From: Cupriavidus basilensis | GTDB lineage: Bacteria > Pseudomonadota > Gammaproteobacteria > Burkholderiales > Burkholderiaceae | DNA length: 64,000 nucleotides | NCBI RefSeq assembly: GCF_008801925.2 | Contig: NZ_CP062803.1 | Coordinates: 1,426,001 to 1,490,000 of the forward strand | Reading direction: 5' to 3' | Part shown: positions 1 through 64,000 of the stretch, in pieces | How the letters are laid out: each line of letters opens with the position of its first letter | Numbering within the stretch: position 1 is the first letter of the stretch | The notes under the pieces: model-generated | What the model was told of the DNA's origin: nothing | What the model saw: only the letters and a program-made list of their open reading frames with translations | Database searches by the model: none | Program-made: the position numbers and the translations under genes

Positions 1-1
1 C

Positions 2-1153
<1,152 letters not shown>

Positions 1154-1162
1154 GCTCGTGCC

Positions 1163-1198
1163 ATGCGCCGGCCGCGCACCATGCCGCGGCCGGCGCAT
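1163..1198. terminator. Strong hairpin between eno and ftsB
   Basis: A perfect 14-bp inverted repeat begins ten bases after the eno stop. The left arm ATGCGCCGGCCGCG pairs with the right arm CGCGGCCGGCGCAT across an 8-base loop. No T-run follows directly; a pyrimidine stretch starts a few bases on. It may be an imperfect terminator or a 3'-end stabiliser that lowers readthrough into ftsB. The function is inferred; the pairing is read directly. Confidence 0.6.
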
Positions 1199-1236
1199 GA
1201 CGCAACTTCCCTTCTTTTGCTTAAGCGCCAGAATCC

Positions 1237-1575
1237 ATGCGCCTGATCTCGTTGCTGTTGTTTGTGCTGTTGCTCGCCATTCAGTATCCACTATGGCTGG
1301 GCAAGGGCGGCTGGCTGCGTGTGTGGGAGATGGACAAGCAGGTGCAGGAACAGAGCGCGCACAACCAGGCGCTCAAGCTGCGCAATGCCAAGCTGGAAGG
1401 GGAAGTGAAGGACCTGCAGGATGGCACCGGCGCCATTGAGGAGCGTGCCCGCTATGAGCTGGGCATGGTCAAGGATGGCGAGGTGTTCGTGCAGTTCGTG
1501 GCACCGGCCCCCAAGGTCAGCGCCACGCCGCCGCTGCCGCCACCGGCGAACTCCCCGGCATTCAATCGCCACTAA
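1237..1575 (+). CDS. ftsB: Cell division protein FtsB
   Basis: FtsB is a small bitopic inner-membrane divisome protein that forms the FtsQLB complex. The 112-residue product has a single N-terminal membrane segment (about residues 3-20), then a heptad-like helical stretch (about 28-62) rich in Q, N, L and E, and the family motif around [14 protein letters not shown]. The C-terminus is a proline/alanine-rich tail. Length and position immediately after eno match the family. There is no strong Shine-Dalgarno sequence, so the start is chosen because it places the membrane segment at the extreme N-terminus. Confidence 0.93.
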
Positions 1576-1720
1576 GCTGGCGTCTTTCCCGTTTTCTGTC
1601 TCGTTTCTGTCTCGTAGCGCCTGCCGCCGTTGCGCCGCGACGGCATGGATGAAGCATGCTCGCGTCCTTGGTCGCTTGCTGGACCAGTTTCGTCGGCTGC
1701 CTATCGCTGCTTACCGCTGC

Positions 1721-2122
1721 TCACCACCAGTACGGATAGCCACCGTAGCCCCAGCCCCGGTATCCCGGGCTGCTGAATCCGACTCCGCCGCCCCAGTGCC
1801 CACCGCCCCAGCCGCCGTAGTACAGGTTCCAGCTAGGCGAGGGATACGCATAGTAGCTTGCCGCCCGCGCCATGGCTTCCGCCTGCTGCTGGCGGGCAAT
1901 CGCGGCATCCTGCTCGCGCAGTACCTGGCGGTTCAGCTCGCCGATCTTCTGGATGTCTTCCGCGGTGACGGGCGGCGGCGGCACGCCGTTGGGCGCCAGG
2001 CGGGCAGTCGGCGGCGAGCCGTTGAGGTCGCGCGGCAACTGGGCGCAGCCGCCGCAGGCCAGCACGACGCCGAGCAGCACGGCGCTGATCGTGGCGCACG
2101 GGTGAGAGGACAAAGCGGACAT
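1721..2122 (-). CDS. Glycine-rich outer-membrane-type lipoprotein, function unknown
   Basis: The 133-residue product starts at an ATG preceded by AGGGAG. A hydrophobic signal ends in a lipobox-like LAC/GGC, so a lipid-modified secreted protein is likely. The middle carries a short region rich in Q, R and A (near NRQVLREQDAAIARQQQ). The last ~45 residues are extremely rich in Gly, Tyr and Trp and end in PYWW. I do not recognise a named family. The aromatic-glycine tail suggests a surface or envelope role, but this is inference. It stands alone between ftsB and hslO, convergent with ftsB. Confidence 0.7.
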   Translation of the reverse strand: MSALSSHPCATISAVLLGVVLACGGCAQLPRDLNGSPPTARLAPNGVPPPPVTAEDIQKIGELNRQVLREQDAAIARQQQAEAMARAASYYAYPSPSWNLYYGGWGGGHWGGGVGFSSPGYRGWGYGGYPYWW

Positions 2123-2248
2123 GATGACTCCCTGATTCTGGTGGGGCGCTGACGCTTGGACCCCGGCGCGGGGCAGAAAGGTTCCTGCCGTCGCGCTTCC
2201 CATCATGGCTCGCACCGTCGTTCGCATTGCTGTCCCGCGCGCTGCCGC

Positions 2249-3277
2249 TCAGTGCTGCTGGCCCGCGCCGTCGCCGGCGCCGGTAGCCACGGGGACCGGC
2301 GTGAACAGCTGCGCGCAATCGACCGGGTCGAAGTGGTACTGCTGGCCGCAGAAATCGCATTGGATTTCCACTTCGCCGCGTTCCACCAGGATGTCTTCAA
2401 TCTCCACGCGGCCCAGGTTCTGCAGCATGCCCGCCACCTTGGCGCGCGAGCACGAGCATTGGAAATGGGGCGTCAGCGGCTCGAACACGCGCAGGCCGGT
2501 GGCTTCCAGGTCTTCCCAGAACAGGCGGCGCAGCAAGGTGTCCGGCGTCTCGGCCAGCAGTTCGGCGTCCTTCAGCGTGGCGCCGAGCTGGCAGGCACGG
2601 TCCCAGGTGTCGAGGTCCTGCGCGCGGGCGGTGTCCGCCAGCGGCGCGCCGGTTTCGCCCACTTGCGCGGGCTCACGCTCGGCGTGTCCTTCCAGCGTGC
2701 CGCCGTAGGAGGGCAGCTTTTGCAGCAGCATGCCTGCGGCGACCTTGTCGTCGGCGGCCAGCCATAGCCGCGTGTCGAGCTGCTCGGACGTCTGCATATA
2801 GTGCTCGAGCACGGCGGTCATGGATGTCATCGGGCCATGCTCGTCGGCCAGCGGCACGATGCTCTGGTATGGCTGCTGCCCGGGCAGCTTGTCCTGCGGG
2901 TCCAGCGTGATGGCAAAGCGGCCGCGGCCGCTGACGTTGACGAGATCCGCCAGCGTGGCGTCGTCGGCCAGCGTCGCGCCTTCGGCCAGCTTGGCCGTTG
3001 CTCGCATCGACAGGTCGGACAGGCACTCCACCACCAGCATGCGCACCGGGCCATCGCCGTGCACTTGCATCACCAGCGCGCCGTTGAACTTCAGGTTGGC
3101 CGAAAGCAGGGCGGCGGCCGACATCATTTCACCCAGCAGCCGGCGCACCGGGGTGGGGTAATGATTGCGGCGCAGCACTTCTTGCCAGGTGGCCTGCATG
3201 CGTACCAGCTCGCCGCGCACGGGGGCCGCGTCGAACAGGAATTTCTGCAGGGTGTCAGGGGTGGTGGTGTCAGTCAC
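2249..3277 (-). CDS. hslO: Redox-regulated chaperone Hsp33
   Basis: Hsp33 is a cytoplasmic holdase switched on by oxidative unfolding of its zinc centre. The protein has about 342 residues. It carries the redox switch near the C-terminus as CSC (about residues 274-276) and CDFC (about 307-310), the four cysteines that bind zinc. Upstream parts fit the Hsp33 fold, with FLFDAAPVRGELVRM near the N-terminus. A GTG is chosen as start because homology begins there; the frame remains open further upstream but that part is antisense to the next gene. The Ala/Gly-rich C-terminal tail after the last motif is slightly longer than usual. Confidence 0.95.
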   Translation of the reverse strand: MTDTTTPDTLQKFLFDAAPVRGELVRMQATWQEVLRRNHYPTPVRRLLGEMMSAAALLSANLKFNGALVMQVHGDGPVRMLVVECLSDLSMRATAKLAEGATLADDATLADLVNVSGRGRFAITLDPQDKLPGQQPYQSIVPLADEHGPMTSMTAVLEHYMQTSEQLDTRLWLAADDKVAAGMLLQKLPSYGGTLEGHAEREPAQVGETGAPLADTARAQDLDTWDRACQLGATLKDAELLAETPDTLLRRLFWEDLEATGLRVFEPLTPHFQCSCSRAKVAGMLQNLGRVEIEDILVERGEVEIQCDFCGQQYHFDPVDCAQLFTPVPVATGAGDGAGQQH

Positions 3278-3324
3278 GATGATCCGTCGGTAATTCGGAG
3301 CCGCTGGCGCGGCGCCTTGGTCGC

Positions 3325-3849
3325 TTAGTCGATGCGTTTGAGTTGTGTCTTGTACATGGCCTGGCGGGTGGCGTAGGTCTCGGCATTGCGATACAGGTTG
3401 GCCACGTCCTGCTCGGTGAGCTCTCGCACCACCTTTGCCGGCGCGCCGAGGATCAGCGAGCGGTCCGGGAACACCTTGCCTTCGGTGACCACGGCGCCGG
3501 CGCCGACAAGGCACTCCTTGCCGATCACCGCACGGTTCAGGATCACCGCCTGGATGCCGATCAGCGAGCCCTCGCCCACGGTGCAGCCGTGCAGCATGGC
3601 CTGGTGGCCGATCGAGACCTTGTCGCCGATGGTCAGCGGGCAGCCGGGGTCGGTGTGGAGCACGGTGCCTTCCTGCACGTTGCTGGACTCGCCAACCACG
3701 ATCGGCTCGTTGTCGCCTCGGATCACCACGCCTGGCCACACGCTGGCACGTGCCTTGAGCGTCACGTTACCGATGATGGTGGCTTCCGGCGCCACGTAGG
3801 CATCCGGATCGATGGTGGGGGCTACGTCGCCGAGCTGGTAAAGCGCCAT
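3325..3849 (-). CDS. Gamma-carbonic-anhydrase-like hexapeptide protein
   Basis: This 174-residue left-handed beta-helix protein belongs to the YrdA/PaaY/CaiE group of gamma-class carbonic anhydrase homologues, which bind a metal through histidines on hexapeptide turns. Visible pieces are VIRGDNEPIVVGESSNVQ, VLHTDPG and IGHQAMLHGCTVG, supplying the expected histidines. The ATG is preceded by AGGAGA. hslO lies 47 bases downstream on the same strand, so the two may be co-transcribed. Whether it is an active carbonic anhydrase cannot be decided from sequence. A second, divergent member of the family lies at 56,828-57,370. Confidence 0.9.
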   Translation of the reverse strand: MALYQLGDVAPTIDPDAYVAPEATIIGNVTLKARASVWPGVVIRGDNEPIVVGESSNVQEGTVLHTDPGCPLTIGDKVSIGHQAMLHGCTVGEGSLIGIQAVILNRAVIGKECLVGAGAVVTEGKVFPDRSLILGAPAKVVRELTEQDVANLYRNAETYATRQAMYKTQLKRID

Positions 3850-3980
3850 GAGGTCTCCTGCACAAGTTCGTATGGGTATATGGGGTTTGCCGCCGGGCTT
3901 TAAAGGGTCGTGGGCGGGCCTGCGGGCATAGGATGCCAACTGCCGGGCCCTACAATGGCGGCAAACCGGATTTTACGCTT

Positions 3981-4901
3981 ATGCCAGCAAACCTACCCGA
4001 TGCCGCGTCTCCTGGCGCCCCTGACCCCGATCGCGGTGCCGCGCCCGGCGCTTTATCCGGCGTGGCGGCGCCGTCCCTGCGCCGCCAGGCGCTTGCCATC
4101 CTGTGCCTGAGCGACGCGCACGAGAAGGCCGCGGCCACGCGCCGGATGCGGCTGGCGGCCGAAGCCATGGCGCCGGAGGCCTTGGGCATCGGCGAGGCGA
4201 TCGCGGCCGAACTGCCGCTGCCCGGCCGGCCGCCGCTGCCCGAACTGGTGGCGCCGCAGCGGGTGGAGCGGCGGCGGTCCATCCATACGCCCGCCGGCCG
4301 CGCGGCGCTGATCCACGCGCTCGCGCATATCGAGTTCAACGCGATCAACCTGGCGCTGGATGCCATCTGGCGATTCGACGCGATGCCGGTAGCCTTCTAC
4401 CTGGACTGGCTGCGCGTGGCCGACGAGGAGGCGCTGCATTTCAGCCTGCTCGCGCAGCACCTGGCCACGCTGGATGCGCGCTACGGCGATTTTCCGGCGC
4501 ACAACAGCCTGTGGGAGATGGCGGACAAGACCGCCGGCGATGTGCTGGCGCGCATGGCGCTGGTGCCGCGCACGCTGGAGGCGCGCGGGCTGGATGCCTC
4601 GCCGCCGGTGCGCGCCAAGCTCGCGGCCGCGGGCGATCATGAGGCCGCTGCCATCATCGACATCATCCTGCGCGACGAGGTGGGTCACGTAGCCATCGGC
4701 AACCGCTGGTACCGCTGGCTATGCGCCTGCCGTGGCCTGGACCCCGTCGCCACCTACGCCGAGCTGGCCGCGCGCTACCAGGCACCGCGCCTGCGGCCGC
4801 CCTTCAACCTGGCGGCGCGCCGCGCGGCGGGTTTCGACGAGGATGAGCTGGCGTGGCTCGAGGGACAGGCCGCTCAGTTGTATTCCGTCACTACGACATA
4901 G
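3981..4901 (+). CDS. DUF455 ferritin-like domain protein
   Basis: The 306-residue protein matches the DUF455/COG2833 family, a four-helix ferritin-like fold related to di-iron hydroxylases such as MiaE. Metal-ligand-type motifs are seen as HIE (about residues 116-118), DEEALHF (148-154) and DEVGHVAIG further on. The first ~35 residues are Pro/Ala-rich and probably disordered. A TACAAT -10-like element lies about 25 bases upstream of the ATG. No substrate is known for the family. The 3' end overlaps the convergent downstream gene by 28 bases. Confidence 0.85.
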   Translation: MPANLPDAASPGAPDPDRGAAPGALSGVAAPSLRRQALAILCLSDAHEKAAATRRMRLAAEAMAPEALGIGEAIAAELPLPGRPPLPELVAPQRVERRRSIHTPAGRAALIHALAHIEFNAINLALDAIWRFDAMPVAFYLDWLRVADEEALHFSLLAQHLATLDARYGDFPAHNSLWEMADKTAGDVLARMALVPRTLEARGLDASPPVRAKLAAAGDHEAAAIIDIILRDEVGHVAIGNRWYRWLCACRGLDPVATYAELAARYQAPRLRPPFNLAARRAAGFDEDELAWLEGQAAQLYSVTTT

Positions 4902-5230
4902 CCCTGCTTGTTGCCGCCACCGGGGCCTGCCGTGAATTGCACGGGCACGACAAAGGCGCGCGCGGTCGCCAGCTGGACGGCCCGGCCAGGCAGCAGCGGC
5001 AGGGAGGCAGACTCCGCGGAATGGGCGCCGTTCGCCGGGCAACTGATCGAGGCGGTCCCGCTCGTGCTGATTTGCGTATTGCAGGGGGGCGCGACGATGG
5101 CCCCCCGGAAGTAGATCACGCCATCCGCGGCCCACGCGGATACCGAAAGCAAAGCACTCGCCAGGGCCAACGGCAGCCGGAGCGCGAAGCGGTGGGAGGC
5201 GGCGCGGCCGGTGCTTGCAAACGTGCTCAT
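4874..5230 (-). CDS. Small secreted protein, fimbrial-subunit-like
   Basis: This 118-residue product has a clear signal peptide with a cleavage site after SAWA (about residue 34). The mature part is short, beta-strand-like and carries two cysteines (about residues 50 and 64) in the context FRGAIVAPPC...SISCP. That pattern resembles the start of type 1 pilin-like domains, where the first strand pair is disulfide-linked, but the protein is shorter than a full pilin. No chaperone or usher is adjacent. AGGAGA precedes the ATG. Regularly spaced TTGGGAA motifs lie upstream. The fimbrial link is tentative. Confidence 0.6.
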   Translation of the reverse strand: MSTFASTGRAASHRFALRLPLALASALLSVSAWAADGVIYFRGAIVAPPCNTQISTSGTASISCPANGAHSAESASLPLLPGRAVQLATARAFVVPVQFTAGPGGGNKQGYVVVTEYN

Positions 5231-5784
5231 CGTGATCTCCTGTTCGTCATTAACTTGAAGCACATTGGGAAATTTCTGCGTGCTCGTTGGGAACTTTATT
5301 TCCCGAGATTGGGAAATACAATCAAGATAAACCGAGTTTTCCCAACCCTTTTTTTGCACTAATCTGTTAGGTCAGGTTGCGGAATTCACCGCTATCCAGC
5401 GTATTGATGCTACTCAGGGGTATAGGAATTGCCCTTGTTAAAAGGGCGAAAATGGAATGGTTCCGATTGGCATTTATACGAATAATCTTATAAATTCTTC
5501 GGAAAAAATGAGCTGGCATGGATGCCCCCTCCGCGACTGGAACGTGTGGTCTGATCTGCCGAATGCGATGCGCCATGGCGATGCGCTCCGCATGTCCTTG
5601 CTAACGTCAGATTCGGCGAAAACTTGACTGCCGGGAGGGCGGCGCATATCGATGCGCGCGTTCGCTTGTCGGTCGCGCGGCAGGTTGTGCCGGCCGGACG
5701 CTGGGAGGCGGGGCTTGGGGGGCGGGTTTGAGTGCCAGGGGCAGGGGCGGGCGAGAGCCTTGCGGCCGCGCCCGCCTGCCAGTG
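5231..5784. other. Non-coding, AT-rich intergenic stretch
   Basis: This 554-base gap is visibly richer in A+T than its surroundings between about 5,255 and 5,520, then returns to high GC. It holds four TTGGGAA-type motifs (listed separately). A 69-codon reading frame on the minus strand exists but has no good ribosome binding site and no recognisable sequence, so I do not call it. Nothing else is evident. Confidence 0.5.
5265..5345. promoter_or_regulatory. Array of TTGGGAA boxes spaced 22 bp
   Basis: TTGGGAAAT at 5265-5273, TTGGGAAC at 5287-5294 and TTGGGAAAT at 5309-5317 are direct repeats spaced exactly 22 bases, about two helical turns. An inverted copy, TTTTCCCAA, lies at 5337-5345. The third box is also the right arm of ATTTCCC-N6-GGGAAAT (5298-5317). 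The array begins 35 bases upstream of the small secreted gene's start, in its promoter region. It looks like a cooperative operator; the binding protein is unknown. Confidence 0.5.
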
Positions 5785-7518
5785 CTACGGGTGCGCTGGC
5801 GCAGCGCGCCGGGCTTCGATCTCGCGCAGCACGCGCCGCTGGATCTTGCCGGTGGTGGTCATCGGCAACTGCGCGATGAACTCGATGGCCTTGGGATACT
5901 CGTAGGGTGCAAGCTGGCCGCGCACATGCTGCTGCAGCTCGGCGACCAGCGCGGCGTCGGCCTGCGCCGAACGCACGATCGATGGCACCAGCACGATGAA
6001 CGCCTTGACCACCGCGCCGCGCTCCGGGTCCGGCGAGGGCACCACCGCGCAATTCGACACGGCGGGATGCTTGAGCAGGCAATTCTCGATCTCGCTCGGG
6101 CCAATGCGGTAGCCGGAGGATTTGAAGACATCATCGGCGCGCCCCTGGTACCAAAGGTAGCCGTCTTCGTCGATGCGCGCCAGGTCGCCCGTGCGGCACC
6201 AGCGCAGGCCGTCGTGCTCCAGGTACTTGCCGGCGGTGGCCTCCTCATTGCGCCAGTAGCCAAGGAAGAACACGGGGTCGGGATGGCCGTGGACGTCGGT
6301 GCTGCACACGGCCACCTCGCCGTCCTCGCCCACCGCGCAGGGCCTGCCTTCATCGTCGACCACGGCGATGCGGTGGCCAGGATAGGGCCTGCCCATGGAG
6401 CCCGGGCGCGCCGGCCAGCCTAGCTGGCCATCGTTGTTCTGCGCGGTGCAGTTGCCCACGATGTAGTTGATCTCGGTCTGGCCGAACATTTCGTTGACGA
6501 CCACGCCGAGCGCGTCGCGGCACCAGGCGAACACGGTTTCCCCCACGGCTTCGCCCGCGCTCATCAGCGCGCGCAGGTGCAACTGGTAGTGCTCGCTCGG
6601 CGCGGGGCAGGTTTTCATCATCTGCTTGAGCGCGGTGGGAAACAGGAAGGTATTGGTGACGCGATAGCGCGCCATCAGCTCGAAGGCGGTTTGCGCGGAG
6701 AACCTGCCCTGGTAGCCTACGATGGTCTTGCCGAAATACAGCGTGGGCATCAGCGCATCCCACAGCCCGCCGGTCCAGGCCCAGTCCGCCGGGCTCCAGA
6801 ACACGTCGTCGGCTTGGGGAAACCAGTTTTGCGAACAGACGAAGCCGGGTAGGTTGCCTATCAGCGCGCGGTGCGGGATCAGGGCGCCCTTGGGCGGGCC
6901 GGTGGTGCCGCTGGTGTAGATCAGCACCGCCGCCTCGTCGGCCTTGGTCACGACCGCGGTGAACGTCGGCAACTCGGCGGCCAGCAGCGCATCCCAGTCG
7001 TGCTCCGCGCGGCCCACGGCGGCACCGACGCCGATCACCGTGGCCAGTGCCGGGCACTCCGCGCGCGCTGCCAGCACGTTGTCGATCGAGGATTCGTCGG
7101 CAATCGCCAGGCACGCCTCGCTGTGCTGGAGGCGGTACGCCAGGGCTTCCGGGCCGAACAGCATCGACAACGGCATGGCGATGGCGCCGAGCTGGTAGAT
7201 CGCCATATGCGCAATCACCGTCTCGATGCGCTGCGGCATGACGATGCTCACGCGGTCGCCCCGCGTCACACCCAGCGTGCGCAGCGCCCGGGAGAGGCGA
7301 TCGGCCTCGGCCTGGATGAAGGCATAGCTGTAGCTGGCGCGGCGCCCGTCTTCGTGCTCGGTGTGGACCGCGATGCGATCCATCGTGGCCGGGTCGCGCG
7401 CCCAGCGCGCGCAGCACGCGTCGGCCAGGTTGAAAAACTCGGGCACATGCCAGTGGAATTGCGAATGTAGCGCGGGATAGTCGTCGCGCCGGCTGGCTGG
7501 CAGGGCGGGTGCGGCCAT
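5785..7518 (-). CDS. AMP-forming acyl-CoA synthetase, medium-chain/ACSM type
   Basis: The enzyme activates a carboxylic acid to its CoA thioester through an acyl-adenylate. It has 577 residues, normal for the ANL superfamily. The phosphate-binding A3 motif YTSGTTGPPKG is at 201-211. NEMFGQTE gives the A5 region, GDLARIDEDGYLWYQGRADD the hinge, GYRIGPSEIE the A8 region, and TTTGKIQRR near the C-terminus carries the catalytic lysine. Sequence texture is closest to the acetyl-/medium-chain group; the substrate is not certain. AGGAGA precedes the ATG. It is divergent from the hydrolase gene, with a palindromic operator in between. Confidence 0.92.
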   Translation of the reverse strand: MAAPALPASRRDDYPALHSQFHWHVPEFFNLADACCARWARDPATMDRIAVHTEHEDGRRASYSYAFIQAEADRLSRALRTLGVTRGDRVSIVMPQRIETVIAHMAIYQLGAIAMPLSMLFGPEALAYRLQHSEACLAIADESSIDNVLAARAECPALATVIGVGAAVGRAEHDWDALLAAELPTFTAVVTKADEAAVLIYTSGTTGPPKGALIPHRALIGNLPGFVCSQNWFPQADDVFWSPADWAWTGGLWDALMPTLYFGKTIVGYQGRFSAQTAFELMARYRVTNTFLFPTALKQMMKTCPAPSEHYQLHLRALMSAGEAVGETVFAWCRDALGVVVNEMFGQTEINYIVGNCTAQNNDGQLGWPARPGSMGRPYPGHRIAVVDDEGRPCAVGEDGEVAVCSTDVHGHPDPVFFLGYWRNEEATAGKYLEHDGLRWCRTGDLARIDEDGYLWYQGRADDVFKSSGYRIGPSEIENCLLKHPAVSNCAVVPSPDPERGAVVKAFIVLVPSIVRSAQADAALVAELQQHVRGQLAPYEYPKAIEFIAQLPMTTTGKIQRRVLREIEARRAAPAHP

Positions 7519-7568
7519 GCTGGGTCTCCTGGGTTGCGTCCGGGATGCGGGCCGGGCCGGCTTGCCGC

Positions 7569-7594
7569 TATAATCCGCAAACGAACGATCGTTC
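7569..7594 (+). promoter_or_regulatory. -10 element with adjoining 12-bp palindromic operator
   Basis: TATAAT (7569-7574) reads towards the hydrolase gene. Nine bases on is the perfect palindrome GAACGATCGTTC (7583-7594), placed where transcription would start. Palindromes of this type are typical TetR-family operators. The site lies between divergent acyl-CoA synthetase and hydrolase genes and could repress either or both. No good -35 is visible. No regulator gene is adjacent, so the repressor would act from elsewhere. Confidence 0.55.
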
Positions 7595-7668
7595 TATTTT
7601 TTGGCTTCCCCGTTGCCGCGGGTGAAAGCGTCCGCCACGATCAGGGAAAAGGCCCCCGGGGAGACACC

Positions 7669-8562
7669 ATGACAATAAGAGAAACCTCGCGCTCGGAATT
7701 TATCACGTTGCGCGGCCTCAATATGCACGTGCGCCACTGGGGCGAGCCCGGTGCGCCCACCTTGTTCCTGCTGCATGGCTGGATGGACGTGGCCGCCTCG
7801 TTCCAGTTCATGGTGGACGCGCTGGAACGCGATTGGCACGTGATCGCCCCGGACTGGCGTGGCTTTGGCCAGACCGACTGGCCGACGCGCTATCCCGGCA
7901 CCGAGTCCTACTGGTTTCCCGACTACGTTGCCGATCTCGAGGCCGTGCTCGACCACTACCAGCCGGACGCGCCGGTGAACCTGGTGGGGCACAGCATGGG
8001 CGCGAACGTGGCCTGTTTCTACGCCGGCATCCGCCCGGAGCGGGTGCGCCGTGTGGTTGACCTGGAGGGGTTTGGCATGACCGGGACGCGCGCCGAGCAA
8101 GCACCCGGGCGCTATGCGCGCTGGCTCGACGAGTTGCGCGAGCGCCAGCCGTTGCGCTCCTATGACAGCGTGGGGGCGGTGGCGGCACGGCTGCAGAAGA
8201 CCAATCCGCGCCTGCCCGATGACCGCGCCGCCTTCCTGGCCGAGCACTGGTCAGCGCGCAATGCGCAAGGCCGCTGGGAGATCCTGGGCGATGCCGCGCA
8301 CAAGATGGTCAATCCGGTGCTGTACCGGCTCGACGAGGTGATGGCGATCTGGGCGCAGGCCACCGCGCCGGTGCTGCACGTGGAAGCGCGCAATTCGCAA
8401 ACGCTCAGCCACATTGCAAAGGACCAGCCGCTGGCGGAGTTCAAGCAGCGCTTCAAGGCGTTTCGCGATTTCCGCGAGGCCATCGTCGATGACGCCGGCC
8501 ATATGCTGCATCACGACCAGCCGCGGGTGGTGGCCGGGCTGGTCGAGTCTTTCTGCGTCTGA
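7669..8562 (+). CDS. Alpha/beta hydrolase
   Basis: The 297-residue protein has the alpha/beta hydrolase fold. HGW (about 36-38) gives the oxyanion region, GHSMG (about 107-111) the nucleophile elbow with Ser109, and AGHMLHHDQP near residue 278 the catalytic histidine. The acidic residue is probably in the region before it. The ATG is preceded by GGGGAG at good spacing; the frame runs further upstream but through the operator. The substrate is unknown. The divergent acyl-CoA synthetase suggests an ester or thioester. It ends 27 bases from the convergent reductase gene. Confidence 0.9.
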   Translation: MTIRETSRSEFITLRGLNMHVRHWGEPGAPTLFLLHGWMDVAASFQFMVDALERDWHVIAPDWRGFGQTDWPTRYPGTESYWFPDYVADLEAVLDHYQPDAPVNLVGHSMGANVACFYAGIRPERVRRVVDLEGFGMTGTRAEQAPGRYARWLDELRERQPLRSYDSVGAVAARLQKTNPRLPDDRAAFLAEHWSARNAQGRWEILGDAAHKMVNPVLYRLDEVMAIWAQATAPVLHVEARNSQTLSHIAKDQPLAEFKQRFKAFRDFREAIVDDAGHMLHHDQPRVVAGLVESFCV

Positions 8563-8589
8563 CGCCGTGGGCCGTGCAGGCTGTCGCGC

Positions 8590-9702
8590 TCAGGCGTGCG
8601 TCAGCTTTTCCTTGAGCGTGGCGTTGTTGCTGGTGTGCACATGGACCAGCGCCTTTTCCGGGAAGGCATAGTGATAAGCGCGCCGCAGGGCCAGGGCTGC
8701 CTCGTGGAAGCCCGAGAGGATGAGCTTTTGCTTGTTGGGATAGAAGGCGATGTCGCCCGCGGCGAAAATGCCGCGGCGGGACGATTCGTAGGTGGTGGTA
8801 TCCACCACGATGCGCCCGGCGCGCATGTCGAGGTCCCACTGGGCGATCGGGCCGGGCTCGGAGACGAGGCCGTACAGCGCGACGAGTTCGTCGGCAGGCA
8901 GGCTGATCGTGTCTTCCCGGGTACGAATGTCGACCCCGGCCAGGGAGCCACCCTCGGTCTTGAGCGCGCCCAGCATGCCTACCACGAAGTCCATCTCGCC
9001 GGCGGCCACGGCCGCGCGCATTTCGGCCACCGTACCGTCGGCCGCGCGAAAACCTTCCCGGCGGTGCAGCAACGTAACGCGCGCCGCGGTCTTGCGCAGC
9101 GCCAGCGCCCAGTCCAGCGCGGAATCTCCGCCGCCGGCCACCACCACGCGCTTGCCGGCGAAACGCGCGGTGTCGCGCACAGCGTAGTGCAGGTGGCGGT
9201 CTTCCAGCGCCGCGGCCTCGGGCAGCGCCACGCGTTGCGGGGCGAAGGCGCCAGCGCCGGCGCAGATCAGCACCGCGGCCACGTCGAAGCGCTTGCCGGT
9301 GTCGGTTGTGACCAGCAGGCGGTGCGGGTGCTCATGGCCGGCTGTGGCGTGAGGTTCGGGCGGGACCTCGGCCAAGCCGTTGGCGCGCTCGTTGAAATGC
9401 ATGGGAAAGGCGAACGGCGCGCATTGCTCGAGCAGGCGGTCGACCAGGTCCTGCGCCAGGCAGCCCGGCACCGCGGGGATGTCGTAGATCGGCTTTTCCG
9501 GGTAGAGCTCGGTGCACTGTCCGCCGGCGCGGTCCAGCACGTCGATGAGCTCGCACTTCAGCCCCAGCACGCCAGCCTGGAAGGCGGCAAACAGGCCGAC
9601 CGGGCCGGCACCGACGATCAGCACATCGGTGCGGATCACGTCGGCAGGGACGGTTGGGGTGCGGGAATCAGGCGTGGCGCAAGCAGGGGTTCGGGTCGGC
9701 AT
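8590..9702 (-). CDS. Ferredoxin--NADP reductase, thioredoxin-reductase-like type
   Basis: This FAD enzyme of the TrxR-like FNR group passes electrons between NADPH and ferredoxin or flavodoxin. The ~370-residue protein has an FAD Rossmann motif GAGPVGLFAAF near residue 30, GGQCTELYPEKPIYDIP typical of this subfamily, a second dinucleotide motif VVAGGGDSALDWA for NADPH, and RRGIFAAGDI near the C-terminus. No CxxC redox pair of true thioredoxin reductase is present, which supports the FNR call. The first ~22 residues are irregular, so the true start might lie slightly downstream. Confidence 0.9.
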   Translation of the reverse strand: MPTRTPACATPDSRTPTVPADVIRTDVLIVGAGPVGLFAAFQAGVLGLKCELIDVLDRAGGQCTELYPEKPIYDIPAVPGCLAQDLVDRLLEQCAPFAFPMHFNERANGLAEVPPEPHATAGHEHPHRLLVTTDTGKRFDVAAVLICAGAGAFAPQRVALPEAAALEDRHLHYAVRDTARFAGKRVVVAGGGDSALDWALALRKTAARVTLLHRREGFRAADGTVAEMRAAVAAGEMDFVVGMLGALKTEGGSLAGVDIRTREDTISLPADELVALYGLVSEPGPIAQWDLDMRAGRIVVDTTTYESSRRGIFAAGDIAFYPNKQKLILSGFHEAALALRRAYHYAFPEKALVHVHTSNNATLKEKLTHA

Positions 9703-9862
9703 GGCTTGGCGGGCGGCGCGCGTGGCGGCGTCCGGCAGGAGGGTCGTCAGGCCCCAACTATACCGCGCGGGGCCGGCCCCGCCCCCTACGCCAGCGTTGG
9801 CGGCAGGGCTATCGGTGCGGATGTGTGGGCCAGCCCACGCGGCGCGCATTGGCACGGTATTA

Positions 9863-9910
9863 AAGTCGGATTGAAGTTGGATTAACGCGGAATTATCGCG
9901 AGAGTAGAAT
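9863..9910 (+). promoter_or_regulatory. Promoter of the PHP gene with short tandem repeats
   Basis: A -35-like TTAACG (9882-9887), a 17-base spacer and a -10 TAGAAT (9905-9910) end six bases before the PHP start codon, which would make the message leaderless. The stretch just upstream contains two near-identical 11-base units, AAGTCGGATTG (9863-9873) and AAGTTGGATTA (9874-9884), and a weaker third. Confidence 0.5.
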
Positions 9911-9916
9911 AGACGC

Positions 9917-10762
9917 ATGCAAAATTCACACGCAATCAACGCAGATCTGCATTGCCATTCCACGGTGTCCGACGGCATGTTGTCCCCCGAGGACGTGGCC
10001 GCGCGCGCGCATGCCGGCGGCGTGGCGTTCTGGGCGCTGACGGACCATGACGAGGTCAAGGGCCAGGCCAGGGCGCGGGCCGCGGCCGAGGCGCTCGGCA
10101 TGCGCTACGTGCCCGGGGTGGAGATCTCGGTGACGTGGGCCGGGCAGACCGTGCATATCGTTGGCTTGCAGATCGACCCCGACAGCCAGGTACTGGTCAA
10201 TGGCCTGGCAGCCACGCGCTCCGGGCGGGCCGCCAGGGCGCAGGACATTGGCGAAGCGCTGGCCGCGATCGGCATCGAGGGCGCCTATGAGGGCGCGCTG
10301 CGCCACGTCGGCAATCCCGACCTGATCTCGCGCACCCATTTCGCGCGCTGGCTGGTGGAAGAAGGGCGGTGCAAGACCATCAGCGAAGTGTTTGACGACT
10401 ACCTCGGCGAAGGTTGCCCGGGCTACGTCGGGCACCGCTGGGCCAAACTGGCCGATGCGGTGGGCTGGATCCAGGCCGCCGGCGGCATTCCGGTGATGGC
10501 GCACCCGGGCCGCTACAACTACACGCAACTCCAGCACGATGCGCTGTTTGACGAGTTCAAGCAGCTCGGCGGGGCCGCGGTCGAGGTGGTCACCGGCAGC
10601 CATACGCCGGAACAGTACCGCCAATATGCCAATGTCGCGCATCACTATGGCCTGCTGGGCTCGCGCGGCTCGGACTTCCACGGGCCGGGCGAGGGACGGA
10701 TCGAGCTGGGCTCGCTCCCGCCGCTGCCGTCGTCCGTCACCCCGGTCTGGCATGACTGGTAA
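9917..10762 (+). CDS. PHP-domain phosphoesterase (RNase AM / nucleoside bisphosphate phosphatase family)
   Basis: The 281-residue protein is a PHP-family metal phosphoesterase of the YciV/TrpH type. Members act on 3',5'-nucleotides or trim RNA 5' ends. The metal-site motifs are all present: DLHCHS near the start, TDHD, GVEIS, HPGRY and GSDFH near the C-terminus. Length fits. The start codon lies directly after a -10 element and lacks a Shine-Dalgarno sequence, consistent with a leaderless transcript. The YciO-type gene follows on the same strand, a common pairing in proteobacteria. Confidence 0.92.
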   Translation: MQNSHAINADLHCHSTVSDGMLSPEDVAARAHAGGVAFWALTDHDEVKGQARARAAAEALGMRYVPGVEISVTWAGQTVHIVGLQIDPDSQVLVNGLAATRSGRAARAQDIGEALAAIGIEGAYEGALRHVGNPDLISRTHFARWLVEEGRCKTISEVFDDYLGEGCPGYVGHRWAKLADAVGWIQAAGGIPVMAHPGRYNYTQLQHDALFDEFKQLGGAAVEVVTGSHTPEQYRQYANVAHHYGLLGSRGSDFHGPGEGRIELGSLPPLPSSVTPVWHDW

Positions 10763-10903
10763 GCCGCGCCGGCCAACGGCCGTCCCGCGCCCGGCCCTCC
10801 CGAACCCGCCATGCGTTCCCTTCGCTTCTCCCCATCGCAGAACTGGCCAGGCATGCGCGCGGCGTTTGCGCCCATCCCGCGGCCGGTCGCCCCAGGCCCG
10901 CAC

Positions 10904-11527
10904 ATGTCCCAATACTTCGAGATCCATCCGCTCAACCCGCAATCCCGCCTGATCAAGCAGGCCGCGCAGATCATCGGGCAGGGCGGGCTGATTGCCTTGC
11001 CCACCGACTCCAGCTACGCATTGGCCTGCCGGCTCGACGACAAGGCTGCGGTGGAGCGGCTGCGCCGCTTGCGCGGGATCGACGACAAGCACCATCTGAC
11101 CCTGATGTGCAGCGATTTGTCGGAGCTTGGCAACTTCGCGCGGGTTGACAACCGGCAGTACCGCTGGCTCAAGGGCGCCACGCCCGGGCCCTACGTCTTT
11201 ATCCTCGAGGCCACCAAGGAAGTGCCGCGCCGGCTCTCGCATCCCGCCCGCAAGACCATTGGCGTGCGGGTGCCCGACCATCCCATTCCGCTGGCGCTGC
11301 TGGCCGAAGTGGGTGAGCCGCTGATTTCGGCTACCCTGCAGCTGCCGGGCGACGAAGCCCCGCTCAACGAGCCGGAGGTGATCCGCGCCCGGCTGGAAAA
11401 ACAGCTGGAACTGGTGATCTGCGGCGGCGCCGCGCCCGCGCAGCCAACCACGGTGATCGACCTGACCGCCGGCGAGCCCGAGCTGGTGCGCCAAGGTCGC
11501 GGCGATATCGAGCGTTTTGGACTGTGA
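10904..11527 (+). CDS. L-threonylcarbamoyladenylate synthase-type protein (YciO/Sua5/YrdC fold)
   Basis: The 207-residue protein has the YrdC/Sua5 RNA-binding fold. IALPTDSSYALAC corresponds to the PTxTxYGL nucleotide-site motif, and KHHLTLMCSDLSEL and PGPYVFILEATKEVPRRL follow in order. SYALAC instead of TYGL, and pairing with a PHP gene, point to the YciO branch rather than the TsaC branch that makes t6A. Involvement in t6A synthesis is therefore not certain. An in-frame upstream start at 10,811 would add 31 Arg/Pro-rich residues and looks less likely. Confidence 0.87.
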   Translation: MSQYFEIHPLNPQSRLIKQAAQIIGQGGLIALPTDSSYALACRLDDKAAVERLRRLRGIDDKHHLTLMCSDLSELGNFARVDNRQYRWLKGATPGPYVFILEATKEVPRRLSHPARKTIGVRVPDHPIPLALLAEVGEPLISATLQLPGDEAPLNEPEVIRARLEKQLELVICGGAAPAQPTTVIDLTAGEPELVRQGRGDIERFGL

Positions 11528-11561
11528 TTGCCACCGAACAGTCGCTTTGCCGCAGCCCCGG

Positions 11562-11567
11562 TACAAT
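11562..11567 (+). promoter_or_regulatory. -10 element just ahead of the site-2 protease gene
   Basis: TACAAT lies eight bases upstream of the ATG, so transcription would begin almost at the start codon. There is no Shine-Dalgarno sequence. No convincing -35 is seen, so this is a moderate-confidence call. Confidence 0.4.
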
Positions 11568-11575
11568 AGTGACCC

Positions 11576-12241
11576 ATGGATTCCTCTCTGATTCAGACCC
11601 TAGCGGTCTACGCCCTGCCGGTCCTGTTTGCCATCACGCTGCATGAAGCCGCGCACGGCTATGTGGCCAAGATGTTTGGCGACAATACCGCCTATTCGAT
11701 GGGCCGCGTCAGCCTGAACCCGGCGCGCCATATCGATCCCATCGGCACCATCGCGGTGCCGCTGCTGCTCTATTTCATGACCAGCGGGCAGTTTGTCTTC
11801 GGCTACGCCAAGCCGGTGCCGGTCGCCTTCGACCACCTGCGCAATCCGCGCTGGCATGGCATGTGGGTGGCGCTGGCTGGCCCGGGCAGCAATGTGCTGC
11901 AGGCCTTCCTGTGGGCGCTGGTGGCGGTTGGCCTGGTGGTGGCCAGGGTGCAGGAGCCGTTCTTCACCCAGATGGCGCAGGCCGGCGTGCTGGTCAACCT
12001 GGTGATGGCTGCGTTTAACCTGTTCCCCGTGCCGCCGCTCGACGGCGGCCGCGTCCTGACCGCGTTGTTGCCGCAGCGGATCGCGCATGCGGTGTCGCGC
12101 ATCGAGCCCTATGGCATCTTCGTGGTGCTGGCGCTGGTGGCGGCTGGCGTGATCACCAAAGTGTGGATGCAGCCGGTGATGGGGGCGCTCAGGAGCCTGG
12201 TGTTGCTGATGCTGCAGCCCATCCTGGCGCTGGTGCAGTAA
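11576..12241 (+). CDS. Site-2 protease family membrane metalloprotease (M50)
   Basis: The 221-residue protein is almost entirely hydrophobic, with about five to six membrane segments. The zinc motif HEAAH (residues 23-27) is in the first segment, and NLFPVPPLDGG in a later one supplies the third ligand aspartate. These are the hallmarks of the compact M50B/S2P group. No PDZ domain is present. Its substrate is not predictable. trpS follows 83 bases downstream on the same strand, and this gene order is common in Burkholderiaceae. Confidence 0.92.
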   Translation: MDSSLIQTLAVYALPVLFAITLHEAAHGYVAKMFGDNTAYSMGRVSLNPARHIDPIGTIAVPLLLYFMTSGQFVFGYAKPVPVAFDHLRNPRWHGMWVALAGPGSNVLQAFLWALVAVGLVVARVQEPFFTQMAQAGVLVNLVMAAFNLFPVPPLDGGRVLTALLPQRIAHAVSRIEPYGIFVVLALVAAGVITKVWMQPVMGALRSLVLLMLQPILALVQ

Positions 12242-12324
12242 GCCGCGGCGCCGGCGCCCATGCTGGCGCAGACCTCGAATACGCGTACCCGTACCTGCAC
12301 CGATTCCCACAAATACAGATAGAC

Positions 12325-13527
12325 ATGTTTCCCGATCGCGTTCTTTCCGGCATGCGGCCTACCGGCGCGCTGCACCTGGGCCACTATCACGGCGTACTCA
12401 AGAACTGGGTCCAGCTCCAGGCCGAATATCCCTGTTTCTTCTTCGTGGCAGACTGGCATGCGCTCACCACGCACTATGAATCGCCGGAGGTGATCGGCGA
12501 ATCCGTGTGGGAGATGCTGATCGACTGGCTCGCCGCCGGTGTCGATCCCGAGCGCGCCACGCTGTTCATCCAGAGCCGCGTGCCCGAGCATGCCGAGCTG
12601 TTCCTGCTGCTGTCGATGGGCACGCCGCTGGGCTGGCTGGAGCGGGTGCCGACCTACAAGGACCAGATCGAGAAGCTCAAGGACAAGGATCTCTCCACCT
12701 ACGGCTTTCTCGGCTATCCGCTGCTGCAGGCCGCCGACATCCTGATCTACCGTGCCGGCCGCGTGCCGGTGGGCGAGGACCAGGTGCCGCACGTGGAGAT
12801 CACGCGCGAGATCGCGCGCCGCTTCAACTATCTGTACGGGCGCCAGCCGGACTTCGAGGCGCAGGCGCAGGAAAGCGCCAAAAAGCTGGGCGGCAAGCGC
12901 ACCAAGGCTTATCTGGAGCTGCGCCGCGCCTATCAGGAGCAGGGCAAGGCAGAGGCGCTCGAGGAGGGCGGCGCGCTGGTGGCCCAGTCGCAGAGCCTGG
13001 CCGCCGAAGACCGCGAGTTGCTGCTGGGCTACCTCGGCGGCTCGCGCAAGACCATCCTGGTCGAGCCGCAGGCGCTGCTGACCGCGGCGTCGCGCATGCC
13101 CGGGCTGGACGGCCAGAAGATGTCGAAGTCCTATGGCAACACCATCCGCATGCGCGAGGACAAGGCGTCGGTGGAGAAGAAGGTACGTACCATGCCGACC
13201 GATCCGGCACGCGTGCGCCGCACCGATGCCGGCGACCCGGCGCGGTGCCCGGTGTGGCAACTGCACCAGGTCTATACCGACGCGCCCACCCGCGAGTGGG
13301 TCGAGAAGGGCTGCCGCAGCGCTGGCATCGGCTGCATCGAATGCAAGCAGCCGGTGATCGAGGGCATCCTGCGCGAACAGCAGCCCATGCTGGAGCGGGC
13401 GCAAAAATACATGGACGATCCCGCGCTGCTGCGCGCCATTGTCGACCACGGCTGCGACCAGGCCAGCCAGGTGGCGCGCGAGACGATGCGCGATGTGCGC
13501 GCCGCCATGGGCCTGGGGTACCGGTGA
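12325..13527 (+). CDS. trpS: Tryptophan--tRNA ligase
   Basis: The class I synthetase charges tRNA-Trp. The 400-residue protein begins MFPDRVLSGMRPTG and carries the HIGH-type motif HLGH (residues 17-20) and KMSKS (265-269). The length matches the longer betaproteobacterial form rather than the ~334-residue E. coli type. A pair of cysteines occurs in CRSAGIGCIECK towards the C-terminus. The stop codon overlaps the GTG start of the next gene, so the two are probably translationally coupled. No strong Shine-Dalgarno sequence is visible. Confidence 0.96.
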   Translation: MFPDRVLSGMRPTGALHLGHYHGVLKNWVQLQAEYPCFFFVADWHALTTHYESPEVIGESVWEMLIDWLAAGVDPERATLFIQSRVPEHAELFLLLSMGTPLGWLERVPTYKDQIEKLKDKDLSTYGFLGYPLLQAADILIYRAGRVPVGEDQVPHVEITREIARRFNYLYGRQPDFEAQAQESAKKLGGKRTKAYLELRRAYQEQGKAEALEEGGALVAQSQSLAAEDRELLLGYLGGSRKTILVEPQALLTAASRMPGLDGQKMSKSYGNTIRMREDKASVEKKVRTMPTDPARVRRTDAGDPARCPVWQLHQVYTDAPTREWVEKGCRSAGIGCIECKQPVIEGILREQQPMLERAQKYMDDPALLRAIVDHGCDQASQVARETMRDVRAAMGLGYR

Positions 13528-14120
13528 GCACGGCGGCGGGCATCCCCCACGCGCCGCTGGGTGCACCGTCGCCGTGGGTGGCGCGTTGGGCGCATCTGGT
13601 GCGCCCGGGCGGCCGCGTGCTCGACCTGGCCTGCGGCAATGGCCGGCATGCCATCTGGCTCGCGCGCCGGGGCCATGCGGTGCTGGGCGTCGATCGCGAT
13701 GCGACGGCATTGGCCGCGCTGGCGGCTTTGCCCGAAGGCGTCGCCACGCGCGCAGCTGACCTGGAGCAGGGCACGTGGCCGCTGGCGGATGAGCCGGGCT
13801 TCGACGCGATCGTGGTCACCAATTACCTGCACAGGCCGCTTTGGGCGCATTTGTTCGCCGCGCTGGCGCCGGGCGGCGTGTTTCTTTACGAAACCTTCGC
13901 GGTTGGCAACGAGACCGTGGGCAAGCCTTCGAACCCGGATTTCCTGTTGCAGCCAGGCGAGTTGCTGGATGCCGTGCACGGCATCTTGCGGGTGATTGCT
14001 TACGAAGATGGTGTGTTGGAAGTGCCTAAAGCTGCCTTTGTACAGCGTATTTGCGCGATTCGCGAAGATATGGGCAAAACGGGCGGCGGAGCGCCGCCGC
14101 GGTATCCTTTGCCGGGCTGA
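13524..14120 (+). CDS. Class I SAM-dependent methyltransferase
   Basis: The 198-residue protein has a Rossmann-type SAM site: VLDLACGNGRHAIWLARRGH is motif I, GVDRD is motif II, and FDAIVVTNYLHRPL occupies the post-II/IV region. The arrangement resembles TehB-like small-molecule methyltransferases. The GTG start shares bases with the trpS stop (GTGA), indicating coupling. The substrate is unknown. Neighbouring trpS probably reflects operon convenience, not function. Confidence 0.85.
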   Translation: MSTAAGIPHAPLGAPSPWVARWAHLVRPGGRVLDLACGNGRHAIWLARRGHAVLGVDRDATALAALAALPEGVATRAADLEQGTWPLADEPGFDAIVVTNYLHRPLWAHLFAALAPGGVFLYETFAVGNETVGKPSNPDFLLQPGELLDAVHGILRVIAYEDGVLEVPKAAFVQRICAIREDMGKTGGGAPPRYPLPG

Positions 14121-14270
14121 AGTGCGGCCCCGGTTATTTGCGTGCCCGGTCGGCGAGACCTGGGCTTCACGCGTTGAACTGCCTTGGGTTTTCCCCGGTC
14201 GAAGGTGCGGTCGGAAGGCCTTGGGTATCCGGTACAATCGCGGTATTCGTTTCTCGAATTCTCAAACGTT

Positions 14271-15155
14271 ATGACACAGATTAACGGCAGCATCGTCGCA
14301 ATCGTGACGCCGATGCAGGAAGATGGCAGCCTGGATTTCCCCGCGCTGCGCGCCCTGGTCGACTGGCACGTGGCCGAGGGCACCGATGGCATCGTGATCG
14401 TCGGCACCACCGGCGAGTCGCCCACGGTGAACGTGGATGAGCATTGCGAGCTGATCCGCGTCGCCGTGGAGCAGGCCGACAAGCGCATCCCGATCATTGC
14501 CGGCACCGGCGGCAACTCGACCAAGGAAGCGATCGAGCTGACCGCGTTTGCCAAGCAGGTCGGCGCCGATGCGTCGCTGCAGGTGGTGCCCTACTACAAC
14601 AAGCCCACCCAGGAAGGCATGTATCGCCATTTCCGCACGATCGCGGAAGCGGTGGAGCTGCCTGTCGTGCTGTACAACGTGCCGGGCCGTACCGTGGCCG
14701 ACATGCAGAACGACACCATCCTGCGCCTGGCGCAGGTGCCGGGCATCATCGGTGTCAAGGAAGCGACCGGCAATATCGACCGTGCCGCGCAACTGATCAA
14801 GGATGCGCCGCAGGGCTTCTCCATCTACAGTGGCGACGATCCCACGGCGATTGCCCTGATGCTGCTGGGCGGCCATGGCAATATCTCCGTCACGGCCAAC
14901 GTGGCGCCGCGCAAGATGCACGAATTGTGCGTGGCTGCCCTGAAGGGCGACGCGATTACCGCGCGTCGCATCCATATGGAACTGGTTGCGCTGAACAAGG
15001 CGATGTTCGTCGAGGCCAACCCGATTCCCGTCAAGTGGGCGCTCCAGCAAATGGGCAGAATGCAGGGTGGCATCCGCCTCCCGCTTACTCCGCTGTCACC
15101 GGAATACCACGATGTGGTGCGCAAGGCGCTGTCGGCGGCCGGCCTGCTCGGCTGA
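14271..15155 (+). CDS. dapA: 4-hydroxy-tetrahydrodipicolinate synthase
   Basis: DapA condenses pyruvate with aspartate semialdehyde, the first step of lysine/diaminopimelate synthesis. The 294-residue TIM barrel has GTTGESPT, the catalytic tyrosine in LYNVPGRT (about Tyr135), and the Schiff-base lysine in [10 protein letters not shown] (about Lys163). The end is normal. A TACAAT -10-like element lies at about 14,233, giving a short leader without a clear Shine-Dalgarno sequence. bamC follows directly, the classic dapA-nlpB pairing. Confidence 0.97.
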
Positions 15156-15200
15156 TCGCACGGTGTTTTGCCGTCATCCCTCAACTAGGATTGCGTGTCA

Positions 15201-16409
15201 ATGAAACTCAAGCTTAACCGCCACGGTGCAACGCAAGTTGGCCGTGCCGCCCTGGTCTTGCCCGTGCTAGTGGCAAGCGCGTTGTCCGGTTGCAGCAGCA
15301 TCAACGACGCGATGGCGCCCGACAAGATCGACTACAAGTCCGCCGCCAAGCGCACCTCCACGCTGGACGTGCCGCCGGACCTGACCAAGATCGAAGGCGA
15401 CCGCCGCTACTCCGTGCCGGACCAGAACGGCACGTCCACCTTGTCGACCTACAACCAGTCGAACAAGGTCGTGCAGCAGCAGGTGGGCACCGAGAACGTG
15501 CTGCCCTCCACGCAAGGCATCCGCATGGAGCGCGACGGCAACCAGCGCTGGCTGGTGATCAGCAACGGCATGCCGGCGGACAAGCTGTGGCAGTCGATGC
15601 GTGAATTCTGGCAGGAGAGCGGTTTCCTGCTGGTGCAGGACTCGCCAGAGACCGGCATCATGGAAACTGACTGGGCCGAGAACCGCGCCAAGATCCCGCA
15701 GGATTTCATCCGCAACACGATCGGCAAGGTCTTCGACGGGCTGTACTCGACATCCGAGCGCGACAAGTTCCGTACGCGCCTGGAGCGCTCGCAGAACGGC
15801 AACCTGGAAGTCTTCATCAGCCACCGTGGTGCGCAGGAGCAACTGACCGGCCTCGACAAGTCGACCACGACCTGGACGCCGCGCCCCTCCGATCCTGAGC
15901 TGGAGGCCGAATTCCTTTCGCGCTTCGCGCAGCGCCTGGGCGTGCAGAAGGAGCAGGCTGACCGCATGGCCAAGAATCCCGCTTCGCCGGCCGCCGCCGC
16001 TGCGGGTGCCACTGCCGCAAAGGGTGCAGCGCCTAGCGCCAATGCCAACCTGACCCAGGTCAATGGCAGCCAGGCACTGCAGTTGTCCGAGCCGTTCGAC
16101 CGTGCCTGGCGCTCGGTCGGCCTGGCGCTGGACCGCGTGAACTTTACGGTGGAAGACCGGGACCGTGCGCAAGGCCTGTACTACGTGCGCTATGTCGACC
16201 CGCGCGACACCGTGGACAATCGCGGTTTCTTCTCCAAGCTGTTCACCAAGACCGGCACCGAGGACAGCAAGAAGGCGAAGAAGTATCGCGTGGCACTGAA
16301 GGGTGATGGCACCGGCACGATCGTGACGGTGCAGAACGACGCGGGCCAGCCGGAAGGCACCGAAGTCGGCAAACGCATTCTTTCGCTGCTCGACGAGCAA
16401 CTGCGCTGA
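15201..16409 (+). CDS. bamC: Outer membrane assembly lipoprotein BamC
   Basis: BamC (NlpB) is a lipoprotein of the BAM complex that inserts outer-membrane beta-barrels. The 402-residue protein has a signal with lipobox LSGC (Cys31). An unstructured stretch with DVPPDLTKIEGDRRY, the BamD-binding region, follows. Two helix-grip domains are separated by an Ala-rich linker around AAAAAGATAAKGAA. AGGA at -10 favours the ATG over an in-frame GTG two codons earlier. dapA is upstream, as in E. coli. Confidence 0.93.
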   Translation: MKLKLNRHGATQVGRAALVLPVLVASALSGCSSINDAMAPDKIDYKSAAKRTSTLDVPPDLTKIEGDRRYSVPDQNGTSTLSTYNQSNKVVQQQVGTENVLPSTQGIRMERDGNQRWLVISNGMPADKLWQSMREFWQESGFLLVQDSPETGIMETDWAENRAKIPQDFIRNTIGKVFDGLYSTSERDKFRTRLERSQNGNLEVFISHRGAQEQLTGLDKSTTTWTPRPSDPELEAEFLSRFAQRLGVQKEQADRMAKNPASPAAAAAGATAAKGAAPSANANLTQVNGSQALQLSEPFDRAWRSVGLALDRVNFTVEDRDRAQGLYYVRYVDPRDTVDNRGFFSKLFTKTGTEDSKKAKKYRVALKGDGTGTIVTVQNDAGQPEGTEVGKRILSLLDEQLR

Positions 16410-16488
16410 CCGGCATGCGGGTCACGCAAACCACCCCGCGGCGCCCGGCCGCGAGGTGGCTCGCCGGGCTGCCAGGGGAGGCAGGCGC

Positions 16489-17277
16489 ATGATGCGCTTT
16501 GCCTTCCTCGGTAGCGGCAGCGAGGGCAATTCCCTGTTGATCGAGTCGCAAGAGGGCACCACCACGACCAGGGTGTTGCTCGATTGCGGCTTCGGCATTC
16601 GCGAAACCGCGCGGCGGCTGGAGCGGCTCGGCGTCACGCCGGATCAGCTCGATGCCGTGCTGGTTACCCACGAGCACGGCGATCATGTCGGCTCGGCCTA
16701 CGCCTTTGCTTCCCGTCACGACCTGCCGGTACATACCAGCCATGGCACCTGGCTTGCCACCTCGCACATGCGCGGGGCGGACAAGGCCGACGTGCGCGTG
16801 TGTGGTGCCGACCATCCGTTGGTGATCGGCAACCTCCACATCCTCCCATACACCGTGCCGCACGATGCGCGTGAGCCGTTGCAGTTCGTGCTAAGTGACG
16901 GCGACGCCCGCCTGGGCGTGCTGACCGATGCCGGCATGGAGACGCCTTACGTCACCGCGCGGCTGGCGGGGGTGCATGCCCTGGTGCTGGAATGTAACCA
17001 CGATCGGGAGATGCTGCGCAATTCCGCCTACCCGTATTCGCTGAAGCAGCGCATTGGCGGCGATTTTGGCCACCTTGCCAATGAAGTGGCGGCCGGTATC
17101 CTGGAGCGAGTGGCGCATGCGGGGCTGCAGCGCGTGGTGGCCGCGCACCTGAGCCAGCAGAACAACACCCGGGAGCTGGCCACCCAGGCATTGGCCACGG
17201 TGCTGGGCGTGTCCTCAGACGAAATCCTGGTGGCGGACCAGCACGAAGGACTGGGCTGGCAGCCGGTCAGGGCCTGA
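16489..17277 (+). CDS. Metallo-beta-lactamase-fold hydrolase (YycJ/VicX type)
   Basis: The 262-residue protein carries the binuclear metal motif THEHGDHVG (His61, His63, Asp65, His66), then DAGMET and CNHDREML, and ends with AAHLSQQNNT. These features are typical of the YycJ/VicX branch, whose members act as exonucleases or phosphodiesterases. GGGGAGG precedes the start, and a second ATG follows at once. It ends just before a bidirectional terminator. Confidence 0.9.
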   Translation: MMRFAFLGSGSEGNSLLIESQEGTTTTRVLLDCGFGIRETARRLERLGVTPDQLDAVLVTHEHGDHVGSAYAFASRHDLPVHTSHGTWLATSHMRGADKADVRVCGADHPLVIGNLHILPYTVPHDAREPLQFVLSDGDARLGVLTDAGMETPYVTARLAGVHALVLECNHDREMLRNSAYPYSLKQRIGGDFGHLANEVAAGILERVAHAGLQRVVAAHLSQQNNTRELATQALATVLGVSSDEILVADQHEGLGWQPVRA

Positions 17278-17330
17278 GGCGGGGCGGACAATCCGCGGGC
17301 GAAGCCTGCAGACGTAAAAGCGACAGACGT

Positions 17331-17360
17331 AAAAAAGCCGACCCGAAGGTCGGCTTTTTT
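17331..17360. terminator. Bidirectional intrinsic terminator
   Basis: A perfect 13-bp stem, AAAAAAGCCGACC and GGTCGGCTTTTTT, closes on a CGAA tetraloop. With A-run and T-run on opposite sides it can serve both the upstream hydrolase gene (+) and the convergent small lipoprotein gene (-). Confidence 0.9.
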
Positions 17361-17375
17361 ATCGGTCGAGACCGA

Positions 17376-17609
17376 TTACTGCTTAGCAGCCGGAGCCGAT
17401 GCGTCAGCAGCCGGTGCCGATGCGTCAGCGGCAGCAGCCGGAGCCGATGCGTCAGCAGCGGGAGCAGCAGCCGGAGCCGATGCTTCAGCCGGAGCGGCAG
17501 CAGCCGGAGCCGAAGCTTCCGGTGCCGGAGCAGCGGCTTCTTCTTTCTTGCCGCAAGCGGCGAGAGCAACGGCGGCGAGCAGCGATGCGATCAGGAGAGA
17601 CTTCTTCAT
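17376..17609 (-). CDS. Small Ala/Pro-repeat lipoprotein
   Basis: The 77-residue product has a textbook lipoprotein signal, MKKSLLIASLLAAVALAAC, followed by GKKEEAAAP and then repeated ASAPAA units to the end. Over half the mature protein is alanine, with proline, serine and aspartate. Such low-complexity lipoproteins occur in Burkholderiales envelopes as flexible spacers, but no function is established. AAGGAC lies upstream of the ATG. Repeat number may vary between strains. It sits alone between a terminator and a leader containing an 18-bp palindrome. Confidence 0.8.
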   Translation of the reverse strand: MKKSLLIASLLAAVALAACGKKEEAAAPAPEASAPAAAAPAEASAPAAAPAADASAPAAAADASAPAADASAPAAKQ

Positions 17610-17650
17610 TGTTCGTCCTTTAACTTTAATAACAGAAAAACAGGCGATGA

Positions 17651-17668
17651 ATAATTACCGGTAATTAT
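17651..17668. promoter_or_regulatory. 18-bp perfect palindrome upstream of the small lipoprotein gene
   Basis: ATAATTACCGGTAATTAT is a perfect palindrome, 41 bases upstream of the lipoprotein start. It is A+T-rich amid GC-rich DNA, so chance occurrence is unlikely. It could be an operator for a dimeric regulator or part of the promoter region. Confidence 0.55.
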
Positions 17669-17808
17669 CGCTCTTGAACTGCAAAATAGAGGCTCTCCCG
17701 GGTGCCGACAAATGCAGTGGTACACAGTACTAGCCAGCCGGTGATTATATCCGCGTTTTCCCGGCTTGTGTAGCGCTGTCTTTTCCTGTTTTTCGTTGTT
17801 ACGGATTA

Positions 17809-19017
17809 TTACAGCGAAGCGGGTCCGAATTGCAGCCAGCCCTCCAGCGCCCAGTGATGGAAAGTCTCCATCAGATCCGGCAGATCCGCGCAGGCAGCCA
17901 CTTCTGCGGCGCTCAGGCAGCGCTGGTCCGCCAGCAGGCGCAGCCAGCGCGCCAGCGCCGAAGGCGGCTCGTAAGCTTCGCCATTGATAAAGAAATGGGT
18001 GCGGTCATACAACGCAATCGATCCCGGCGCAAGCACGACGCCGTGAGACAGGGCGAGTTTGTTGTATTTCTTCAGCGTGATTTCGGATATTTCCGCAAAC
18101 TCCACGCTTGGCTTGGGCTCGGAGAGATGCGTGCCCAGAAACTCCGAGACCATGCTACCCGACCAACGGAGGGCACTCAGTTTCTCGGTCACCGCGCGCA
18201 CCATCTGGGCCGGCAGTTGAGCCGGATGTGCCGTTGCCGGCTCACCGGCATCCGCGTAGCGCCCGCTCAAATCCTCGTTGTCCTCGACCGTTTCCGATAG
18301 CCAGGCCAGGAAGTGCCCCGCCAGTTCGCGGTAGGCCGGTGCGCGAAAACCGATCGAATACGTCATGCACTCGCCGTCGGCCACGCCGTCGTGGGCGTAC
18401 TGAGGTGGCAGGTAAAGCATATCGCCGGGCTCCAGCACCCATTCTTCCTCGGCCGTGAAGTCCGCCAGGATCTTGAGCGGCAGGTCCGGGACCAGGTCGA
18501 GCTTGGTCTGGGACGAGATGCGCCAGCGGCGCCGGCCCGATACTTGCAACAGAAAAACGTCGTAGGAATCGAAGTGCGGGCCCACGCCGCCGCCGTCGGT
18601 GGCGTAGCTGACCATCAGGTCGTCCAGGCGCGCATCCGGGACGAAACGGAATTGCCCCAGCAAGTCCGCGGCTGCACTATCGTGGAGGTTAACGCCCTGC
18701 ACCAGCAGCGACCATTGACGGGCTTTCAGAGAGGGCAGGTTATCGGCGGCGAAGGGACCTTGTTCGAGCTTCCAGCGGTTGCGAAAGTGCGACACCAGGC
18801 GCGACTCGACATCGTCACGGTCGGCCAGTTGGAAAAGCGACTCGCGCGATACCGGCGGCACGATTCCCGGTACGGCTTGTCGAATCAGCAGGGGTTTGCG
18901 GTGCCAGATATCGCGCATGAAAGCAGCTGGCGTCATGCCACCCAGGAGGGTGAGCGGCGCGTCAGGATCGACGGGGCCGGGGGGCAAGGCCTGCGCGTAT
19001 AATGCGGAATCGTTCAT
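17809..19017 (-). CDS. Ribosomal oxygenase RoxA-type JmjC cupin protein
   Basis: The protein belongs to the 2-oxoglutarate/Fe(II) cupin oxygenases (RoxA/YcfD), which hydroxylate an arginine of ribosomal protein L16. It has 402 residues. The Fe(II) triad is visible as H-x-D in GPHFDSYDVFLLQ (His148, Asp150) and a distal His in QYAHDG (about 209). The C-terminal winged-helix-like half is present. The start codon is only 11 bases from the divergent slyD start, and no good Shine-Dalgarno sequence is present. Confidence 0.88.
   Translation of the reverse strand: MNDSALYAQALPPGPVDPDAPLTLLGGMTPAAFMRDIWHRKPLLIRQAVPGIVPPVSRESLFQLADRDDVESRLVSHFRNRWKLEQGPFAADNLPSLKARQWSLLVQGVNLHDSAAADLLGQFRFVPDARLDDLMVSYATDGGGVGPHFDSYDVFLLQVSGRRRWRISSQTKLDLVPDLPLKILADFTAEEEWVLEPGDMLYLPPQYAHDGVADGECMTYSIGFRAPAYRELAGHFLAWLSETVEDNEDLSGRYADAGEPATAHPAQLPAQMVRAVTEKLSALRWSGSMVSEFLGTHLSEPKPSVEFAEISEITLKKYNKLALSHGVVLAPGSIALYDRTHFFINGEAYEPPSALARWLRLLADQRCLSAAEVAACADLPDLMETFHHWALEGWLQFGPASL
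18998..19003 (+). promoter_or_regulatory. -10 element for slyD inside the 5' end of the cupin gene
   Basis: A perfect TATAAT on the plus strand lies within the first codons of the divergent oxygenase gene. It would start a slyD message with a leader of about 20 bases, which includes the GGAG at 19018-19021. No clear -35 is seen. Confidence 0.5.
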
Positions 19018-19028
19018 GGAGTCAAGAA

Positions 19029-19562
19029 TTGAAAATCGCTAAGAACACGGTGGTATCCGTGGTGTACAAGCTGTCGGATGCGCAGGGCAATCTGATCGAG
19101 GAGTCGGATGAGCCGATGGTTTACTTGCACGGCGGATATGATGGCACGTTCCCCAAGATCGAGGAAGCGCTCGAAGGCCATGAAGCCGGCTTTGAGACCC
19201 AGTTGCAGCTCGAGCCCGAGGAAGCCTTCGGCGATTACGACGCCGATATGGTCAAGGTAGAGCCGCGCGACCGTTTCCCCGAGCCGCTGGAAGTCGGCAT
19301 GCAGTTCGAAGGCGTGCCTGAGGACGGCGACGACGAAGACTCGATCATCTACACCGTGACCGATGTGGCCGAAGACAAGGTGGTGCTGGATGGCAACCAC
19401 CCGCTGGCCGGCATGGCGCTGCGTTTCTGGCTGCAGGTAGCGGAAGTCCGCGAAGCCACCGGCGACGAAGTACAGCACGGCCACGCGCATGGCGCCTCGG
19501 GCATCGAAGTCGTGGACGAAGATGAGGACGACGAAGGCGACAGCAGCCGCACGCTGCACTGA
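19029..19562 (+). CDS. slyD: FKBP-type peptidyl-prolyl isomerase SlyD
   Basis: SlyD is a cytoplasmic prolyl isomerase/chaperone that can deliver nickel. The 177-residue protein starts at TTG, chosen because GGAG lies seven bases ahead and the family N-terminus (K-I-A-K-N-T-V-V-S) begins there. VYLHGGYDGTFPKIEEALEGHEAG is interrupted here by family-typical variation, and the insert-in-flap segment follows. GNHPLAGMALRFWLQV is the FKBP signature. The C-terminal tail is short, with HGHAHG as a reduced metal-binding site, then acidic. Confidence 0.93.
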   Translation: MKIAKNTVVSVVYKLSDAQGNLIEESDEPMVYLHGGYDGTFPKIEEALEGHEAGFETQLQLEPEEAFGDYDADMVKVEPRDRFPEPLEVGMQFEGVPEDGDDEDSIIYTVTDVAEDKVVLDGNHPLAGMALRFWLQVAEVREATGDEVQHGHAHGASGIEVVDEDEDDEGDSSRTLH

Positions 19563-19603
19563 GTGCGCCACGCGCGCGCGCCCTCGCGGAAGGTCCCACG
19601 AAT

Positions 19604-19628
19604 AAAGCCGGCATCGCCGGCTTTTTCT
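19604..19628 (+). terminator. Intrinsic terminator after slyD
   Basis: AAAGCCGGC (19604-19612) pairs with GCCGGCTTT (19616-19624) over an ATC loop, followed by further T residues. It closes the slyD message ahead of the convergent phosphoesterase gene. Confidence 0.85.
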
Positions 19629-19657
19629 TTGTGCTTGCGGGGTCGGGCTGACGCCAT

Positions 19658-20713
19658 TCATTCCGCCTCGGGGCCATCCTTGAGCGTGACCTCGAACAGA
19701 GACGGCGACCCCGGCGTGATCACCAGTTCGGTGTACTGGCCAGGCGCGCCGCTTGGCAACACCACGCGGGAGACGTTGCGCAGCGTCTTGCCGCTGGCAT
19801 CTTTCAGTGGCGTGTCGATGCCGAAGCCGCCCAAGCCGGTATGCACCAGCAGGACCTGGCCCCGGTAGCGCCCGGCCAGCTCGCGCAACTGGCGCTTGAA
19901 CTCCAGGAAGCCATCGCGCGTGCGCCGGCGCAGGAAGCCATCAAACAGTGATGGCTTGCCACGCTGCTCCCAGCCGTTGCCGAACTGCGGGTCGGCATGC
20001 ATGAGCAGCACGATGCCGGGCAGGTTCTGCTGCTGCGCCAGCGAGAACGCGCGCGCTAGCCATTGGCGGTTGGCCTCGCGGCGATCCTCGAACTCGCCGT
20101 TGCGCCCGCCTTCCGAGCGATAGTGATTGTTGTCGCCCGGCAGGTTCAACCCCACCAGCATGACGCGCCCGGCGTGCCAGCGCACATTTTCCCGATAGCT
20201 GCGAAAGGTAGCCTGTTCGGATTGCCGCATCAGCGGCAGCACCCGCTGGCCTAGCGTGGTATCGGCCGGATAGAACAGCTCGCGCAGGCGGTTCAGCCGC
20301 TCCACCGCATCGAAGCGCCCGTTGGCGGCGCGAGCGCATTCCGCCCAGTCGGTTTCGCCAGGCAGGTAGACGAGCGGCAGCGGCGACTGGTCGAGCAGAC
20401 GCTGGCGAGCGGAAAGCAGGGTGTCGCCGCAGGATTCGGTATCGCCCTTGATGCCGCCCAGATGGACGACAAACTCCAGCCGGCGCGCGGCCAGGAAATC
20501 GAGCAGGCGGGCGGTGCCGGCTTCTGCGGCCGGCCACTGCGGCTGGTCGGCGATCAGGGCCACTCGTGTCGTTTCGGCGGCCGGTGCCGGAACCGGAGCC
20601 CGGGCACGGTTCGCCGCCTGGCCCGGCGGCGCAGGCAGCGCCAGCAGCACGCCCAGCATGGCCAGTCCGGCCAGGCGCTGCCAGCGCTCGCGCACGATCC
20701 CGGTTGGCGTCAT
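19658..20713 (-). CDS. Exported calcineurin-like phosphoesterase homologue with degenerate metal site
   Basis: The 351-residue protein has a signal peptide (about residues 1-33, ending PGQAA) and the outline of a calcineurin-like metallophosphoesterase: [34 protein letters not shown] and LLVHTGLGG. The usual D-x-H and GNHD are altered (ADQ, GETDW), so several metal ligands appear lost and catalysis is doubtful. Its ATG overlaps the mutS stop (ATGA), implying coupling, though the products act in different compartments. Confidence 0.75.
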
Positions 20714-23412
20714 GCGGTGGCTACGGCTTCCTTGGCGAGCGCACGCAGCCGATAGAGCGCGTCGAGCGCGTCGCGCGGCGTCAGGCTGTCCGGGTCGAGC
20801 TCGGCCACCGCGTCTAGCAAGGCGGCTTGCTGCACGGAAATCGCGTTGACGGGCCGGTCATTGCCTTCGCCTTCGTTTTGTTCCAGGTCGTCGTTGTCAT
20901 CGTCCGGGGGCGAGGGCGGCGCGGCGAACAGGTCCAGCTGCGGCGTGGGCGTGGCGTCTGCCGACTGTTGCTCCAGCCAGGCGAGGTGCTTGCGCGCGGC
21001 GCGGATCACCGGCTGCGGCACACCCGCCAGCTGCGCCACCTGCAGGCCGTAGCTCTGGCTGGCGGGGCCGTCCTGCACCGCATGCAGGAAGACGATGCCA
21101 TCGCCATGCTCGACCGCGGACAGGTGGACATTGGCTGCCTGCGTGAACTCCTGCGGCAGTTGCGTCAGTTCGAAATAATGGGTGGCGAACAGCGTATGGC
21201 TGCGGTTATGCGCCAGCAGGTGACGCGCGATCGCCCACGCCAGCGCGAGGCCGTCGAAGGTCGACGTGCCACGGCCGATCTCGTCCATCAGGACCAGGCT
21301 GGCCGGCGTGGCGTTGTGCAGGATGCTGGCGGCCTCGGTCATTTCCACCATGAAGGTGGAGCGCCCGCCCGCGAGGTCGTCGGCCGCGCCGATGCGGGTG
21401 AAGATGCGATCGATCGGGCCGATCACCGCGCGCCGCGCCGGTACATAGGCGCCCACGCAAGCCAGCAGCACGATCAGTGCGGTCTGGCGCATGAAGGTCG
21501 ATTTACCGCCCATGTTCGGGCCGGTGATCAGTAGCAGCTTGCGTGCTTCCGTCAACTGGCAATCATTGGCGATGAAGGGCACGGATTCCGCGGCGAGCTG
21601 GCCCTCCACGACCGGATGGCGGCCCTGGGTCAGGTCGATCACGTTCTCCGCGACGCGCTCGGGCTGGGTCCAGTCCAGCGTCTGCGCGCGCTCGGCCAGC
21701 GCCGCGAGGACGTCCAGGCGCGCGAGCGCGCCGGCAACCCGCTGCAACTCGCCGATATGCGGCAGCAACTGCTGGAGCAACGCCTCGTACAGCTGCTTCT
21801 CGCGCACCAGTGCGCGGTCTTGCGCGGACAGGGCCTTGTCCTCGAAGACCTTGAGCTCGGGCGTGATGTAGCGCTCGGCGTTCTTCAGCGTCTGGCGGCG
21901 GCGGTAGTCGTCGGGGACCTTGTCGGCCTGGCCGTTGGTCACCTCGATATAGAAGCCATGCACGCGGTTGTATTCCACGCGCAGGTTGGCGATGCCGGTG
22001 CGGGTGCGCTCGCGGGCTTCCAGGTCGACCAGGAACTGGCCGCAGTTCTCCGAGATATCGCGCAGCTCGTCGAGCGTGGCATCGTAGCCACGGGCGATCA
22101 CGCCGCCGTCGCGGATCACGGTGGCCGGCTCCGGCGCCACCGCGCTGGCCAGCAGGGCATGGCATTCCCAGGGCACCGCCAGCTCCGTCAGCGTCTGGTT
22201 GAGCAACGGCGCGGCATCGTCAGCGCGCAGGCAGGCCTGCACGTCGGGCAGGGCGGCCAGCGTGTCGCGCAGCGAGGACAGGTCGCGCGGGCGCGCATTC
22301 ATCAGGGCCAGGCGTGCGGTAATGCGTTCCACGTCGGACAGCCGGCGCAGCGCCGAGCGCAGCGCGTCGGTGCCCTGGCCGATCAGCGCGCCGATGGCCT
22401 GCTGGCGCGCCTGCGGGATGGCGCTGTCGCGCAGCGGATGGTGCAGCCAGTGGCGCAGCAGGCGGCTGCCCATGGCGGTGGCGCAGGTGTCCAGCAGCGA
22501 GAACAGCGTCGGCGACTCGCCGCCGCGCAGGGTCTCGGTCAGTTCCAGGTTGCGCCGCGTGGCGGTGTCCAGGCCGACGAATTCGGATTCGCGCTCGACC
22601 GTCACGCCCTTCACGTGGCGCAGCGACTGCCCCTGAGTGGAAGCCGCGTAGTTCAGCAGCGCACCGGCCGCGCCGAGCGCTGCACCCAGCCCGGCACAGC
22701 CAAACGGATCGAGGCTGGCCACGCCGAGCTGCTCGCGCAGGCGGCGGGTGCCGGCTTCCTGGTCGAAATGCCATTCCGGCAGCCGCGTACGTGCGCACTC
22801 CAGCGCAGGCAGCTCGATGCCATCGGCATACAGCAGCTCCGCCGGGCGGATCCGCTCCAGTTCGCGGCCGAGCTGCGCCACCTCGCACTCCATCAGGCGC
22901 AGCTCGCCGCTAGCCAGGTTGAGCCAGGCCAGCCCGGTCTTGCTCACGCCGCGGCGCGTGGTTTGCTGGTGCACCGCCATCAGGTAGGTATCGACCTTGT
23001 CCGGCAGCAGTGCCGCGTCGGTCAGCGTGCCCGGCGTGACGATGCGCACCACCTTGCGCTCCACCGGCCCCTTGCTGGTGGCCGGGTCGCCGATCTGCTC
23101 GCAGATCGCCACCGATTCCCCCAGCTTGACCAGCCGCGCGAGGTATTGGTCCACCGAATGGAAAGGGATCCCGGCCATGCGGATCGGCACGCCGTTGGAG
23201 CTGCCGCGCGACGTCAGGGTGATGTCGAGCAGGCGCGAAGCCTTTTCGGCATCGTCGTGGAAGAGCTCGTAGAAGTCGCCCATCCGGTAGAACAGCAAGG
23301 TGTCCGGATGGTCGGCTTTCAGGCCGAGGTACTGCGCCATCATGGGCGTGTGCTTTTCCGCGCTGCCGGCCTTGGGCTCGGTCTTGGCGGACTGTCGGGG
23401 TTCTACGGACAT
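20710..23412 (-). CDS. mutS: DNA mismatch repair protein MutS
   Basis: MutS recognises mismatches and starts methyl-directed repair. The 900-residue protein has the mismatch-stacking Phe motif in [11 protein letters not shown] near residue 40 after a short N-terminal tail, core/lever domains, and a C-terminal ATPase. Walker [10 protein letters not shown] has its lysine at about residue 637, and the later motifs [12 protein letters not shown] and THYFELTQL are present. The tail between the ATPase and C-terminus has an acidic insert ([18 protein letters not shown]). AGAGGA precedes the chosen ATG. Confidence 0.97.
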
Positions 23413-23849
23413 GCAATCCTCTCGGGCGGCTCTGGCGAAGCCGCCTGTTTTCGGGTACTCCGGCGGCCCGCGGGCCTGGCGCGGCGTGCGCGGCAGGCGC
23501 CGTGGATGGGCGGGCGCGGATAAAACCGGCATTTTACTGCGAGCCGGGCACCGAAGGGGGCAGAAGGGGGCAGGAAGGGTGGATGGCGCGGGAACGGCCG
23601 GGCAGGCCGCCACGGCAGTTTTTCGGCTTTTGCCCGTTGCGGGCCGTGCTGTGCTCAGGTGTCGACATTGCCGCCATGCGCCGCGCCGCAGCCCGTTCGA
23701 CCGTGACGGACGTTTACAAAAAAAATACGCGGCCATCCGTCTCTTTACAGCATCTTTGCGGGATTCGAACTTATATGGAATCGTGATGACCGGCAGATAC
23801 ACGCCGGCGGCGAAACGATCGAGGATCGAAACAACGGAAGGGGTTCGAC
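23413..23849. other. Intergenic gap upstream of mutS and the Usp gene
   Basis: The 437-base stretch holds the mutS and usp leaders in opposite directions. I see an eight-A run at about 23,718-23,725 and purine-rich GGAAGGGG just before the usp start. No further gene or RNA can be supported. Confidence 0.5.
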
Positions 23850-24275
23850 ATGTTAAGAGTTCTGGTACCCGTCAACGGCTCCGCGCACGCGCTGGATGCG
23901 GTGCGTCACGCTGCCTTCATGTTCCGGGACCGATGTGTGTCCGAGGTGGTCCTGCTCAATGTCCAGCCGCCGCTGGAATTTGGCCGCGCCTCGGCCTTTC
24001 ACTCGCTGGCCGCGCTGCGCAAGCTGGAGGAGGCGAGCGGCGAGGCCGCGCTGCGCGATGCACGCAGCATCCTGGACGACGCCGGGGCCAGCTATGTGGC
24101 GCAGATCAAGGTGGGCGACGTGGCGCAGACGATTGCGCAGGCAGCGGCCGCGAACGACTGCGATGCCATCGTGATGGGCACGGCCGGGCGCACGGCGGTT
24201 GGCGCGCTATTGGCTGGCAGGCTGACCAACAAGCTGATACGCATGTCGCGCGTGCCGGTGACGCTGGTCAAGTAG
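23850..24275 (+). CDS. Universal stress protein (UspA family)
   Basis: The 141-residue single-domain protein has the Usp alpha/beta fold: [21 protein letters not shown] at the N-terminus (with Val-Pro-Val-Asn-Gly at the base site) and the ATP-type loop [33 protein letters not shown], which is split over the expected G-x2-G-x9-G positions. It may therefore bind ATP. GGAAGGGG precedes the ATG. It is convergent with the APC permease, only 9 bases apart at the 3' ends. Confidence 0.9.
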
Positions 24276-24284
24276 GCTGCGCCA

Positions 24285-26252
24285 TCACGCTACGTTCATC
24301 GGCAGCAGCACCATTTGCTTGCCTTGCAGGTGTAGCCGCTCCTGCAACTCGCCGGGCGTCTGGTTATGCAGCCAAGCTGTCAGGAAATTGACGTGCCGGA
24401 AGATCAGCTTGCTGGCAAAGCAGACGCTGTTCGGGTACTCGGCCGTCACCGCATCGACCAGCGTCATGAACTCAAGCACCGGGTTCGTGCCGAATGCCGC
24501 GCGCGAATCGGCCGCCAGGCCGTGGCGCTGGCAATTGGCGACGTAATAGCGCAGTGACTCACCAATCGTCTGTTGAAGGCGGTGCAGCGTTTCCTGGCCC
24601 TCGTAGCTCTGCGCATCGACCTCTCCCACGGCCAGGAAGATCATATTCTTGAAGTGTCCGGGAAACAGGCGCTCGACCCAGAGCAGCGCATGCATGCTGG
24701 CGCCGCGGTGCTTGCCCACCAGGACGATCGCGGTTGGCAGGCTGCGGTCGAGTGGTCGCACGCGGCTCGCATCGACCAGCGGAGGGCTGCCGGCGAAGAG
24801 GGCATCCGCCCGGGCCAGCTCGGCACGCGTTGTCGTGTAATGCCGCTTGATGAAGACACACAGCGCAACCACTAGGCCTGTTACCAGCACGGTCAGCCAG
24901 CCGCCATCGGTGAACTTCTCCACCAGCGTGATCACCAGGACGGTGGCGGTGACCGACAAGCCCAGCAGGGACAGGGCGAAGCGCACGATCCAGCGCGGCT
25001 CGCCGCGATGGCGCCACCAGTAGATGCACAGGCCAAGCAAGGACAGGCTGAAGGTCAGGAAGACATTGATGCTGTACAGCACCACCAGCACCGCGACCTG
25101 GCCGTGCGTCCACAACAGGATCAGCAAGCTGGCCAGGCCCATGACGATGACGCCGTTCTGCCGCACCAGCCGGGCGGAGAGATCGCGGAAATGCCGCGGC
25201 ACCCAGTAGTCCGCCGCCATGTTCGACAGCACCGCCGGGCCGTCCAGGAAGCCGGTCTGCGCGCCCACCAGCAGCAGCCCGGCCTCGGAAGCCAACAGCG
25301 CCGCGAGCAGCGCATGGCGGGACCAGGCCGAGCCGAAGCCAAGATGGTCGATGATGCGGTCGAAGACCACGGCGTTCAGCGTCTTGCCTTCCACCGGCGC
25401 CGCGTTCCACAGCATATACAGCAGGATGATCCCGCCCGCCGTGAAGGCCAGCGAGGTCGCCATGTAGAACATCGTCCACTTGCCGTTCGACACCCGCGGC
25501 TCGGCCAGCATGTTCACGTTGTTCGAGACCGCCTCCAGCCCGGTGTAGGTACCGCCACCCAGCGAGAACGCGCGCATCAGCAGCGCCGCCACTACGATCG
25601 GACCCATCGCCTGGGACATGCCGGAGGCCTCGCCGATGGCATTGGGCACGACTGCGCCGAGATGGTCGCCGTGCGCTGCAACGCCATAGACGATCAGCCC
25701 GAGATGCAAAACCACGAAAGCCAGGAAGATGGGCATCAGCACCAGGATCGACTCCTTCATGCCGCGGAAATTGAGCCCGGTCATCATGATCACGATCACC
25801 AGCTCGGTGGCCAGCTTGAAGGCTTGGGCTTCTACCGGCAGCAGGCTGAAGAACGCGTCGACGCCACTGGCCAGCGACGTCGCGACGGTCAGCACGTAAT
25901 CGACCAGCAACGCCGCGCCCGACACCAGTCCGGGGCGCGGCCCCAGCAAGGCCGTGGCCACGCGGTAGCCGCCGCCGCCGGTGGGGAACAGCTCGATGAC
26001 CTGGTTGTAGCCGACCGCGATGATGAATACCGTGCAGGCGGTGGCCAGGGCAAGGAAGAGCGCCAGCGGCGTATGGGTGCCAAGCGCCAGGAAAGCCTCC
26101 TCAGGCCCATAGCACGAAGAGGAAAGTCCGTCGGCACCTAATCCCACCCAGGCCAGCACCGGCACCACGGCGATCGCGTGGCGGGTTTCCGGGGCGAGCG
26201 GGTCGAGCGGTTTGCCGGCCAGGTGCCTCCACCACTTCGACCATGCCGCCAT
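24285..26252 (-). CDS. APC-superfamily permease with soluble C-terminal domain
   Basis: The ~655-residue membrane protein has about 12 transmembrane segments in the first 470 residues, with APC-type motifs: GLGADGLSSSCYGPEEAF, GGGGYRVATALLG, VDYVLTVATSLASGVDA and GGTYTGLEAVSNN. The last ~170 residues are soluble and begin TAIVLVGKHRGASMHALLWV, an alpha/beta segment reminiscent of Usp-like domains. The substrate is unknown; amino acid or K+ are possible. AGGA lies eight bases before the chosen ATG; another ATG three codons upstream is possible. Confidence 0.85.
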   Translation of the reverse strand: MAAWSKWWRHLAGKPLDPLAPETRHAIAVVPVLAWVGLGADGLSSSCYGPEEAFLALGTHTPLALFLALATACTVFIIAVGYNQVIELFPTGGGGYRVATALLGPRPGLVSGAALLVDYVLTVATSLASGVDAFFSLLPVEAQAFKLATELVIVIMMTGLNFRGMKESILVLMPIFLAFVVLHLGLIVYGVAAHGDHLGAVVPNAIGEASGMSQAMGPIVVAALLMRAFSLGGGTYTGLEAVSNNVNMLAEPRVSNGKWTMFYMATSLAFTAGGIILLYMLWNAAPVEGKTLNAVVFDRIIDHLGFGSAWSRHALLAALLASEAGLLLVGAQTGFLDGPAVLSNMAADYWVPRHFRDLSARLVRQNGVIVMGLASLLILLWTHGQVAVLVVLYSINVFLTFSLSLLGLCIYWWRHRGEPRWIVRFALSLLGLSVTATVLVITLVEKFTDGGWLTVLVTGLVVALCVFIKRHYTTTRAELARADALFAGSPPLVDASRVRPLDRSLPTAIVLVGKHRGASMHALLWVERLFPGHFKNMIFLAVGEVDAQSYEGQETLHRLQQTIGESLRYYVANCQRHGLAADSRAAFGTNPVLEFMTLVDAVTAEYPNSVCFASKLIFRHVNFLTAWLHNQTPGELQERLHLQGKQMVLLPMNVA

Positions 26253-26418
26253 GTTCGCCATCCTGGACGCGATTGCGGCGCAGCGCACGAAAGCGCGGAG
26301 CCGGAAATTGCAGCTTGCGGCGCCTCTACCCGCGCGCCAGCACCGGGAGCTCGGCACTCCCATGGAAGTAATGTAGGCGGCAAGTGGGCCGATTCGCAAG
26401 GACGGGCTTAACGCCGCG

Positions 26419-27894
26419 CTACGGCGCCGGCTCTCGCAGCAGCGCGTCAATCACCTGTGCCAGCCGCGCGATCAGCCCGTCGATGGCGCCGGCCGGTACG
26501 CCCGCGTAGCCGAACACGAAGCCGTTGTATTGCGCCAGCGGCGTGCCGGGCAAGCGGTAGGTGCTCAGCGGCCGCACGATCAGTCCCTGCGCCCGCGCCG
26601 CGCGGGTGACCACGGTATCCGCAAGCGGCAGTTCCAGGCGGGCGGACAGGTGCATGCCGCCAGCGCTGGCCGATACCGTCACGCGGCCGCGCAGGTGCCT
26701 CGCCAGTGCCGCCTCCAGCGCGTCGCGGCGCTGCCCGTAGCGCTGGCGCATGCGGCGCAGGTGGCGGGCGAACTGGCCGCTGTCGATGAAGTCGGCCAGC
26801 GCGATCTGCTCGGCCACATGGCCGCGCCGGGTGATTTCGCCAAGCGTGCCGGCGATGGTCGCGGCCAGGTAGCGCGGCACCACCATGAAGCCCAGGCGCA
26901 GCGCCGGGAACATGGTCTTGCTGAACGTGCCCAGGTAGATCACCGGCGCATCCTCGCTCAGCCCCTGCACGGCCGAGAGCGGCACGCCGCCGCGGCGGAA
27001 CTCGCTGTCGTAGTCGTCCTCGACAATCCAGGCCCCGGCGGCGCTGGCATCTTCGATGAGCTTGAGGCGCCGTTCCAGGCTGAGAATGGAGCCCAGCGGA
27101 TACTGATGGGATGGCGTGATGTAGATCAGCCGGGGCGGCGCGTCGCGCCACTGCTCCGGGCGGGGCGCCAGGCCGTCCGCATCCACCGCCACGGGCTCGA
27201 GCATGAGGCCGGCCGACTGGAAGGCGGCCCGCGCGCCGCCGTAGCCGGGATTCTCGATCCAGGCCGTGTCGCCGGCATCGGCCAGGATGCGCGCGCACAA
27301 GTCCAGGCTGGTCTGCGTGCCATCGGTGATGAAGACCTGGTCCATGTCGCAGCGCACCCCGCGCGAGACCTTCAGGTACTCGGCGATGGCGTGGCGCAGC
27401 GCGGGCTGCCCCTCGACCTTGCCGTAGCCAAGGTGGCGGGGGCCGAGCTGGCGCCAGGCGCGTTCGATGCAGCGCCGCCACGCGGCCAGCGGAAAGCCAT
27501 CGAGGTCGGGCACGCCGGGCACGAACGGCAACAGGTCGTGCATGCCGTCGGCATCGCGCGGCAGCCCGCGCACGCGGCGCGACAACTCGGCGACGCGCTT
27601 GACGGCCCCCTCGCTGTGGCCGGCCCGCGCCAGGCCCACGCGCGCCACCGTGGTGCCGTGCCGCGTCGGCACCACGAAGCCTTCCGCCGCCAGGCTCTCG
27701 TAGGCGTAGATCACGGAGTTGCGTGCCATGCCGAGCTCCGCCGCCAGCGTGCGCGTGGCGATCAGCAGGCTGCCCTGGGCGATTCGCCCGTCGAGGATGG
27801 CGCCGCGCAAGCACTCGTACAAGAGCCGCTGCTGGGTGAGCTTGCGGCCATCGAGCTGGCGCTTGAAGGCCGAGACCAGCAGGCCGTAGTCCAT
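26419..27894 (-). CDS. MocR/PdxR-family transcription regulator
   Basis: The 491-residue protein fuses an N-terminal GntR winged helix (about residues 10-85, with LAAELGMARNSVIYAYESLAAEG as recognition region) to a class I aminotransferase fold. PLP-site motifs are visible: DGTQTSLDL, ENPGYGG, EDDYDSEFR and the Schiff-base lysine in LGTFSKTMFPALRLG (about Lys326). Relatives PdxR and GabR sense PLP or its adducts. The gene is divergent from an FMN-split-barrel protein that it may control. Confidence 0.9.
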   Translation of the reverse strand: MDYGLLVSAFKRQLDGRKLTQQRLLYECLRGAILDGRIAQGSLLIATRTLAAELGMARNSVIYAYESLAAEGFVVPTRHGTTVARVGLARAGHSEGAVKRVAELSRRVRGLPRDADGMHDLLPFVPGVPDLDGFPLAAWRRCIERAWRQLGPRHLGYGKVEGQPALRHAIAEYLKVSRGVRCDMDQVFITDGTQTSLDLCARILADAGDTAWIENPGYGGARAAFQSAGLMLEPVAVDADGLAPRPEQWRDAPPRLIYITPSHQYPLGSILSLERRLKLIEDASAAGAWIVEDDYDSEFRRGGVPLSAVQGLSEDAPVIYLGTFSKTMFPALRLGFMVVPRYLAATIAGTLGEITRRGHVAEQIALADFIDSGQFARHLRRMRQRYGQRRDALEAALARHLRGRVTVSASAGGMHLSARLELPLADTVVTRAARAQGLIVRPLSTYRLPGTPLAQYNGFVFGYAGVPAGAIDGLIARLAQVIDALLREPAP

Positions 27895-27906
27895 GTCGTC
27901 GCTTCC

Positions 27907-27942
27907 GTGGTTTTTGTGGATTCTGTGGTTTCCGTGGTTCTA
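27907..27942. repeat. Four 9-bp tandem repeats, GTGGNTTNN
   Basis: GTGG recurs at 27907, 27916, 27925 and 27934, each followed by a five-base T-rich tail (GTGGTTTTT, GTGGATTCT, GTGGTTTCC, GTGGTTCTA). The array begins 12 bases upstream of the MocR-type regulator's start, in the divergent promoter region. MocR-family operators are often direct repeats, but a simple microsatellite is also possible. Confidence 0.6.
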
Positions 27943-28069
27943 AAAACCATGCGTTGGCTGGGTCTAGCCATGGTGCCACGAAATCCCTATCTTGGCGGCA
28001 TCGCCGTAACGCAACGAGATTGCCGCCCGGCACCCACAACCCCCAGCGCCCTCAAGACAAGGAGCCACC

Positions 28070-28792
28070 ATGAGCCAGAAACCCATGCCGCCGAGCGAAC
28101 GTACCCGCGTGCGGCGCGTTGCCGATCGCGGCCACTACGATCGCGCGACGCTGCATGCGATCCTCGACGAGGCTTACCTGTGTCACATGGCCTTCACCGA
28201 CGATCACGGCACCCACTGCATTCCCACCGCGTGCTGGCGCGAGGGCGAGCATCTTTACATCCATGGCTCCAATGGCAGCCGCATGCTGAAGCTGGCCGCG
28301 ACAGGCAGCCAGGTCTGCGTGACCGTGACGCACCTCGACGGCCTGGTGATGGCGCGCTCCGCGTTTCATCATTCGATGAACTACCGCTCGGCGGTGATCT
28401 ACGGTAGTTTTGAAGTGGTGGCCGGCGCAGCGAAGGCGGCGGCGATGGATGCCTTCCTGGAGCGCATTGCGGTGGGACGTTCGCGCCAGGCAAGGCCAGG
28501 GGATGCCAATGAGCTGGCAGCGACCACGGTGTTGCGCATCGCGCTGGAGGAAGCCGCCACCAAGATCCGCAGCGGCGGGCCCAAGGATGACGAGGCCGAT
28601 ATGGCGCTGCCGGTATGGGCGGGCGTGCTGCCGCTGCGCCTCCAGGGGCAGCGGCCGGTGCCGGATGGCGCGCAGCCGAGCCTGCCGGACTATGTGCGAA
28701 GCTGGGGGCAGGGTGTTGGTACCGAGGCGCTGGCAGAGGCGGCCGGCGAGACGATGCCGGGCGCCGGGGCGCCGCCGCGCCCGTCACGCTGA
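28070..28792 (+). CDS. Pyridoxamine 5'-phosphate oxidase-family FMN-binding protein
   Basis: The 240-residue protein has the FMN-binding split-barrel fold of the PNPOx-like/NimA group: RVRRVADRGHYDRATLHAILDEA, HMAFTDDHGTHCIPTACWREG and YIHGSNGSRMLK. It is closer to this flavin/heme-binding group than to true PdxH, which has other signatures. AAGGAG sits ahead of the ATG. Its position divergent from a PLP-sensing MocR regulator suggests a link to vitamin B6 or amine metabolism, but this is inference. Confidence 0.85.
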   Translation: MSQKPMPPSERTRVRRVADRGHYDRATLHAILDEAYLCHMAFTDDHGTHCIPTACWREGEHLYIHGSNGSRMLKLAATGSQVCVTVTHLDGLVMARSAFHHSMNYRSAVIYGSFEVVAGAAKAAAMDAFLERIAVGRSRQARPGDANELAATTVLRIALEEAATKIRSGGPKDDEADMALPVWAGVLPLRLQGQRPVPDGAQPSLPDYVRSWGQGVGTEALAEAAGETMPGAGAPPRPSR

Positions 28793-28831
28793 GCGCGGCC
28801 AGGCGGCCGCGCTGCGTTGTTGCCGGGGTCC

Positions 28832-29653
28832 TTAGCGGGCCGGCTTGGCGTTGTCCACCGAGAACGGGGACAGCAGGCGCACCATCTGCGCGAACGCCTT
28901 GGGGTTGCCGGCCAGCACTTCGCCTTGTTCGAGCTGGCGCGCTTCGCCGGCGTAATTGCCCACCAGCCCACCGGCCTCGGTCACCAGCAGCATGCCGGCG
29001 GCCATGTCCCACGGATGCAGGCCCTGCTCGAAGAAACCATCGGTGCGGCCGCAGGCCACGTAGGCCAGATCGAGCGCCGCGGCACCCGGGCGGCGCAGGC
29101 CGGCGCAGCTTTGCGTCATCAGCGCGAACAGTTCCATGTACTGGTCCAGGCCTTCCATGTCGCGGTAGGGGAAGCCAGTGCCGATCAGGCAGTCGGCCAG
29201 CTTGTCGCGGCGCGACACGCGGATGCGGCGGTTGTTCAGGAACGCGCCGGCGCCCTTGCTGGCGGTGAAGAGTTCGTCACGCGACGGGTCGTAGACGACA
29301 GCTTGCGCCGGCACGCCCTTGTGCAGCTGGGCGATCGAGACCGCGTACTGGGGAAAGCCGTGGATGAAGTTGGTGGTGCCGTCGAGCGGGTCGATGACCC
29401 AGACGTATTCGCTGGTGGGTTCTTCGCCCTCGGCCCAGGACTGGCCGGACTCTTCCGCTAGAATGGCGTGATCCGGATAGGCCGTGCGGATGATCTCGAC
29501 GATCGCGGCCTCGGCGGCGCGGTCGACTTCGGTGACGAAATCGTTGTGCTGCTTGCGCGAGACCTGAACCCGGTCGATGTCCATCGACGCGCGGTTGATG
29601 ACGGAACCTGCCTTGCGGGCTGCCTTGACGGCAATATTTAGCATCGGATGCAT
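28832..29653 (-). CDS. suhB: Inositol-1-monophosphatase family protein SuhB
   Basis: SuhB hydrolyses inositol monophosphate in vitro and assists rRNA antitermination in enterics. The 273-residue protein carries the Mg2+/Li+-sensitive phosphatase motifs: EESG (about 67-70), DPLDGTTNF (88-96) and HPWDMAAG near residue 220. GGAGAG precedes the ATG. It is divergent from the trmJ gene with about 110 bases between starts, as seen in related genomes. Confidence 0.95.
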
Positions 29654-29767
29654 GAATCTCTCCAGGCCGGCCAAGGGTGCGCGGCCTGGCGCAAAAGGCC
29701 GGCGCGCTGCCCTTTGGGGCGGCTGACAACACAACGGATTGTAGAAGAACGGGCGCGTCGCTATCGC

Positions 29768-30793
29768 ATGAAACGCAGCGGCGCACCGAAGATGAAGCCT
29801 GAATTGTATATGAACCCGCAGAACCAGACGAGCGCCGACGCCAACGGCGCCCCCGCCGCAGCCTCCGCCACCCAGGCCGGCTCGGACCTTGATCCCCCAT
29901 CTGGCGCGCCTTGCCAGGGCGTTTCCGCTGCCGCTCCGCAGGCTGCAGCCGATGCGGCCCTGATGGCCCCCGCCGCGTTTGCCGCGGTGCGTTTCGTGCT
30001 GGTCGAGACCAGCCATCCCGGCAATGTCGGCGCCGTCGCGCGGGCCATGAAGACCATGGGCTTCGGCGCAGTGCCGGGCAGCCTGGTGCTGGTTTCGCCA
30101 CGTGAGCCGGCGGTGCGCGAGCATCCGGATGCCATCGCCATGGCCAGCGGCGCCGACGACGTACTGGCAGGCGCGGTGATCGTCGACAACATCGAGGCCG
30201 CGCTGGCCGGCACCGCCTACGCAGTGGCGCTCACTGCACGCCAGCGCGAGTTCGGGCCGCCCCGTTTGCTGCCTCGCGACGCAGTGGCGCAGGCCGGCGC
30301 CCGCATTGCCGCCCTGCAAGCCACCCCGCAAGGCGCGCAAGCCGCCGGCGCCCACATTGCCTTCGTGTTCGGCAATGAGCGCTTCGGCCTGCCCAACGAG
30401 GTGGTCGACCGCTGCTCGGCAGTCACCCACATTCCCGCCAATCCCGCCTACACCTCGCTCAATCTTGCCCAGGCCGTGCAGCTGGTGGCCTACGAGATGC
30501 GCCTGGCACTGCTGGAGGTGAGGGCGACGCCGCTCGCCGAGATCGGCTATGCTGGCGAACCGGCCACGGCCGAGCAGATCGAGGCCATGTTCGGCCACCT
30601 GCAGTCGGGGCTGGAAGCCATCGGCTTCCTTGATCCGGCCAGCCCGAAGAAGCTGATGCCGCGCTTGCGCCGGCTGCTCGCGCGCAGCGGGCTGGAGCGC
30701 GAGGAAGTCAATATCCTGCGGGGCATTGCCAAGCACATGCTGGCAGCCACGCAAGGCCAAGGCGCTCGGGCGCCAAGCAAACAGGAGAAGTGA
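29768..30793 (+). CDS. trmJ: tRNA (cytidine/uridine-2'-O-)-methyltransferase TrmJ
   Basis: TrmJ 2'-O-methylates position 32 of tRNA. The SpoU-type knotted domain is seen from [24 protein letters not shown] through [13 protein letters not shown] to [22 protein letters not shown], the three SpoU motifs in order. An Ala/Pro/Gln-rich N-terminal extension of about 55-70 residues precedes it. Starts at 29,768, 29,792 and 29,810 are all possible, and no Shine-Dalgarno sequence decides. A helical C-terminal dimer domain follows. Confidence 0.92.
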
Positions 30794-30797
30794 GCAG

Positions 30798-31373
30798 GTG
30801 GAGATTCCGGCCTACTACATGCGTGGCGGCACCAGCAAAGGGGTCTTCTTCCTGGCTGACGACTTGCCCTCCGATCCGGGCGAGCGCGATGCCGTGCTGC
30901 TGCGCGTGATCGGCTCGCCCGATCCGCATGGCCGGCAGAGCGATGGCATGGGTGGCGCCACCGCCAGCACCAGCCATGTTGTGCTGGTGCGCCCCTCGCA
31001 GCGTCCCGATTGCGATGTGGACTGCCTGTTCGGCGCGGTCGCCATCGGCGAGCCGCGGATCGACTGGGCCGGCGATGGCGGCGAGCTGCTGGCGGCGGCA
31101 GCGCCGTTCGCGATCTGGCGCGGTTTCGTGCCGGCGCGCGACAGCGTCACCACGGTGCGCATCTGGCTGCGCGACGCGGGCCAGGCTGTCGTTGCCCGCG
31201 TGCCTTGCCGCAATGGCCATCCGCTCGAGGATGGCGATTTTGCCGAGGACGGCCTGCCGTTCGCGGCGGACGGGATCGTGCTCGACTACCTCGCGCCGGC
31301 CAGTAGGTCGTTGCCCCCCACCAGCGCGCGCCGCCTGATGACCGGCCTGGTGCACGTGCCCGAGCGATGTTGA
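30798..31373 (+). pseudogene. Internally deleted PrpF-type isomerase gene
   Basis: PrpF isomerises 2-methylaconitate in propionate degradation and normally has about 390 residues. Here the N-terminal lobe is well preserved ([47 protein letters not shown]), up to LDYLAPA. The frame then jumps directly to SARRLMTGLVHVP, which matches the last ~15 residues of the family (SARVLMEGWVRVP). About 185 residues appear to be missing in frame, so the 191-residue product lacks most of its second lobe and is probably inactive. The start is a GTG with AGGAG ten bases upstream, 4 bases after the trmJ stop. Confidence 0.8.
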
Positions 31374-31585
31374 TGGCAGGCGCTGCCCGTCCTTCGGATC
31401 CGGCATGTCCGACATGTTCCGCGGGGCGGCCGGCGTCATTGCAGCCAATGTCCATGGCGGCAGCAGGGCAGCAAATCTCTTACACTCCCTGATCCCGTTT
31501 TCACCGGCCAATGACCATGCCGGCGATCGCGCCAGCCCTGGCCCAGGGCGCGCGGCGCACGGCGTGGCAACACGACACGACCAAG

Positions 31586-32329
31586 ATGTTCACTCGCCTG
31601 AAGGAAGATATCGACGCCATCATGCGGCGCGACCCCGCCGCACGCAGCCGTCTGGAGGTACTGACCTGCTATCCCGGCTTTCACGCCGTGGTGTTCCATC
31701 GCTTCGCGCACGCCTGCTGGAATGCAGGGTTTCACTGGCTGGGCCGCTGGATCTCGCACTGGGCCCGCTTTTTCACCGGTATCGAGATTCACCCCGGCGC
31801 CAAGGTGGGGCGGCGTGTGTTCATTGACCACGGCATGGGCGTGGTGGTGGGCGAGACTGCCGAGATCGGCGACGACTGCACCATCTACCAGGGCGTGACC
31901 CTGGGCGGGACCTCGCTCTACAAGGGAGTGAAGCGCCATCCCACGCTAGGTGCGAACGTGGTGGTGAGCGCCGGGGCCAAGGTGCTCGGCGGCTACACCA
32001 TCGGCGACGGCGCGCGCATCGGCTCCAACGCCGTGGTGCTCAAGCCGGTGCCGCCGGGCGCCACCGCGGTCGGCATCCCGGCGCGCATCATCCTGCCGGA
32101 CGCACCCAGCGGGCAGCAGGGCGCCAAGCAGGAGTTCTCGGCCTATGGCATCACGCCGAACGCGGACGACCCGGTCTCGCTGGCGCTCAAGAGCCTGATC
32201 GACAACGCGGCGCAGCAGCACGAGCGGCTGGAGACCGTGATGGCCGCGCTGGATCGGCTTGGCGAGCATCTCGAGAACACGCCGAACGACCGCTTCGATG
32301 CTAGCGAGCTGCGCAAGCTGATGAAGTAG
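31586..32329 (+). CDS. cysE: Serine O-acetyltransferase
   Basis: CysE makes O-acetylserine for cysteine synthesis. The 247-residue protein starts [19 protein letters not shown] and has the helical N-terminal part and the left-handed beta-helix with [42 protein letters not shown] and [21 protein letters not shown]. The catalytic His-Asp pair lies in IDHGMG. The C-terminal tail after the helix is longer than in E. coli. An in-frame start 25 codons upstream is possible. The stop codon lies inside the first unit of a 13-bp tandem repeat. Confidence 0.94.
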
Positions 32330-32371
32330 TCTGATGACGTAGGTCGATGACGTAGGTCGATGAAGAAGGTC
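32320..32371. repeat. 13-bp tandem repeat across the cysE stop codon
   Basis: Four consecutive 13-base units are GATGAAGTAGTCT (32320), GATGACGTAGGTC (32333), GATGACGTAGGTC (32346) and GATGAAGAAGGTC (32359), with a partial fifth starting GATGAAG. The first contains the last codons and TAG stop of cysE, so the array seems to have grown outward from the coding end. Confidence 0.85.
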
Positions 32372-32398
32372 GATGAAGCGCGGAAGGGGGATTCGGCG

Positions 32399-33187
32399 TC
32401 AGCTAACTTGCGGCAGCACGCTGAATCCGCCTGCGTCGAGTTGCAGCACGGCGGCGCGCGGCCGCTTGCCGTCGAGGTCCCAGTCGGTCAGCACCCAGCG
32501 CACGCCTTCCGGGCTCTCGTGCCGGGCGGGGCGGTGCGTATGGCCGTGCACCAGGGCCGGCGCCTGGCTGGCACGCAATAGCGCGGCCACGGCTTGCGGC
32601 GTGGTGTCGCCATAGTCTGGCGGCGCGTCGCGGCGGGCCTGCGTGCGGCCCGCTTCGCTATCGGCGCGCAGGCGGCGCGCCACGCGCAGCCGCAGCGTCA
32701 ACGGCAGCGACAGGAATACCCGCTGCACCCAGCGCTTGCGGGTCCAGTGGCGAAACCGCATATAGCGCTCATCGTCGGTGCACAGCATGTCACCATGGCT
32801 GAGCACCACGCGCTGGCCGGCGCAGTCGATCACGGTGGGGTCGGGCAGCAAGGTGGCGCCCGCGGCGCGCGCAAAGCGCTGGCCCAGCAGGAAGTCGCGG
32901 TTGCCGTGCATCAGGTAGACCTGGACGCCGCGTCCGGCAAGCTCGCGCAGCCTGGCGGCCACCTGCGCCGCGAAGGGGCTGTCGGTTTCTTCGTCGCCAA
33001 CCCAGAATTCGAAAAAATCACCCAGGATGAACAGGGCGCGCGCCTCTTGCGCCGCGCGTTCGAGCACGTGCTCGAAGGACGCCAGCGTGCGCGGCATGCC
33101 GGGGGTGAGATGCAGGTCGGAAATGAACCACGCCGGCGCCGGCACCGCGAGGGCGCCGGCGGCCGGCGTGGATGGGGTCACGGTCAT
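32399..33187 (-). CDS. lpxH: UDP-2,3-diacylglucosamine diphosphatase
   Basis: LpxH cleaves UDP-2,3-diacylglucosamine to lipid X in lipid A synthesis, at the inner face of the inner membrane. The 262-residue protein has the full metallophosphoesterase motif set: ISDLHL (Asp24, His26), LGDFFEFWVGDE, HGNRDFLLG, SHGD and VHGHTHRP. The helical lid region lies around MRFRHWTRKRWVQRVFLSLP. A short Pro/Ala-rich N-terminal extension is present. It is followed on the same strand order by the two cyclophilin genes upstream (ppiB, ppiA). Confidence 0.95.
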   Translation of the reverse strand: MTVTPSTPAAGALAVPAPAWFISDLHLTPGMPRTLASFEHVLERAAQEARALFILGDFFEFWVGDEETDSPFAAQVAARLRELAGRGVQVYLMHGNRDFLLGQRFARAAGATLLPDPTVIDCAGQRVVLSHGDMLCTDDERYMRFRHWTRKRWVQRVFLSLPLTLRLRVARRLRADSEAGRTQARRDAPPDYGDTTPQAVAALLRASQAPALVHGHTHRPARHESPEGVRWVLTDWDLDGKRPRAAVLQLDAGGFSVLPQVS

Positions 33188-33270
33188 GCGGTTGGAAAGA
33201 GAAGCTGGCCTGACGTCATGGTGCGACCCCGCGGGGCCCGGTGGGGCGTGTCCCGGTGATGGCCCGTGGC

Positions 33271-33771
33271 TTATTCGACCACCACGGCCTTTTCGATGAC
33301 CACGTCCTCGAGCGGCACGTCCTGGTGGAAGCCAGCGCTGCCGGTACGCACGCCCTTGATCTTCTCGACCACGTCGGTGCCGTCGGTCACCTTGCCGAAC
33401 ACGGCGTAGCCGAAGCCTTGCGGGGTCGGCGAGGTGAAGTTCAGGAAGTCATTGTCGACCGCGTTGATGAAGAACTGCGCGGTGGCCGAGTGCGGTGCGT
33501 TGGTACGCGCCATGGCAACCGTGTAGCGATCGTTCTTCAGGCCGTTGCCGGCTTCGTTCTCGATCGGGGCATCGGTGCCCTTTTGCTTCATGCCGGGTTC
33601 GAAGCCGCCGCCCTGGATCATGAAATTCTTGATCACGCGGTGAAAAATGGTGTTGTCGTAGTGACCCTTGCGCACATACGACAGGAAGTTCTCAACCGAC
33701 TTCGGTGCCTTTTCAGCGTCGAGTTCGATGGTGATGACACCCTGGTTGGTGTGGAGTTCTACCTTGGACAT
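33271..33771 (-). CDS. ppiB: Cytoplasmic cyclophilin, peptidyl-prolyl isomerase B
   Basis: The 166-residue protein is a complete cyclophilin without signal peptide. It shows the catalytic [13 protein letters not shown], the Gln in [17 protein letters not shown], and FGKVTDG. It catalyses proline cis-trans isomerisation in protein folding. It lies between lpxH and a signal-peptide-bearing paralogue on the same strand (gap of about 30 bases), so the two isomerases serve cytoplasm and periplasm from one locus. Confidence 0.95.
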
Positions 33772-33803
33772 TTGCGTTCCTTTGTTCGGTGTTTGTTCGG
33801 CGG

Positions 33804-34388
33804 TTATTTGACGACAGTGGCCGACTCGATCACGATCGGCGTGGCCGGCACATTACGCATCGGGCCATACGAGGTGGTGGGCGCGTTCTTCATCTTGTCG
33901 ACGGTATCCATGCCTTCCACCACCTTGCCGAACACGGCGTAGCCGTTACCGTCCGGCGACGGATAGTCGAGACTGGAATTATCTACCACATTGATGAAGA
34001 ACTGGGCGGTGGCGGAGTTCGGATCGCTGGTGCGCGCCATGGCCACCGTGCCGGCCTTGTTCTTCAGCCCGTTCTGGGCTTCCAGCGGGATCGCCGCGCG
34101 CGTGGGCTTTTGCTTCATGTCGCGGTCGAAGCCGCCGCCTTGCACCATGAAGCCATTGATCACGCGGTGGAAGATGGTGCCGCTATAGAAGCCGCTCTTC
34201 ACGTACTCCATGAAGTTCGCGACAGTCTTGGGTGCGGCGTCCGGATAGACCTCGAGCGTGAACTTGCCGGCGCTGGTGACGAACTGCACCCGTTCGGTTT
34301 TCGTCTGCTGTGCCTGGGCGGCCAGCGGCGAGAGCGCCATCGCGGCGGCGGCGATGCCGGCAAGGACTAGGCGACGCGAAAAGATCAT
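33804..34388 (-). CDS. ppiA: Periplasmic cyclophilin, peptidyl-prolyl isomerase A
   Basis: The 194-residue protein is a cyclophilin with an N-terminal signal peptide ending AQA (about residue 26), so it is exported. Core motifs are [33 protein letters not shown] and [22 protein letters not shown] precedes the ATG. Sequence similarity to the adjacent ppiB is high in the core, consistent with a tandem duplication followed by gain of an export signal; this history is inferred. Confidence 0.94.
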
Positions 34389-34465
34389 GCTTGACTCCGT
34401 GGATCGGGGGAACGATGGGGCCGGGCAGGGTAGCGGCCCGGCCGTTGGGCAAGGTAATTAAGTCA

Positions 34466-35164
34466 TTAAGGCTTGGGCGCCGTAGCCGGCTCGCTGGCCG
34501 CCGCGCCAGGCTTTCGGGTGCCGTCGGCCGGCGGCTGGACGGCCGCGACAGGCTGCAATTGCTTGAGGCCGGCAGCAGCGCCCGCATCCTTGGGGTTGCG
34601 CCGCAGTGCGTTGCGGTAGGCATTCTCGGCCAGGCGGCGGTAGACGTCGCCAAGGTTGGCATAGCCCACGGCGAAATCAGGTTTGACATCGATCGCGATC
34701 AGCAATTCCGCTTCGGCGCGCTTCAAGTCCCCGCGCTTGGCGTACAGCAGCGCCAGGTTGTTATGCGGCTCGGGCAACTCAGGGAAGTCCTGGGCCATGG
34801 ATTGCAGCGCCGCGATGGCCTCGTCTTCGCGCCCGGCCTGGGCCAGGGCCCATGCCCGCTCGAAGCGGGCCTGGGCATTGCGCGGGTTGGTGGCCAGCAC
34901 GCGGTCGAAGCGGTCGATGGCCTCGCCATATTTCTTCTGCGCTGCCGCCTTCTCGGCGTCCGCCATGCCAGGGTCGGCCGAGCGCACGCCGCCTGGCGTC
35001 GTGGCCGGCACCGCGAGCGATAGCGGACCGTTCTGCGCGCGCGCAGGCCCCGCTACGGCAAGGAGGCCGGCCAGGATCGCCGCCAGGGCGAATGAGGCGG
35101 CCGCAATGCGTTGGCGCGCGGGCTGGGATGACACGGTTGCTATGGTGGGCAGGAACAGGCTCAT
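34466..35164 (-). CDS. Exported tetratricopeptide-repeat protein
   Basis: The ~232-residue protein has a signal peptide ending ARA (about residue 43). Three to four TPR-like helix pairs follow, including YGEAIDRFDRVLATNPRNAQARFERAWAL and LPEPHNNLALLYAKRGDLKRAE, each with the expected small/aromatic positions. The Pro/Ala-rich C-terminal tail is likely disordered. No catalytic motif is present. A scaffold or assembly role is usual for such proteins. A TATAAC -10-like element lies about 13 bases before the ATG, and cysS is divergent. Confidence 0.8.
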   Translation of the reverse strand: MSLFLPTIATVSSQPARQRIAAASFALAAILAGLLAVAGPARAQNGPLSLAVPATTPGGVRSADPGMADAEKAAAQKKYGEAIDRFDRVLATNPRNAQARFERAWALAQAGREDEAIAALQSMAQDFPELPEPHNNLALLYAKRGDLKRAEAELLIAIDVKPDFAVGYANLGDVYRRLAENAYRNALRRNPKDAGAAAGLKQLQPVAAVQPPADGTRKPGAAASEPATAPKP

Positions 35165-35418
35165 GTATGGGCGGTCCGTTATACTCCGCGGCATTCTAGC
35201 AAAGCGCGGCCATGCCGGCCCGGGTATCGGCGCGCCGGCCTGCGCTGGCTCGGCCCGAACCGGCTTGTCCGTGATGCGGTGCAAGGCGGGCGACGACCTG
35301 CCGGGCTCGGGCGCTTCCGGTAAGATATGGGGCGCGCCAGGCTTTGCGCTGGCGCAAGTTGCCGGTCTCGCGAATGGCGCGACAATGGCGCCAATCCCTC
35401 ATCCATTCACCTCGTTTC

Positions 35419-36803
<1,385 letters not shown>

Positions 36804-36807
<4 letters not shown>

Positions 36808-37736
36808 ACGCTGCCGTGCGCAAGACGGCGACGCCCGCGGCGCCGTCCAAGACTGCTGCGACCACCAAGGCCAAGCCGCCGGCGCCCGCGAAGCTGCCTG
36901 CAAAGCCGCCAAAGCCGTCAAAGCCGCAGAAGGCAAGCCCGGCGGCGAACGTTGCCAGGCCTGTGAAAGCGGCCACCAAGGCTGCCGGCAAGTCATCCGG
37001 CCCGGTGCTCAAGGCGGACGGCAAGCCCGCCCCCAAGACCGGCGCGCGCGCGGCCAAGGCGCCCGTGCTGCCGGAAGCCGAGGCGTTGCCCCTGCCGGTC
37101 GAAACGGTGGTGGATGCCGTGCGTCCGGCTTATTGGGACGAGGCCTGCGCCGACCTGATGAAGCGCGACCGCATCCTGCGCAAGATGATCCCCACCTACG
37201 GCCCCGCGCACCTGATTTCGCGCGGCGACCCGTTCATCACGCTGGCCCGCTCCGTGGTGGGCCAGCAGATCTCGGTGAAGGCCGCGCAGACGGTGTGGGA
37301 GCGGCTGGTGGCGGTTTGTCCCAAGCTCACGCCGGCGCAGATGCTCAAGGCGGGGCACGACAACCTGGCCGCCTGCGGGCTGTCGCGCCGCAAGGCGGAA
37401 TACATCGTCGACCTTGCCGAGCATTTCAAGGCGGGGCGCGTGCATGTGAATAGCTGGACCGAGATGGATGACGAAGCCGTCATCGCGGAGCTGACGCAGA
37501 TCCGCGGCATTGGCCGCTGGACCGCCGAAATGTTCCTGATGTTCAACCTGATGCGGCCCAATGTGCTGCCGCTCGATGACGTCGGCCTGATCAACGCCAT
37601 CTCGGCAAATTATTTCAGTGGCGAGCCCGTCACGCGCAGTGAGGCGCGCGAGGTGGCGGCCAACTGGGAGCCCTGGCGCACCGTCGCCACCTGGTACATG
37701 TGGCGCAGTCTTGATCCGCTGCCTGTGACGTATTAG
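36804..37736 (+). CDS. DNA-3-methyladenine glycosylase, AlkA type, with basic N-terminal tail
   Basis: The enzyme excises alkylated bases. The HhH-GPD core covers about residues 100-310: [21 protein letters not shown], the helix-hairpin-helix [19 protein letters not shown], and the catalytic aspartate in LPLDDVGL. The first ~95 residues are a Lys/Ala/Pro tail like a histone-H1 tail, probably for DNA binding. A TTG overlapping the cysS stop with GGAGG five bases upstream is preferred; a GTG four codons earlier lies within that Shine-Dalgarno sequence. Confidence 0.9.
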
Positions 37737-37788
37737 GCTGGAAGGCAGCAGAATTTGCATGGAAGTGCGCAAGACTGCATCCGCAGAC

Positions 37789-37819
37789 TTGCGGTTTAGT
37801 GGGCGAATTCCGGTAGAAT
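37789..37819 (+). promoter_or_regulatory. Putative accA promoter
   Basis: TTGCGG (37789-37794) and TAGAAT (37814-37819) are separated by 19 bases, upstream of the accA start by about 31 bases. The spacing is long, so this is tentative. Confidence 0.4.
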
Positions 37820-37850
37820 GCGCTCCTTCACAGACAGGTACGCGAGTCTC

Positions 37851-38822
37851 ATGAAAACCACCTTCCTAGATTTTGAGCAGCCGATTGCCGAACTCGAGGC
37901 AAAGATCGAAGAACTGCGATTTGTGCAGGACGATTCGGCTGTCGATATCTCCGAAGAGATTTCGCGGCTGGCCGGCAAAAGCCAGCAGCTTACCAAGGAC
38001 ATCTACGCCAACCTGACCCCATGGCAGGTGGCACAGATCGCCCGGCATCCGCAACGTCCGTACACGCTGGACTATGTGCGGGAGATCTTCACCGACTTCC
38101 ACGAGCTGCACGGCGACCGCTCCTTTGCCGACGATCTGTCGATCGTGGGCGGCCTGGCCCGCTTCAACGGGCAGGCATGCATGGTGATCGGTCACCAGAA
38201 GGGACGCGACACCAAAGAGCGCGCGATGCGCAACTTTGGCATGCCCAAGCCCGAGGGCTACCGCAAGGCCAAGCGCCTGATGGAACTCGCCGACAAGTTC
38301 GGCCTGCCGATCTTCACTTTTGTTGACACGCCGGGTGCATTCCCCGGCATCGACGCGGAAGAGCGCGGCCAGTCCGAAGCCATCGGTCACAATCTCTACG
38401 TGATGGCCGGCCTCAAGGTGCCCCTGATCGCCACCATCATCGGCGAAGGCGGCTCCGGCGGCGCGCTGGCGATTGCCGTGGGCGACGTGGTGCAGATGCT
38501 GCAATTTGCCACCTACGCCGTGATCTCGCCGGAAGGCTGCGCTTCCATCCTGTGGAAGACCGCCGAGAAGGCGCCGGAAGCTGCCGAAGCCCTCGGCCTG
38601 ACCGCGCACCGCCTCAAGGCACTCGGCCTGATCGACAAGATCGTCAGCGAGCCGCTGGGCGGCGCGCACCGCGACGTCAAGGGCATGGCCGCCATGCTCA
38701 AGCGTTCGCTGGCGGATTCGCTGCGCCAGTTCCAGGGCATGAGCGTGAAGGAGCTGCAGGCGCGTCGCAACGAGCGTCTGCTGGCCTATGGCAAGTTCAA
38801 GGAAACCGGCGCACCGGGCTGA
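37851..38822 (+). CDS. accA: Acetyl-CoA carboxylase carboxyltransferase subunit alpha
   Basis: AccA with AccD transfers the carboxyl group from biotin to acetyl-CoA, making malonyl-CoA. The 323-residue protein starts [22 protein letters not shown], typical of the family, and has the crotonase-like core with [34 protein letters not shown] and [16 protein letters not shown] forming the CoA and oxyanion sites. Length is standard. tilS follows on the same strand. Confidence 0.97.
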
Positions 38823-38835
38823 CCCGTCCGCCGGC

Positions 38836-40254
38836 TTGATCGACAAGGTCGCACAGGCGCTTCAGGCCGGTGCGGCCTTTGTTGTTTCTGGCGACGGCAC
38901 ACGGGCAGGCACGGTGGCGGTGGCACTCTCCGGCGGACGCGATTCGGTCGCGCTGCTGCACGCGCTGCGTGCAGCAGTGGTGGCGTCGTCGCTGCCGCTG
39001 CGCGTGGTGGCGCTGCATGTGCATCATGGCCTGCAGGCCGAGGCGGACCAGTGGGACGTGTTCTGCGCGACGCTATGCGCCGACTGGCAACTGCCGTTCT
39101 ACAGCCGGCGTGTCTCGGTCAGCCAGGGGCAGGGCGAAGGGCTGGAGGCGGCGGCGCGCCGCGCGCGCTACGCTGCGCTCGAAGCCATGTGCGACGAGGC
39201 CGGGGCGGAGTTGCTGCTGTTTGCCCATCACCTGGACGACCAGGTCGAGACGGTGCTGCTGCGCTTGTTCCGTGGCGCCGGGCTGGCCGGGCTTGGCGGC
39301 ATGCCGCGCCTGCGCCGGCTCGGGGCAAGGCAGCAGATTGTCTTGCTGCGTCCGTGGCTCGAGGTCGGCCGTGATGATATCGATGCGTACTGCGCCGTGA
39401 ATGCGCTGCCTTGGATCGATGATCCTTCCAATGACGATTCCCGATTCGCCCGCAACGCGCTGAGGCAGCACATGCCCGCGCTGGCCGCGGCGTTTCCCGC
39501 ATTGCGCGCCAACGTGGCGCAAGCCGCCGCCCACCTGGCACAGGCAGGCGAATTGCTTGATGCGCTGGCTACGCAATGGATGGCGGGGCTGGTGCGCACG
39601 CCACGCGATGCCAGCACGCTGGCTGAACTCGATCTTGCCGGGCTGCGCGCGCTGCCGCCGGCCGAGGCCGACGCCGTGCTGCGGCTGTGGCTGCGCGAGC
39701 TTGGCACGCAGGCCCCGTCCACCGCGCGGCTGTCCGCCATGCGCGCGCAACTGATCGAGCATGAAGGCGGCGAGCCTGCCATCCAGCACGAGACCCTGAT
39801 GTTGCATCGTTTCCGGGGGCGCGTGCTGGCCCGCCGCGCGGGGCCAGCCATCGAGTCTGAAGACCTGGCGCTGCACTGGCAGGGCGAGCCACGCCTGGCC
39901 GTGCCTGCGTGGCATGGTGAGCTGCGCTTTGCGCGCGACGATACCTTTGGCCTGCCGGAGGCAGCGCTGCGCCGGCCCCTGCGCCTCGCCGCGCGCCAGG
40001 GCGGCGAGCGCATCGTGCTGCGTCCGGGTGGACCCGCGCGCGCGCTCAAGCAGGCCTACCAGGAGGCTGGCGTGCCGATGGCGCGGCGCGCGCGGCTGCC
40101 GCTGCTGTGGTCGGGCGATCAGCTCGTGTTCGCGGCGGGCCTGGGCATGCATCGGCGCTGGCCAGATGCACCGGCCGCGCCGCGCTGGCGTGTCGAATGG
40201 GTCGAGTGGGTCGAGCCGGTTGCATCGCCCGGGCACGGCGCGGCCATCGAATAA
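38836..40254 (+). CDS. tilS: tRNA(Ile)-lysidine synthase
   Basis: TilS modifies C34 of tRNA-Ile(CAU) to lysidine. The ~472-residue protein has the PP-loop VALSGGRDSVALLHALR at the N-terminus, LHVHHGLQAEAD, FAHHLDDQVETVLLRLFRGAG and the C-terminal domain with REGGER-like RQGGERIVLRPGG. The start is uncertain. A TTG at 38,836 gives a normal N-terminus; an ATG at 38,788 would overlap accA by 35 bases and add a non-conserved tail. It lies in the usual accA-tilS-lysC order. Confidence 0.93.
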   Translation: MIDKVAQALQAGAAFVVSGDGTRAGTVAVALSGGRDSVALLHALRAAVVASSLPLRVVALHVHHGLQAEADQWDVFCATLCADWQLPFYSRRVSVSQGQGEGLEAAARRARYAALEAMCDEAGAELLLFAHHLDDQVETVLLRLFRGAGLAGLGGMPRLRRLGARQQIVLLRPWLEVGRDDIDAYCAVNALPWIDDPSNDDSRFARNALRQHMPALAAAFPALRANVAQAAAHLAQAGELLDALATQWMAGLVRTPRDASTLAELDLAGLRALPPAEADAVLRLWLRELGTQAPSTARLSAMRAQLIEHEGGEPAIQHETLMLHRFRGRVLARRAGPAIESEDLALHWQGEPRLAVPAWHGELRFARDDTFGLPEAALRRPLRLAARQGGERIVLRPGGPARALKQAYQEAGVPMARRARLPLLWSGDQLVFAAGLGMHRRWPDAPAAPRWRVEWVEWVEPVASPGHGAAIE

Positions 40255-40395
40255 GCCTCGGCAGGCCGCTTACCACCCGCGATATTCCTCGCGCGCCACT
40301 TGCCGTGGCCGTCGTCCGAGCCGCCCACACCTTGCCTTGGGACTCCCCTTCGTGTATTTTCAAGGGTTTGCACAATCGCTGGTGTCGACAAACAG

Positions 40396-41646
40396 ATGGC
40401 TCTCATCGTTCACAAATACGGTGGCACTTCGATGGGTTCTCCGGAACGCATCAAGAATGTCGCCAAGCGCGTTGCCAAATGGCATCGTGCAGGTCACCGC
40501 GTAGTCGTGGTGCCTTCGGCCATGTCAGGCGAGACCAATCGCCTGCTTGGCCTTGCCAAGGAAATTTCGGCGCAGCCGAGCCCGCGCGAGCTGGATATGC
40601 TGGCCGCCACCGGCGAGCAAGCCAGTTCCGCGTTGCTCGCGATTGCGCTGCAAGGCGAGGGCGTCGACGCGATCAGCTACACCGGCTGGCAAGTGCCGGT
40701 GAAGACCGACTCGTCCTATACCAAGGCCCGCATCGAGTCCATCGATGACGAGCGCATCCTGGCCGATCTCGACGCCGGGCGCGTGGTGGTGGTCACGGGC
40801 TTCCAGGGCATCGACGACAACGGCAACATCACCACGCTTGGCCGCGGTGGTTCCGACACCTCGGCCGTGGCGATCGCCGCCGCCATCGAGGCTGAGGAAT
40901 GCCTGATCTACACCGACGTGGACGGGGTCTACACCACCGATCCGCGCGTGGTCGAAGACGCTCGCCGCCTGGACCAGATCACCTTCGAGGAAATGCTGGA
41001 AATGGCCAGCCTGGGCTCCAAGGTGCTGCAGATCCGTTCGGTGGAATTCGCCGGCAAGTACCGCGTGAAGACCCGCGTGCTGTCGTCGCTCACCGACCCC
41101 CTGATGCCCCTCGAGCAAGAAATGCACTCGGGCACGCTGATCACTTTTGAGGAAAATTCTGAAATGGAAGCAGCCGTCATCTCCGGCATCGCCTTTGCCC
41201 GTGACGAGGCGAAGATCACCGTCCTGGGCGTGCCCGACAAGCCCGGCATCGCATACCAGATCCTGGGCCCGGTAGCCGACGCCAACATCGACGTCGACAT
41301 GATCATCCAGAACCAGTCCGTCGACGGCAAGACCGACTTCACCTTCACCGTGCCGCGCGGCGAATACCAGCGCGCGCTTGCCATCCTCAACGACGGCGTG
41401 AAGGCACATATCGGCGCCGCCAGCGTATCGGGCGACCCGAAGGTATCGAAGGTCTCGGTAGTCGGCGTGGGCATGCGCTCGCACGTCGGCATCGCCAGCA
41501 AGATGTTCCGCACGCTGTCCGAAGAAGGCATCAACATCCAGATGATCTCCACGTCGGAAATCAAGATCTCGGTGCTGATCGACGAGAAGTACATGGAGCT
41601 CGCCGTGCGCGCGCTGCATAAGGTGTTCGAGCTGGATCAGGCGTGA
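40396..41646 (+). CDS. lysC: Aspartate kinase
   Basis: Aspartokinase phosphorylates aspartate for lysine, threonine and methionine synthesis. The 416-residue protein has KYGGTSMGS at the N-terminus, FQGIDDNGNITTLGRGGSDTSAVA (substrate site) and two C-terminal ACT domains starting around ITVLGVPDKPGIAYQILG and VSVVGVGMRSHVGIASKMF, the allosteric sites for lysine/threonine. It is a monofunctional kinase; no homoserine dehydrogenase part is present. Length fits class II-like bacterial AK. Confidence 0.97.
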   Translation: MALIVHKYGGTSMGSPERIKNVAKRVAKWHRAGHRVVVVPSAMSGETNRLLGLAKEISAQPSPRELDMLAATGEQASSALLAIALQGEGVDAISYTGWQVPVKTDSSYTKARIESIDDERILADLDAGRVVVVTGFQGIDDNGNITTLGRGGSDTSAVAIAAAIEAEECLIYTDVDGVYTTDPRVVEDARRLDQITFEEMLEMASLGSKVLQIRSVEFAGKYRVKTRVLSSLTDPLMPLEQEMHSGTLITFEENSEMEAAVISGIAFARDEAKITVLGVPDKPGIAYQILGPVADANIDVDMIIQNQSVDGKTDFTFTVPRGEYQRALAILNDGVKAHIGAASVSGDPKVSKVSVVGVGMRSHVGIASKMFRTLSEEGINIQMISTSEIKISVLIDEKYMELAVRALHKVFELDQA

Positions 41647-41656
41647 TCCATGCAAG

Positions 41657-41676
41657 GCAGGCCGCGTGCGGCCTGC
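41657..41676. other. Hairpin after lysC
   Basis: GCAGGCCGC and GCGGCCTGC form a nine-base-pair stem with a two-base loop, ten bases after the lysC stop. No T-run follows, so it is not a canonical intrinsic terminator; it may mark the mRNA 3' end. Confidence 0.45.
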
Positions 41677-41724
41677 GCTTCTAACGGGCTGTGAAAGTTT
41701 TTTCAATTAGTCATCGAATCACCG

Positions 41725-41753
41725 TTGACCAATTGAAATCTGACCGATAGAAT
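41725..41753 (+). promoter_or_regulatory. Consensus sigma70-type promoter of tRNA-Ser
   Basis: TTGACC (41725-41730), a 17-base spacer and TAGAAT (41748-41753) give a near-consensus promoter, with the start expected near 41,760. A leader hairpin follows: GTTGTGTG (41763-41770) pairs with CACACAAC (41779-41786), just before the mature tRNA. Confidence 0.8.
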
Positions 41754-41796
41754 ACGCGCTTCGTTGTGTGGCCTCCCTCACACAACGGCAGATTTG

Positions 41797-41890
41797 GGAG
41801 ACGTGGCCGAGAGGTCGAAGGCACTCCCCTGCTAAGGGAGCATCCGGGCCAAAACCTGGATCGAGGGTTCGAATCCCTCCGTCTCCGCCA
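41797..41890 (+). tRNA. tRNA-Ser(GCU)
   Basis: The 94-base class II tRNA has acceptor arms GGAGACG and CGTCTCC, discriminator G and an encoded CCA. The anticodon stem CTCCC/GGGAG closes a loop CTGCTAA with GCT at 41831-41833, reading AGC/AGU serine codons. A long variable arm and a T-arm GAGGGTTCGAATCCCTC are present. It is expressed from its own promoter and ends in a strong terminator. Serine tRNA 3' ends are common integration sites, and an integrase-like remnant lies 138 bases downstream. Confidence 0.97.
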
Positions 41891-41911
41891 CTACATCAGT
41901 ATTGGCGGCAG

Positions 41912-41950
41912 AACCCCGGAAGATTGCGGTCTTCCGGGGTTTTGTTTTTT
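41912..41950 (+). terminator. Intrinsic terminator of tRNA-Ser
   Basis: AACCCCGGAAGA (41912-41923) and TCTTCCGGGGTT (41930-41941) form a perfect 12-bp stem with a TTGCGG loop. It is followed by a T-rich tract, TTTGTTTTTT. Confidence 0.93.
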
Positions 41951-42027
41951 GTGCTCCCCGTTTCACTGCTCACCTTTTCATTGCTGCCCCCGCGTGTGTG
42001 CCTGACACAGACTGACCGGGAGCCAGC

Positions 42028-42102
42028 ATGTACCTCACCCGCCGAGACGGCATCTACTACCTGTGCAAGCGCGCTGCCGTGCCGCTCAGTCAGGCTTCAT
42101 GA
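42028..42102 (+). pseudogene. Truncated start of a tyrosine-recombinase integrase
   Basis: An ATG with GGGAG at good spacing opens a 24-codon frame, MYLTRRDGIYYLCKRAA, then VPLSQAS and a stop. The pattern (basic, Y-L-x-R-R-x-G-x-Y-Y) resembles the N-terminal domain of DUF6538-type phage/ICE integrases. Homology ends where the frame runs into the antisense 3' end of FAD monooxygenase 1. With tRNA-Ser just upstream, this reads as the scar of an island whose integrase was deleted. The match is short, so moderate confidence. Confidence 0.55.
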
Positions 42103-43249
42103 CACCCATGATGCGCCGGCCGAGCGAGATACCCCACTGGGCCAGGCGCTTGTCCTCGGCCCACTGGCTTCGATCCCACGCCGCGAGTGCGTCGTCGATG
42201 CGCTCCCCGCCGGCCTGCAGCGCGCGCGCCAGGGCCACGGCATTGGCTGCCGCCTTGCCCGCGCCCGCGCCGGTATGCGGACGCGCCACGAAGGCGGCAT
42301 CGCCTAGCAGCACCGCGCGGCCAAAGCGCATGCGCGGCGCTGCGTAATCCTGGATCAGCTGCAGGAAGGGATCGCGGGTCGATGCGACCAGTGCCGCGAA
42401 CACGGGTGCGAGGCTGTCCGCCGCGGCAAGCCGCAGCGCCTGGGCATCGGCATCCTTGAGCGCGCCCGGGGGCAGCGAATGCGTGTGCTGGCGGCCATGG
42501 CGGTCCAGCAGCACGGCCGCCAGCGGTTCTCCCGCGGGCAGCGCGCGGTACCAGACCCAGTTCAGGCGCCGTTCGTTGCGCCGGGCCGATCCGTCCTCGC
42601 CGGGAATCAGGTAGGTCAGCATCTGATGTCCCGGCTCGTCCTGGAAGGCGAAAGCATCGACCAGCAGCGACCTGGCCTGCTCGCCCAGCGCTGCCTCGGG
42701 CAGCACGCCGCGCCAGGCGACATAGCCGGCATAGGCGGGTGCATCGCCGGGCAGTAGTTGCTGCCGCACGGTGGACAGTGGTCCGTCGGCGCCGACCAGC
42801 AGATCCGCGTGCTCGGTGCGGCCCGACGCGAAGCGGGCCGTCACATGATCGGCCTCGCGGTCCAGCGTGACCAGTTCCTCGCCCGCATGGATCATGCGCG
42901 GATCAAGTGCGCCTTTCATCAGCGCATAGAGTCCGTTCCAGGCGATTTGCGTCTGCGGCATGTCGATGCGGCGCACCACACCCTCGCGGTCCAGGAAGAT
43001 GCGGTCCTTTGACGGCACGCCGAACTCTGGCGGGTGCGCGACCCCGGCGAAGGCCAGCGCGTCGAGCACGCCGGGCTGCAGCACGAGCCCGCCGCCGCGG
43101 CTGTCGAGCTGCTGCGGCGAGCGCTCGAAGACATCGACATCCCAGCCGATGGCGCGCAGGCAGATTGCGGTAAAGAGCCCGCCGAGCGAGCCGCCGATCA
43201 CGATGGCGCGGTAAGGTCTGGACGTGGGCATGGTGGGCATGATGGTCAT
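42086..43249 (-). CDS. FAD-dependent monooxygenase 1 (dihydroxypyridine/hydroxynicotinate 3-monooxygenase-like)
   Basis: The ~387-residue flavoprotein has GGSLGGLFTAICLRAIGWDVDVFERS (FAD Rossmann), LLVGADGPLSTVR, YAGYVAWRG and LLGDAAFVARPHTGAG, the DG and GD motifs of group A hydroxylases. YAGYVxWRG and the loop around NWVWYRAL resemble 2,6-dihydroxypyridine 3-monooxygenase. Several ATG starts are close together (43,249, 43,240, 43,231). It follows the molybdenum hydroxylase genes on the same strand (gap of about 60 bases), so it is probably co-transcribed. Confidence 0.85.
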   Translation of the reverse strand: MTIMPTMPTSRPYRAIVIGGSLGGLFTAICLRAIGWDVDVFERSPQQLDSRGGGLVLQPGVLDALAFAGVAHPPEFGVPSKDRIFLDREGVVRRIDMPQTQIAWNGLYALMKGALDPRMIHAGEELVTLDREADHVTARFASGRTEHADLLVGADGPLSTVRQQLLPGDAPAYAGYVAWRGVLPEAALGEQARSLLVDAFAFQDEPGHQMLTYLIPGEDGSARRNERRLNWVWYRALPAGEPLAAVLLDRHGRQHTHSLPPGALKDADAQALRLAAADSLAPVFAALVASTRDPFLQLIQDYAAPRMRFGRAVLLGDAAFVARPHTGAGAGKAAANAVALARALQAGGERIDDALAAWDRSQWAEDKRLAQWGISLGRRIMGVMKPD

Positions 43250-43310
43250 GGGGTTGAGAGGTTCAGGGGGCGGGCGCCGGTCAGCGCCAGGGGGCATGGC
43301 ATGCTGCGCG

Positions 43311-45575
43311 CTACGGCGCGATTTCCCTGCGCAGCTGCTCGCCGCCCAGCGGCATGTCGCGCAGGCGCTTGCCGGTGGCATCGAACAGGGCGTTGCCGAT
43401 GGCGCCCGCGGTGGGCCCCATGGCGGCTTCGGCCACGCCGAGGAACGGCGTGCCGGGGCGGTCGATCAGGTGCACGTTGACGGTGGTCGGCACGGCGGAG
43501 AAGCGCATGATCGGATAGGCGCTCCAGTCGAAACTGCCGATGCCGCCGGTGTCAAAGCGCAGCTGCTCGTACAGCGTCCAGCTCGCAGCCTGCAGGACAC
43601 CGCCCTCGATCTGGTTGCGCACGCCATCCGGATTGACGATCTGCCCGCAATCGACGGCCACCTCCGCATGCTCCAGGCGCACCAGTCCCGTGTCGCGTAC
43701 CACGGAGATCTCCAGTGCGATCGCCATATAGCCCATCAGGTTCTTGTACCTGGCGAACGCGAAGCCGACGCCGTGGCCGGGCTTGCGGCCGCGCCGGGGC
43801 CAGCCGAACCTGGCGGCGGCAAGCTGGATCACGTCGCGCGCGCGCGGGTCTTCCAGATGCCGCAGCCGGAACGCCACGGGATCGGTGTTGGCCGCGGCGG
43901 CCAGTTCGTCCATGAAGCTCTCGATCGAGAAGACGTTCATGTGCGCGCCCAGCGAGCGCATCGCCGAGGTGCGCAGCGGCATGGTCGGCGAGAAGTGGTT
44001 GACGATGTGCGAGGCCGGGAGCTTGTAGAGCGGAATCGCATTGCGGTCGCCGCCGCCCTCGGGCTGCAGCATCGGGACCGAGGGCGCGGGGACGAAGGGC
44101 CTGGCCAGCTGGGTGGCGGGCAGTAGCCGGCCCGCGTTGACCACGCGCTCGTTATGCGAGCTGCTCCACAGCGCGTAGTCCCAGTCGACGATATGGCCAC
44201 CGGCGTCGAGCGAGGCCTTGACCTCGGTGACCATGGCCGGCGTGAAGTGGTCCCACAGGTTCTCCTGGTCACGCATCCATTGCACGCGCACCGGCTTTCC
44301 CGGCAGCGCGCGGGCCAGATAGGCGGCGTGCGCGGCGGCGTCGTCAGCGCCGTTGTGCCCGTAGCAGCCCGAGCCTTCCACGTGGATGCAGCGCAGCTTG
44401 TCCTTGGGCATCGACAGCATCTCGGCAAGGCCGTCGCGCAGCGGGTAGACGCCCTGGGAGTGGGTCCAGACGGTCAGCACGCCGTCCTGCATCTGCGCGA
44501 CGGCGCACGAGGGGCCGATCGATCCGTGCATCAGGTAGTGCTTGGTATAGCTGGCGGCCAGCGTCCTGGTGCCTGCCGGCACAGCGCCCCGCGTGTTGGC
44601 GATCTCGATGTGCTGCGTGCAAAGCGGCTTGAGCTGCGCTATCACGTCGGCGGGGCGGGGCAACGCACGCCCCTTGCTCCAGCGGCAGGCGGCGCCGAGC
44701 GCGCGCTGAGCCAGTACTGCCTGCCATTCCCCCGTGGCCACCACGGCGAGCAGGTTGCCGTCGCGCACGACGGCGATCACGCCGGGCATGGACTTGACCG
44801 CGGTCTCGTCGACCGACAGCAGGGCAGCGTCATAGGCAGGCGGCAACACCACGCGCGCATGCACCATGCCCGGCATGGCCAGGTCCTGGACATAGCTCGG
44901 CTTGCCGGTGACCTTGCCGGGAATGTCCAGCCGAGCCATCGGCGTGCCGATCACGTAGAACGATTTGGGGTCGCGCAGCGGCGAGGCGGGTGTTGCCGCG
45001 CGGTGCAGGTTCACAGCGGGCAGCAGTTCGCCGAACGACAGCGAGCGCCCGTCGGGGGCCGTGATGCGCGCATTGCCGACCGACAGCGACGCGGCATCGA
45101 CACGCAGCTGCCGCGCGGCGGCGTCGGTCAGCAGCCCGCGCACCTGGGCCGCCGCGTTGAGCAGGGCGCTGCCGCTGTCGGCCATGGTGTGGCTGCCGGC
45201 GGTCAGCCCTTCGTCCGGCGAACGGCCGGTATCGGCGCTCAGGAAGGTAATCAGCGCGGGCGCCATCTGCAGTTCTTCCGCTGCCACCTGCAGCAGCGCG
45301 GTGCGCACACCAGTGCCTAGCTCGACCTTGCCGGTGTACACCGTGACCTGGTTGTCGGGGGCGATCCTGATCCAGGCGTCGAGATAGGGATTGGTCTTCA
45401 GGCTGCCCGCCAATGCGCCGTACTGCCGCGCGACCTGCACGGCGGCACCCTCGTCGGCCAGCACCAGCTGCGCCATGGCCTTGCGGCCCGGCAGCAGCGT
45501 GAAGCCCACCACCAGCGAGCCCGAGACCAGGATGGCGCGGCGGCCCAGGTCGATGTGGTCGTCATGGCCGCTCAT
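43311..45575 (-). CDS. Tat-exported molybdopterin hydroxylase large subunit (xanthine-dehydrogenase family, IorB-like)
   Basis: The 754-residue protein is the Mo-cofactor subunit of a periplasmic oxidoreductase. A twin-arginine signal DLGRRAILVSGSLVVGF is at the N-terminus, and the body shows VYTGKVELGTGVRTALLQVAAEEL, SGCYGHNGADDAAAHAA and GVAEAAMGPTAGAIGNALFDA, the last near the catalytic glutamate. The closest remembered relatives are isoquinoline 1-oxidoreductase beta and similar aldehyde/nicotinate hydroxylases. GGAGGGGGCGCG precedes the ATG, which overlaps the stop of the [2Fe-2S] subunit gene. Confidence 0.88.
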   Translation of the reverse strand: MSGHDDHIDLGRRAILVSGSLVVGFTLLPGRKAMAQLVLADEGAAVQVARQYGALAGSLKTNPYLDAWIRIAPDNQVTVYTGKVELGTGVRTALLQVAAEELQMAPALITFLSADTGRSPDEGLTAGSHTMADSGSALLNAAAQVRGLLTDAAARQLRVDAASLSVGNARITAPDGRSLSFGELLPAVNLHRAATPASPLRDPKSFYVIGTPMARLDIPGKVTGKPSYVQDLAMPGMVHARVVLPPAYDAALLSVDETAVKSMPGVIAVVRDGNLLAVVATGEWQAVLAQRALGAACRWSKGRALPRPADVIAQLKPLCTQHIEIANTRGAVPAGTRTLAASYTKHYLMHGSIGPSCAVAQMQDGVLTVWTHSQGVYPLRDGLAEMLSMPKDKLRCIHVEGSGCYGHNGADDAAAHAAYLARALPGKPVRVQWMRDQENLWDHFTPAMVTEVKASLDAGGHIVDWDYALWSSSHNERVVNAGRLLPATQLARPFVPAPSVPMLQPEGGGDRNAIPLYKLPASHIVNHFSPTMPLRTSAMRSLGAHMNVFSIESFMDELAAAANTDPVAFRLRHLEDPRARDVIQLAAARFGWPRRGRKPGHGVGFAFARYKNLMGYMAIALEISVVRDTGLVRLEHAEVAVDCGQIVNPDGVRNQIEGGVLQAASWTLYEQLRFDTGGIGSFDWSAYPIMRFSAVPTTVNVHLIDRPGTPFLGVAEAAMGPTAGAIGNALFDATGKRLRDMPLGGEQLRREIAP

Positions 45576-46081
45576 CGCGCCCCCTCCTTGCCGCCCTCGG
45601 CCTTGACCATGCCCGGGCGCACGGCGCCGGGCATGCCGGCCACGGCGCGGATGGCCGCCAGGATGCGCATATGGGTGCCGCACCGGCACAGGTTGGGTTC
45701 CATGTGCGCGCGTAGCTCGGCCTCGGTGGGATGCGCGTTGACCTCCAGCAGGGCCTGCGCGCGCATGATCATGCCTGCGATGCAGTAGCCGCATTGCGCC
45801 GCCTGGTGGTCGATGAAGGCCTTCTGCAAGGGCCCCGGCCTGTCGGCGGTGCCCAGGCTCTCGATGGTGCGCACCGGCCGGGCACCGACCGATGCCACCG
45901 GCATCAGGCACGAAAACACCGCGCGGTCGCCGACGATGACGGTGCAGGCGCCGCACTGGCCCAGGCCGCAGCCGAACTTGGCGCCGTGCAGGTGCAGCTC
46001 GCCGCGCAGGGCATAGAGCAGCGGCGTGGACGGATCGATGTCCAGCGCGTGGCTGGCGCCGTTGACGGTGAGCTTGATCAT
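45572..46081 (-). CDS. [2Fe-2S] subunit of the molybdenum hydroxylase (IorA-like)
   Basis: The 169-residue protein binds two [2Fe-2S] clusters. The plant-type site has Cys38, Cys43, Cys46 and Cys58 (GCGLGQCGACT...FSC). The second has Cys97, Cys100, Cys132 and Cys134 (QCGYCIAG...NLCRCGT). It passes electrons from the Mo centre to a cytochrome. It has no export signal; such subunits travel with the Tat-targeted partner. It overlaps both neighbours by 4 bases (ATGA), giving tight coupling. Confidence 0.93.
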   Translation of the reverse strand: MIKLTVNGASHALDIDPSTPLLYALRGELHLHGAKFGCGLGQCGACTVIVGDRAVFSCLMPVASVGARPVRTIESLGTADRPGPLQKAFIDHQAAQCGYCIAGMIMRAQALLEVNAHPTEAELRAHMEPNLCRCGTHMRILAAIRAVAGMPGAVRPGMVKAEGGKEGAR

Positions 46082-47358
46082 CTCGATTCGTCCTCTTTCC
46101 TGAGTTTAGCGATGGTGTCCTGCACGCCGGTCCACGGCGGCTGCCGGGTGTAGGTGGCGCGCAGGTAGGCCGCCAGGTCGGCAAGCTGCTGGTCGTCGAA
46201 GGCTTGTGCGAACGCTGGCATGTAGTGCATCGCGTTCTCGCCGTTCCACGCCACGCCTTGCAGCATCATCTGGATGGTGTTGCGCGGCGTGCTCGCGTTG
46301 ACCGCGGAACTGGTGGCGAGGCTGGGGCGGCCACCCACGCTCTGCATTGGCGAACCGGTGCCATGGCAGGCGGCGCAAGCGCCGGTGAAGAGCGTCGCGC
46401 CGCGCGCGATGGCGGACTGGTCGGTCACGGCCGCCGAGACCGGCACCACGGCGGGCGCGGGTGCCGGCTTTTGCAGCGACATCAGATAGCTCGCAATGGC
46501 ATCGACGTCCGCCTCTGGCACGGTGGCCAGTTCGAGCGTGACCGGCAGCATCGGCCCGGCTGCCGCGCCATGCGCCGCGGAGATGCCGGTGCGCAGGTAT
46601 GTGCTTAGCTGCGCCCTGGTCCAGGGCACGGGCCCGCTCGCCAGGCGGTTCAGCGGCGGCGCTTCCCAGTTGTCCACCACGCCGCCGTCGAAGGCGCGGC
46701 CCGGCTTTTCCCCGCCGATGGCATTGAGCGGCGAGTGGCAGGCGGCGCAGTGGCCAAGTCCGTCCACCAGCAGGCGGCCGCGGTGCCAGGCCTCATCCTG
46801 CGCGGGATCGTGTTGCGCTTCGCCGGGTCGCAGGAACAGCACGTTCCAGAAGGCGACCAGGGGCCGGAAGTTGAGCGGGAAGATCAGCGCATTGGTAGGC
46901 GGCCTGGCCGTTACGGGCTCGCGCCGCATCAGGTAGGCATAGGCCGCCTCGATCTCGCGGTCCGACATCCTGGTGAAGTGGATGTACGGAAAGGCCGGAT
47001 AGAGCTGGTGGCCGTCGCGCGCGATGCCGCGCCGCATGGCACGCGTGAAGGCGTCCAGCGACCAGTTGCCGATGCCGGTTTGCACATCGGGCGTGATGTT
47101 GGTCGAGTAGATCGTGCCGAACGGCGTGACCAGCGGCAGGCCGCCAGCGAAGGGCTGGCCGCCCTTGGCCGTATGGCATACCGCGCAGTCGCCGAGCGCC
47201 ACCACGCGGGCGCCCTCCAGTGTCAGTGCGCGGTCGACGGAGGCAGGCGCGGGCGTGGCGACCGGCGCGATGGCTGGCTCCCACATGATGCCGGCGGCAG
47301 CTAGCAGGGCAACCGCCGCCGCCCCTGCCGCCGCGAGAAGGATGGGCCGGCGTTTCAT
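46078..47358 (-). CDS. Triheme c-type cytochrome, electron acceptor of the molybdenum hydroxylase
   Basis: The 426-residue protein has an N-terminal hydrophobic signal/anchor (about residues 5-24) and three heme-c sites CxxCH at about 58-62, 204-208 and 328-332. Architecture and gene order match the membrane cytochrome c subunit of three-component alcohol/aldehyde dehydrogenases and hydroxylases. It would carry electrons to the respiratory chain in the periplasm. It is the first gene of the unit, with 4-base overlap to the [2Fe-2S] gene. Confidence 0.92.
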   Translation of the reverse strand: MKRRPILLAAAGAAAVALLAAAGIMWEPAIAPVATPAPASVDRALTLEGARVVALGDCAVCHTAKGGQPFAGGLPLVTPFGTIYSTNITPDVQTGIGNWSLDAFTRAMRRGIARDGHQLYPAFPYIHFTRMSDREIEAAYAYLMRREPVTARPPTNALIFPLNFRPLVAFWNVLFLRPGEAQHDPAQDEAWHRGRLLVDGLGHCAACHSPLNAIGGEKPGRAFDGGVVDNWEAPPLNRLASGPVPWTRAQLSTYLRTGISAAHGAAAGPMLPVTLELATVPEADVDAIASYLMSLQKPAPAPAVVPVSAAVTDQSAIARGATLFTGACAACHGTGSPMQSVGGRPSLATSSAVNASTPRNTIQMMLQGVAWNGENAMHYMPAFAQAFDDQQLADLAAYLRATYTRQPPWTGVQDTIAKLRKEDESR

Positions 47359-47605
47359 GCCTGGCCTGCCGAGAGTCGATGCCGGTTCATTGCGGGAATC
47401 CTTGTATCGATAGAGGCCCGCGGCGCGCATTGCTTGCATCGGGACCTTTGGCAGCGGCGGGAAGGCGCGGCTCAACTTGCATGGTAGGAGCCGTGTCGAC
47501 CGGCAACAATCAGACGAGTGGTCTGTGGCGCCCAAACCAAAGTATGAGAGGGCGGGCGGTGCTCGACCCGGCCGAGCACGCCGATCGCCTGCCGGCTACC
47601 CGCAT

Positions 47606-48718
47606 TCACGCCGCGACCGGATAATCGGTGTAGCCTCCGGCACCGCCGCCGAAGAATGACGTGGCATCTGGCGCGTTCAAGGGCAGGCCGCCACGCAGCC
47701 GGGCGGGCAGATCGGGATTGGCGATGAATGGGCGGCCGAAGGCGATGATGTCGGCGCGGCCGCTGGCGAGGGCGTGTTCGGCGCTGTCGCGGCCGTAGCC
47801 GCCCGCCAGCATCAGCACGCCGCGGAAGGCCGCGCGCAGTTGCTGGATGATCGCGTCCCAGCGGGGATCGGCGTGCTCTTCCTTGACGGTGCCGACCATG
47901 GCCGGCTCAACCAGGTGCAGGTAGGCCAGGCCCCGGGTGTCGAGCTGGCGCACGATGTAGCCGAAGGTCTCTTCAGGCGATGCGTCTCCCATGCCCATGA
48001 AGCGCCCCATGGGCGTCAGCCGCACGGCAACGCGCGCGGGCCCAACCTCCGCCGCGATCGCGTCCACCACCTCCAGCAGCAGCCGTGCCCGGTTCTCGAT
48101 GCTGCCGCCATAGGCGTCGTCGCGTTGGTTGCTGTTGGAGTTGATGAACTGGTCAAGCAGGTAGCCGTTGCCGGCGTGGATCTCCACGCCATCCATGCCC
48201 GCGGCCATGGCGTTGCGGGCGGCGTGCCGGTAGTCGGACACGATGTCGTGGATGCCGGCCACGGTCAGCGCCTGTGGCACAGGCACGTCGCCCCAGGCGC
48301 CGTTGCCCTGCGCGTCGATAATGAAGGTCTTGCCGGGGACGGGCAGGGCGCTGGGCGCCACCGGCAGCGCGCCGCCGGGCTGGAACACCGGGTGCGAGAC
48401 GCGGCCGACGTGCCACAGTTGCATGAAGATGATGCCGCCTTGCCCATGCACGGCGTCGCTGACCGCCTGCCATCCCTGGATCTGTGCCTCGCTATGGATG
48501 CCCGGTGTCCAGGCGTAGCCCTGCCCCTGTTGCGAGATCTGCGTGGCTTCGGTGACGATCAGCGCCGCGCCGGCACGCTGCCGGTAGTACTCGACATTCA
48601 GGTCGGTGGGCACGTTGCCGGGCTGGCCGGCGCGCGAGCGCGTCAGCGGCGCCATGGCAACGCGATGCGGCAAGGTATGGCTGCCGAGGCGAACGGGGGT
48701 GAAGAGATGGTGGGTCAC
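47606..48718 (-). CDS. Old Yellow Enzyme-family NADH:flavin oxidoreductase
   Basis: The 370-residue FMN TIM-barrel protein reduces activated C=C bonds or nitro groups. It has MAPLTRSRAGQPGN, ATQISQQGQGYAWTPGIHS, MQLWHVGRVSHP, EIHAGNGYLLDQFI (catalytic His-Ala-Gly-Asn motif) and the FMN phosphate site near ADIIAFGRPFIANPDLP. The start is GTG with ACGGAG upstream. LysR is encoded immediately upstream on the same strand. Confidence 0.93.
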   Translation of the reverse strand: MTHHLFTPVRLGSHTLPHRVAMAPLTRSRAGQPGNVPTDLNVEYYRQRAGAALIVTEATQISQQGQGYAWTPGIHSEAQIQGWQAVSDAVHGQGGIIFMQLWHVGRVSHPVFQPGGALPVAPSALPVPGKTFIIDAQGNGAWGDVPVPQALTVAGIHDIVSDYRHAARNAMAAGMDGVEIHAGNGYLLDQFINSNSNQRDDAYGGSIENRARLLLEVVDAIAAEVGPARVAVRLTPMGRFMGMGDASPEETFGYIVRQLDTRGLAYLHLVEPAMVGTVKEEHADPRWDAIIQQLRAAFRGVLMLAGGYGRDSAEHALASGRADIIAFGRPFIANPDLPARLRGGLPLNAPDATSFFGGGAGGYTDYPVAA

Positions 48719-48808
48719 GGTGGTTCTCCGTCAGGTGCGATGGGTCGGTCGGCGGCAGCAGGCTTGCCTTCGCGCCGCGCTGGTTGTCTCGGAAAGAGAT
48801 GACCTCAA

Positions 48809-48859
48809 GGTTAGGTGCTAACCCGTCGCCGGAGAATCGGGCCACCGCGCAACGTTGCG
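48809..48859. promoter_or_regulatory. Inverted repeats upstream of the Old Yellow Enzyme gene
   Basis: GGTTAG-GTG-CTAACC (48809-48823) and the 12-bp palindrome CGCAACGTTGCG (48848-48859) lie 91 and 130 bases ahead of the Old Yellow Enzyme start, in the gap after lysR. Such pairs are usual for promoter-bound regulators; the neighbouring LysR or a redox-sensing factor are candidates. Confidence 0.45.
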
Positions 48860-48912
48860 TTGCGCTGGCGGCAAGGGGGAGGGGGAGGGAGAGCGGGAAA
48901 GCGGTAGGGGCG

Positions 48913-49836
48913 TCAGGCGCCCGCTTCGTTCCGGCCGGTCGGCCCGGGAATCCGCGAGAGAAAGCCGAGGAAGGCGGCGATGCGCCGCGAGCCGCGCTGG
49001 TTGGGCAGGTAGAGCGCGGTGATGGCCGAGCTGGCGCGGTTGGGGTTGACGGTCCAGTCGTCCAGGAGCGCGGTCAGGCGCCCGCTCTGGATATCGTCGT
49101 CGACCAGCCAGTCGGGCAGCAGGGCGATGCCGGCGTCGGCCAGCGCCAGCTCGCGCAGCACTTCGGCGTTGTTGCTCTTGAAGGTGCCCGGAACGGGCAC
49201 CTGGACTTCCTCTGTGCCGCGCAGCAAGGTCCACATCTGCGTGCCCGCGCCGTACGTGAAGCGCAGGCACGCATGCCCGGCCAGTTCCGCCGGCGCGGTG
49301 GGGATGCCGCGCTGCTGCAGATAGCCAGGACTTGCCACCACCCTGCGCCGGAACGTGCCGATCTGACGCGCCACCACTTCATCGAGCGACGCGGCGCTGC
49401 CCAGGCGGATCGATAGATCGATGCGTTCGCCGAGCAGGTCGACAATCTCGTCGGTCAGCGTGACCTCCAGTTCCAGCTTCGGATACTGCGCGATCAGGCT
49501 GCCGAGGAAGGGCGCGATGCAGCGGCGCCCGAACGCCACCGGCAGCGACACGCGAAGCTGGCCCACCGGCGTATCGCCACGGTCGGCGATCAGCGCATCG
49601 GCTTCCGCCACCGCGTCGAGGATCTTGCGTGCCCGCTGGTAATAGGCCGCGCCGGCCTCGGACACCGTTACCTGCCGTGTCGACCGGTTCAGCAGCACGG
49701 TGCCCAGCTCCTCCTCCAGGCCGTCCATCATGCGGGTCACCGATGACGTGGCCAGGTTGACCCGCCGCGCGGCGGAGGAGAACCCCTTGGCGTCGACGGT
49801 CTCGACGAACAGCTTCAAAGCCAGCAGCTTGTCCAT
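48913..49836 (-). CDS. LysR-family transcription regulator
   Basis: The 307-residue protein has the LysR winged helix near residues 5-65 (LFVETVDAKGFSSAARRVNLATSSVTRMMDGLEEELGTVLLNRSTR) broken here over typical positions, and a type-2 periplasmic-binding-like effector domain beyond residue 90. SVTRMMDGLEEELG and RQVTVSEAG are standard. It probably controls the adjacent Old Yellow Enzyme gene, with which it shares a strand and orientation, in response to a small aromatic or electrophile. Confidence 0.92.
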   Translation of the reverse strand: MDKLLALKLFVETVDAKGFSSAARRVNLATSSVTRMMDGLEEELGTVLLNRSTRQVTVSEAGAAYYQRARKILDAVAEADALIADRGDTPVGQLRVSLPVAFGRRCIAPFLGSLIAQYPKLELEVTLTDEIVDLLGERIDLSIRLGSAASLDEVVARQIGTFRRRVVASPGYLQQRGIPTAPAELAGHACLRFTYGAGTQMWTLLRGTEEVQVPVPGTFKSNNAEVLRELALADAGIALLPDWLVDDDIQSGRLTALLDDWTVNPNRASSAITALYLPNQRGSRRIAAFLGFLSRIPGPTGRNEAGA

Positions 49837-49881
49837 AGGTAAGACTCCAGCGGTAAGAGTGTCGTCTATCCCTGCAGGGGC

Positions 49882-50565
49882 TCAGTTGCCGGGCTTGTCG
49901 GGGGCACGCAGGGAACGCATGACGGCAGGCGCGCCGTGGAGAAACATGTCTACCTTGCGGCGGATCACGGCATCGATGTCCGAGGGCACCTTGAGGCCAT
50001 AGACCCATTTGCGCACGCCGAGATAGAAGATGGCCGCGTGCAGGCCCCAGATCATCTCGACCTCGGCTTCCAGCTCGGCCGCATTGCGCGGCTCCGGGAT
50101 GCCGTACGCGGCGCGCACCTCGGCCAGCACGGGCAGGAAGACCTTGCTGCGCAGCTTGTTGAGGTACTTGTTGTTGATGCCTTCGCGCGTGAGGCCGGCA
50201 AAGATGAAGACCCGGATCCATTCCTCGCGCAGGATCACGGACGCATAGTCGAGGTAGAACGCATACAGCCGTTCGGTCAGCGGCGTGGCGCGATCGGCGA
50301 TCTGGCGTTCCCAGTCGGGCCGCCATTGAAACACTTCGCTGTAGACCCGGTCGATCAGCGCCTCCTTGCTGGAGAAGTAGCGGTACAGCAAGGGCTGGGT
50401 GACGCCAATCTGCTTGGCGAGATCGCGCGTGCTGCCGGAGAATCCGTTGCGCGTGAAGTGCTCGATGGCCTTCTGCACGATCTGCTGCTCCCGCTCTTCG
50501 GGGAGCAGCCGTTTTGCGGTCTTGGCCGGGGCAGGGGTTTCCAGCGGCGTTGCGTCTCGTTTCAT
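49882..50565 (-). CDS. TetR-family transcription regulator
   Basis: The 227-residue protein has the TetR helix-turn-helix in residues ~25-70 (IVQKAIEHFTRNGFSGSTRDL, GVTQPLLYRYFSSKEALIDRVY), followed by an all-helical ligand domain. AGGTGAACGA precedes the ATG. It is the last gene after the ActP-type symporter but has its own 120-base upstream gap. That gap contains a 17-bp box also found upstream of the VOC/monooxygenase operon, implying autoregulation and control of that operon. Confidence 0.92.
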   Translation of the reverse strand: MKRDATPLETPAPAKTAKRLLPEEREQQIVQKAIEHFTRNGFSGSTRDLAKQIGVTQPLLYRYFSSKEALIDRVYSEVFQWRPDWERQIADRATPLTERLYAFYLDYASVILREEWIRVFIFAGLTREGINNKYLNKLRSKVFLPVLAEVRAAYGIPEPRNAAELEAEVEMIWGLHAAIFYLGVRKWVYGLKVPSDIDAVIRRKVDMFLHGAPAVMRSLRAPDKPGN

Positions 50566-50618
50566 TCGTTCACCTGTGACAGGCACGTCCCGTGCGGAGC
50601 GTTTGCGGCATTGTACCA

Positions 50619-50635
50619 ATCGGGTGATAAATTGT
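50619..50635. promoter_or_regulatory. Shared box upstream of tetR
   Basis: ATCGGGTGATAAATTGT occurs 53 bases upstream of tetR, in the gap after actP. It differs in one base of 17 from a box at 54485-54501 upstream of the VOC/monooxygenase operon. It is probably a TetR-family operator. Confidence 0.65.
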
Positions 50636-50685
50636 GACGCACGGCCGGGCTGCCGGCGTGGGGCCGGCAGCACAGGACACGGGAC

Positions 50686-52326
50686 CTACTGCGGCTTGAC
50701 CAGCCCCAGCTCGCAATCGACCAGCTGATTGTTGAAGGCGCCGCGTTCGCGCGCACCGCGCGCGGACCGGTCGGTGACCGAGAACACGTAAATGCCGGCA
50801 AAGGCCACCAGCATGGAGAACAGCGCCGGGTACTCGTAGGGGTAGATGGCGCTCGCATGGCCAAGCACCTGCACCCACACGGTCGGGCTCAGCACCGTCA
50901 GCACCACCGCGCTCAGCAAGCCAAGAGAGCCGCCCACCACAGCACCCCGCGTGGTCAGTCCGCGCCAGTAGATCGACAGCAGCAGCACCGGGAAATTCGA
51001 GCTGGCGGCGATCGAAAAGGTCAGGCTGACGATAAAGGCAATGGTCTGCTTCTCGAACAGGATGCCCAGCAGGATGGACAGTACGCCCAGCACCAGCGTG
51101 GTCATCCGGGAGACGCGCATCTCCTCCTTGTCGGTGGCGTTGCCCTGGCGCAGGACCTTGGCATAGAGGTCGTGCGAGATGGCGGAGGAACCTGCCAGCG
51201 TCAGCCCCGCCACCACGGCCAGGATGGTCGAGAACGCCACCGCGCAGATGAAGCCGAGGAAGAGGTTGCCGCCGACGGCATGGGCCAGGTGCACGGCCAC
51301 CATGTTGACGCCGCCGATCACCGCGCCGGCAGGCGTGTGGTAGGCCGGATCGCTGGCGACCAGCGCGATGGTGCCGAAGCCGATGATGATGATCAGCGCG
51401 TAGCCGATGCCGACGATGCCGGTGGCATACAGGATGCTCTTGCGTGCCGCCTTGACGTCGCCGACGGTGAAGAAGCGCATCAGGATATGCGGCAGGCCCG
51501 CGGTGCCGAAGATCAGCGCCAGGCCGAGCGATACCGCGGAGACGGGATCGGAGACCAGGCCGCCCGGGCGCATGATGGCCGCATGCTTGCCGTGGGCCTC
51601 GATGGCCTGCGCGAACAGCGCATTCATGCTGAAGCCGAAGCGGCTCATCACCATGAACGCCATGAAGGCGGCGCCCGCCAGCAGCAGCACTGCCTTGATG
51701 ATCTGGATCCAGGTGGTGGCCAGCATGCCGCCGAAGAACACATAGACCACCATCAGCACGCCGACCAGCACCACCGCCGCCGTGTAGCTGAAGCCGAACA
51801 GCAGCTCCACCAGCTTGCCGGCCCCCACCATCTGCGACACCAGGTACAGCAGCACGATGACGATGGAGCTGGACGCGGAGAACGCGCGGATGGGGCGCTG
51901 CTGCAGGCGGTATGAGACCACGTCCGCCAGCGTGAAGCGGCCCAGGTTGCGCAGTGGCTCGGCGATCAGGAACAGGATGATCGGCCAGCTGGCGAGAAAG
52001 CCGATGGAGTAGATCAGGCCATCGTAGCCGCTGGTGAAGACCAGCGCGGAGATGCCCAGCAGCGAGGCCGCCGACATGTAGTCGCCGGCAATGGCCCAGC
52101 CGTTCTGCAGGGCAGTGATCTTGCCGCCGGCTGCATAGTGGTCGGCCACGCTGTGGTTGCTCCTGGCCGCCCAGCGCGTGACCACGAGCGTGGCGGCCAC
52201 GAACATCAGGAACATGGCGATGGCGATGACGTTCATGCCCTGGCCCACCGAGCTCGACGCCGCAAAGGCTGGCAAGGCGGTGAGCAACAGGGCCGCGCCG
52301 ATGGCGCGGAGGTTGGCTTGCTTCAT
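50686..52326 (-). CDS. Cation/carboxylate symporter, ActP type (SSS family)
   Basis: The 546-residue protein has a signal-like first segment, then about 13 membrane spans of the sodium/solute symporter fold, with [20 protein letters not shown], the core [14 protein letters not shown] region and [13 protein letters not shown]. Relatives transport acetate, glycolate or similar monocarboxylates. Overlapping start/stop (ATGA) with the upstream DUF485 gene is the usual yjcH-actP pairing. In this cluster the cargo may be the aromatic acid or its cleavage product (inference). Confidence 0.93.
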
Positions 52327-52685
52327 TTTGTTGCCCCTTGCTTGATTTCGCTGATCCGCTGGTCGTACACGGTGTTGGTGCGATGCACGTACACCGCCAC
52401 CAGCAGGAAGGTCAGCGCGAACATGCCGAAGCCCACGGGAATGCCCACGCTCATGGGCTGGCCCAGGGTCAGCTGGCGGCCCAGCAGCGCGGGCCGGAAG
52501 GCGAGCGTGAGGATGTAGCCGAAGTACACCGCCAGCATGATGGCGGTCAGCGCCCACGCGAACCTGCGGCGCGCGCGCACCAGGGACTGGAATGCAGGAT
52601 CGGCGAGCAGGGGATTCGGTGGGGGCGCAGCGAGCGCGGCGCTTTCGCGGGCGGCTGCGGCAAAGGTGGGGGCGGTGTGTTCCAA
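52323..52685 (-). CDS. DUF485 small membrane protein (YjcH-like)
   Basis: The 120-residue protein has two transmembrane segments (about residues 43-63 and 82-103) between charged loops, typical of DUF485, and is the usual small partner encoded directly before ActP. The start is TTG, chosen because GGAGACAACC precedes it and no ATG is available. It may be an accessory subunit of the symporter. It overlaps actP by 4 bases. Confidence 0.9.
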
Positions 52686-52737
52686 GGTTGTCTCCGTTGG
52701 GGGGGGCGGTTGGTCTGGCGGGAGTGCGGCGGCGCGC

Positions 52738-53961
52738 TCAGAAGCGCGTCGATACCGCCGTCTCGCGCATCACGGCTTCCGGCGTGCGATAGCGCTCGGC
52801 CATCTGGCGGTCGGTCTCGTTCTTGAGCTGCGCCTGCATATAGGCGCCGAGGTGGCGCGCGTGCTGGACGATGGCCGCGCCCACCTGCACGCGCTCGGCG
52901 CTGTAGGTCTCCAGTGCGGCACTGACACTGTCATGCGCTTGCAGAGCCTTGACCAGCGAGATGGCGTCGCCCGCGGCCTTGGTCACACCCATGCCGCAGT
53001 GCGGGCGCGCCACGAAGGCGGCGTCGCCGAGCAGCGCCACGCGGTCGAAGGCCATGCGCGGCACCTCAAGGTCGAAGATGGGCTGGAACAGTGGCTGCGC
53101 GGCCTTGGTCACGACCTCGCCGAACTGGGGCGCCAGGTTGGCCAGCGCGGCTTCCTCCATGCTGGCAAGCACGTCCGGGCGGATCAGTCCCGGCGGGATG
53201 CCGCCGGACCAGCGCTTGCCGCTGGCATCGGTCAGCAGGTCGGGCAGGTCCACGTCTTCGCTGGTGGCGCGATACCACACGAAGTTGTAGCGGCGCTCGC
53301 CAACCCGGGTGCTGTTGCCCTGGCCCGCCACCGGGTAGCCGAGGATCTGTTCGCGCGGGGGCAGGCAGAAGGCGAACTTCTCGAACAGCATGTCGCGCGT
53401 GGCTTCGCTCAGGCTCGTTTCGTCCACCAGGCCGCGCCAGGCGATGTACCCAGCGTACTGGAGCCGGGCCTCGGGCAACAGGCACTCGCGCAACGCGGAA
53501 CGGAAGCCGTCCGCGGCGATGACGAGATCGGCGTGATGGATCGAGCCGTCGTCCAGCATCACCACGGCGCGGCCGGGCTCGCTGCGCACCGATACCACAT
53601 TGGCGCCCGTGCGGTACGTGCCCCCGGTAAAGGCGGAGCGCAGCACGTGGTACATCTTGCCCCATGCCGTCAGCGTTTGCGGCAGCTCACGTTGCGACAG
53701 CACGCTGCCGTCCTGGCCCAGCGTCAGCCGGGACTTCACCTGCACGCCGATGGAGTCGTCCACCTCGACCCCGGCGGCGGCCAGAGCCTCGAACAATTCC
53801 GGATGCGTGACGATGCCCGCGCCGCGCCCGGCGAGGGCTTCGGGAACGCGCTCGCATACCTCCACTTCCCACCCGGCGCGGGCGAGCAGGTTGGCCGCGA
53901 ACAACCCGCCCAGCGAGCCGCCCACGATGATGGCCTTCGGCCGAGTCGATAGGGTTGTCAT
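52738..53961 (-). CDS. FAD-dependent monooxygenase 2 (dihydroxypyridine monooxygenase-like)
   Basis: The 407-residue group A flavoprotein hydroxylase has KAIIVGGSLGGLFAANLLARAGWEVEV at the N-terminus, LVIAADGFRSALRE (DG motif), YAGYIAWRGLVDE, YNFVWYRA and ALLGDAAFVARPHCG. Residues around the middle, GYPVAG and YAGYxxWRG, match 2,6-dihydroxypyridine 3-monooxygenase. It is the most diverged of the three paralogues in this region. AGGAGACTGATC precedes the ATG. It is co-oriented with the VOC gene, two bases downstream of its stop. Confidence 0.86.
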   Translation of the reverse strand: MTTLSTRPKAIIVGGSLGGLFAANLLARAGWEVEVCERVPEALAGRGAGIVTHPELFEALAAAGVEVDDSIGVQVKSRLTLGQDGSVLSQRELPQTLTAWGKMYHVLRSAFTGGTYRTGANVVSVRSEPGRAVVMLDDGSIHHADLVIAADGFRSALRECLLPEARLQYAGYIAWRGLVDETSLSEATRDMLFEKFAFCLPPREQILGYPVAGQGNSTRVGERRYNFVWYRATSEDVDLPDLLTDASGKRWSGGIPPGLIRPDVLASMEEAALANLAPQFGEVVTKAAQPLFQPIFDLEVPRMAFDRVALLGDAAFVARPHCGMGVTKAAGDAISLVKALQAHDSVSAALETYSAERVQVGAAIVQHARHLGAYMQAQLKNETDRQMAERYRTPEAVMRETAVSTRF

Positions 53962-53963
53962 GA

Positions 53964-54452
53964 TCAGTCTCCTGCCACTTCGGGGTGAGGCGCGCGCGCG
54001 CCGTTGCCCGGGATTTCAAGGCCCGCCACCTCGGCAGCGGGGTAGTTCAGTTCGATGGTGACGCCGGAAGGGTCCTCGATGAACACCTGGTGCAGGCCCA
54101 GGCTGGGGACGGTGCGGTCGCGCCACGGGATGCCTTCGGCTTCCAGCTTCGCCCACATCTGCGCCACGCCGGTGGCCAGGAACGCAATGTGGTCGAGGGT
54201 GCCAGTGCCCGCCGCCGAGGGGGCGCGCTCGCCGAGGTAGGCGGACAGCCCGCCGGGGTTGCCGGGGTCGGCGCCGATGATGTGGACTGTGCCGAAGTCA
54301 CCTTCGTCCCCGCCCATGTACAGCCAGGCGCCGGGGAAATCGAAGGGCGGGCGATAGCCTCGCCTGAATCCGAGGATGCGTTCGTAGAAGGCGCAGGATT
54401 GCTCGAGGTCCGTGGTGCGGATCGAGAAGTGCGCGAGCTTGCGGATGGTCAT
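53964..54452 (-). CDS. VOC-superfamily (glyoxalase/bleomycin-resistance fold) protein
   Basis: The 162-residue protein has two beta-alpha-beta-beta-beta modules with HFSIRTTDLEQSCAFYERILGF and LDHIAFLATGVAQMWAKLEAEG; His8, His88 (LDHI) and Glu in VTIELNYP are likely metal ligands. Members include glyoxalase I, ring-cleavage dioxygenases and isomerases. In this operon (with monooxygenase 2) a ring-cleavage or tautomerase role is plausible but unproven. AGAGGCAACC precedes the ATG. Confidence 0.87.
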   Translation of the reverse strand: MTIRKLAHFSIRTTDLEQSCAFYERILGFRRGYRPPFDFPGAWLYMGGDEGDFGTVHIIGADPGNPGGLSAYLGERAPSAAGTGTLDHIAFLATGVAQMWAKLEAEGIPWRDRTVPSLGLHQVFIEDPSGVTIELNYPAAEVAGLEIPGNGARAPHPEVAGD

Positions 54453-54484
54453 GGTTGCCTCTGCTATTGATCGGTCGATTAGTG

Positions 54485-54501
54485 ATCGTGTGATAAATTG
54501 T
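54485..54501. promoter_or_regulatory. Shared box upstream of the VOC/monooxygenase operon
   Basis: ATCGTGTGATAAATTGT lies 32 bases upstream of the VOC start and matches 16 of 17 bases of the box before tetR (50619-50635). The position fits a repressor binding site near the transcription start. CGAT and ATCG half-elements flank it (around 54477-54488). Confidence 0.65.
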
Positions 54502-54605
54502 AGGTCGGCTGCGTGGAACGGCCAAGAGCAAAAAAGGGGAGTACTTACCCTGATCGGCGGAGTGTATGCCGGCTGCGCCACTTCTTCGCGGCGCAGCCCT
54601 GTGCC

Positions 54606-55763
54606 TTAGTGCAGTGCGATCCCCATGATGCGGTTGCCCATGCGGATGCCCCACTGGGTCATCTGCTCGCCTTGTGCGTGTTCGCCCTGTTGCCAGCGCT
54701 GCAGCGCCCGGTCCGGGTCGGCCGCGCCGTCAAGCGCCTTGGCCAGCGCCACGGCATTGGCCGCGGCCTTGGCGGTGCTGCCGGCGGTATGGGGGCGGGG
54801 AATGAAGGCGGCATCGCCGGTCAGCAGCACGCGGCCGAACACCATGCGTGGCACCTGCAAGTCCTGGATGGCCTGGACAAAGATCTGATCGGTGTTGTCG
54901 ATCAGCGCGCGGAACGCGGGGTTGGCGCGCGCGGCCGCGGTCTGGCGAAACCAACGCTCTTGCTCGGCCGACAGCATGCCTGGAGGGATCGAATGGCCGC
55001 GGCGTTTTCCGTCGCGATCGGTGAGCACGGCATCGAGCGCAGCGCCGGGCTCGGCCTTCAGGTACCAGAGCCAGTTGAAGCGGCGCCGTCCGGGCGCCGT
55101 GGCGCCGTCGGCACCGGGCACCATGTACTGCAGCATCATCGAGTCGCGGTCTTGCTGGAACACGAAGTTCTCATGCAGCAGCGGCCTGGCCGATTCGGGC
55201 AGAAGGCCCTCGTCGACGAGGCCACGCCAGACGACATAGCCGGCATAGGTGGGGGCGACGCCGGGCAGCACGATCCCGCGCACGGTAGAGCCGGCGCCGT
55301 CGGCACCGACCAGCAGCTCGCCGCACGCCTGGCGTCCATCGGCAAACGTGGCGCAAACGCCGTGCTCGTGCTGCGCGATAGCGGTGAGCGCGGCACCGCG
55401 ATGATAGTGCGCCGCCGGGAAATGATCGAGCAGGGTGGAATACAGCGTGTTCCACGAGGTCTGTGTCTGCGGCATGCGCTGGCGGTAGAGCACGTGGCCG
55501 CCTTGGTCCAGGAACAGCCGGTCGTGCGAGCGCACACCCAGCGCGCCGTGCGCGGCGATGCCGGCGAACGAGAACGCCCGCAGCACCTCTGGCTGCAGGA
55601 CAATGCCGCCGCCACGGCTGTCGAGGTCCGATGCCGAACGCTCGAACACGTCGACCTGCCAGCCCACGGCACGCAGCGCGGTGGCCGTAAACAGGCCGCC
55701 CAGCGAGCCGCCTATGACCAGGGCCCTGCGCGGGCCGACGGAGGATGCGTCGTTGGTGTTCAT
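54606..55763 (-). CDS. FAD-dependent monooxygenase 3 (dihydroxypyridine/hydroxynicotinate 3-monooxygenase-like)
   Basis: The 385-residue flavoprotein closely resembles monooxygenase 1: GGSLGGLFTATALRAVGWQVDVFERS, DLDSRGGGIVLQPEVLRAF, YAGYVVWRGLVDE, NWLWYLKAEP and LLTGDAAFIPRPHTAGS, ending QWGIRMGNRIMGIALH. TGGAGCCACAC precedes the ATG. It is a single transcription unit, with a 35-bp inverted repeat 123 bases upstream. The region between the 3' end and the VOC gene is short (153 bases). Confidence 0.85.
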   Translation of the reverse strand: MNTNDASSVGPRRALVIGGSLGGLFTATALRAVGWQVDVFERSASDLDSRGGGIVLQPEVLRAFSFAGIAAHGALGVRSHDRLFLDQGGHVLYRQRMPQTQTSWNTLYSTLLDHFPAAHYHRGAALTAIAQHEHGVCATFADGRQACGELLVGADGAGSTVRGIVLPGVAPTYAGYVVWRGLVDEGLLPESARPLLHENFVFQQDRDSMMLQYMVPGADGATAPGRRRFNWLWYLKAEPGAALDAVLTDRDGKRRGHSIPPGMLSAEQERWFRQTAAARANPAFRALIDNTDQIFVQAIQDLQVPRMVFGRVLLTGDAAFIPRPHTAGSTAKAAANAVALAKALDGAADPDRALQRWQQGEHAQGEQMTQWGIRMGNRIMGIALH

Positions 55764-55885
55764 GTGTGGCTCCAGAGTGCGAGTGGATGCGTTGCATCGT
55801 AGAAGCGTCCGGGTCCGCAGGGAATGCATGGCCGGGGCAAAGCAGCGTTGCTTGGGCGGCAACGGGGAAAGCGCAGTCGCCCACA

Positions 55886-55920
55886 CAAACCTGCGTTGCG
55901 ACGCCGGCAACGCAGGTTTG
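55886..55920. promoter_or_regulatory. 35-bp inverted repeat between monooxygenase 3 and the FrnE-like gene
   Basis: CAAACCTGCGTTGC (55886-55899) and GCAACGCAGGTTTG (55907-55920) are perfect inverted arms of 14 bases around GACGCCG. It lies in the divergent promoter region of two genes. It may be a regulator site or a hairpin; no T-run is attached. The half-site GCAACG also occurs in the palindrome upstream of the Old Yellow Enzyme gene, hinting at a shared factor. Confidence 0.6.
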
Positions 55921-55990
55921 CGCTGGCATGCCATTCCGCTGATGCGGGCCGCCGTCTACGCTGGCTGCATCACTCACGCAAGGAGCCGTC

Positions 55991-56641
55991 ATGAAACCCA
56001 TCGACACCCAGATTACCTATGACTTCATTTGCCCGTGGTGCTGGATCGGCCATCGCAACCTGAAGGCCGCCATCGGGCGCATGTCGACCGAGGCCGCCCC
56101 CGCGATTTCCTATGTGCCCTACGAACTCAACCCGGACATGCCGGTGGAAGGCGCCGACCGCAAGGCCTACCGCACGGCGAAATTCGGCAGTTGGGCTCGT
56201 TCGCAGGCCATGGACGCAGAGGTGGCGATGATGGGCCGACGCGCCGGGCTGGATTTCAACTATGACCTGATCACGGTCACGCCCAATACCCGGCTTGCGC
56301 ACCGGCTGATGGCATTCGCCCAACAGACCGGCGACGCAGCCATGGCGGAGGCGTTGTTCGATGCCATCTTCGCGGCGTACTTCTCCCGCGGCGAGCATAT
56401 CGGCCTGATCGATGTACTCGTGCCGCTGGCCGTATCGGCCGGCTTCGATGCGCAAGCCGTGCGCGATCACTTGTCTGGCACCGACGGCGAAGCGCAGATC
56501 GTGGCGGCGCAGGCTAAGGCGTTGCGCGAGGGGGTCCGGTCCGTGCCCACGATCCGGATCGGCAATGCCGTCATCGCTGGCGCGCAGCCACCTTCGATCA
56601 TGGAGAAGGCGTTGCAGGCGGGAGTGGCCGAGGCCATTTGA
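55991..56641 (+). CDS. FrnE/DsbA-family thiol oxidoreductase-like protein
   Basis: The 216-residue protein has a thioredoxin fold with a helical insert. The active-site ICPWCWIG gives a CPWC pair (about residues 14-17), and a cis-proline segment is seen in SVPTIRIG. It lacks a signal peptide, as in cytoplasmic FrnE-type members, so it is not a periplasmic DsbA. Close relatives occur in polyketide or aromatic degradation clusters as dithiol isomerases. AAGGAG precedes the ATG. Confidence 0.87.
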   Translation: MKPIDTQITYDFICPWCWIGHRNLKAAIGRMSTEAAPAISYVPYELNPDMPVEGADRKAYRTAKFGSWARSQAMDAEVAMMGRRAGLDFNYDLITVTPNTRLAHRLMAFAQQTGDAAMAEALFDAIFAAYFSRGEHIGLIDVLVPLAVSAGFDAQAVRDHLSGTDGEAQIVAAQAKALREGVRSVPTIRIGNAVIAGAQPPSIMEKALQAGVAEAI

Positions 56642-56827
56642 TAGTGAGCGCGCCGCACGTGCACCGGGCGGCTGCCGCAGAGAATCTGGTGAACACAAGC
56701 GCTGCGCTGCATGGCAGCCAGCCGGCGGTTTAGAATGCTCGCACCGGCGCGCTCCACGCTGACCCGGCGCCATCCGGGCGCCGCAGCGCGCGCTTGATTG
56801 GCGACTTTCCGTATCCAGGCTTTCATC

Positions 56828-57370
56828 GTGACCATTCGCAGCTTCCAGGGCAAGGCCCCCCAACTCGGCGACCGCGCGTTCGTCGACCCCAGTGCCGTCG
56901 TGATCGGCGACGTCGTGATCGGCGCGGACAGCTCCGTCTGGCCGCTGGTGACCATCCGTGGCGACATGCACCGCATTCGCATCGGCGCGCGTACCAGCGT
57001 GCAGGACGGCAGCGTGCTGCACATCACGCACGCCGGGCCGTTCAATCCCGATGGCTTTGCGCTCACCATCGGCGACGACGTGACGATCGGCCACAAGGCG
57101 CTGCTGCATGGCTGCACGGTAGGCAGCCGCATCCTGATCGGCATGGGCACCATCGTGATGGACGGCGCGGTGATCGAGGATGAAGTGATCCTCGGCGCCG
57201 GCAGCCTGGTGCCTCCCGGCAAGGTGCTCAAGAGCGGGCATCTCTATGTCGGCAGCCCGGCGAAAGAGGCGAGGGCGCTCACGGAGAAGGAGCTTGGCTT
57301 CTTCCGTTATACGGCGGCCAATTACGTCAAGCTGAAGGACCAGCACGTGGCGGAGTTGAAGGGCGGTTGA
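56828..57370 (+). CDS. Gamma-carbonic-anhydrase-like hexapeptide protein 2
   Basis: The 180-residue protein is another left-handed beta-helix with VIRGDMHRIRIG-type segments, VLHITHAGPFN, IGHKALLHGCTVG and IGMGTIVMDGAVIEDE. Metal-binding histidines fit those of gamma carbonic anhydrases. It is divergent from the copy at 3,325-3,849: HITHAGPFNPDGF replaces the HTDPG loop. GTG is the likely start, with a weak AGG upstream; an in-frame TTG ten codons upstream is possible. Enzyme activity is not established. Confidence 0.88.
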   Translation: MTIRSFQGKAPQLGDRAFVDPSAVVIGDVVIGADSSVWPLVTIRGDMHRIRIGARTSVQDGSVLHITHAGPFNPDGFALTIGDDVTIGHKALLHGCTVGSRILIGMGTIVMDGAVIEDEVILGAGSLVPPGKVLKSGHLYVGSPAKEARALTEKELGFFRYTAANYVKLKDQHVAELKGG

Positions 57371-57432
57371 CAGGCTGCCCGCGAAGGCTTTGCCTTTACA
57401 ATAGAAGATCACATTTTCGAGAAAAAAGAACA

Positions 57433-57933
57433 ATGAGCTTCTATCAAGGCAAGGTTTCGGTGCGAACGATTTCTGCATGGCTGGTCATGCTTGGCGCGTC
57501 GCTCTGTGTAGCGCCGGCCAGTGCGCAGTCCAGGAATATGGGCGGGTCGGAGCAGGTCTCCGTTGGCACGCTGTCGATCCTCGCCGCGCCTGTCGTCAGC
57601 GTGGCCGGCAGCACCGGTGGCGCGGGCCCGGTGGAGGGTTCCTTGCTGGCGGGCATGGGCAGCGCCTTTGTCGTTTCCGGCATTGCGCAGGGCGGGAAGG
57701 ATACCGTCGAGGTGATCCTCGACTCGGTCAGCACCGCGGGCAAGGCTTCGGTCAAGGTCGCCAAGAGCGGGTTCGAGAAGCTGGGCGTCTCGGTGGGCGC
57801 CACCGTGAATGCCGTGGCTGATTCGACCGGCACCGTGCTGGTGGTGTCAGGCAAGGTGCTCGCCTTTATTCCCAATACGATCGGTGAGGCGTTGCTTTAT
57901 CGCGAGCGGGTTCCCACGGCCGCGAAGCCGTGA
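57433..57933 (+). CDS. Exported protein of unknown function, paired with the DUF2145 gene
   Basis: The 166-residue product has a signal peptide ending ASA (about residue 31), then a Ser/Gly/Val-rich body with predicted beta character: QVSVGTLSILAAPVVSVAG and ATVNAVADSTGTVLVVSGKVLAF. I recognise no named family. A DUF2145 gene starts 11 bases after its stop on the same strand, so the two are probably one operon and may form an envelope unit. No Shine-Dalgarno sequence is clear. Confidence 0.6.
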   Translation: MSFYQGKVSVRTISAWLVMLGASLCVAPASAQSRNMGGSEQVSVGTLSILAAPVVSVAGSTGGAGPVEGSLLAGMGSAFVVSGIAQGGKDTVEVILDSVSTAGKASVKVAKSGFEKLGVSVGATVNAVADSTGTVLVVSGKVLAFIPNTIGEALLYRERVPTAAKP

Positions 57934-57944
57934 CGGGGCGCGCC

Positions 57945-58760
57945 ATGAACTTGAACCGGATGGGCCGCACGGGCCGCACCGGCGCCTTGCTCGCCCTGCT
58001 GCTGGTTCCGCTGCTGGCGTCGGCGGGGCAGAGTTGCGAAGACACGCCGCTCAGCACGCAGACGCTGCGCCAGGCCATGGCCACGGCGCAAAAGGTGACG
58101 GCGGAGATGGAACGGCGCCAGGACAACGTGGCGCTGGTGGGACGGGTGGGGCAGGACCTGTCCAGCTACGGCCTGAAATACAGTCACGTCGGCATCATCT
58201 ACCGCAACCCGGGGGACGCGCGCTGGCGCATTGCCCATTTGCTCAATAGCTGTGGCACCGCGCAGTCGGATCTGTGGTACGAGGGCGTCGGCAATTTCTT
58301 CCTGGACGACATGTTCTCGTACGATGCCGTCCTGATCGTCCCTCCCAGGCAGATCGCCGATCGCCTGCTGCCGCGCCTGCAGGATGGCGCAGCCCTGCGC
58401 TCGGTTCACGACGTCAACTACAGCCTGGTATCGTACCCATTCTCCACGCAGTACCAGAACTCCAACACCTGGGTGCTGGAAACGCTGGCAGCCGTGGAAG
58501 CCAGGGACGCCAAGATCGTCAACCGCGAACAGGCGCAGGCCTGGCTCAAGCTGGCCGGCTACCAGCCGTCCGAGATGAAGATCGGTACGTTCAAGCGCCT
58601 GGGTGGCCGCGTGTTCAAGGCCAACGTGGCCTTTGACGATCATCCCACTGAGCTGCGCTTCTCCGACCGCATCCGGACCGTCACCGTCGATTCCGTGATG
58701 CGATTCCTGGCGGACCGCAACGAGGGCTGGCAGGTCGTGGAAATTCCGGCAGCGCGCTAA
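57945..58760 (+). CDS. DUF2145 exported protein, possible permuted papain-like fold
   Basis: The 271-residue product has a signal peptide ending ASA (about residue 28) and matches DUF2145. The mature region starts with a Cys (QSCED), and VALVGRVGQDLSSYGLKYSHVGIIYR resembles the catalytic-His segment of permuted NlpC/P60-like proteins. The expected nucleophile region reads YQNSNTWVLE, with Ser where Cys might be expected, so catalysis is uncertain. GTG at 57,930 is an alternative start sharing bases with the preceding stop. Confidence 0.75.
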   Translation: MNLNRMGRTGRTGALLALLLVPLLASAGQSCEDTPLSTQTLRQAMATAQKVTAEMERRQDNVALVGRVGQDLSSYGLKYSHVGIIYRNPGDARWRIAHLLNSCGTAQSDLWYEGVGNFFLDDMFSYDAVLIVPPRQIADRLLPRLQDGAALRSVHDVNYSLVSYPFSTQYQNSNTWVLETLAAVEARDAKIVNREQAQAWLKLAGYQPSEMKIGTFKRLGGRVFKANVAFDDHPTELRFSDRIRTVTVDSVMRFLADRNEGWQVVEIPAAR

Positions 58761-58781
58761 GCCACCGGCGGGCGTTTCCTG

Positions 58782-60203
58782 TCAGATCACCTTGCCCGGG
58801 TTCATCAACCCCTGCGGATCCAGCGCCTGCTTGATCGCCCGCATCATCGCCAGCTCCACGCCGCTCTTGTAGCGGCGGTTTTCCTCGCGCTTGAGCTGGC
58901 CCAGCCCGTGCTCGGCGGAGATCGAGCCGCGGTGGGCGTGCACGCTGTCATGCACGATCAGGTTGATGGCTTGCGAGTTGCCGAGGAAGGCATCGTGGCT
59001 TACGCCCACGGGCGGCGACACGTTGTAGTGCAGGTTACCGTCGCCGAGATGGCCGAAGGTGACCATGCGCGCGCCAGGGAAGGCTTGCTGGATCAGGGCG
59101 TCGGTGGTGTCGATGAAGTCGGCGATGCGCGAGATCGGAACCGCGATGTCGTGCTTGATGTTCTTGCCATCGTCGACCTGGGCGAGCGGGATATGTTCGC
59201 GCAGGTTCCAGAAGTCGCGTGACTGCTGCACGGATTCGGCGACGACCGCGTCTTGCACCACGCCGGCTTCGAAGGCAGTTTCCATCAGCGCTTCGAAGAT
59301 GGCGCGCGCATGGTCTTCGCTTTCATTGTCGGACAGTTCCAGCAGCACGACTTGGGGGTGCGGGCGGTCGAACGGATAGCGCAGTTGCGGGTAATGCGTG
59401 GTGACCAGCGACAGGCAGCGCTCGGACATCAGCTCGAAGCCGGTCAGCATGGCGCCCGCGCGCTGCTGGGCGATGGCCAGCAGGGCCAGCGCAGCGCGTG
59501 GGTTGGCCACGGCTGCCAGCGCGGTGACGCGAGCGCGCGGCAGCGGGTAGAGCTTCATCACGGCGGCGGTGATGATGCCGAGCGTGCCTTCCGCCCCGAT
59601 GAACAGGTCGCGCAGGTCATAGCCGGTGTTGTCCTTGCGCAGGCCGCGCAGGCCGTCCCAGATCTCGCCGGCAGGCGTGACCACCTCCAGCCCCAGGCAA
59701 AGCTCGCGCGTATTGCCATAGCGCAGCACTGCCGTGCCGCCGGCGTTGGTGGAAAGGTTGCCGCCGATGGTGCAACTGCCTTCCGCGGCCAGGCTCAGCG
59801 GGAACAGCCGCCCGTGCTCGCGCGCGGTGTCCTGCAACTGCTGCAGGATCACGCCGGCTTCCACGGTGATGGTGTTGTTGAGCGGGTCCACCTGCCGCAC
59901 GCGGTTCAGGCGTTGCAGCGAAATCACCACCGAAGCCTGGTCCGCCTGCGGCGTGGCGCCGCCGCATAGCCCCGTATTGCCGCCTTGCGGCACCACGGCG
60001 AGCTTGTGCGCGTGGCAGGCGTGCACGGCGGCGGCGACCTCCTCCGCCGAGCCCGGCCGCAGCACCGCCACTGCCTCGCCCGTGTAGCGCTTGCGCCAGT
60101 CGGTCAGGTAGGGGGCCTGATCGGCGGCGTCGGTCAGCACGTGCTGCTCGCCGAGCGCGGCGCGGCACAGGGCAAGGAAGGAATCGAGGTGCGAGGCGTT
60201 CAT
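58782..60203 (-). CDS. FAD-linked D-2-hydroxyacid dehydrogenase (D-2-hydroxyglutarate/D-lactate type)
   Basis: The 473-residue protein has the vanillyl-alcohol-oxidase FAD domain: VVPQGGNTGLCGGATP, GSCTIGGNLSTNAGGT, YGNTRELCLGLEVV, and C-terminal GHLGDGNLHYN and EHGLGQLKREEN, hallmarks of the D-2-hydroxyglutarate / D-lactate dehydrogenase group. The metal-site histidines are in GHLGDGN and the EHG motif. The exact substrate cannot be named. No Shine-Dalgarno sequence is strong. DUF2069 and a WrbA-like gene lie upstream on the same strand. Confidence 0.92.
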   Translation of the reverse strand: MNASHLDSFLALCRAALGEQHVLTDAADQAPYLTDWRKRYTGEAVAVLRPGSAEEVAAAVHACHAHKLAVVPQGGNTGLCGGATPQADQASVVISLQRLNRVRQVDPLNNTITVEAGVILQQLQDTAREHGRLFPLSLAAEGSCTIGGNLSTNAGGTAVLRYGNTRELCLGLEVVTPAGEIWDGLRGLRKDNTGYDLRDLFIGAEGTLGIITAAVMKLYPLPRARVTALAAVANPRAALALLAIAQQRAGAMLTGFELMSERCLSLVTTHYPQLRYPFDRPHPQVVLLELSDNESEDHARAIFEALMETAFEAGVVQDAVVAESVQQSRDFWNLREHIPLAQVDDGKNIKHDIAVPISRIADFIDTTDALIQQAFPGARMVTFGHLGDGNLHYNVSPPVGVSHDAFLGNSQAINLIVHDSVHAHRGSISAEHGLGQLKREENRRYKSGVELAMMRAIKQALDPQGLMNPGKVI

Positions 60204-60289
60204 GGCGGTGGGTCCGGGAGGGCGGCCGCTGTGAGGGCGGCCGCGCTGAGGTGGATCGGTGCGAGCTGACGGCGAGCTCGCCGGCGTGG

Positions 60290-62840
<2,551 letters not shown>

Positions 62841-62853
62841 TGGCCGCGCAGGC

Positions 62854-63171
62854 CTAGAAGGGAATCCTGCCGCGCCAGATATCGCCGTACATCACCCAGT
62901 CGCCCATCAGGCTGTAGATGGGATGGCGGAAGGTGGCGGGCCGGTTTTTCTCGAAGCCGAAATGGCCGACCCAGGCGAAGGCATAGCCGGACACGGCGGC
63001 CGCTGCCAGCCACCACCAGTTGCCGCTGAGCAGCAGTGCAAGCAGGCACAGCAATGCCACGCTGGAGCCGGCGAAATGCAGGCGGCGGCAGGTGGGATTG
63101 CGGTGCTCGTTCAGGTAGAAGGGGTAGAAGGCGGCGAAATTCTCGAACTCACGGGGGTGGGCCTGGGGCAT
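62854..63171 (-). CDS. DUF962 (Mpo1/YGL010w-like) membrane protein
   Basis: The 105-residue protein has two transmembrane segments (about residues 35-50 and 52-65) and conserved residues FENFAAFYPFYLNEHRNPTCRRLH and WVGHFGFEKNRPATFRHPIYSLMGDW. Relatives include yeast Mpo1, an Fe-dependent 2-hydroxy fatty acid dioxygenase that uses conserved histidines; several (His22, His32, His69, His82) are present here. Activity in bacteria is unknown. It is convergent with the YihY gene, 13 bases apart. Confidence 0.85.
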   Translation of the reverse strand: MPQAHPREFENFAAFYPFYLNEHRNPTCRRLHFAGSSVALLCLLALLLSGNWWWLAAAAVSGYAFAWVGHFGFEKNRPATFRHPIYSLMGDWVMYGDIWRGRIPF

Positions 63172-63509
63172 GGCGGGGGCCTGTGGGGTGTTCGGGGATT
63201 TTTAGTTTAGGTGGGGGGTGACTGTAACTGCAATTGTTTAATGTCAAGGGCAACTTCAACTGCAGTTTCACCACCCCTGCGGGGCGGCGACCTACTTTCT
63301 TGTCTTGCCAAGAAAGTAGGCAAAGAAGGCGCCCCATACGGCCTAGGTGAACCTTGACGGCTCGCTTCGCATCGCGCGTGTGTGTTTTCCGCCCTTTCGG
63401 GCGGGAAACACGGTTACCACAGTTGGTTGATCTTGCCGCTGGTTGGCTCCCCTCTCCCACTTGTGGGAGGGGCCGGGGGAGAGGGCGGGCGCTCGCTATG
63501 CTTCGGCCT
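63172..63509. repeat. Hairpin-rich intergenic repeat element
   Basis: No gene is seen in these 338 bases. Three hairpins are stacked. CCTACTTTCTTG (63291-63302) pairs with CAAGAAAGTAGG (63309-63320). GTGTTTTCCGCCC (63382-63394) pairs, with one G.T, with GGGCGGGAAACAC (63399-63411). CCCCTCTCCCAC (63449-63460) pairs with GTGGGAGGGG (63463-63472). From memory, pieces like these recur in many Burkholderiales and other proteobacterial genomes as dispersed intergenic elements. Confidence 0.65.
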
Positions 63510-64000
63510 TCACCCTGCCGCTACCACCTTGCGCGCGAACGCTGCCAGCGCGTCCAGTACCTCATCCGGCCTTTCCCCCATCAGCGCGTGCCCGCAGGGC
63601 ACCGTGACCGTGCTGGCCGATGCCATCCTGGCGGCGAGCGCCTGGGCGGCCTTGGGCGAGGTCATCATGTCCTTGCTGCCGCTGATGAACAGGGCGGGGC
63701 AGCGCACGGCGGCCACCGCGGCGTCGCCGTTGGCGTAGGCGTTGCAGGCCGAGAAGTCGTTGTGGAAGACGTGGCCTTCGGGGTTGCGTTGTGCCACGCG
63801 TTCCATCAGGCGCTGGCTGCCGCCTTGCATCCACGAGCCCGGTCCCGGGGAGGAGGGTTTGTTGGCGAGGCTGGAGTGCGACCACGCGTTGACCATGGCG
63901 ATGGCCTGGTCCACGCGGTTGAGCGAGGCGTCGAGCAGGGCGTCGGCGACTTTCATCGGGTAGGCCGTGGCAAGCAGGGCGATGCCGCGCACCGCGTCAG
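63510..64000 (-). CDS. Alpha/beta hydrolase, C-terminal part (cut by window end)
   Basis: The frame is open through the window end, so the N-terminal part lies beyond 64,000. The visible ~163 residues contain a lid-like region rich in helices (VADALLDASLNRVDQAIAMVNAW), then CPALFISGSKDMMTSPKAAQAL with the catalytic-acid Asp region, and VPCGHALMGERPDEVLDAL with the catalytic histidine. This is the C-terminal half of an alpha/beta hydrolase; the nucleophile elbow is outside. The substrate is unknown. Confidence 0.85.
   Translation of the reverse strand, partial: DAVRGIALLATAYPMKVADALLDASLNRVDQAIAMVNAWSHSSLANKPSSPGPGSWMQGGSQRLMERVAQRNPEGHVFHNDFSACNAYANGDAAVAAVRCPALFISGSKDMMTSPKAAQALAARMASASTVTVPCGHALMGERPDEVLDALAAFARKVVAAG

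Follow-up and report, generated by a model that had tools for sequence, protein, structure and literature searches.

The gene cluster described here lies in a window of 64,000 nucleotides of Cupriavidus basilensis DNA and probably serves the catabolism of an N-heteroaromatic compound, likely a carboxylate, by way of Mo-hydroxylation, DHPH-type hydroxylation and a step carried out by a VOC or cupin protein. The gene families, the gene order, their conservation and the exchange of VOC for cupin are read directly from the DNA, and from these we infer the substrate class, the order of the steps and every reaction. The conserved neighborhood of three flavin monooxygenases (FMO1–3), a Mo-hydroxylase, an old yellow enzyme and a VOC protein of metal type (Table 1) provides a short, testable list of genes and substrates.

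Table 1. Features of the cluster (positions within the window)
Feature	Position	Strand	Description	Evidence
FMO1	42086..43249	-	DHPH-type (PRK07236) FAD monooxygenase, 387 aa	NF005566 500.1 bits; 2VOU 7.1e-49
MoL	43311..45575	-	Molybdopterin-binding subunit, 754 aa	Pfam MoCoBD_1/2
FeS	45572..46081	-	(2Fe-2S) subunit, 169 aa	55% to host NicA
CytC	46078..47358	-	Cytochrome c subunit, 426 aa	Pfam PF00034, 3 Cytochrom_C stretches
Old yellow enzyme	47606..48718	-	Alkene reductase, NemA-like	NF007899 416.1 bits (cut-off 403)
LysR	48913..49836	-	LysR-family regulator	Pfam HTH_1 + LysR_substrate
TetR	49882..50565	-	TetR-family regulator	Pfam TetR_N
ActP	50686..52326	-	ActP-type Na+/solute symporter	NF006903 850.8 bits (cut-off 750)
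DUF485	52323..52685	-	Membrane protein, ActP partner	TTG start; 4 bp overlap with ActP
FMO2	52738..53961	-	DHPH-type FAD monooxygenase, VOC/cupin-linked clade, 407 aa	NF005566 517.7 bits
VOC	53964..54452	-	VOC-fold protein, metal type, 162 aa	2 bp from FMO2
FMO3	54606..55763	-	DHPH-type FAD monooxygenase, 385 aa	NF005566 518.0 bits; 2VOU 2.4e-55
DsbA-like	55991..56641	+	DsbA/FrnE-like protein	PF01323 1e-29; CPWC motif; divergent from FMO3

The initial annotation had described three paralogous FAD monooxygenases of the dihydroxypyridine type, and this description holds. All three are intact open reading frames on the minus strand, and each contains the motifs GGSLGGLF, YAGYxxWRG and GDAAFxxRPH. 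In profile searches they far exceed the curated cut-off of NF005566/PRK07236 (333 bits) and score far below the cut-off for salicylate hydroxylases. FMO1 and FMO3 are mutually nearest, as had also been claimed, with a BLAST identity of 49–51% compared with 37–41% between FMO2 and either of them and with QWGI...GRRIMG / GNRIMG at the ends of both, yet they are old paralogues. For each of the three, DHPH (2VOU) is the top match among solved structures (31–35% identity, aligned over 345–370 residues), and it was the one full-length solved relative of the family that turned up. The phylogeny that had been proposed as a check places FMO1–3 in one clade with DHPH and leaves NicC outside (77 of 82 rows, support 100/100); the NicC row of this tree was assembled from two pieces of printed alignment, and a fragment of the host NicC (L108) groups with it. 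Within the tree the FMO2 clade comprises 28 rows (100/97). His211 of NicC is a substrate-binding residue according to the available part of PMC9304392. In the alignment, read by eye, this column holds Q in FMO1 and FMO2 and M in FMO3, whereas His is found in the DHPH of the nicotine plasmid (L104) and in the host NicC.

The NF005566/PRK07236 family comprises thousands of sequences, and 7500 of 8000 scored candidates passed an E-value of 1e-40 for FMO2. Six members above the cut-off are encoded by the host, three in the window and three on contig C3; this is the maximum in the genus, where 33 of 60 genomes (host included) have at least one. The contig scan yielded 80 of 93 FMO relatives, and as every one of them had been picked up by FMO1 patterns, FMO2 members are under-represented.

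The genes of CytC, FeS and MoL overlap by 4 bp and form an operon-like row, behind which FMO1 follows MoL after 61 bp. That the three subunits constitute a NicAB-like Mo-hydroxylase is supported by sequence comparison with the nic proteins of the host: FeS is 55% identical to NicA over 144 aa, MoL 35% to the Mo subunit of the nic cluster over 730 aa and CytC 50% to the cytochrome part of the NicB reading frame over 404 aa. By eye the N-terminus of MoL appears twin-arginine-like (GRRAILVSGSLVVGF), a putative export signal. The best solved match of MoL is the large subunit of the aldehyde dehydrogenase 8GY3 (1.3e-50), and CytC matches the cytochrome subunit of the same enzyme (8GY3_A) with 5.3e-107. 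All 32 MoL rows compared (31 distinct proteins) contain the motif G[SA]GCYG[HQ]NGADD, which in the window reads GSGCYGHNGADD and which resembles GCYGRNCADD of the host nic-cluster Mo subunit; the GGGFGRR-type motif that AldH of 8GY3 has at this place is absent. The deep part of the MoL tree is unreliable owing to the long branches of 8GY3 and the host NicB, and the tree was not used for the verdict. In Sinorhizobium meliloti a MoL relative (54%) is found with FeS and cytochrome genes beside hydantoinase/oxoprolinase-type genes, and its 9 kb flanks contain no FMO.

In the VOC protein the residues H8, H57, H88 and E134 are invariant in 15 of 15 rows and thus candidate metal ligands, and H8/H88/E134 would suit a 2-His-1-Glu metal site. 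Fold searches ended in a tie among many proteins, including FosA, glyoxalases, proteins of binding and resistance and a single entry with the title homogentisate 1,2-dioxygenase, and therefore do not single out a reaction; by sequence no solved structure matched at E 0.01. In the genus a VOC orthologue lies within 400 bp of an FMO above the cut-off in 31 of 32 copies. When the 28 rows of the FMO2 clade were counted by hand from the row listing, 14 had a VOC gene within 50 bp, nine a small cupin gene within 2.1 kb, five neither and none both. This cupin is unrelated to the VOC protein and has a different fold, the nearest solved one being that of AzcA (9U8N/9U8O), a triazine-forming cupin according to its PDB title, our one source for its function. 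The pairs of the FMO2 clade were observed in Proteobacteria and in a single MAG of the Bacteroidota; in Actinomycetota the same small cupin pairs with DHPH-side FMOs.

The exchange of VOC for cupin beside FMO2 suggests that one step is performed by two folds, and a function assigned to either would indicate that of the other. We tentatively propose, though with less than even confidence, that FMO2 together with the VOC protein or with the small AzcA-like cupin may form a so far undescribed pair of enzymes that opens the ring of hydroxylated N-heteroaromatics, in which two unrelated metal folds interchange at one step, and that in the window it might be coupled to the NicAB-like Mo-hydroxylase, the further DHPH-type hydroxylases and the old yellow enzyme in a new degradation pathway. 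Neither the VOC nor the cupin family is confined to this pair, as no FMO of the NF005566 kind is annotated in the 8–9 kb flanks of the VOC relatives from Vibrio (37%) and P. terrae (59%) and the cupin relatives from Phaeobacter and Leisingera. The clusters of Rhizobium, Agrobacterium and Rhodococcus contain one more VOC protein, which is distinct from the first and matches PF13468 in Rhizobium and Rhodococcus.

The Mo-hydroxylase, the VOC protein, the ActP symporter and the two regulators named as company of the monooxygenases in the initial annotation are all present in the cluster; the old yellow enzyme, the DUF485 protein and the DsbA-like gene had not been named there. TetR relatives are located near FMO2 at several loci, DUF485 is annotated as the corresponding neighbor in four related loci (L084, L086, L089, L092), and the divergent arrangement of the DsbA-like gene and FMO3 recurs at one (L002). 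Modules of the cluster recur in Burkholderiales and rhizobia, and this conservation across genera supports a real catabolic unit. The loci mapped (L001–L097) were mostly fetched with an FMO query, so that the presence of an FMO there is by design. Some clusters of relatives include ALDH and amidohydrolase genes and, in most of these, branched-chain-type ABC uptake genes; ALDH and amidohydrolase queries gave no match in the window at E 1e-3, and orthologues of the cupin and the amidohydrolase were not found in the host genome. MoL relatives (identity of at least 64%) occur in 17 genomes of the genus: in nine of these MoL is 31–92 bp from an FMO above the cut-off, and in six the MoL contig has no such FMO. 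MoL is missing from 15 of the 30 genomes with VOC and VOC from two of the 17 with MoL; MoL and FMO2-VOC can thus occur apart. The co-occurrence of MoL with VOC gives p 3.7e-4 in a Fisher test that ignores genome kinship.

A complete nic pathway had been said to be missing from the window, and indeed queries with NicX, NicD, NicE and NicF of the host found no match there at E 1e-3. A nicotinate cluster is present elsewhere in the host genome, on contig C2 (192–212 kb). Solved structures gave the names of its NicC, NicX and NicE (1e-163 to 5EOW, 8e-124 to 7CN3 and 1.6e-114 to 4FQ7, respectively), and NicA, NicB, NicD and NicF were recognized from sequence and position; NCBIfam gave the host nic proteins no name beyond weak relatives. 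The window cluster is therefore not needed for nicotinate, which we rejected as main substrate. Identity with the nic pathway was likewise dismissed, as the host NicC groups with NicC and FMO1–3 do not and as NicX/D/E/F are absent. The pic cluster for picolinate was also discarded: FMO1–3 are unlikely to be PicB, which appears multi-component from the gene names picB1B2B3B4 in the available part of PMC10142695.

We suggest the following course of degradation. In the periplasm CytC-FeS-MoL would hydroxylate the substrate next to the ring nitrogen and pass the electrons via the cytochrome to respiration, and DUF485-ActP would import the resulting anion. FMO1 and FMO3 would add further hydroxyls, and the old yellow enzyme may then act as reductase on either the electron-rich ring or a product that is unsaturated; in the available part of PMC9304392 HxnT, an old yellow enzyme of Aspergillus, is assigned to 2,3,6-trihydroxypyridine, the product of DHPH. 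Finally, FMO2 would hydroxylate and the adjoining VOC protein open or rearrange the product, the small cupin standing in for it in other lineages. TetR and LysR would regulate the cluster. This reading, of which the initial annotation had suggested the N-heteroaromatic (or related aromatic) route, is based on the grouping of the FMOs with DHPH, the resemblance of FeS, CytC and MoL to the host nic subunits and the adjacency of MoL to FMO and of FMO2 to VOC. The DHPH-type FMOs, the NicAB-like enzyme and the conservation across genera speak for it; the FMO identity to DHPH of 31–35%, the aldehyde dehydrogenase as best solved relative of MoL, the separability of MoL and FMO2-VOC, the relatives near redox genes (L095) or purine/ureide genes and the amidohydrolase and cupin missing from the host count against it. 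In addition, profile searches of the NCBIfam/Pfam type recognized no lower-pathway enzyme in the cluster. In the openly licensed literature we found no paper on the cluster, AzcA or isonicotinate genes. An N-heteroaromatic substrate remains our best guess and is unproven.

It is conceivable, though unlikely, that the cluster encodes a homocyclic aromatic or flavonoid-like route, in which CytC-FeS-MoL would be an AldFGH-like aldehyde dehydrogenase, FMO2 would add a hydroxyl adjacent to that of a phenol and VOC would serve as extradiol dioxygenase, as in IfcA/IfcB and FdeE/FdeC. An FMO and a glyoxalase-type protein are a published hydroxylation/dioxygenation pair (PMC11069340, available part). 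With 8GY3 as top solved match of both MoL and CytC and with H8/H88/E134, whose predicted roles fit a 2-His-1-Glu site, this would agree; but MoL is devoid of the GGGFGRR of AldH and is more similar to the nic-cluster subunit, and FMO1–3 are placed with DHPH. Furthermore, the VOC protein with its 162 aa falls short of the length of a two-domain extradiol dioxygenase, being about half of a chain of some 290 aa.

Purine- or ureide-like chemistry, a special case of an N-heteroaromatic route with urate, methylxanthine or another nucleobase as substrate, appears still less likely. Here the Mo enzyme would oxidize the ring, FMO2 would be a ring hydroxylase similar to HpxO or TmuM, and VOC or cupin would rearrange an unstable product. 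On two Methylobacterium plasmids and in one MAG FMO2 relatives are indeed found near purine or ureide genes, but both Methylobacterium loci (L051, L053) are without UraH/UraD nearby, and among the 97 loci mapped these were seen at a single one (L090). FMO2 reaches 112.9 on the HpxO profile against a cut-off of 500, the window has no relatives of UraH, UraD or NCS1 at E 1e-3, the cluster has ActP, and the cupin is absent from the host. Least probable to us is a role in detoxification or redox stress, with TetR, old yellow enzyme, VOC and DsbA-like protein as a response to quinones or electrophiles and the FMOs inactivating antibiotics. The symporter and the three-gene cytochrome-linked Mo-hydroxylase point to catabolism instead, as do the ALDH, amidohydrolase and ABC uptake genes of relatives, in spite of the NemA-type old yellow enzyme above its cut-off, the DsbA-like gene divergent to FMO3 and the binding and resistance proteins among the VOC fold matches. 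Also in favor of detoxification or redox stress is an FMO3 relative (50%) in Gloeocapsa, which adjoins genes of the DsbA and TrxR-like kinds and has flavodoxin and glutaredoxin genes within 8 kb.

Compared with known systems, the window cluster shares with the nicotine plasmid the FMO family, in a clade of 77 rows with DHPH, and a Mo-hydroxylase nearby; it differs in the FMO identity to DHPH and the His211 column given above, and instead of kdh, C-C hydrolase and nboR, which were not seen in the cluster, it has the three FMO paralogues together with ActP, VOC and an old yellow enzyme. The nic cluster has a similar FeS/Mo/cytochrome enzyme, but FMO1–3 lie outside the NicC clade and NicX/D/E/F are lacking. 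The membrane-bound aldehyde dehydrogenase 8GY3, which we take to consist likewise of FeS, Mo and cytochrome c subunits, is distinguished by GGGFGRR in place of GSGCYGHNGADD. In the fungal hxn nicotinate pathway (HxnS, HxnX, HxnV, HxnT) a Mo-hydroxylase, FAD monooxygenases and an old yellow enzyme also come together, but HxnV is placed with phenol 2-monooxygenases, and the available part of the source does not mention a VOC protein or a cytochrome-linked Mo enzyme (PMC9304392). The pairs IfcA/IfcB and FdeE/FdeC for flavonoid A-ring hydroxylation and cleavage are alike by description in that an FMO is paired with a gene of the glyoxalase type (PMC11069340 and PMC11303751, available parts), whereas the window cluster adds a Mo-hydroxylase and an old yellow enzyme. 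AzcA, finally, has the nearest solved fold to the small cupin found next to FMO2 in place of VOC in other lineages, whereas the window itself carries the VOC protein with another fold.

The three genes coding for flavoprotein monooxygenases of the 2,6-dihydroxypyridine 3-hydroxylase (DHPH) type, FMO1, FMO2 and FMO3, are present at the coordinates and with the shared motifs given in the initial annotation, and all three are intact and lie on the minus strand of the window (C1:1426001-1490000 of a host genome of 8.94 Mb in 8 contigs). The gene order on this strand is FMO3, VOC (a VOC-fold protein), FMO2, DUF485, ActP, TetR, LysR, old yellow enzyme, the three Mo-hydroxylase genes CytC, FeS and MoL, and finally FMO1. 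VOC and FMO2 are separated by 2 bp, DUF485/ActP as well as CytC/FeS/MoL overlap by 4 bp, and the gap between MoL and FMO1 is 61 bp. A gene for a DsbA-like protein containing a CPWC motif is transcribed away from FMO3. Among the matches listed from public genomes the best one for FMO1 (91%) is found in C. basilensis OR16; the best match of VOC (98%) is in a Cupriavidus. The tRNA-Ser(gct) gene next to the cluster is a possible insertion site.

Features of the window and of the loci compared with it
Feature	Location	Strand	Observation
FMO1	window 42086-43249	-	
FMO2	window 52738-53961	-	
FMO3	window 54606-55763	-	
tRNA-Ser(gct)	window 41797-41890	+	between lysC and the cluster
NicC	L111 (G000:C2:192000-211900)		solved match 5EOW, 1e-163
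NicX	L111		solved match 7CN3, 8e-124
NicE	L111		solved match 4FQ7, 1.6e-114
NicA, NicB, NicD, NicF	L111		recognised from sequence and position
Second Mo large subunit	L111 16169-18496		MarR-like gene behind
FMO2-type gene on C3	L001/L002 (G000:C3:145000-164900, 213000-232900)		second TetR-ActP-DUF485-FMO2-VOC set
Two further FMOs on C3	L001/L002		near second old yellow enzyme and DsbA-like gene
Amidohydrolases behind ActP (Paraburkholderia/Burkholderia pair)	L086 13363-14502; L089 13346-14479		RRRLLG stretch at start

All three flavoproteins score above the cut-off of the NF005566/PRK07236 family (333 bits), and for each of them DHPH (2VOU) is the best match among solved structures. The tree of 82 rows in which we compared them also includes DHPH, NicC and, from the host genome, four further FMOs, one of which is a fragment of host NicC. 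FMO1, FMO2 and FMO3 fall together with DHPH into a clade of 77 rows (100/100), and NicC and the four other host proteins are outside. FMO1 and FMO3, previously judged nearest to each other, indeed share a clade of 20 rows (100/98). As they form separate sub-clades (6 rows, 100/100; 3 rows, 100/100), between which branch genes from other genera, they are old paralogues. FMO2 belongs to a distinct clade of 28 rows (100/97), and DHPH to one of 13 rows (96/80), in which actinobacteria supply most of the other 11 rows. Despite the common family and clade the proteins differ from DHPH at the position aligned to His211 of NicC, a residue with a role in substrate binding according to an excerpt of PMC9304392. 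In the alignment, inspected by eye, DHPH and host NicC have His here, FMO1 and FMO2 each have Q, and FMO3 has M; the aligned Tyr is retained.

The host harbors a separate nicotinate cluster on contig C2 (192-212 kb). Searched against the window at E 1e-3, its NicX, NicD, NicE and NicF gave no match, in agreement with the earlier statement that no complete nic pathway is visible there. The window cluster is not the nicotinate pathway. Identity to the host nic proteins is 55% for FeS (with NicA), 50% for CytC (with the cytochrome part of NicB) and, over 730 aa, 35% for MoL (with the nic-cluster Mo subunit). The motif G[SA]GCYG[HQ]NGADD is present in all 32 MoL rows (31 distinct), whereas the corresponding motif is GCYGRNCADD in the nic-cluster subunit and GGGFGRR in the membrane-bound aldehyde dehydrogenase 8GY3. 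Since among solved structures 8GY3 matches both MoL and CytC best, it is possible, judging from sequence similarity, that the substrate of the Mo-hydroxylase is an aldehyde.

Loci from public genomes and plasmids were mapped by BLAST; because they were fetched by FMO, the presence of an FMO in them is by design. Among these loci, CytC-FeS-MoL is accompanied by an FMO1- or FMO3-type gene in Cupriavidus, Burkholderia, Paraburkholderia, Caballeronia and Massilia; in Rhizobium, Bradyrhizobium and Azospirillum its partners are other FMOs of the family. A relative of the old yellow enzyme is found in 19 of the 31 CytC-FeS-MoL loci with an FMO. VOC-FMO2-DUF485-ActP is repeated on plasmids of Cupriavidus, Burkholderia and Paraburkholderia, followed by an amidohydrolase in all three Burkholderia/Paraburkholderia plasmids and by none in the plasmid annotation of Cupriavidus P-10. 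The start of the L086 and L089 amidohydrolases resembles an export signal, which is not the case in the Rhizobium form.

Within the genus, 33 of 60 genomes carry at least one FMO above the cut-off, the host having the maximum of six. Its three copies beyond the window are all on contig C3 (425 kb), and the FMO2 row from C3 is identical to FMO2 of plasmid pMTS2 (427 kb) of Cupriavidus sp. P-10. VOC orthologues (E 1e-30) occur in 30 of the 60 genomes in 32 copies, 31 of them less than 400 bp from an above-cut-off FMO; the remaining copy lies 570 bp from a partial FMO (265.7 bits). Of the 60 genomes, 17 carry a MoL relative with at least 64% identity, and VOC is also present in 15 of these. An above-cut-off FMO is located at most 100 bp from MoL in 9 of these 17 and at most 0.8 kb away in two more, and in six the MoL contig is devoid of any such FMO.

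Some relatives have other surroundings. On a Sinorhizobium meliloti plasmid a MoL relative (54%) with cytochrome c and FeS genes lies beside hydantoinase/oxoprolinase-type and acetone carboxylase gamma-type genes, with no FMO in view at this locus. On a Gloeocapsa plasmid an FMO3 relative (50%) adjoins DsbA and TrxR-like genes; flavodoxin and glutaredoxin lie no more than 8 kb away, and none of the neighbors seen at the locus is catabolic. Pantoea plasmid pPAT9B02 combines an FMO2 relative with an isochorismatase-type hydrolase, two small cupins, ABC uptake genes and two ring-hydroxylating oxygenase alpha subunits.

On two Methylobacterium plasmids (L090, L105) a gene row comprises an NCS1 permease, a hydantoin racemase family gene, UraH, UraH, UraD, an FMO2 relative, a cupin (which replaces VOC in other lineages) and xanthine-dehydrogenase-type Mo genes; UraH/UraD are absent from two other Methylobacterium loci. 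A contig of a Hyphomicrobiaceae MAG (L057) with a cupin and an FMO2 relative carries an allantoate amidohydrolase-type gene, a PuuE-like gene (below cut-off) and a luciferase-like oxidoreductase. The UraH-UraD-permease rows and the allantoate amidohydrolase-type gene speak against a simple pyridine reading.

The grouping of three paralogous FMOs with a Mo-hydroxylase is confirmed, and its interpretation as an undescribed N-heteroaromatic route is supported in part. No paper describing the cluster was found among the openly licensed papers searched; it is a conserved catabolic cluster, apparently undescribed, made of known kinds of enzymes. We suggest that the substrate would be hydroxylated in the periplasm by the Mo-hydroxylase, taken up, hydroxylated further by FMO1/FMO3 and then ene-reduced; FMO2 would carry out a hydroxylation, and VOC a subsequent metal step. 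Two known systems may serve as analogies, for the ene-reduction the Aspergillus old yellow enzyme for which 2,3,6-trihydroxypyridine is the assigned substrate (excerpt of PMC9304392), and for the FMO2-VOC steps the hydroxylation/dioxygenation pair of an FMO and a glyoxalase-type protein in Variovorax (excerpt of PMC11069340).
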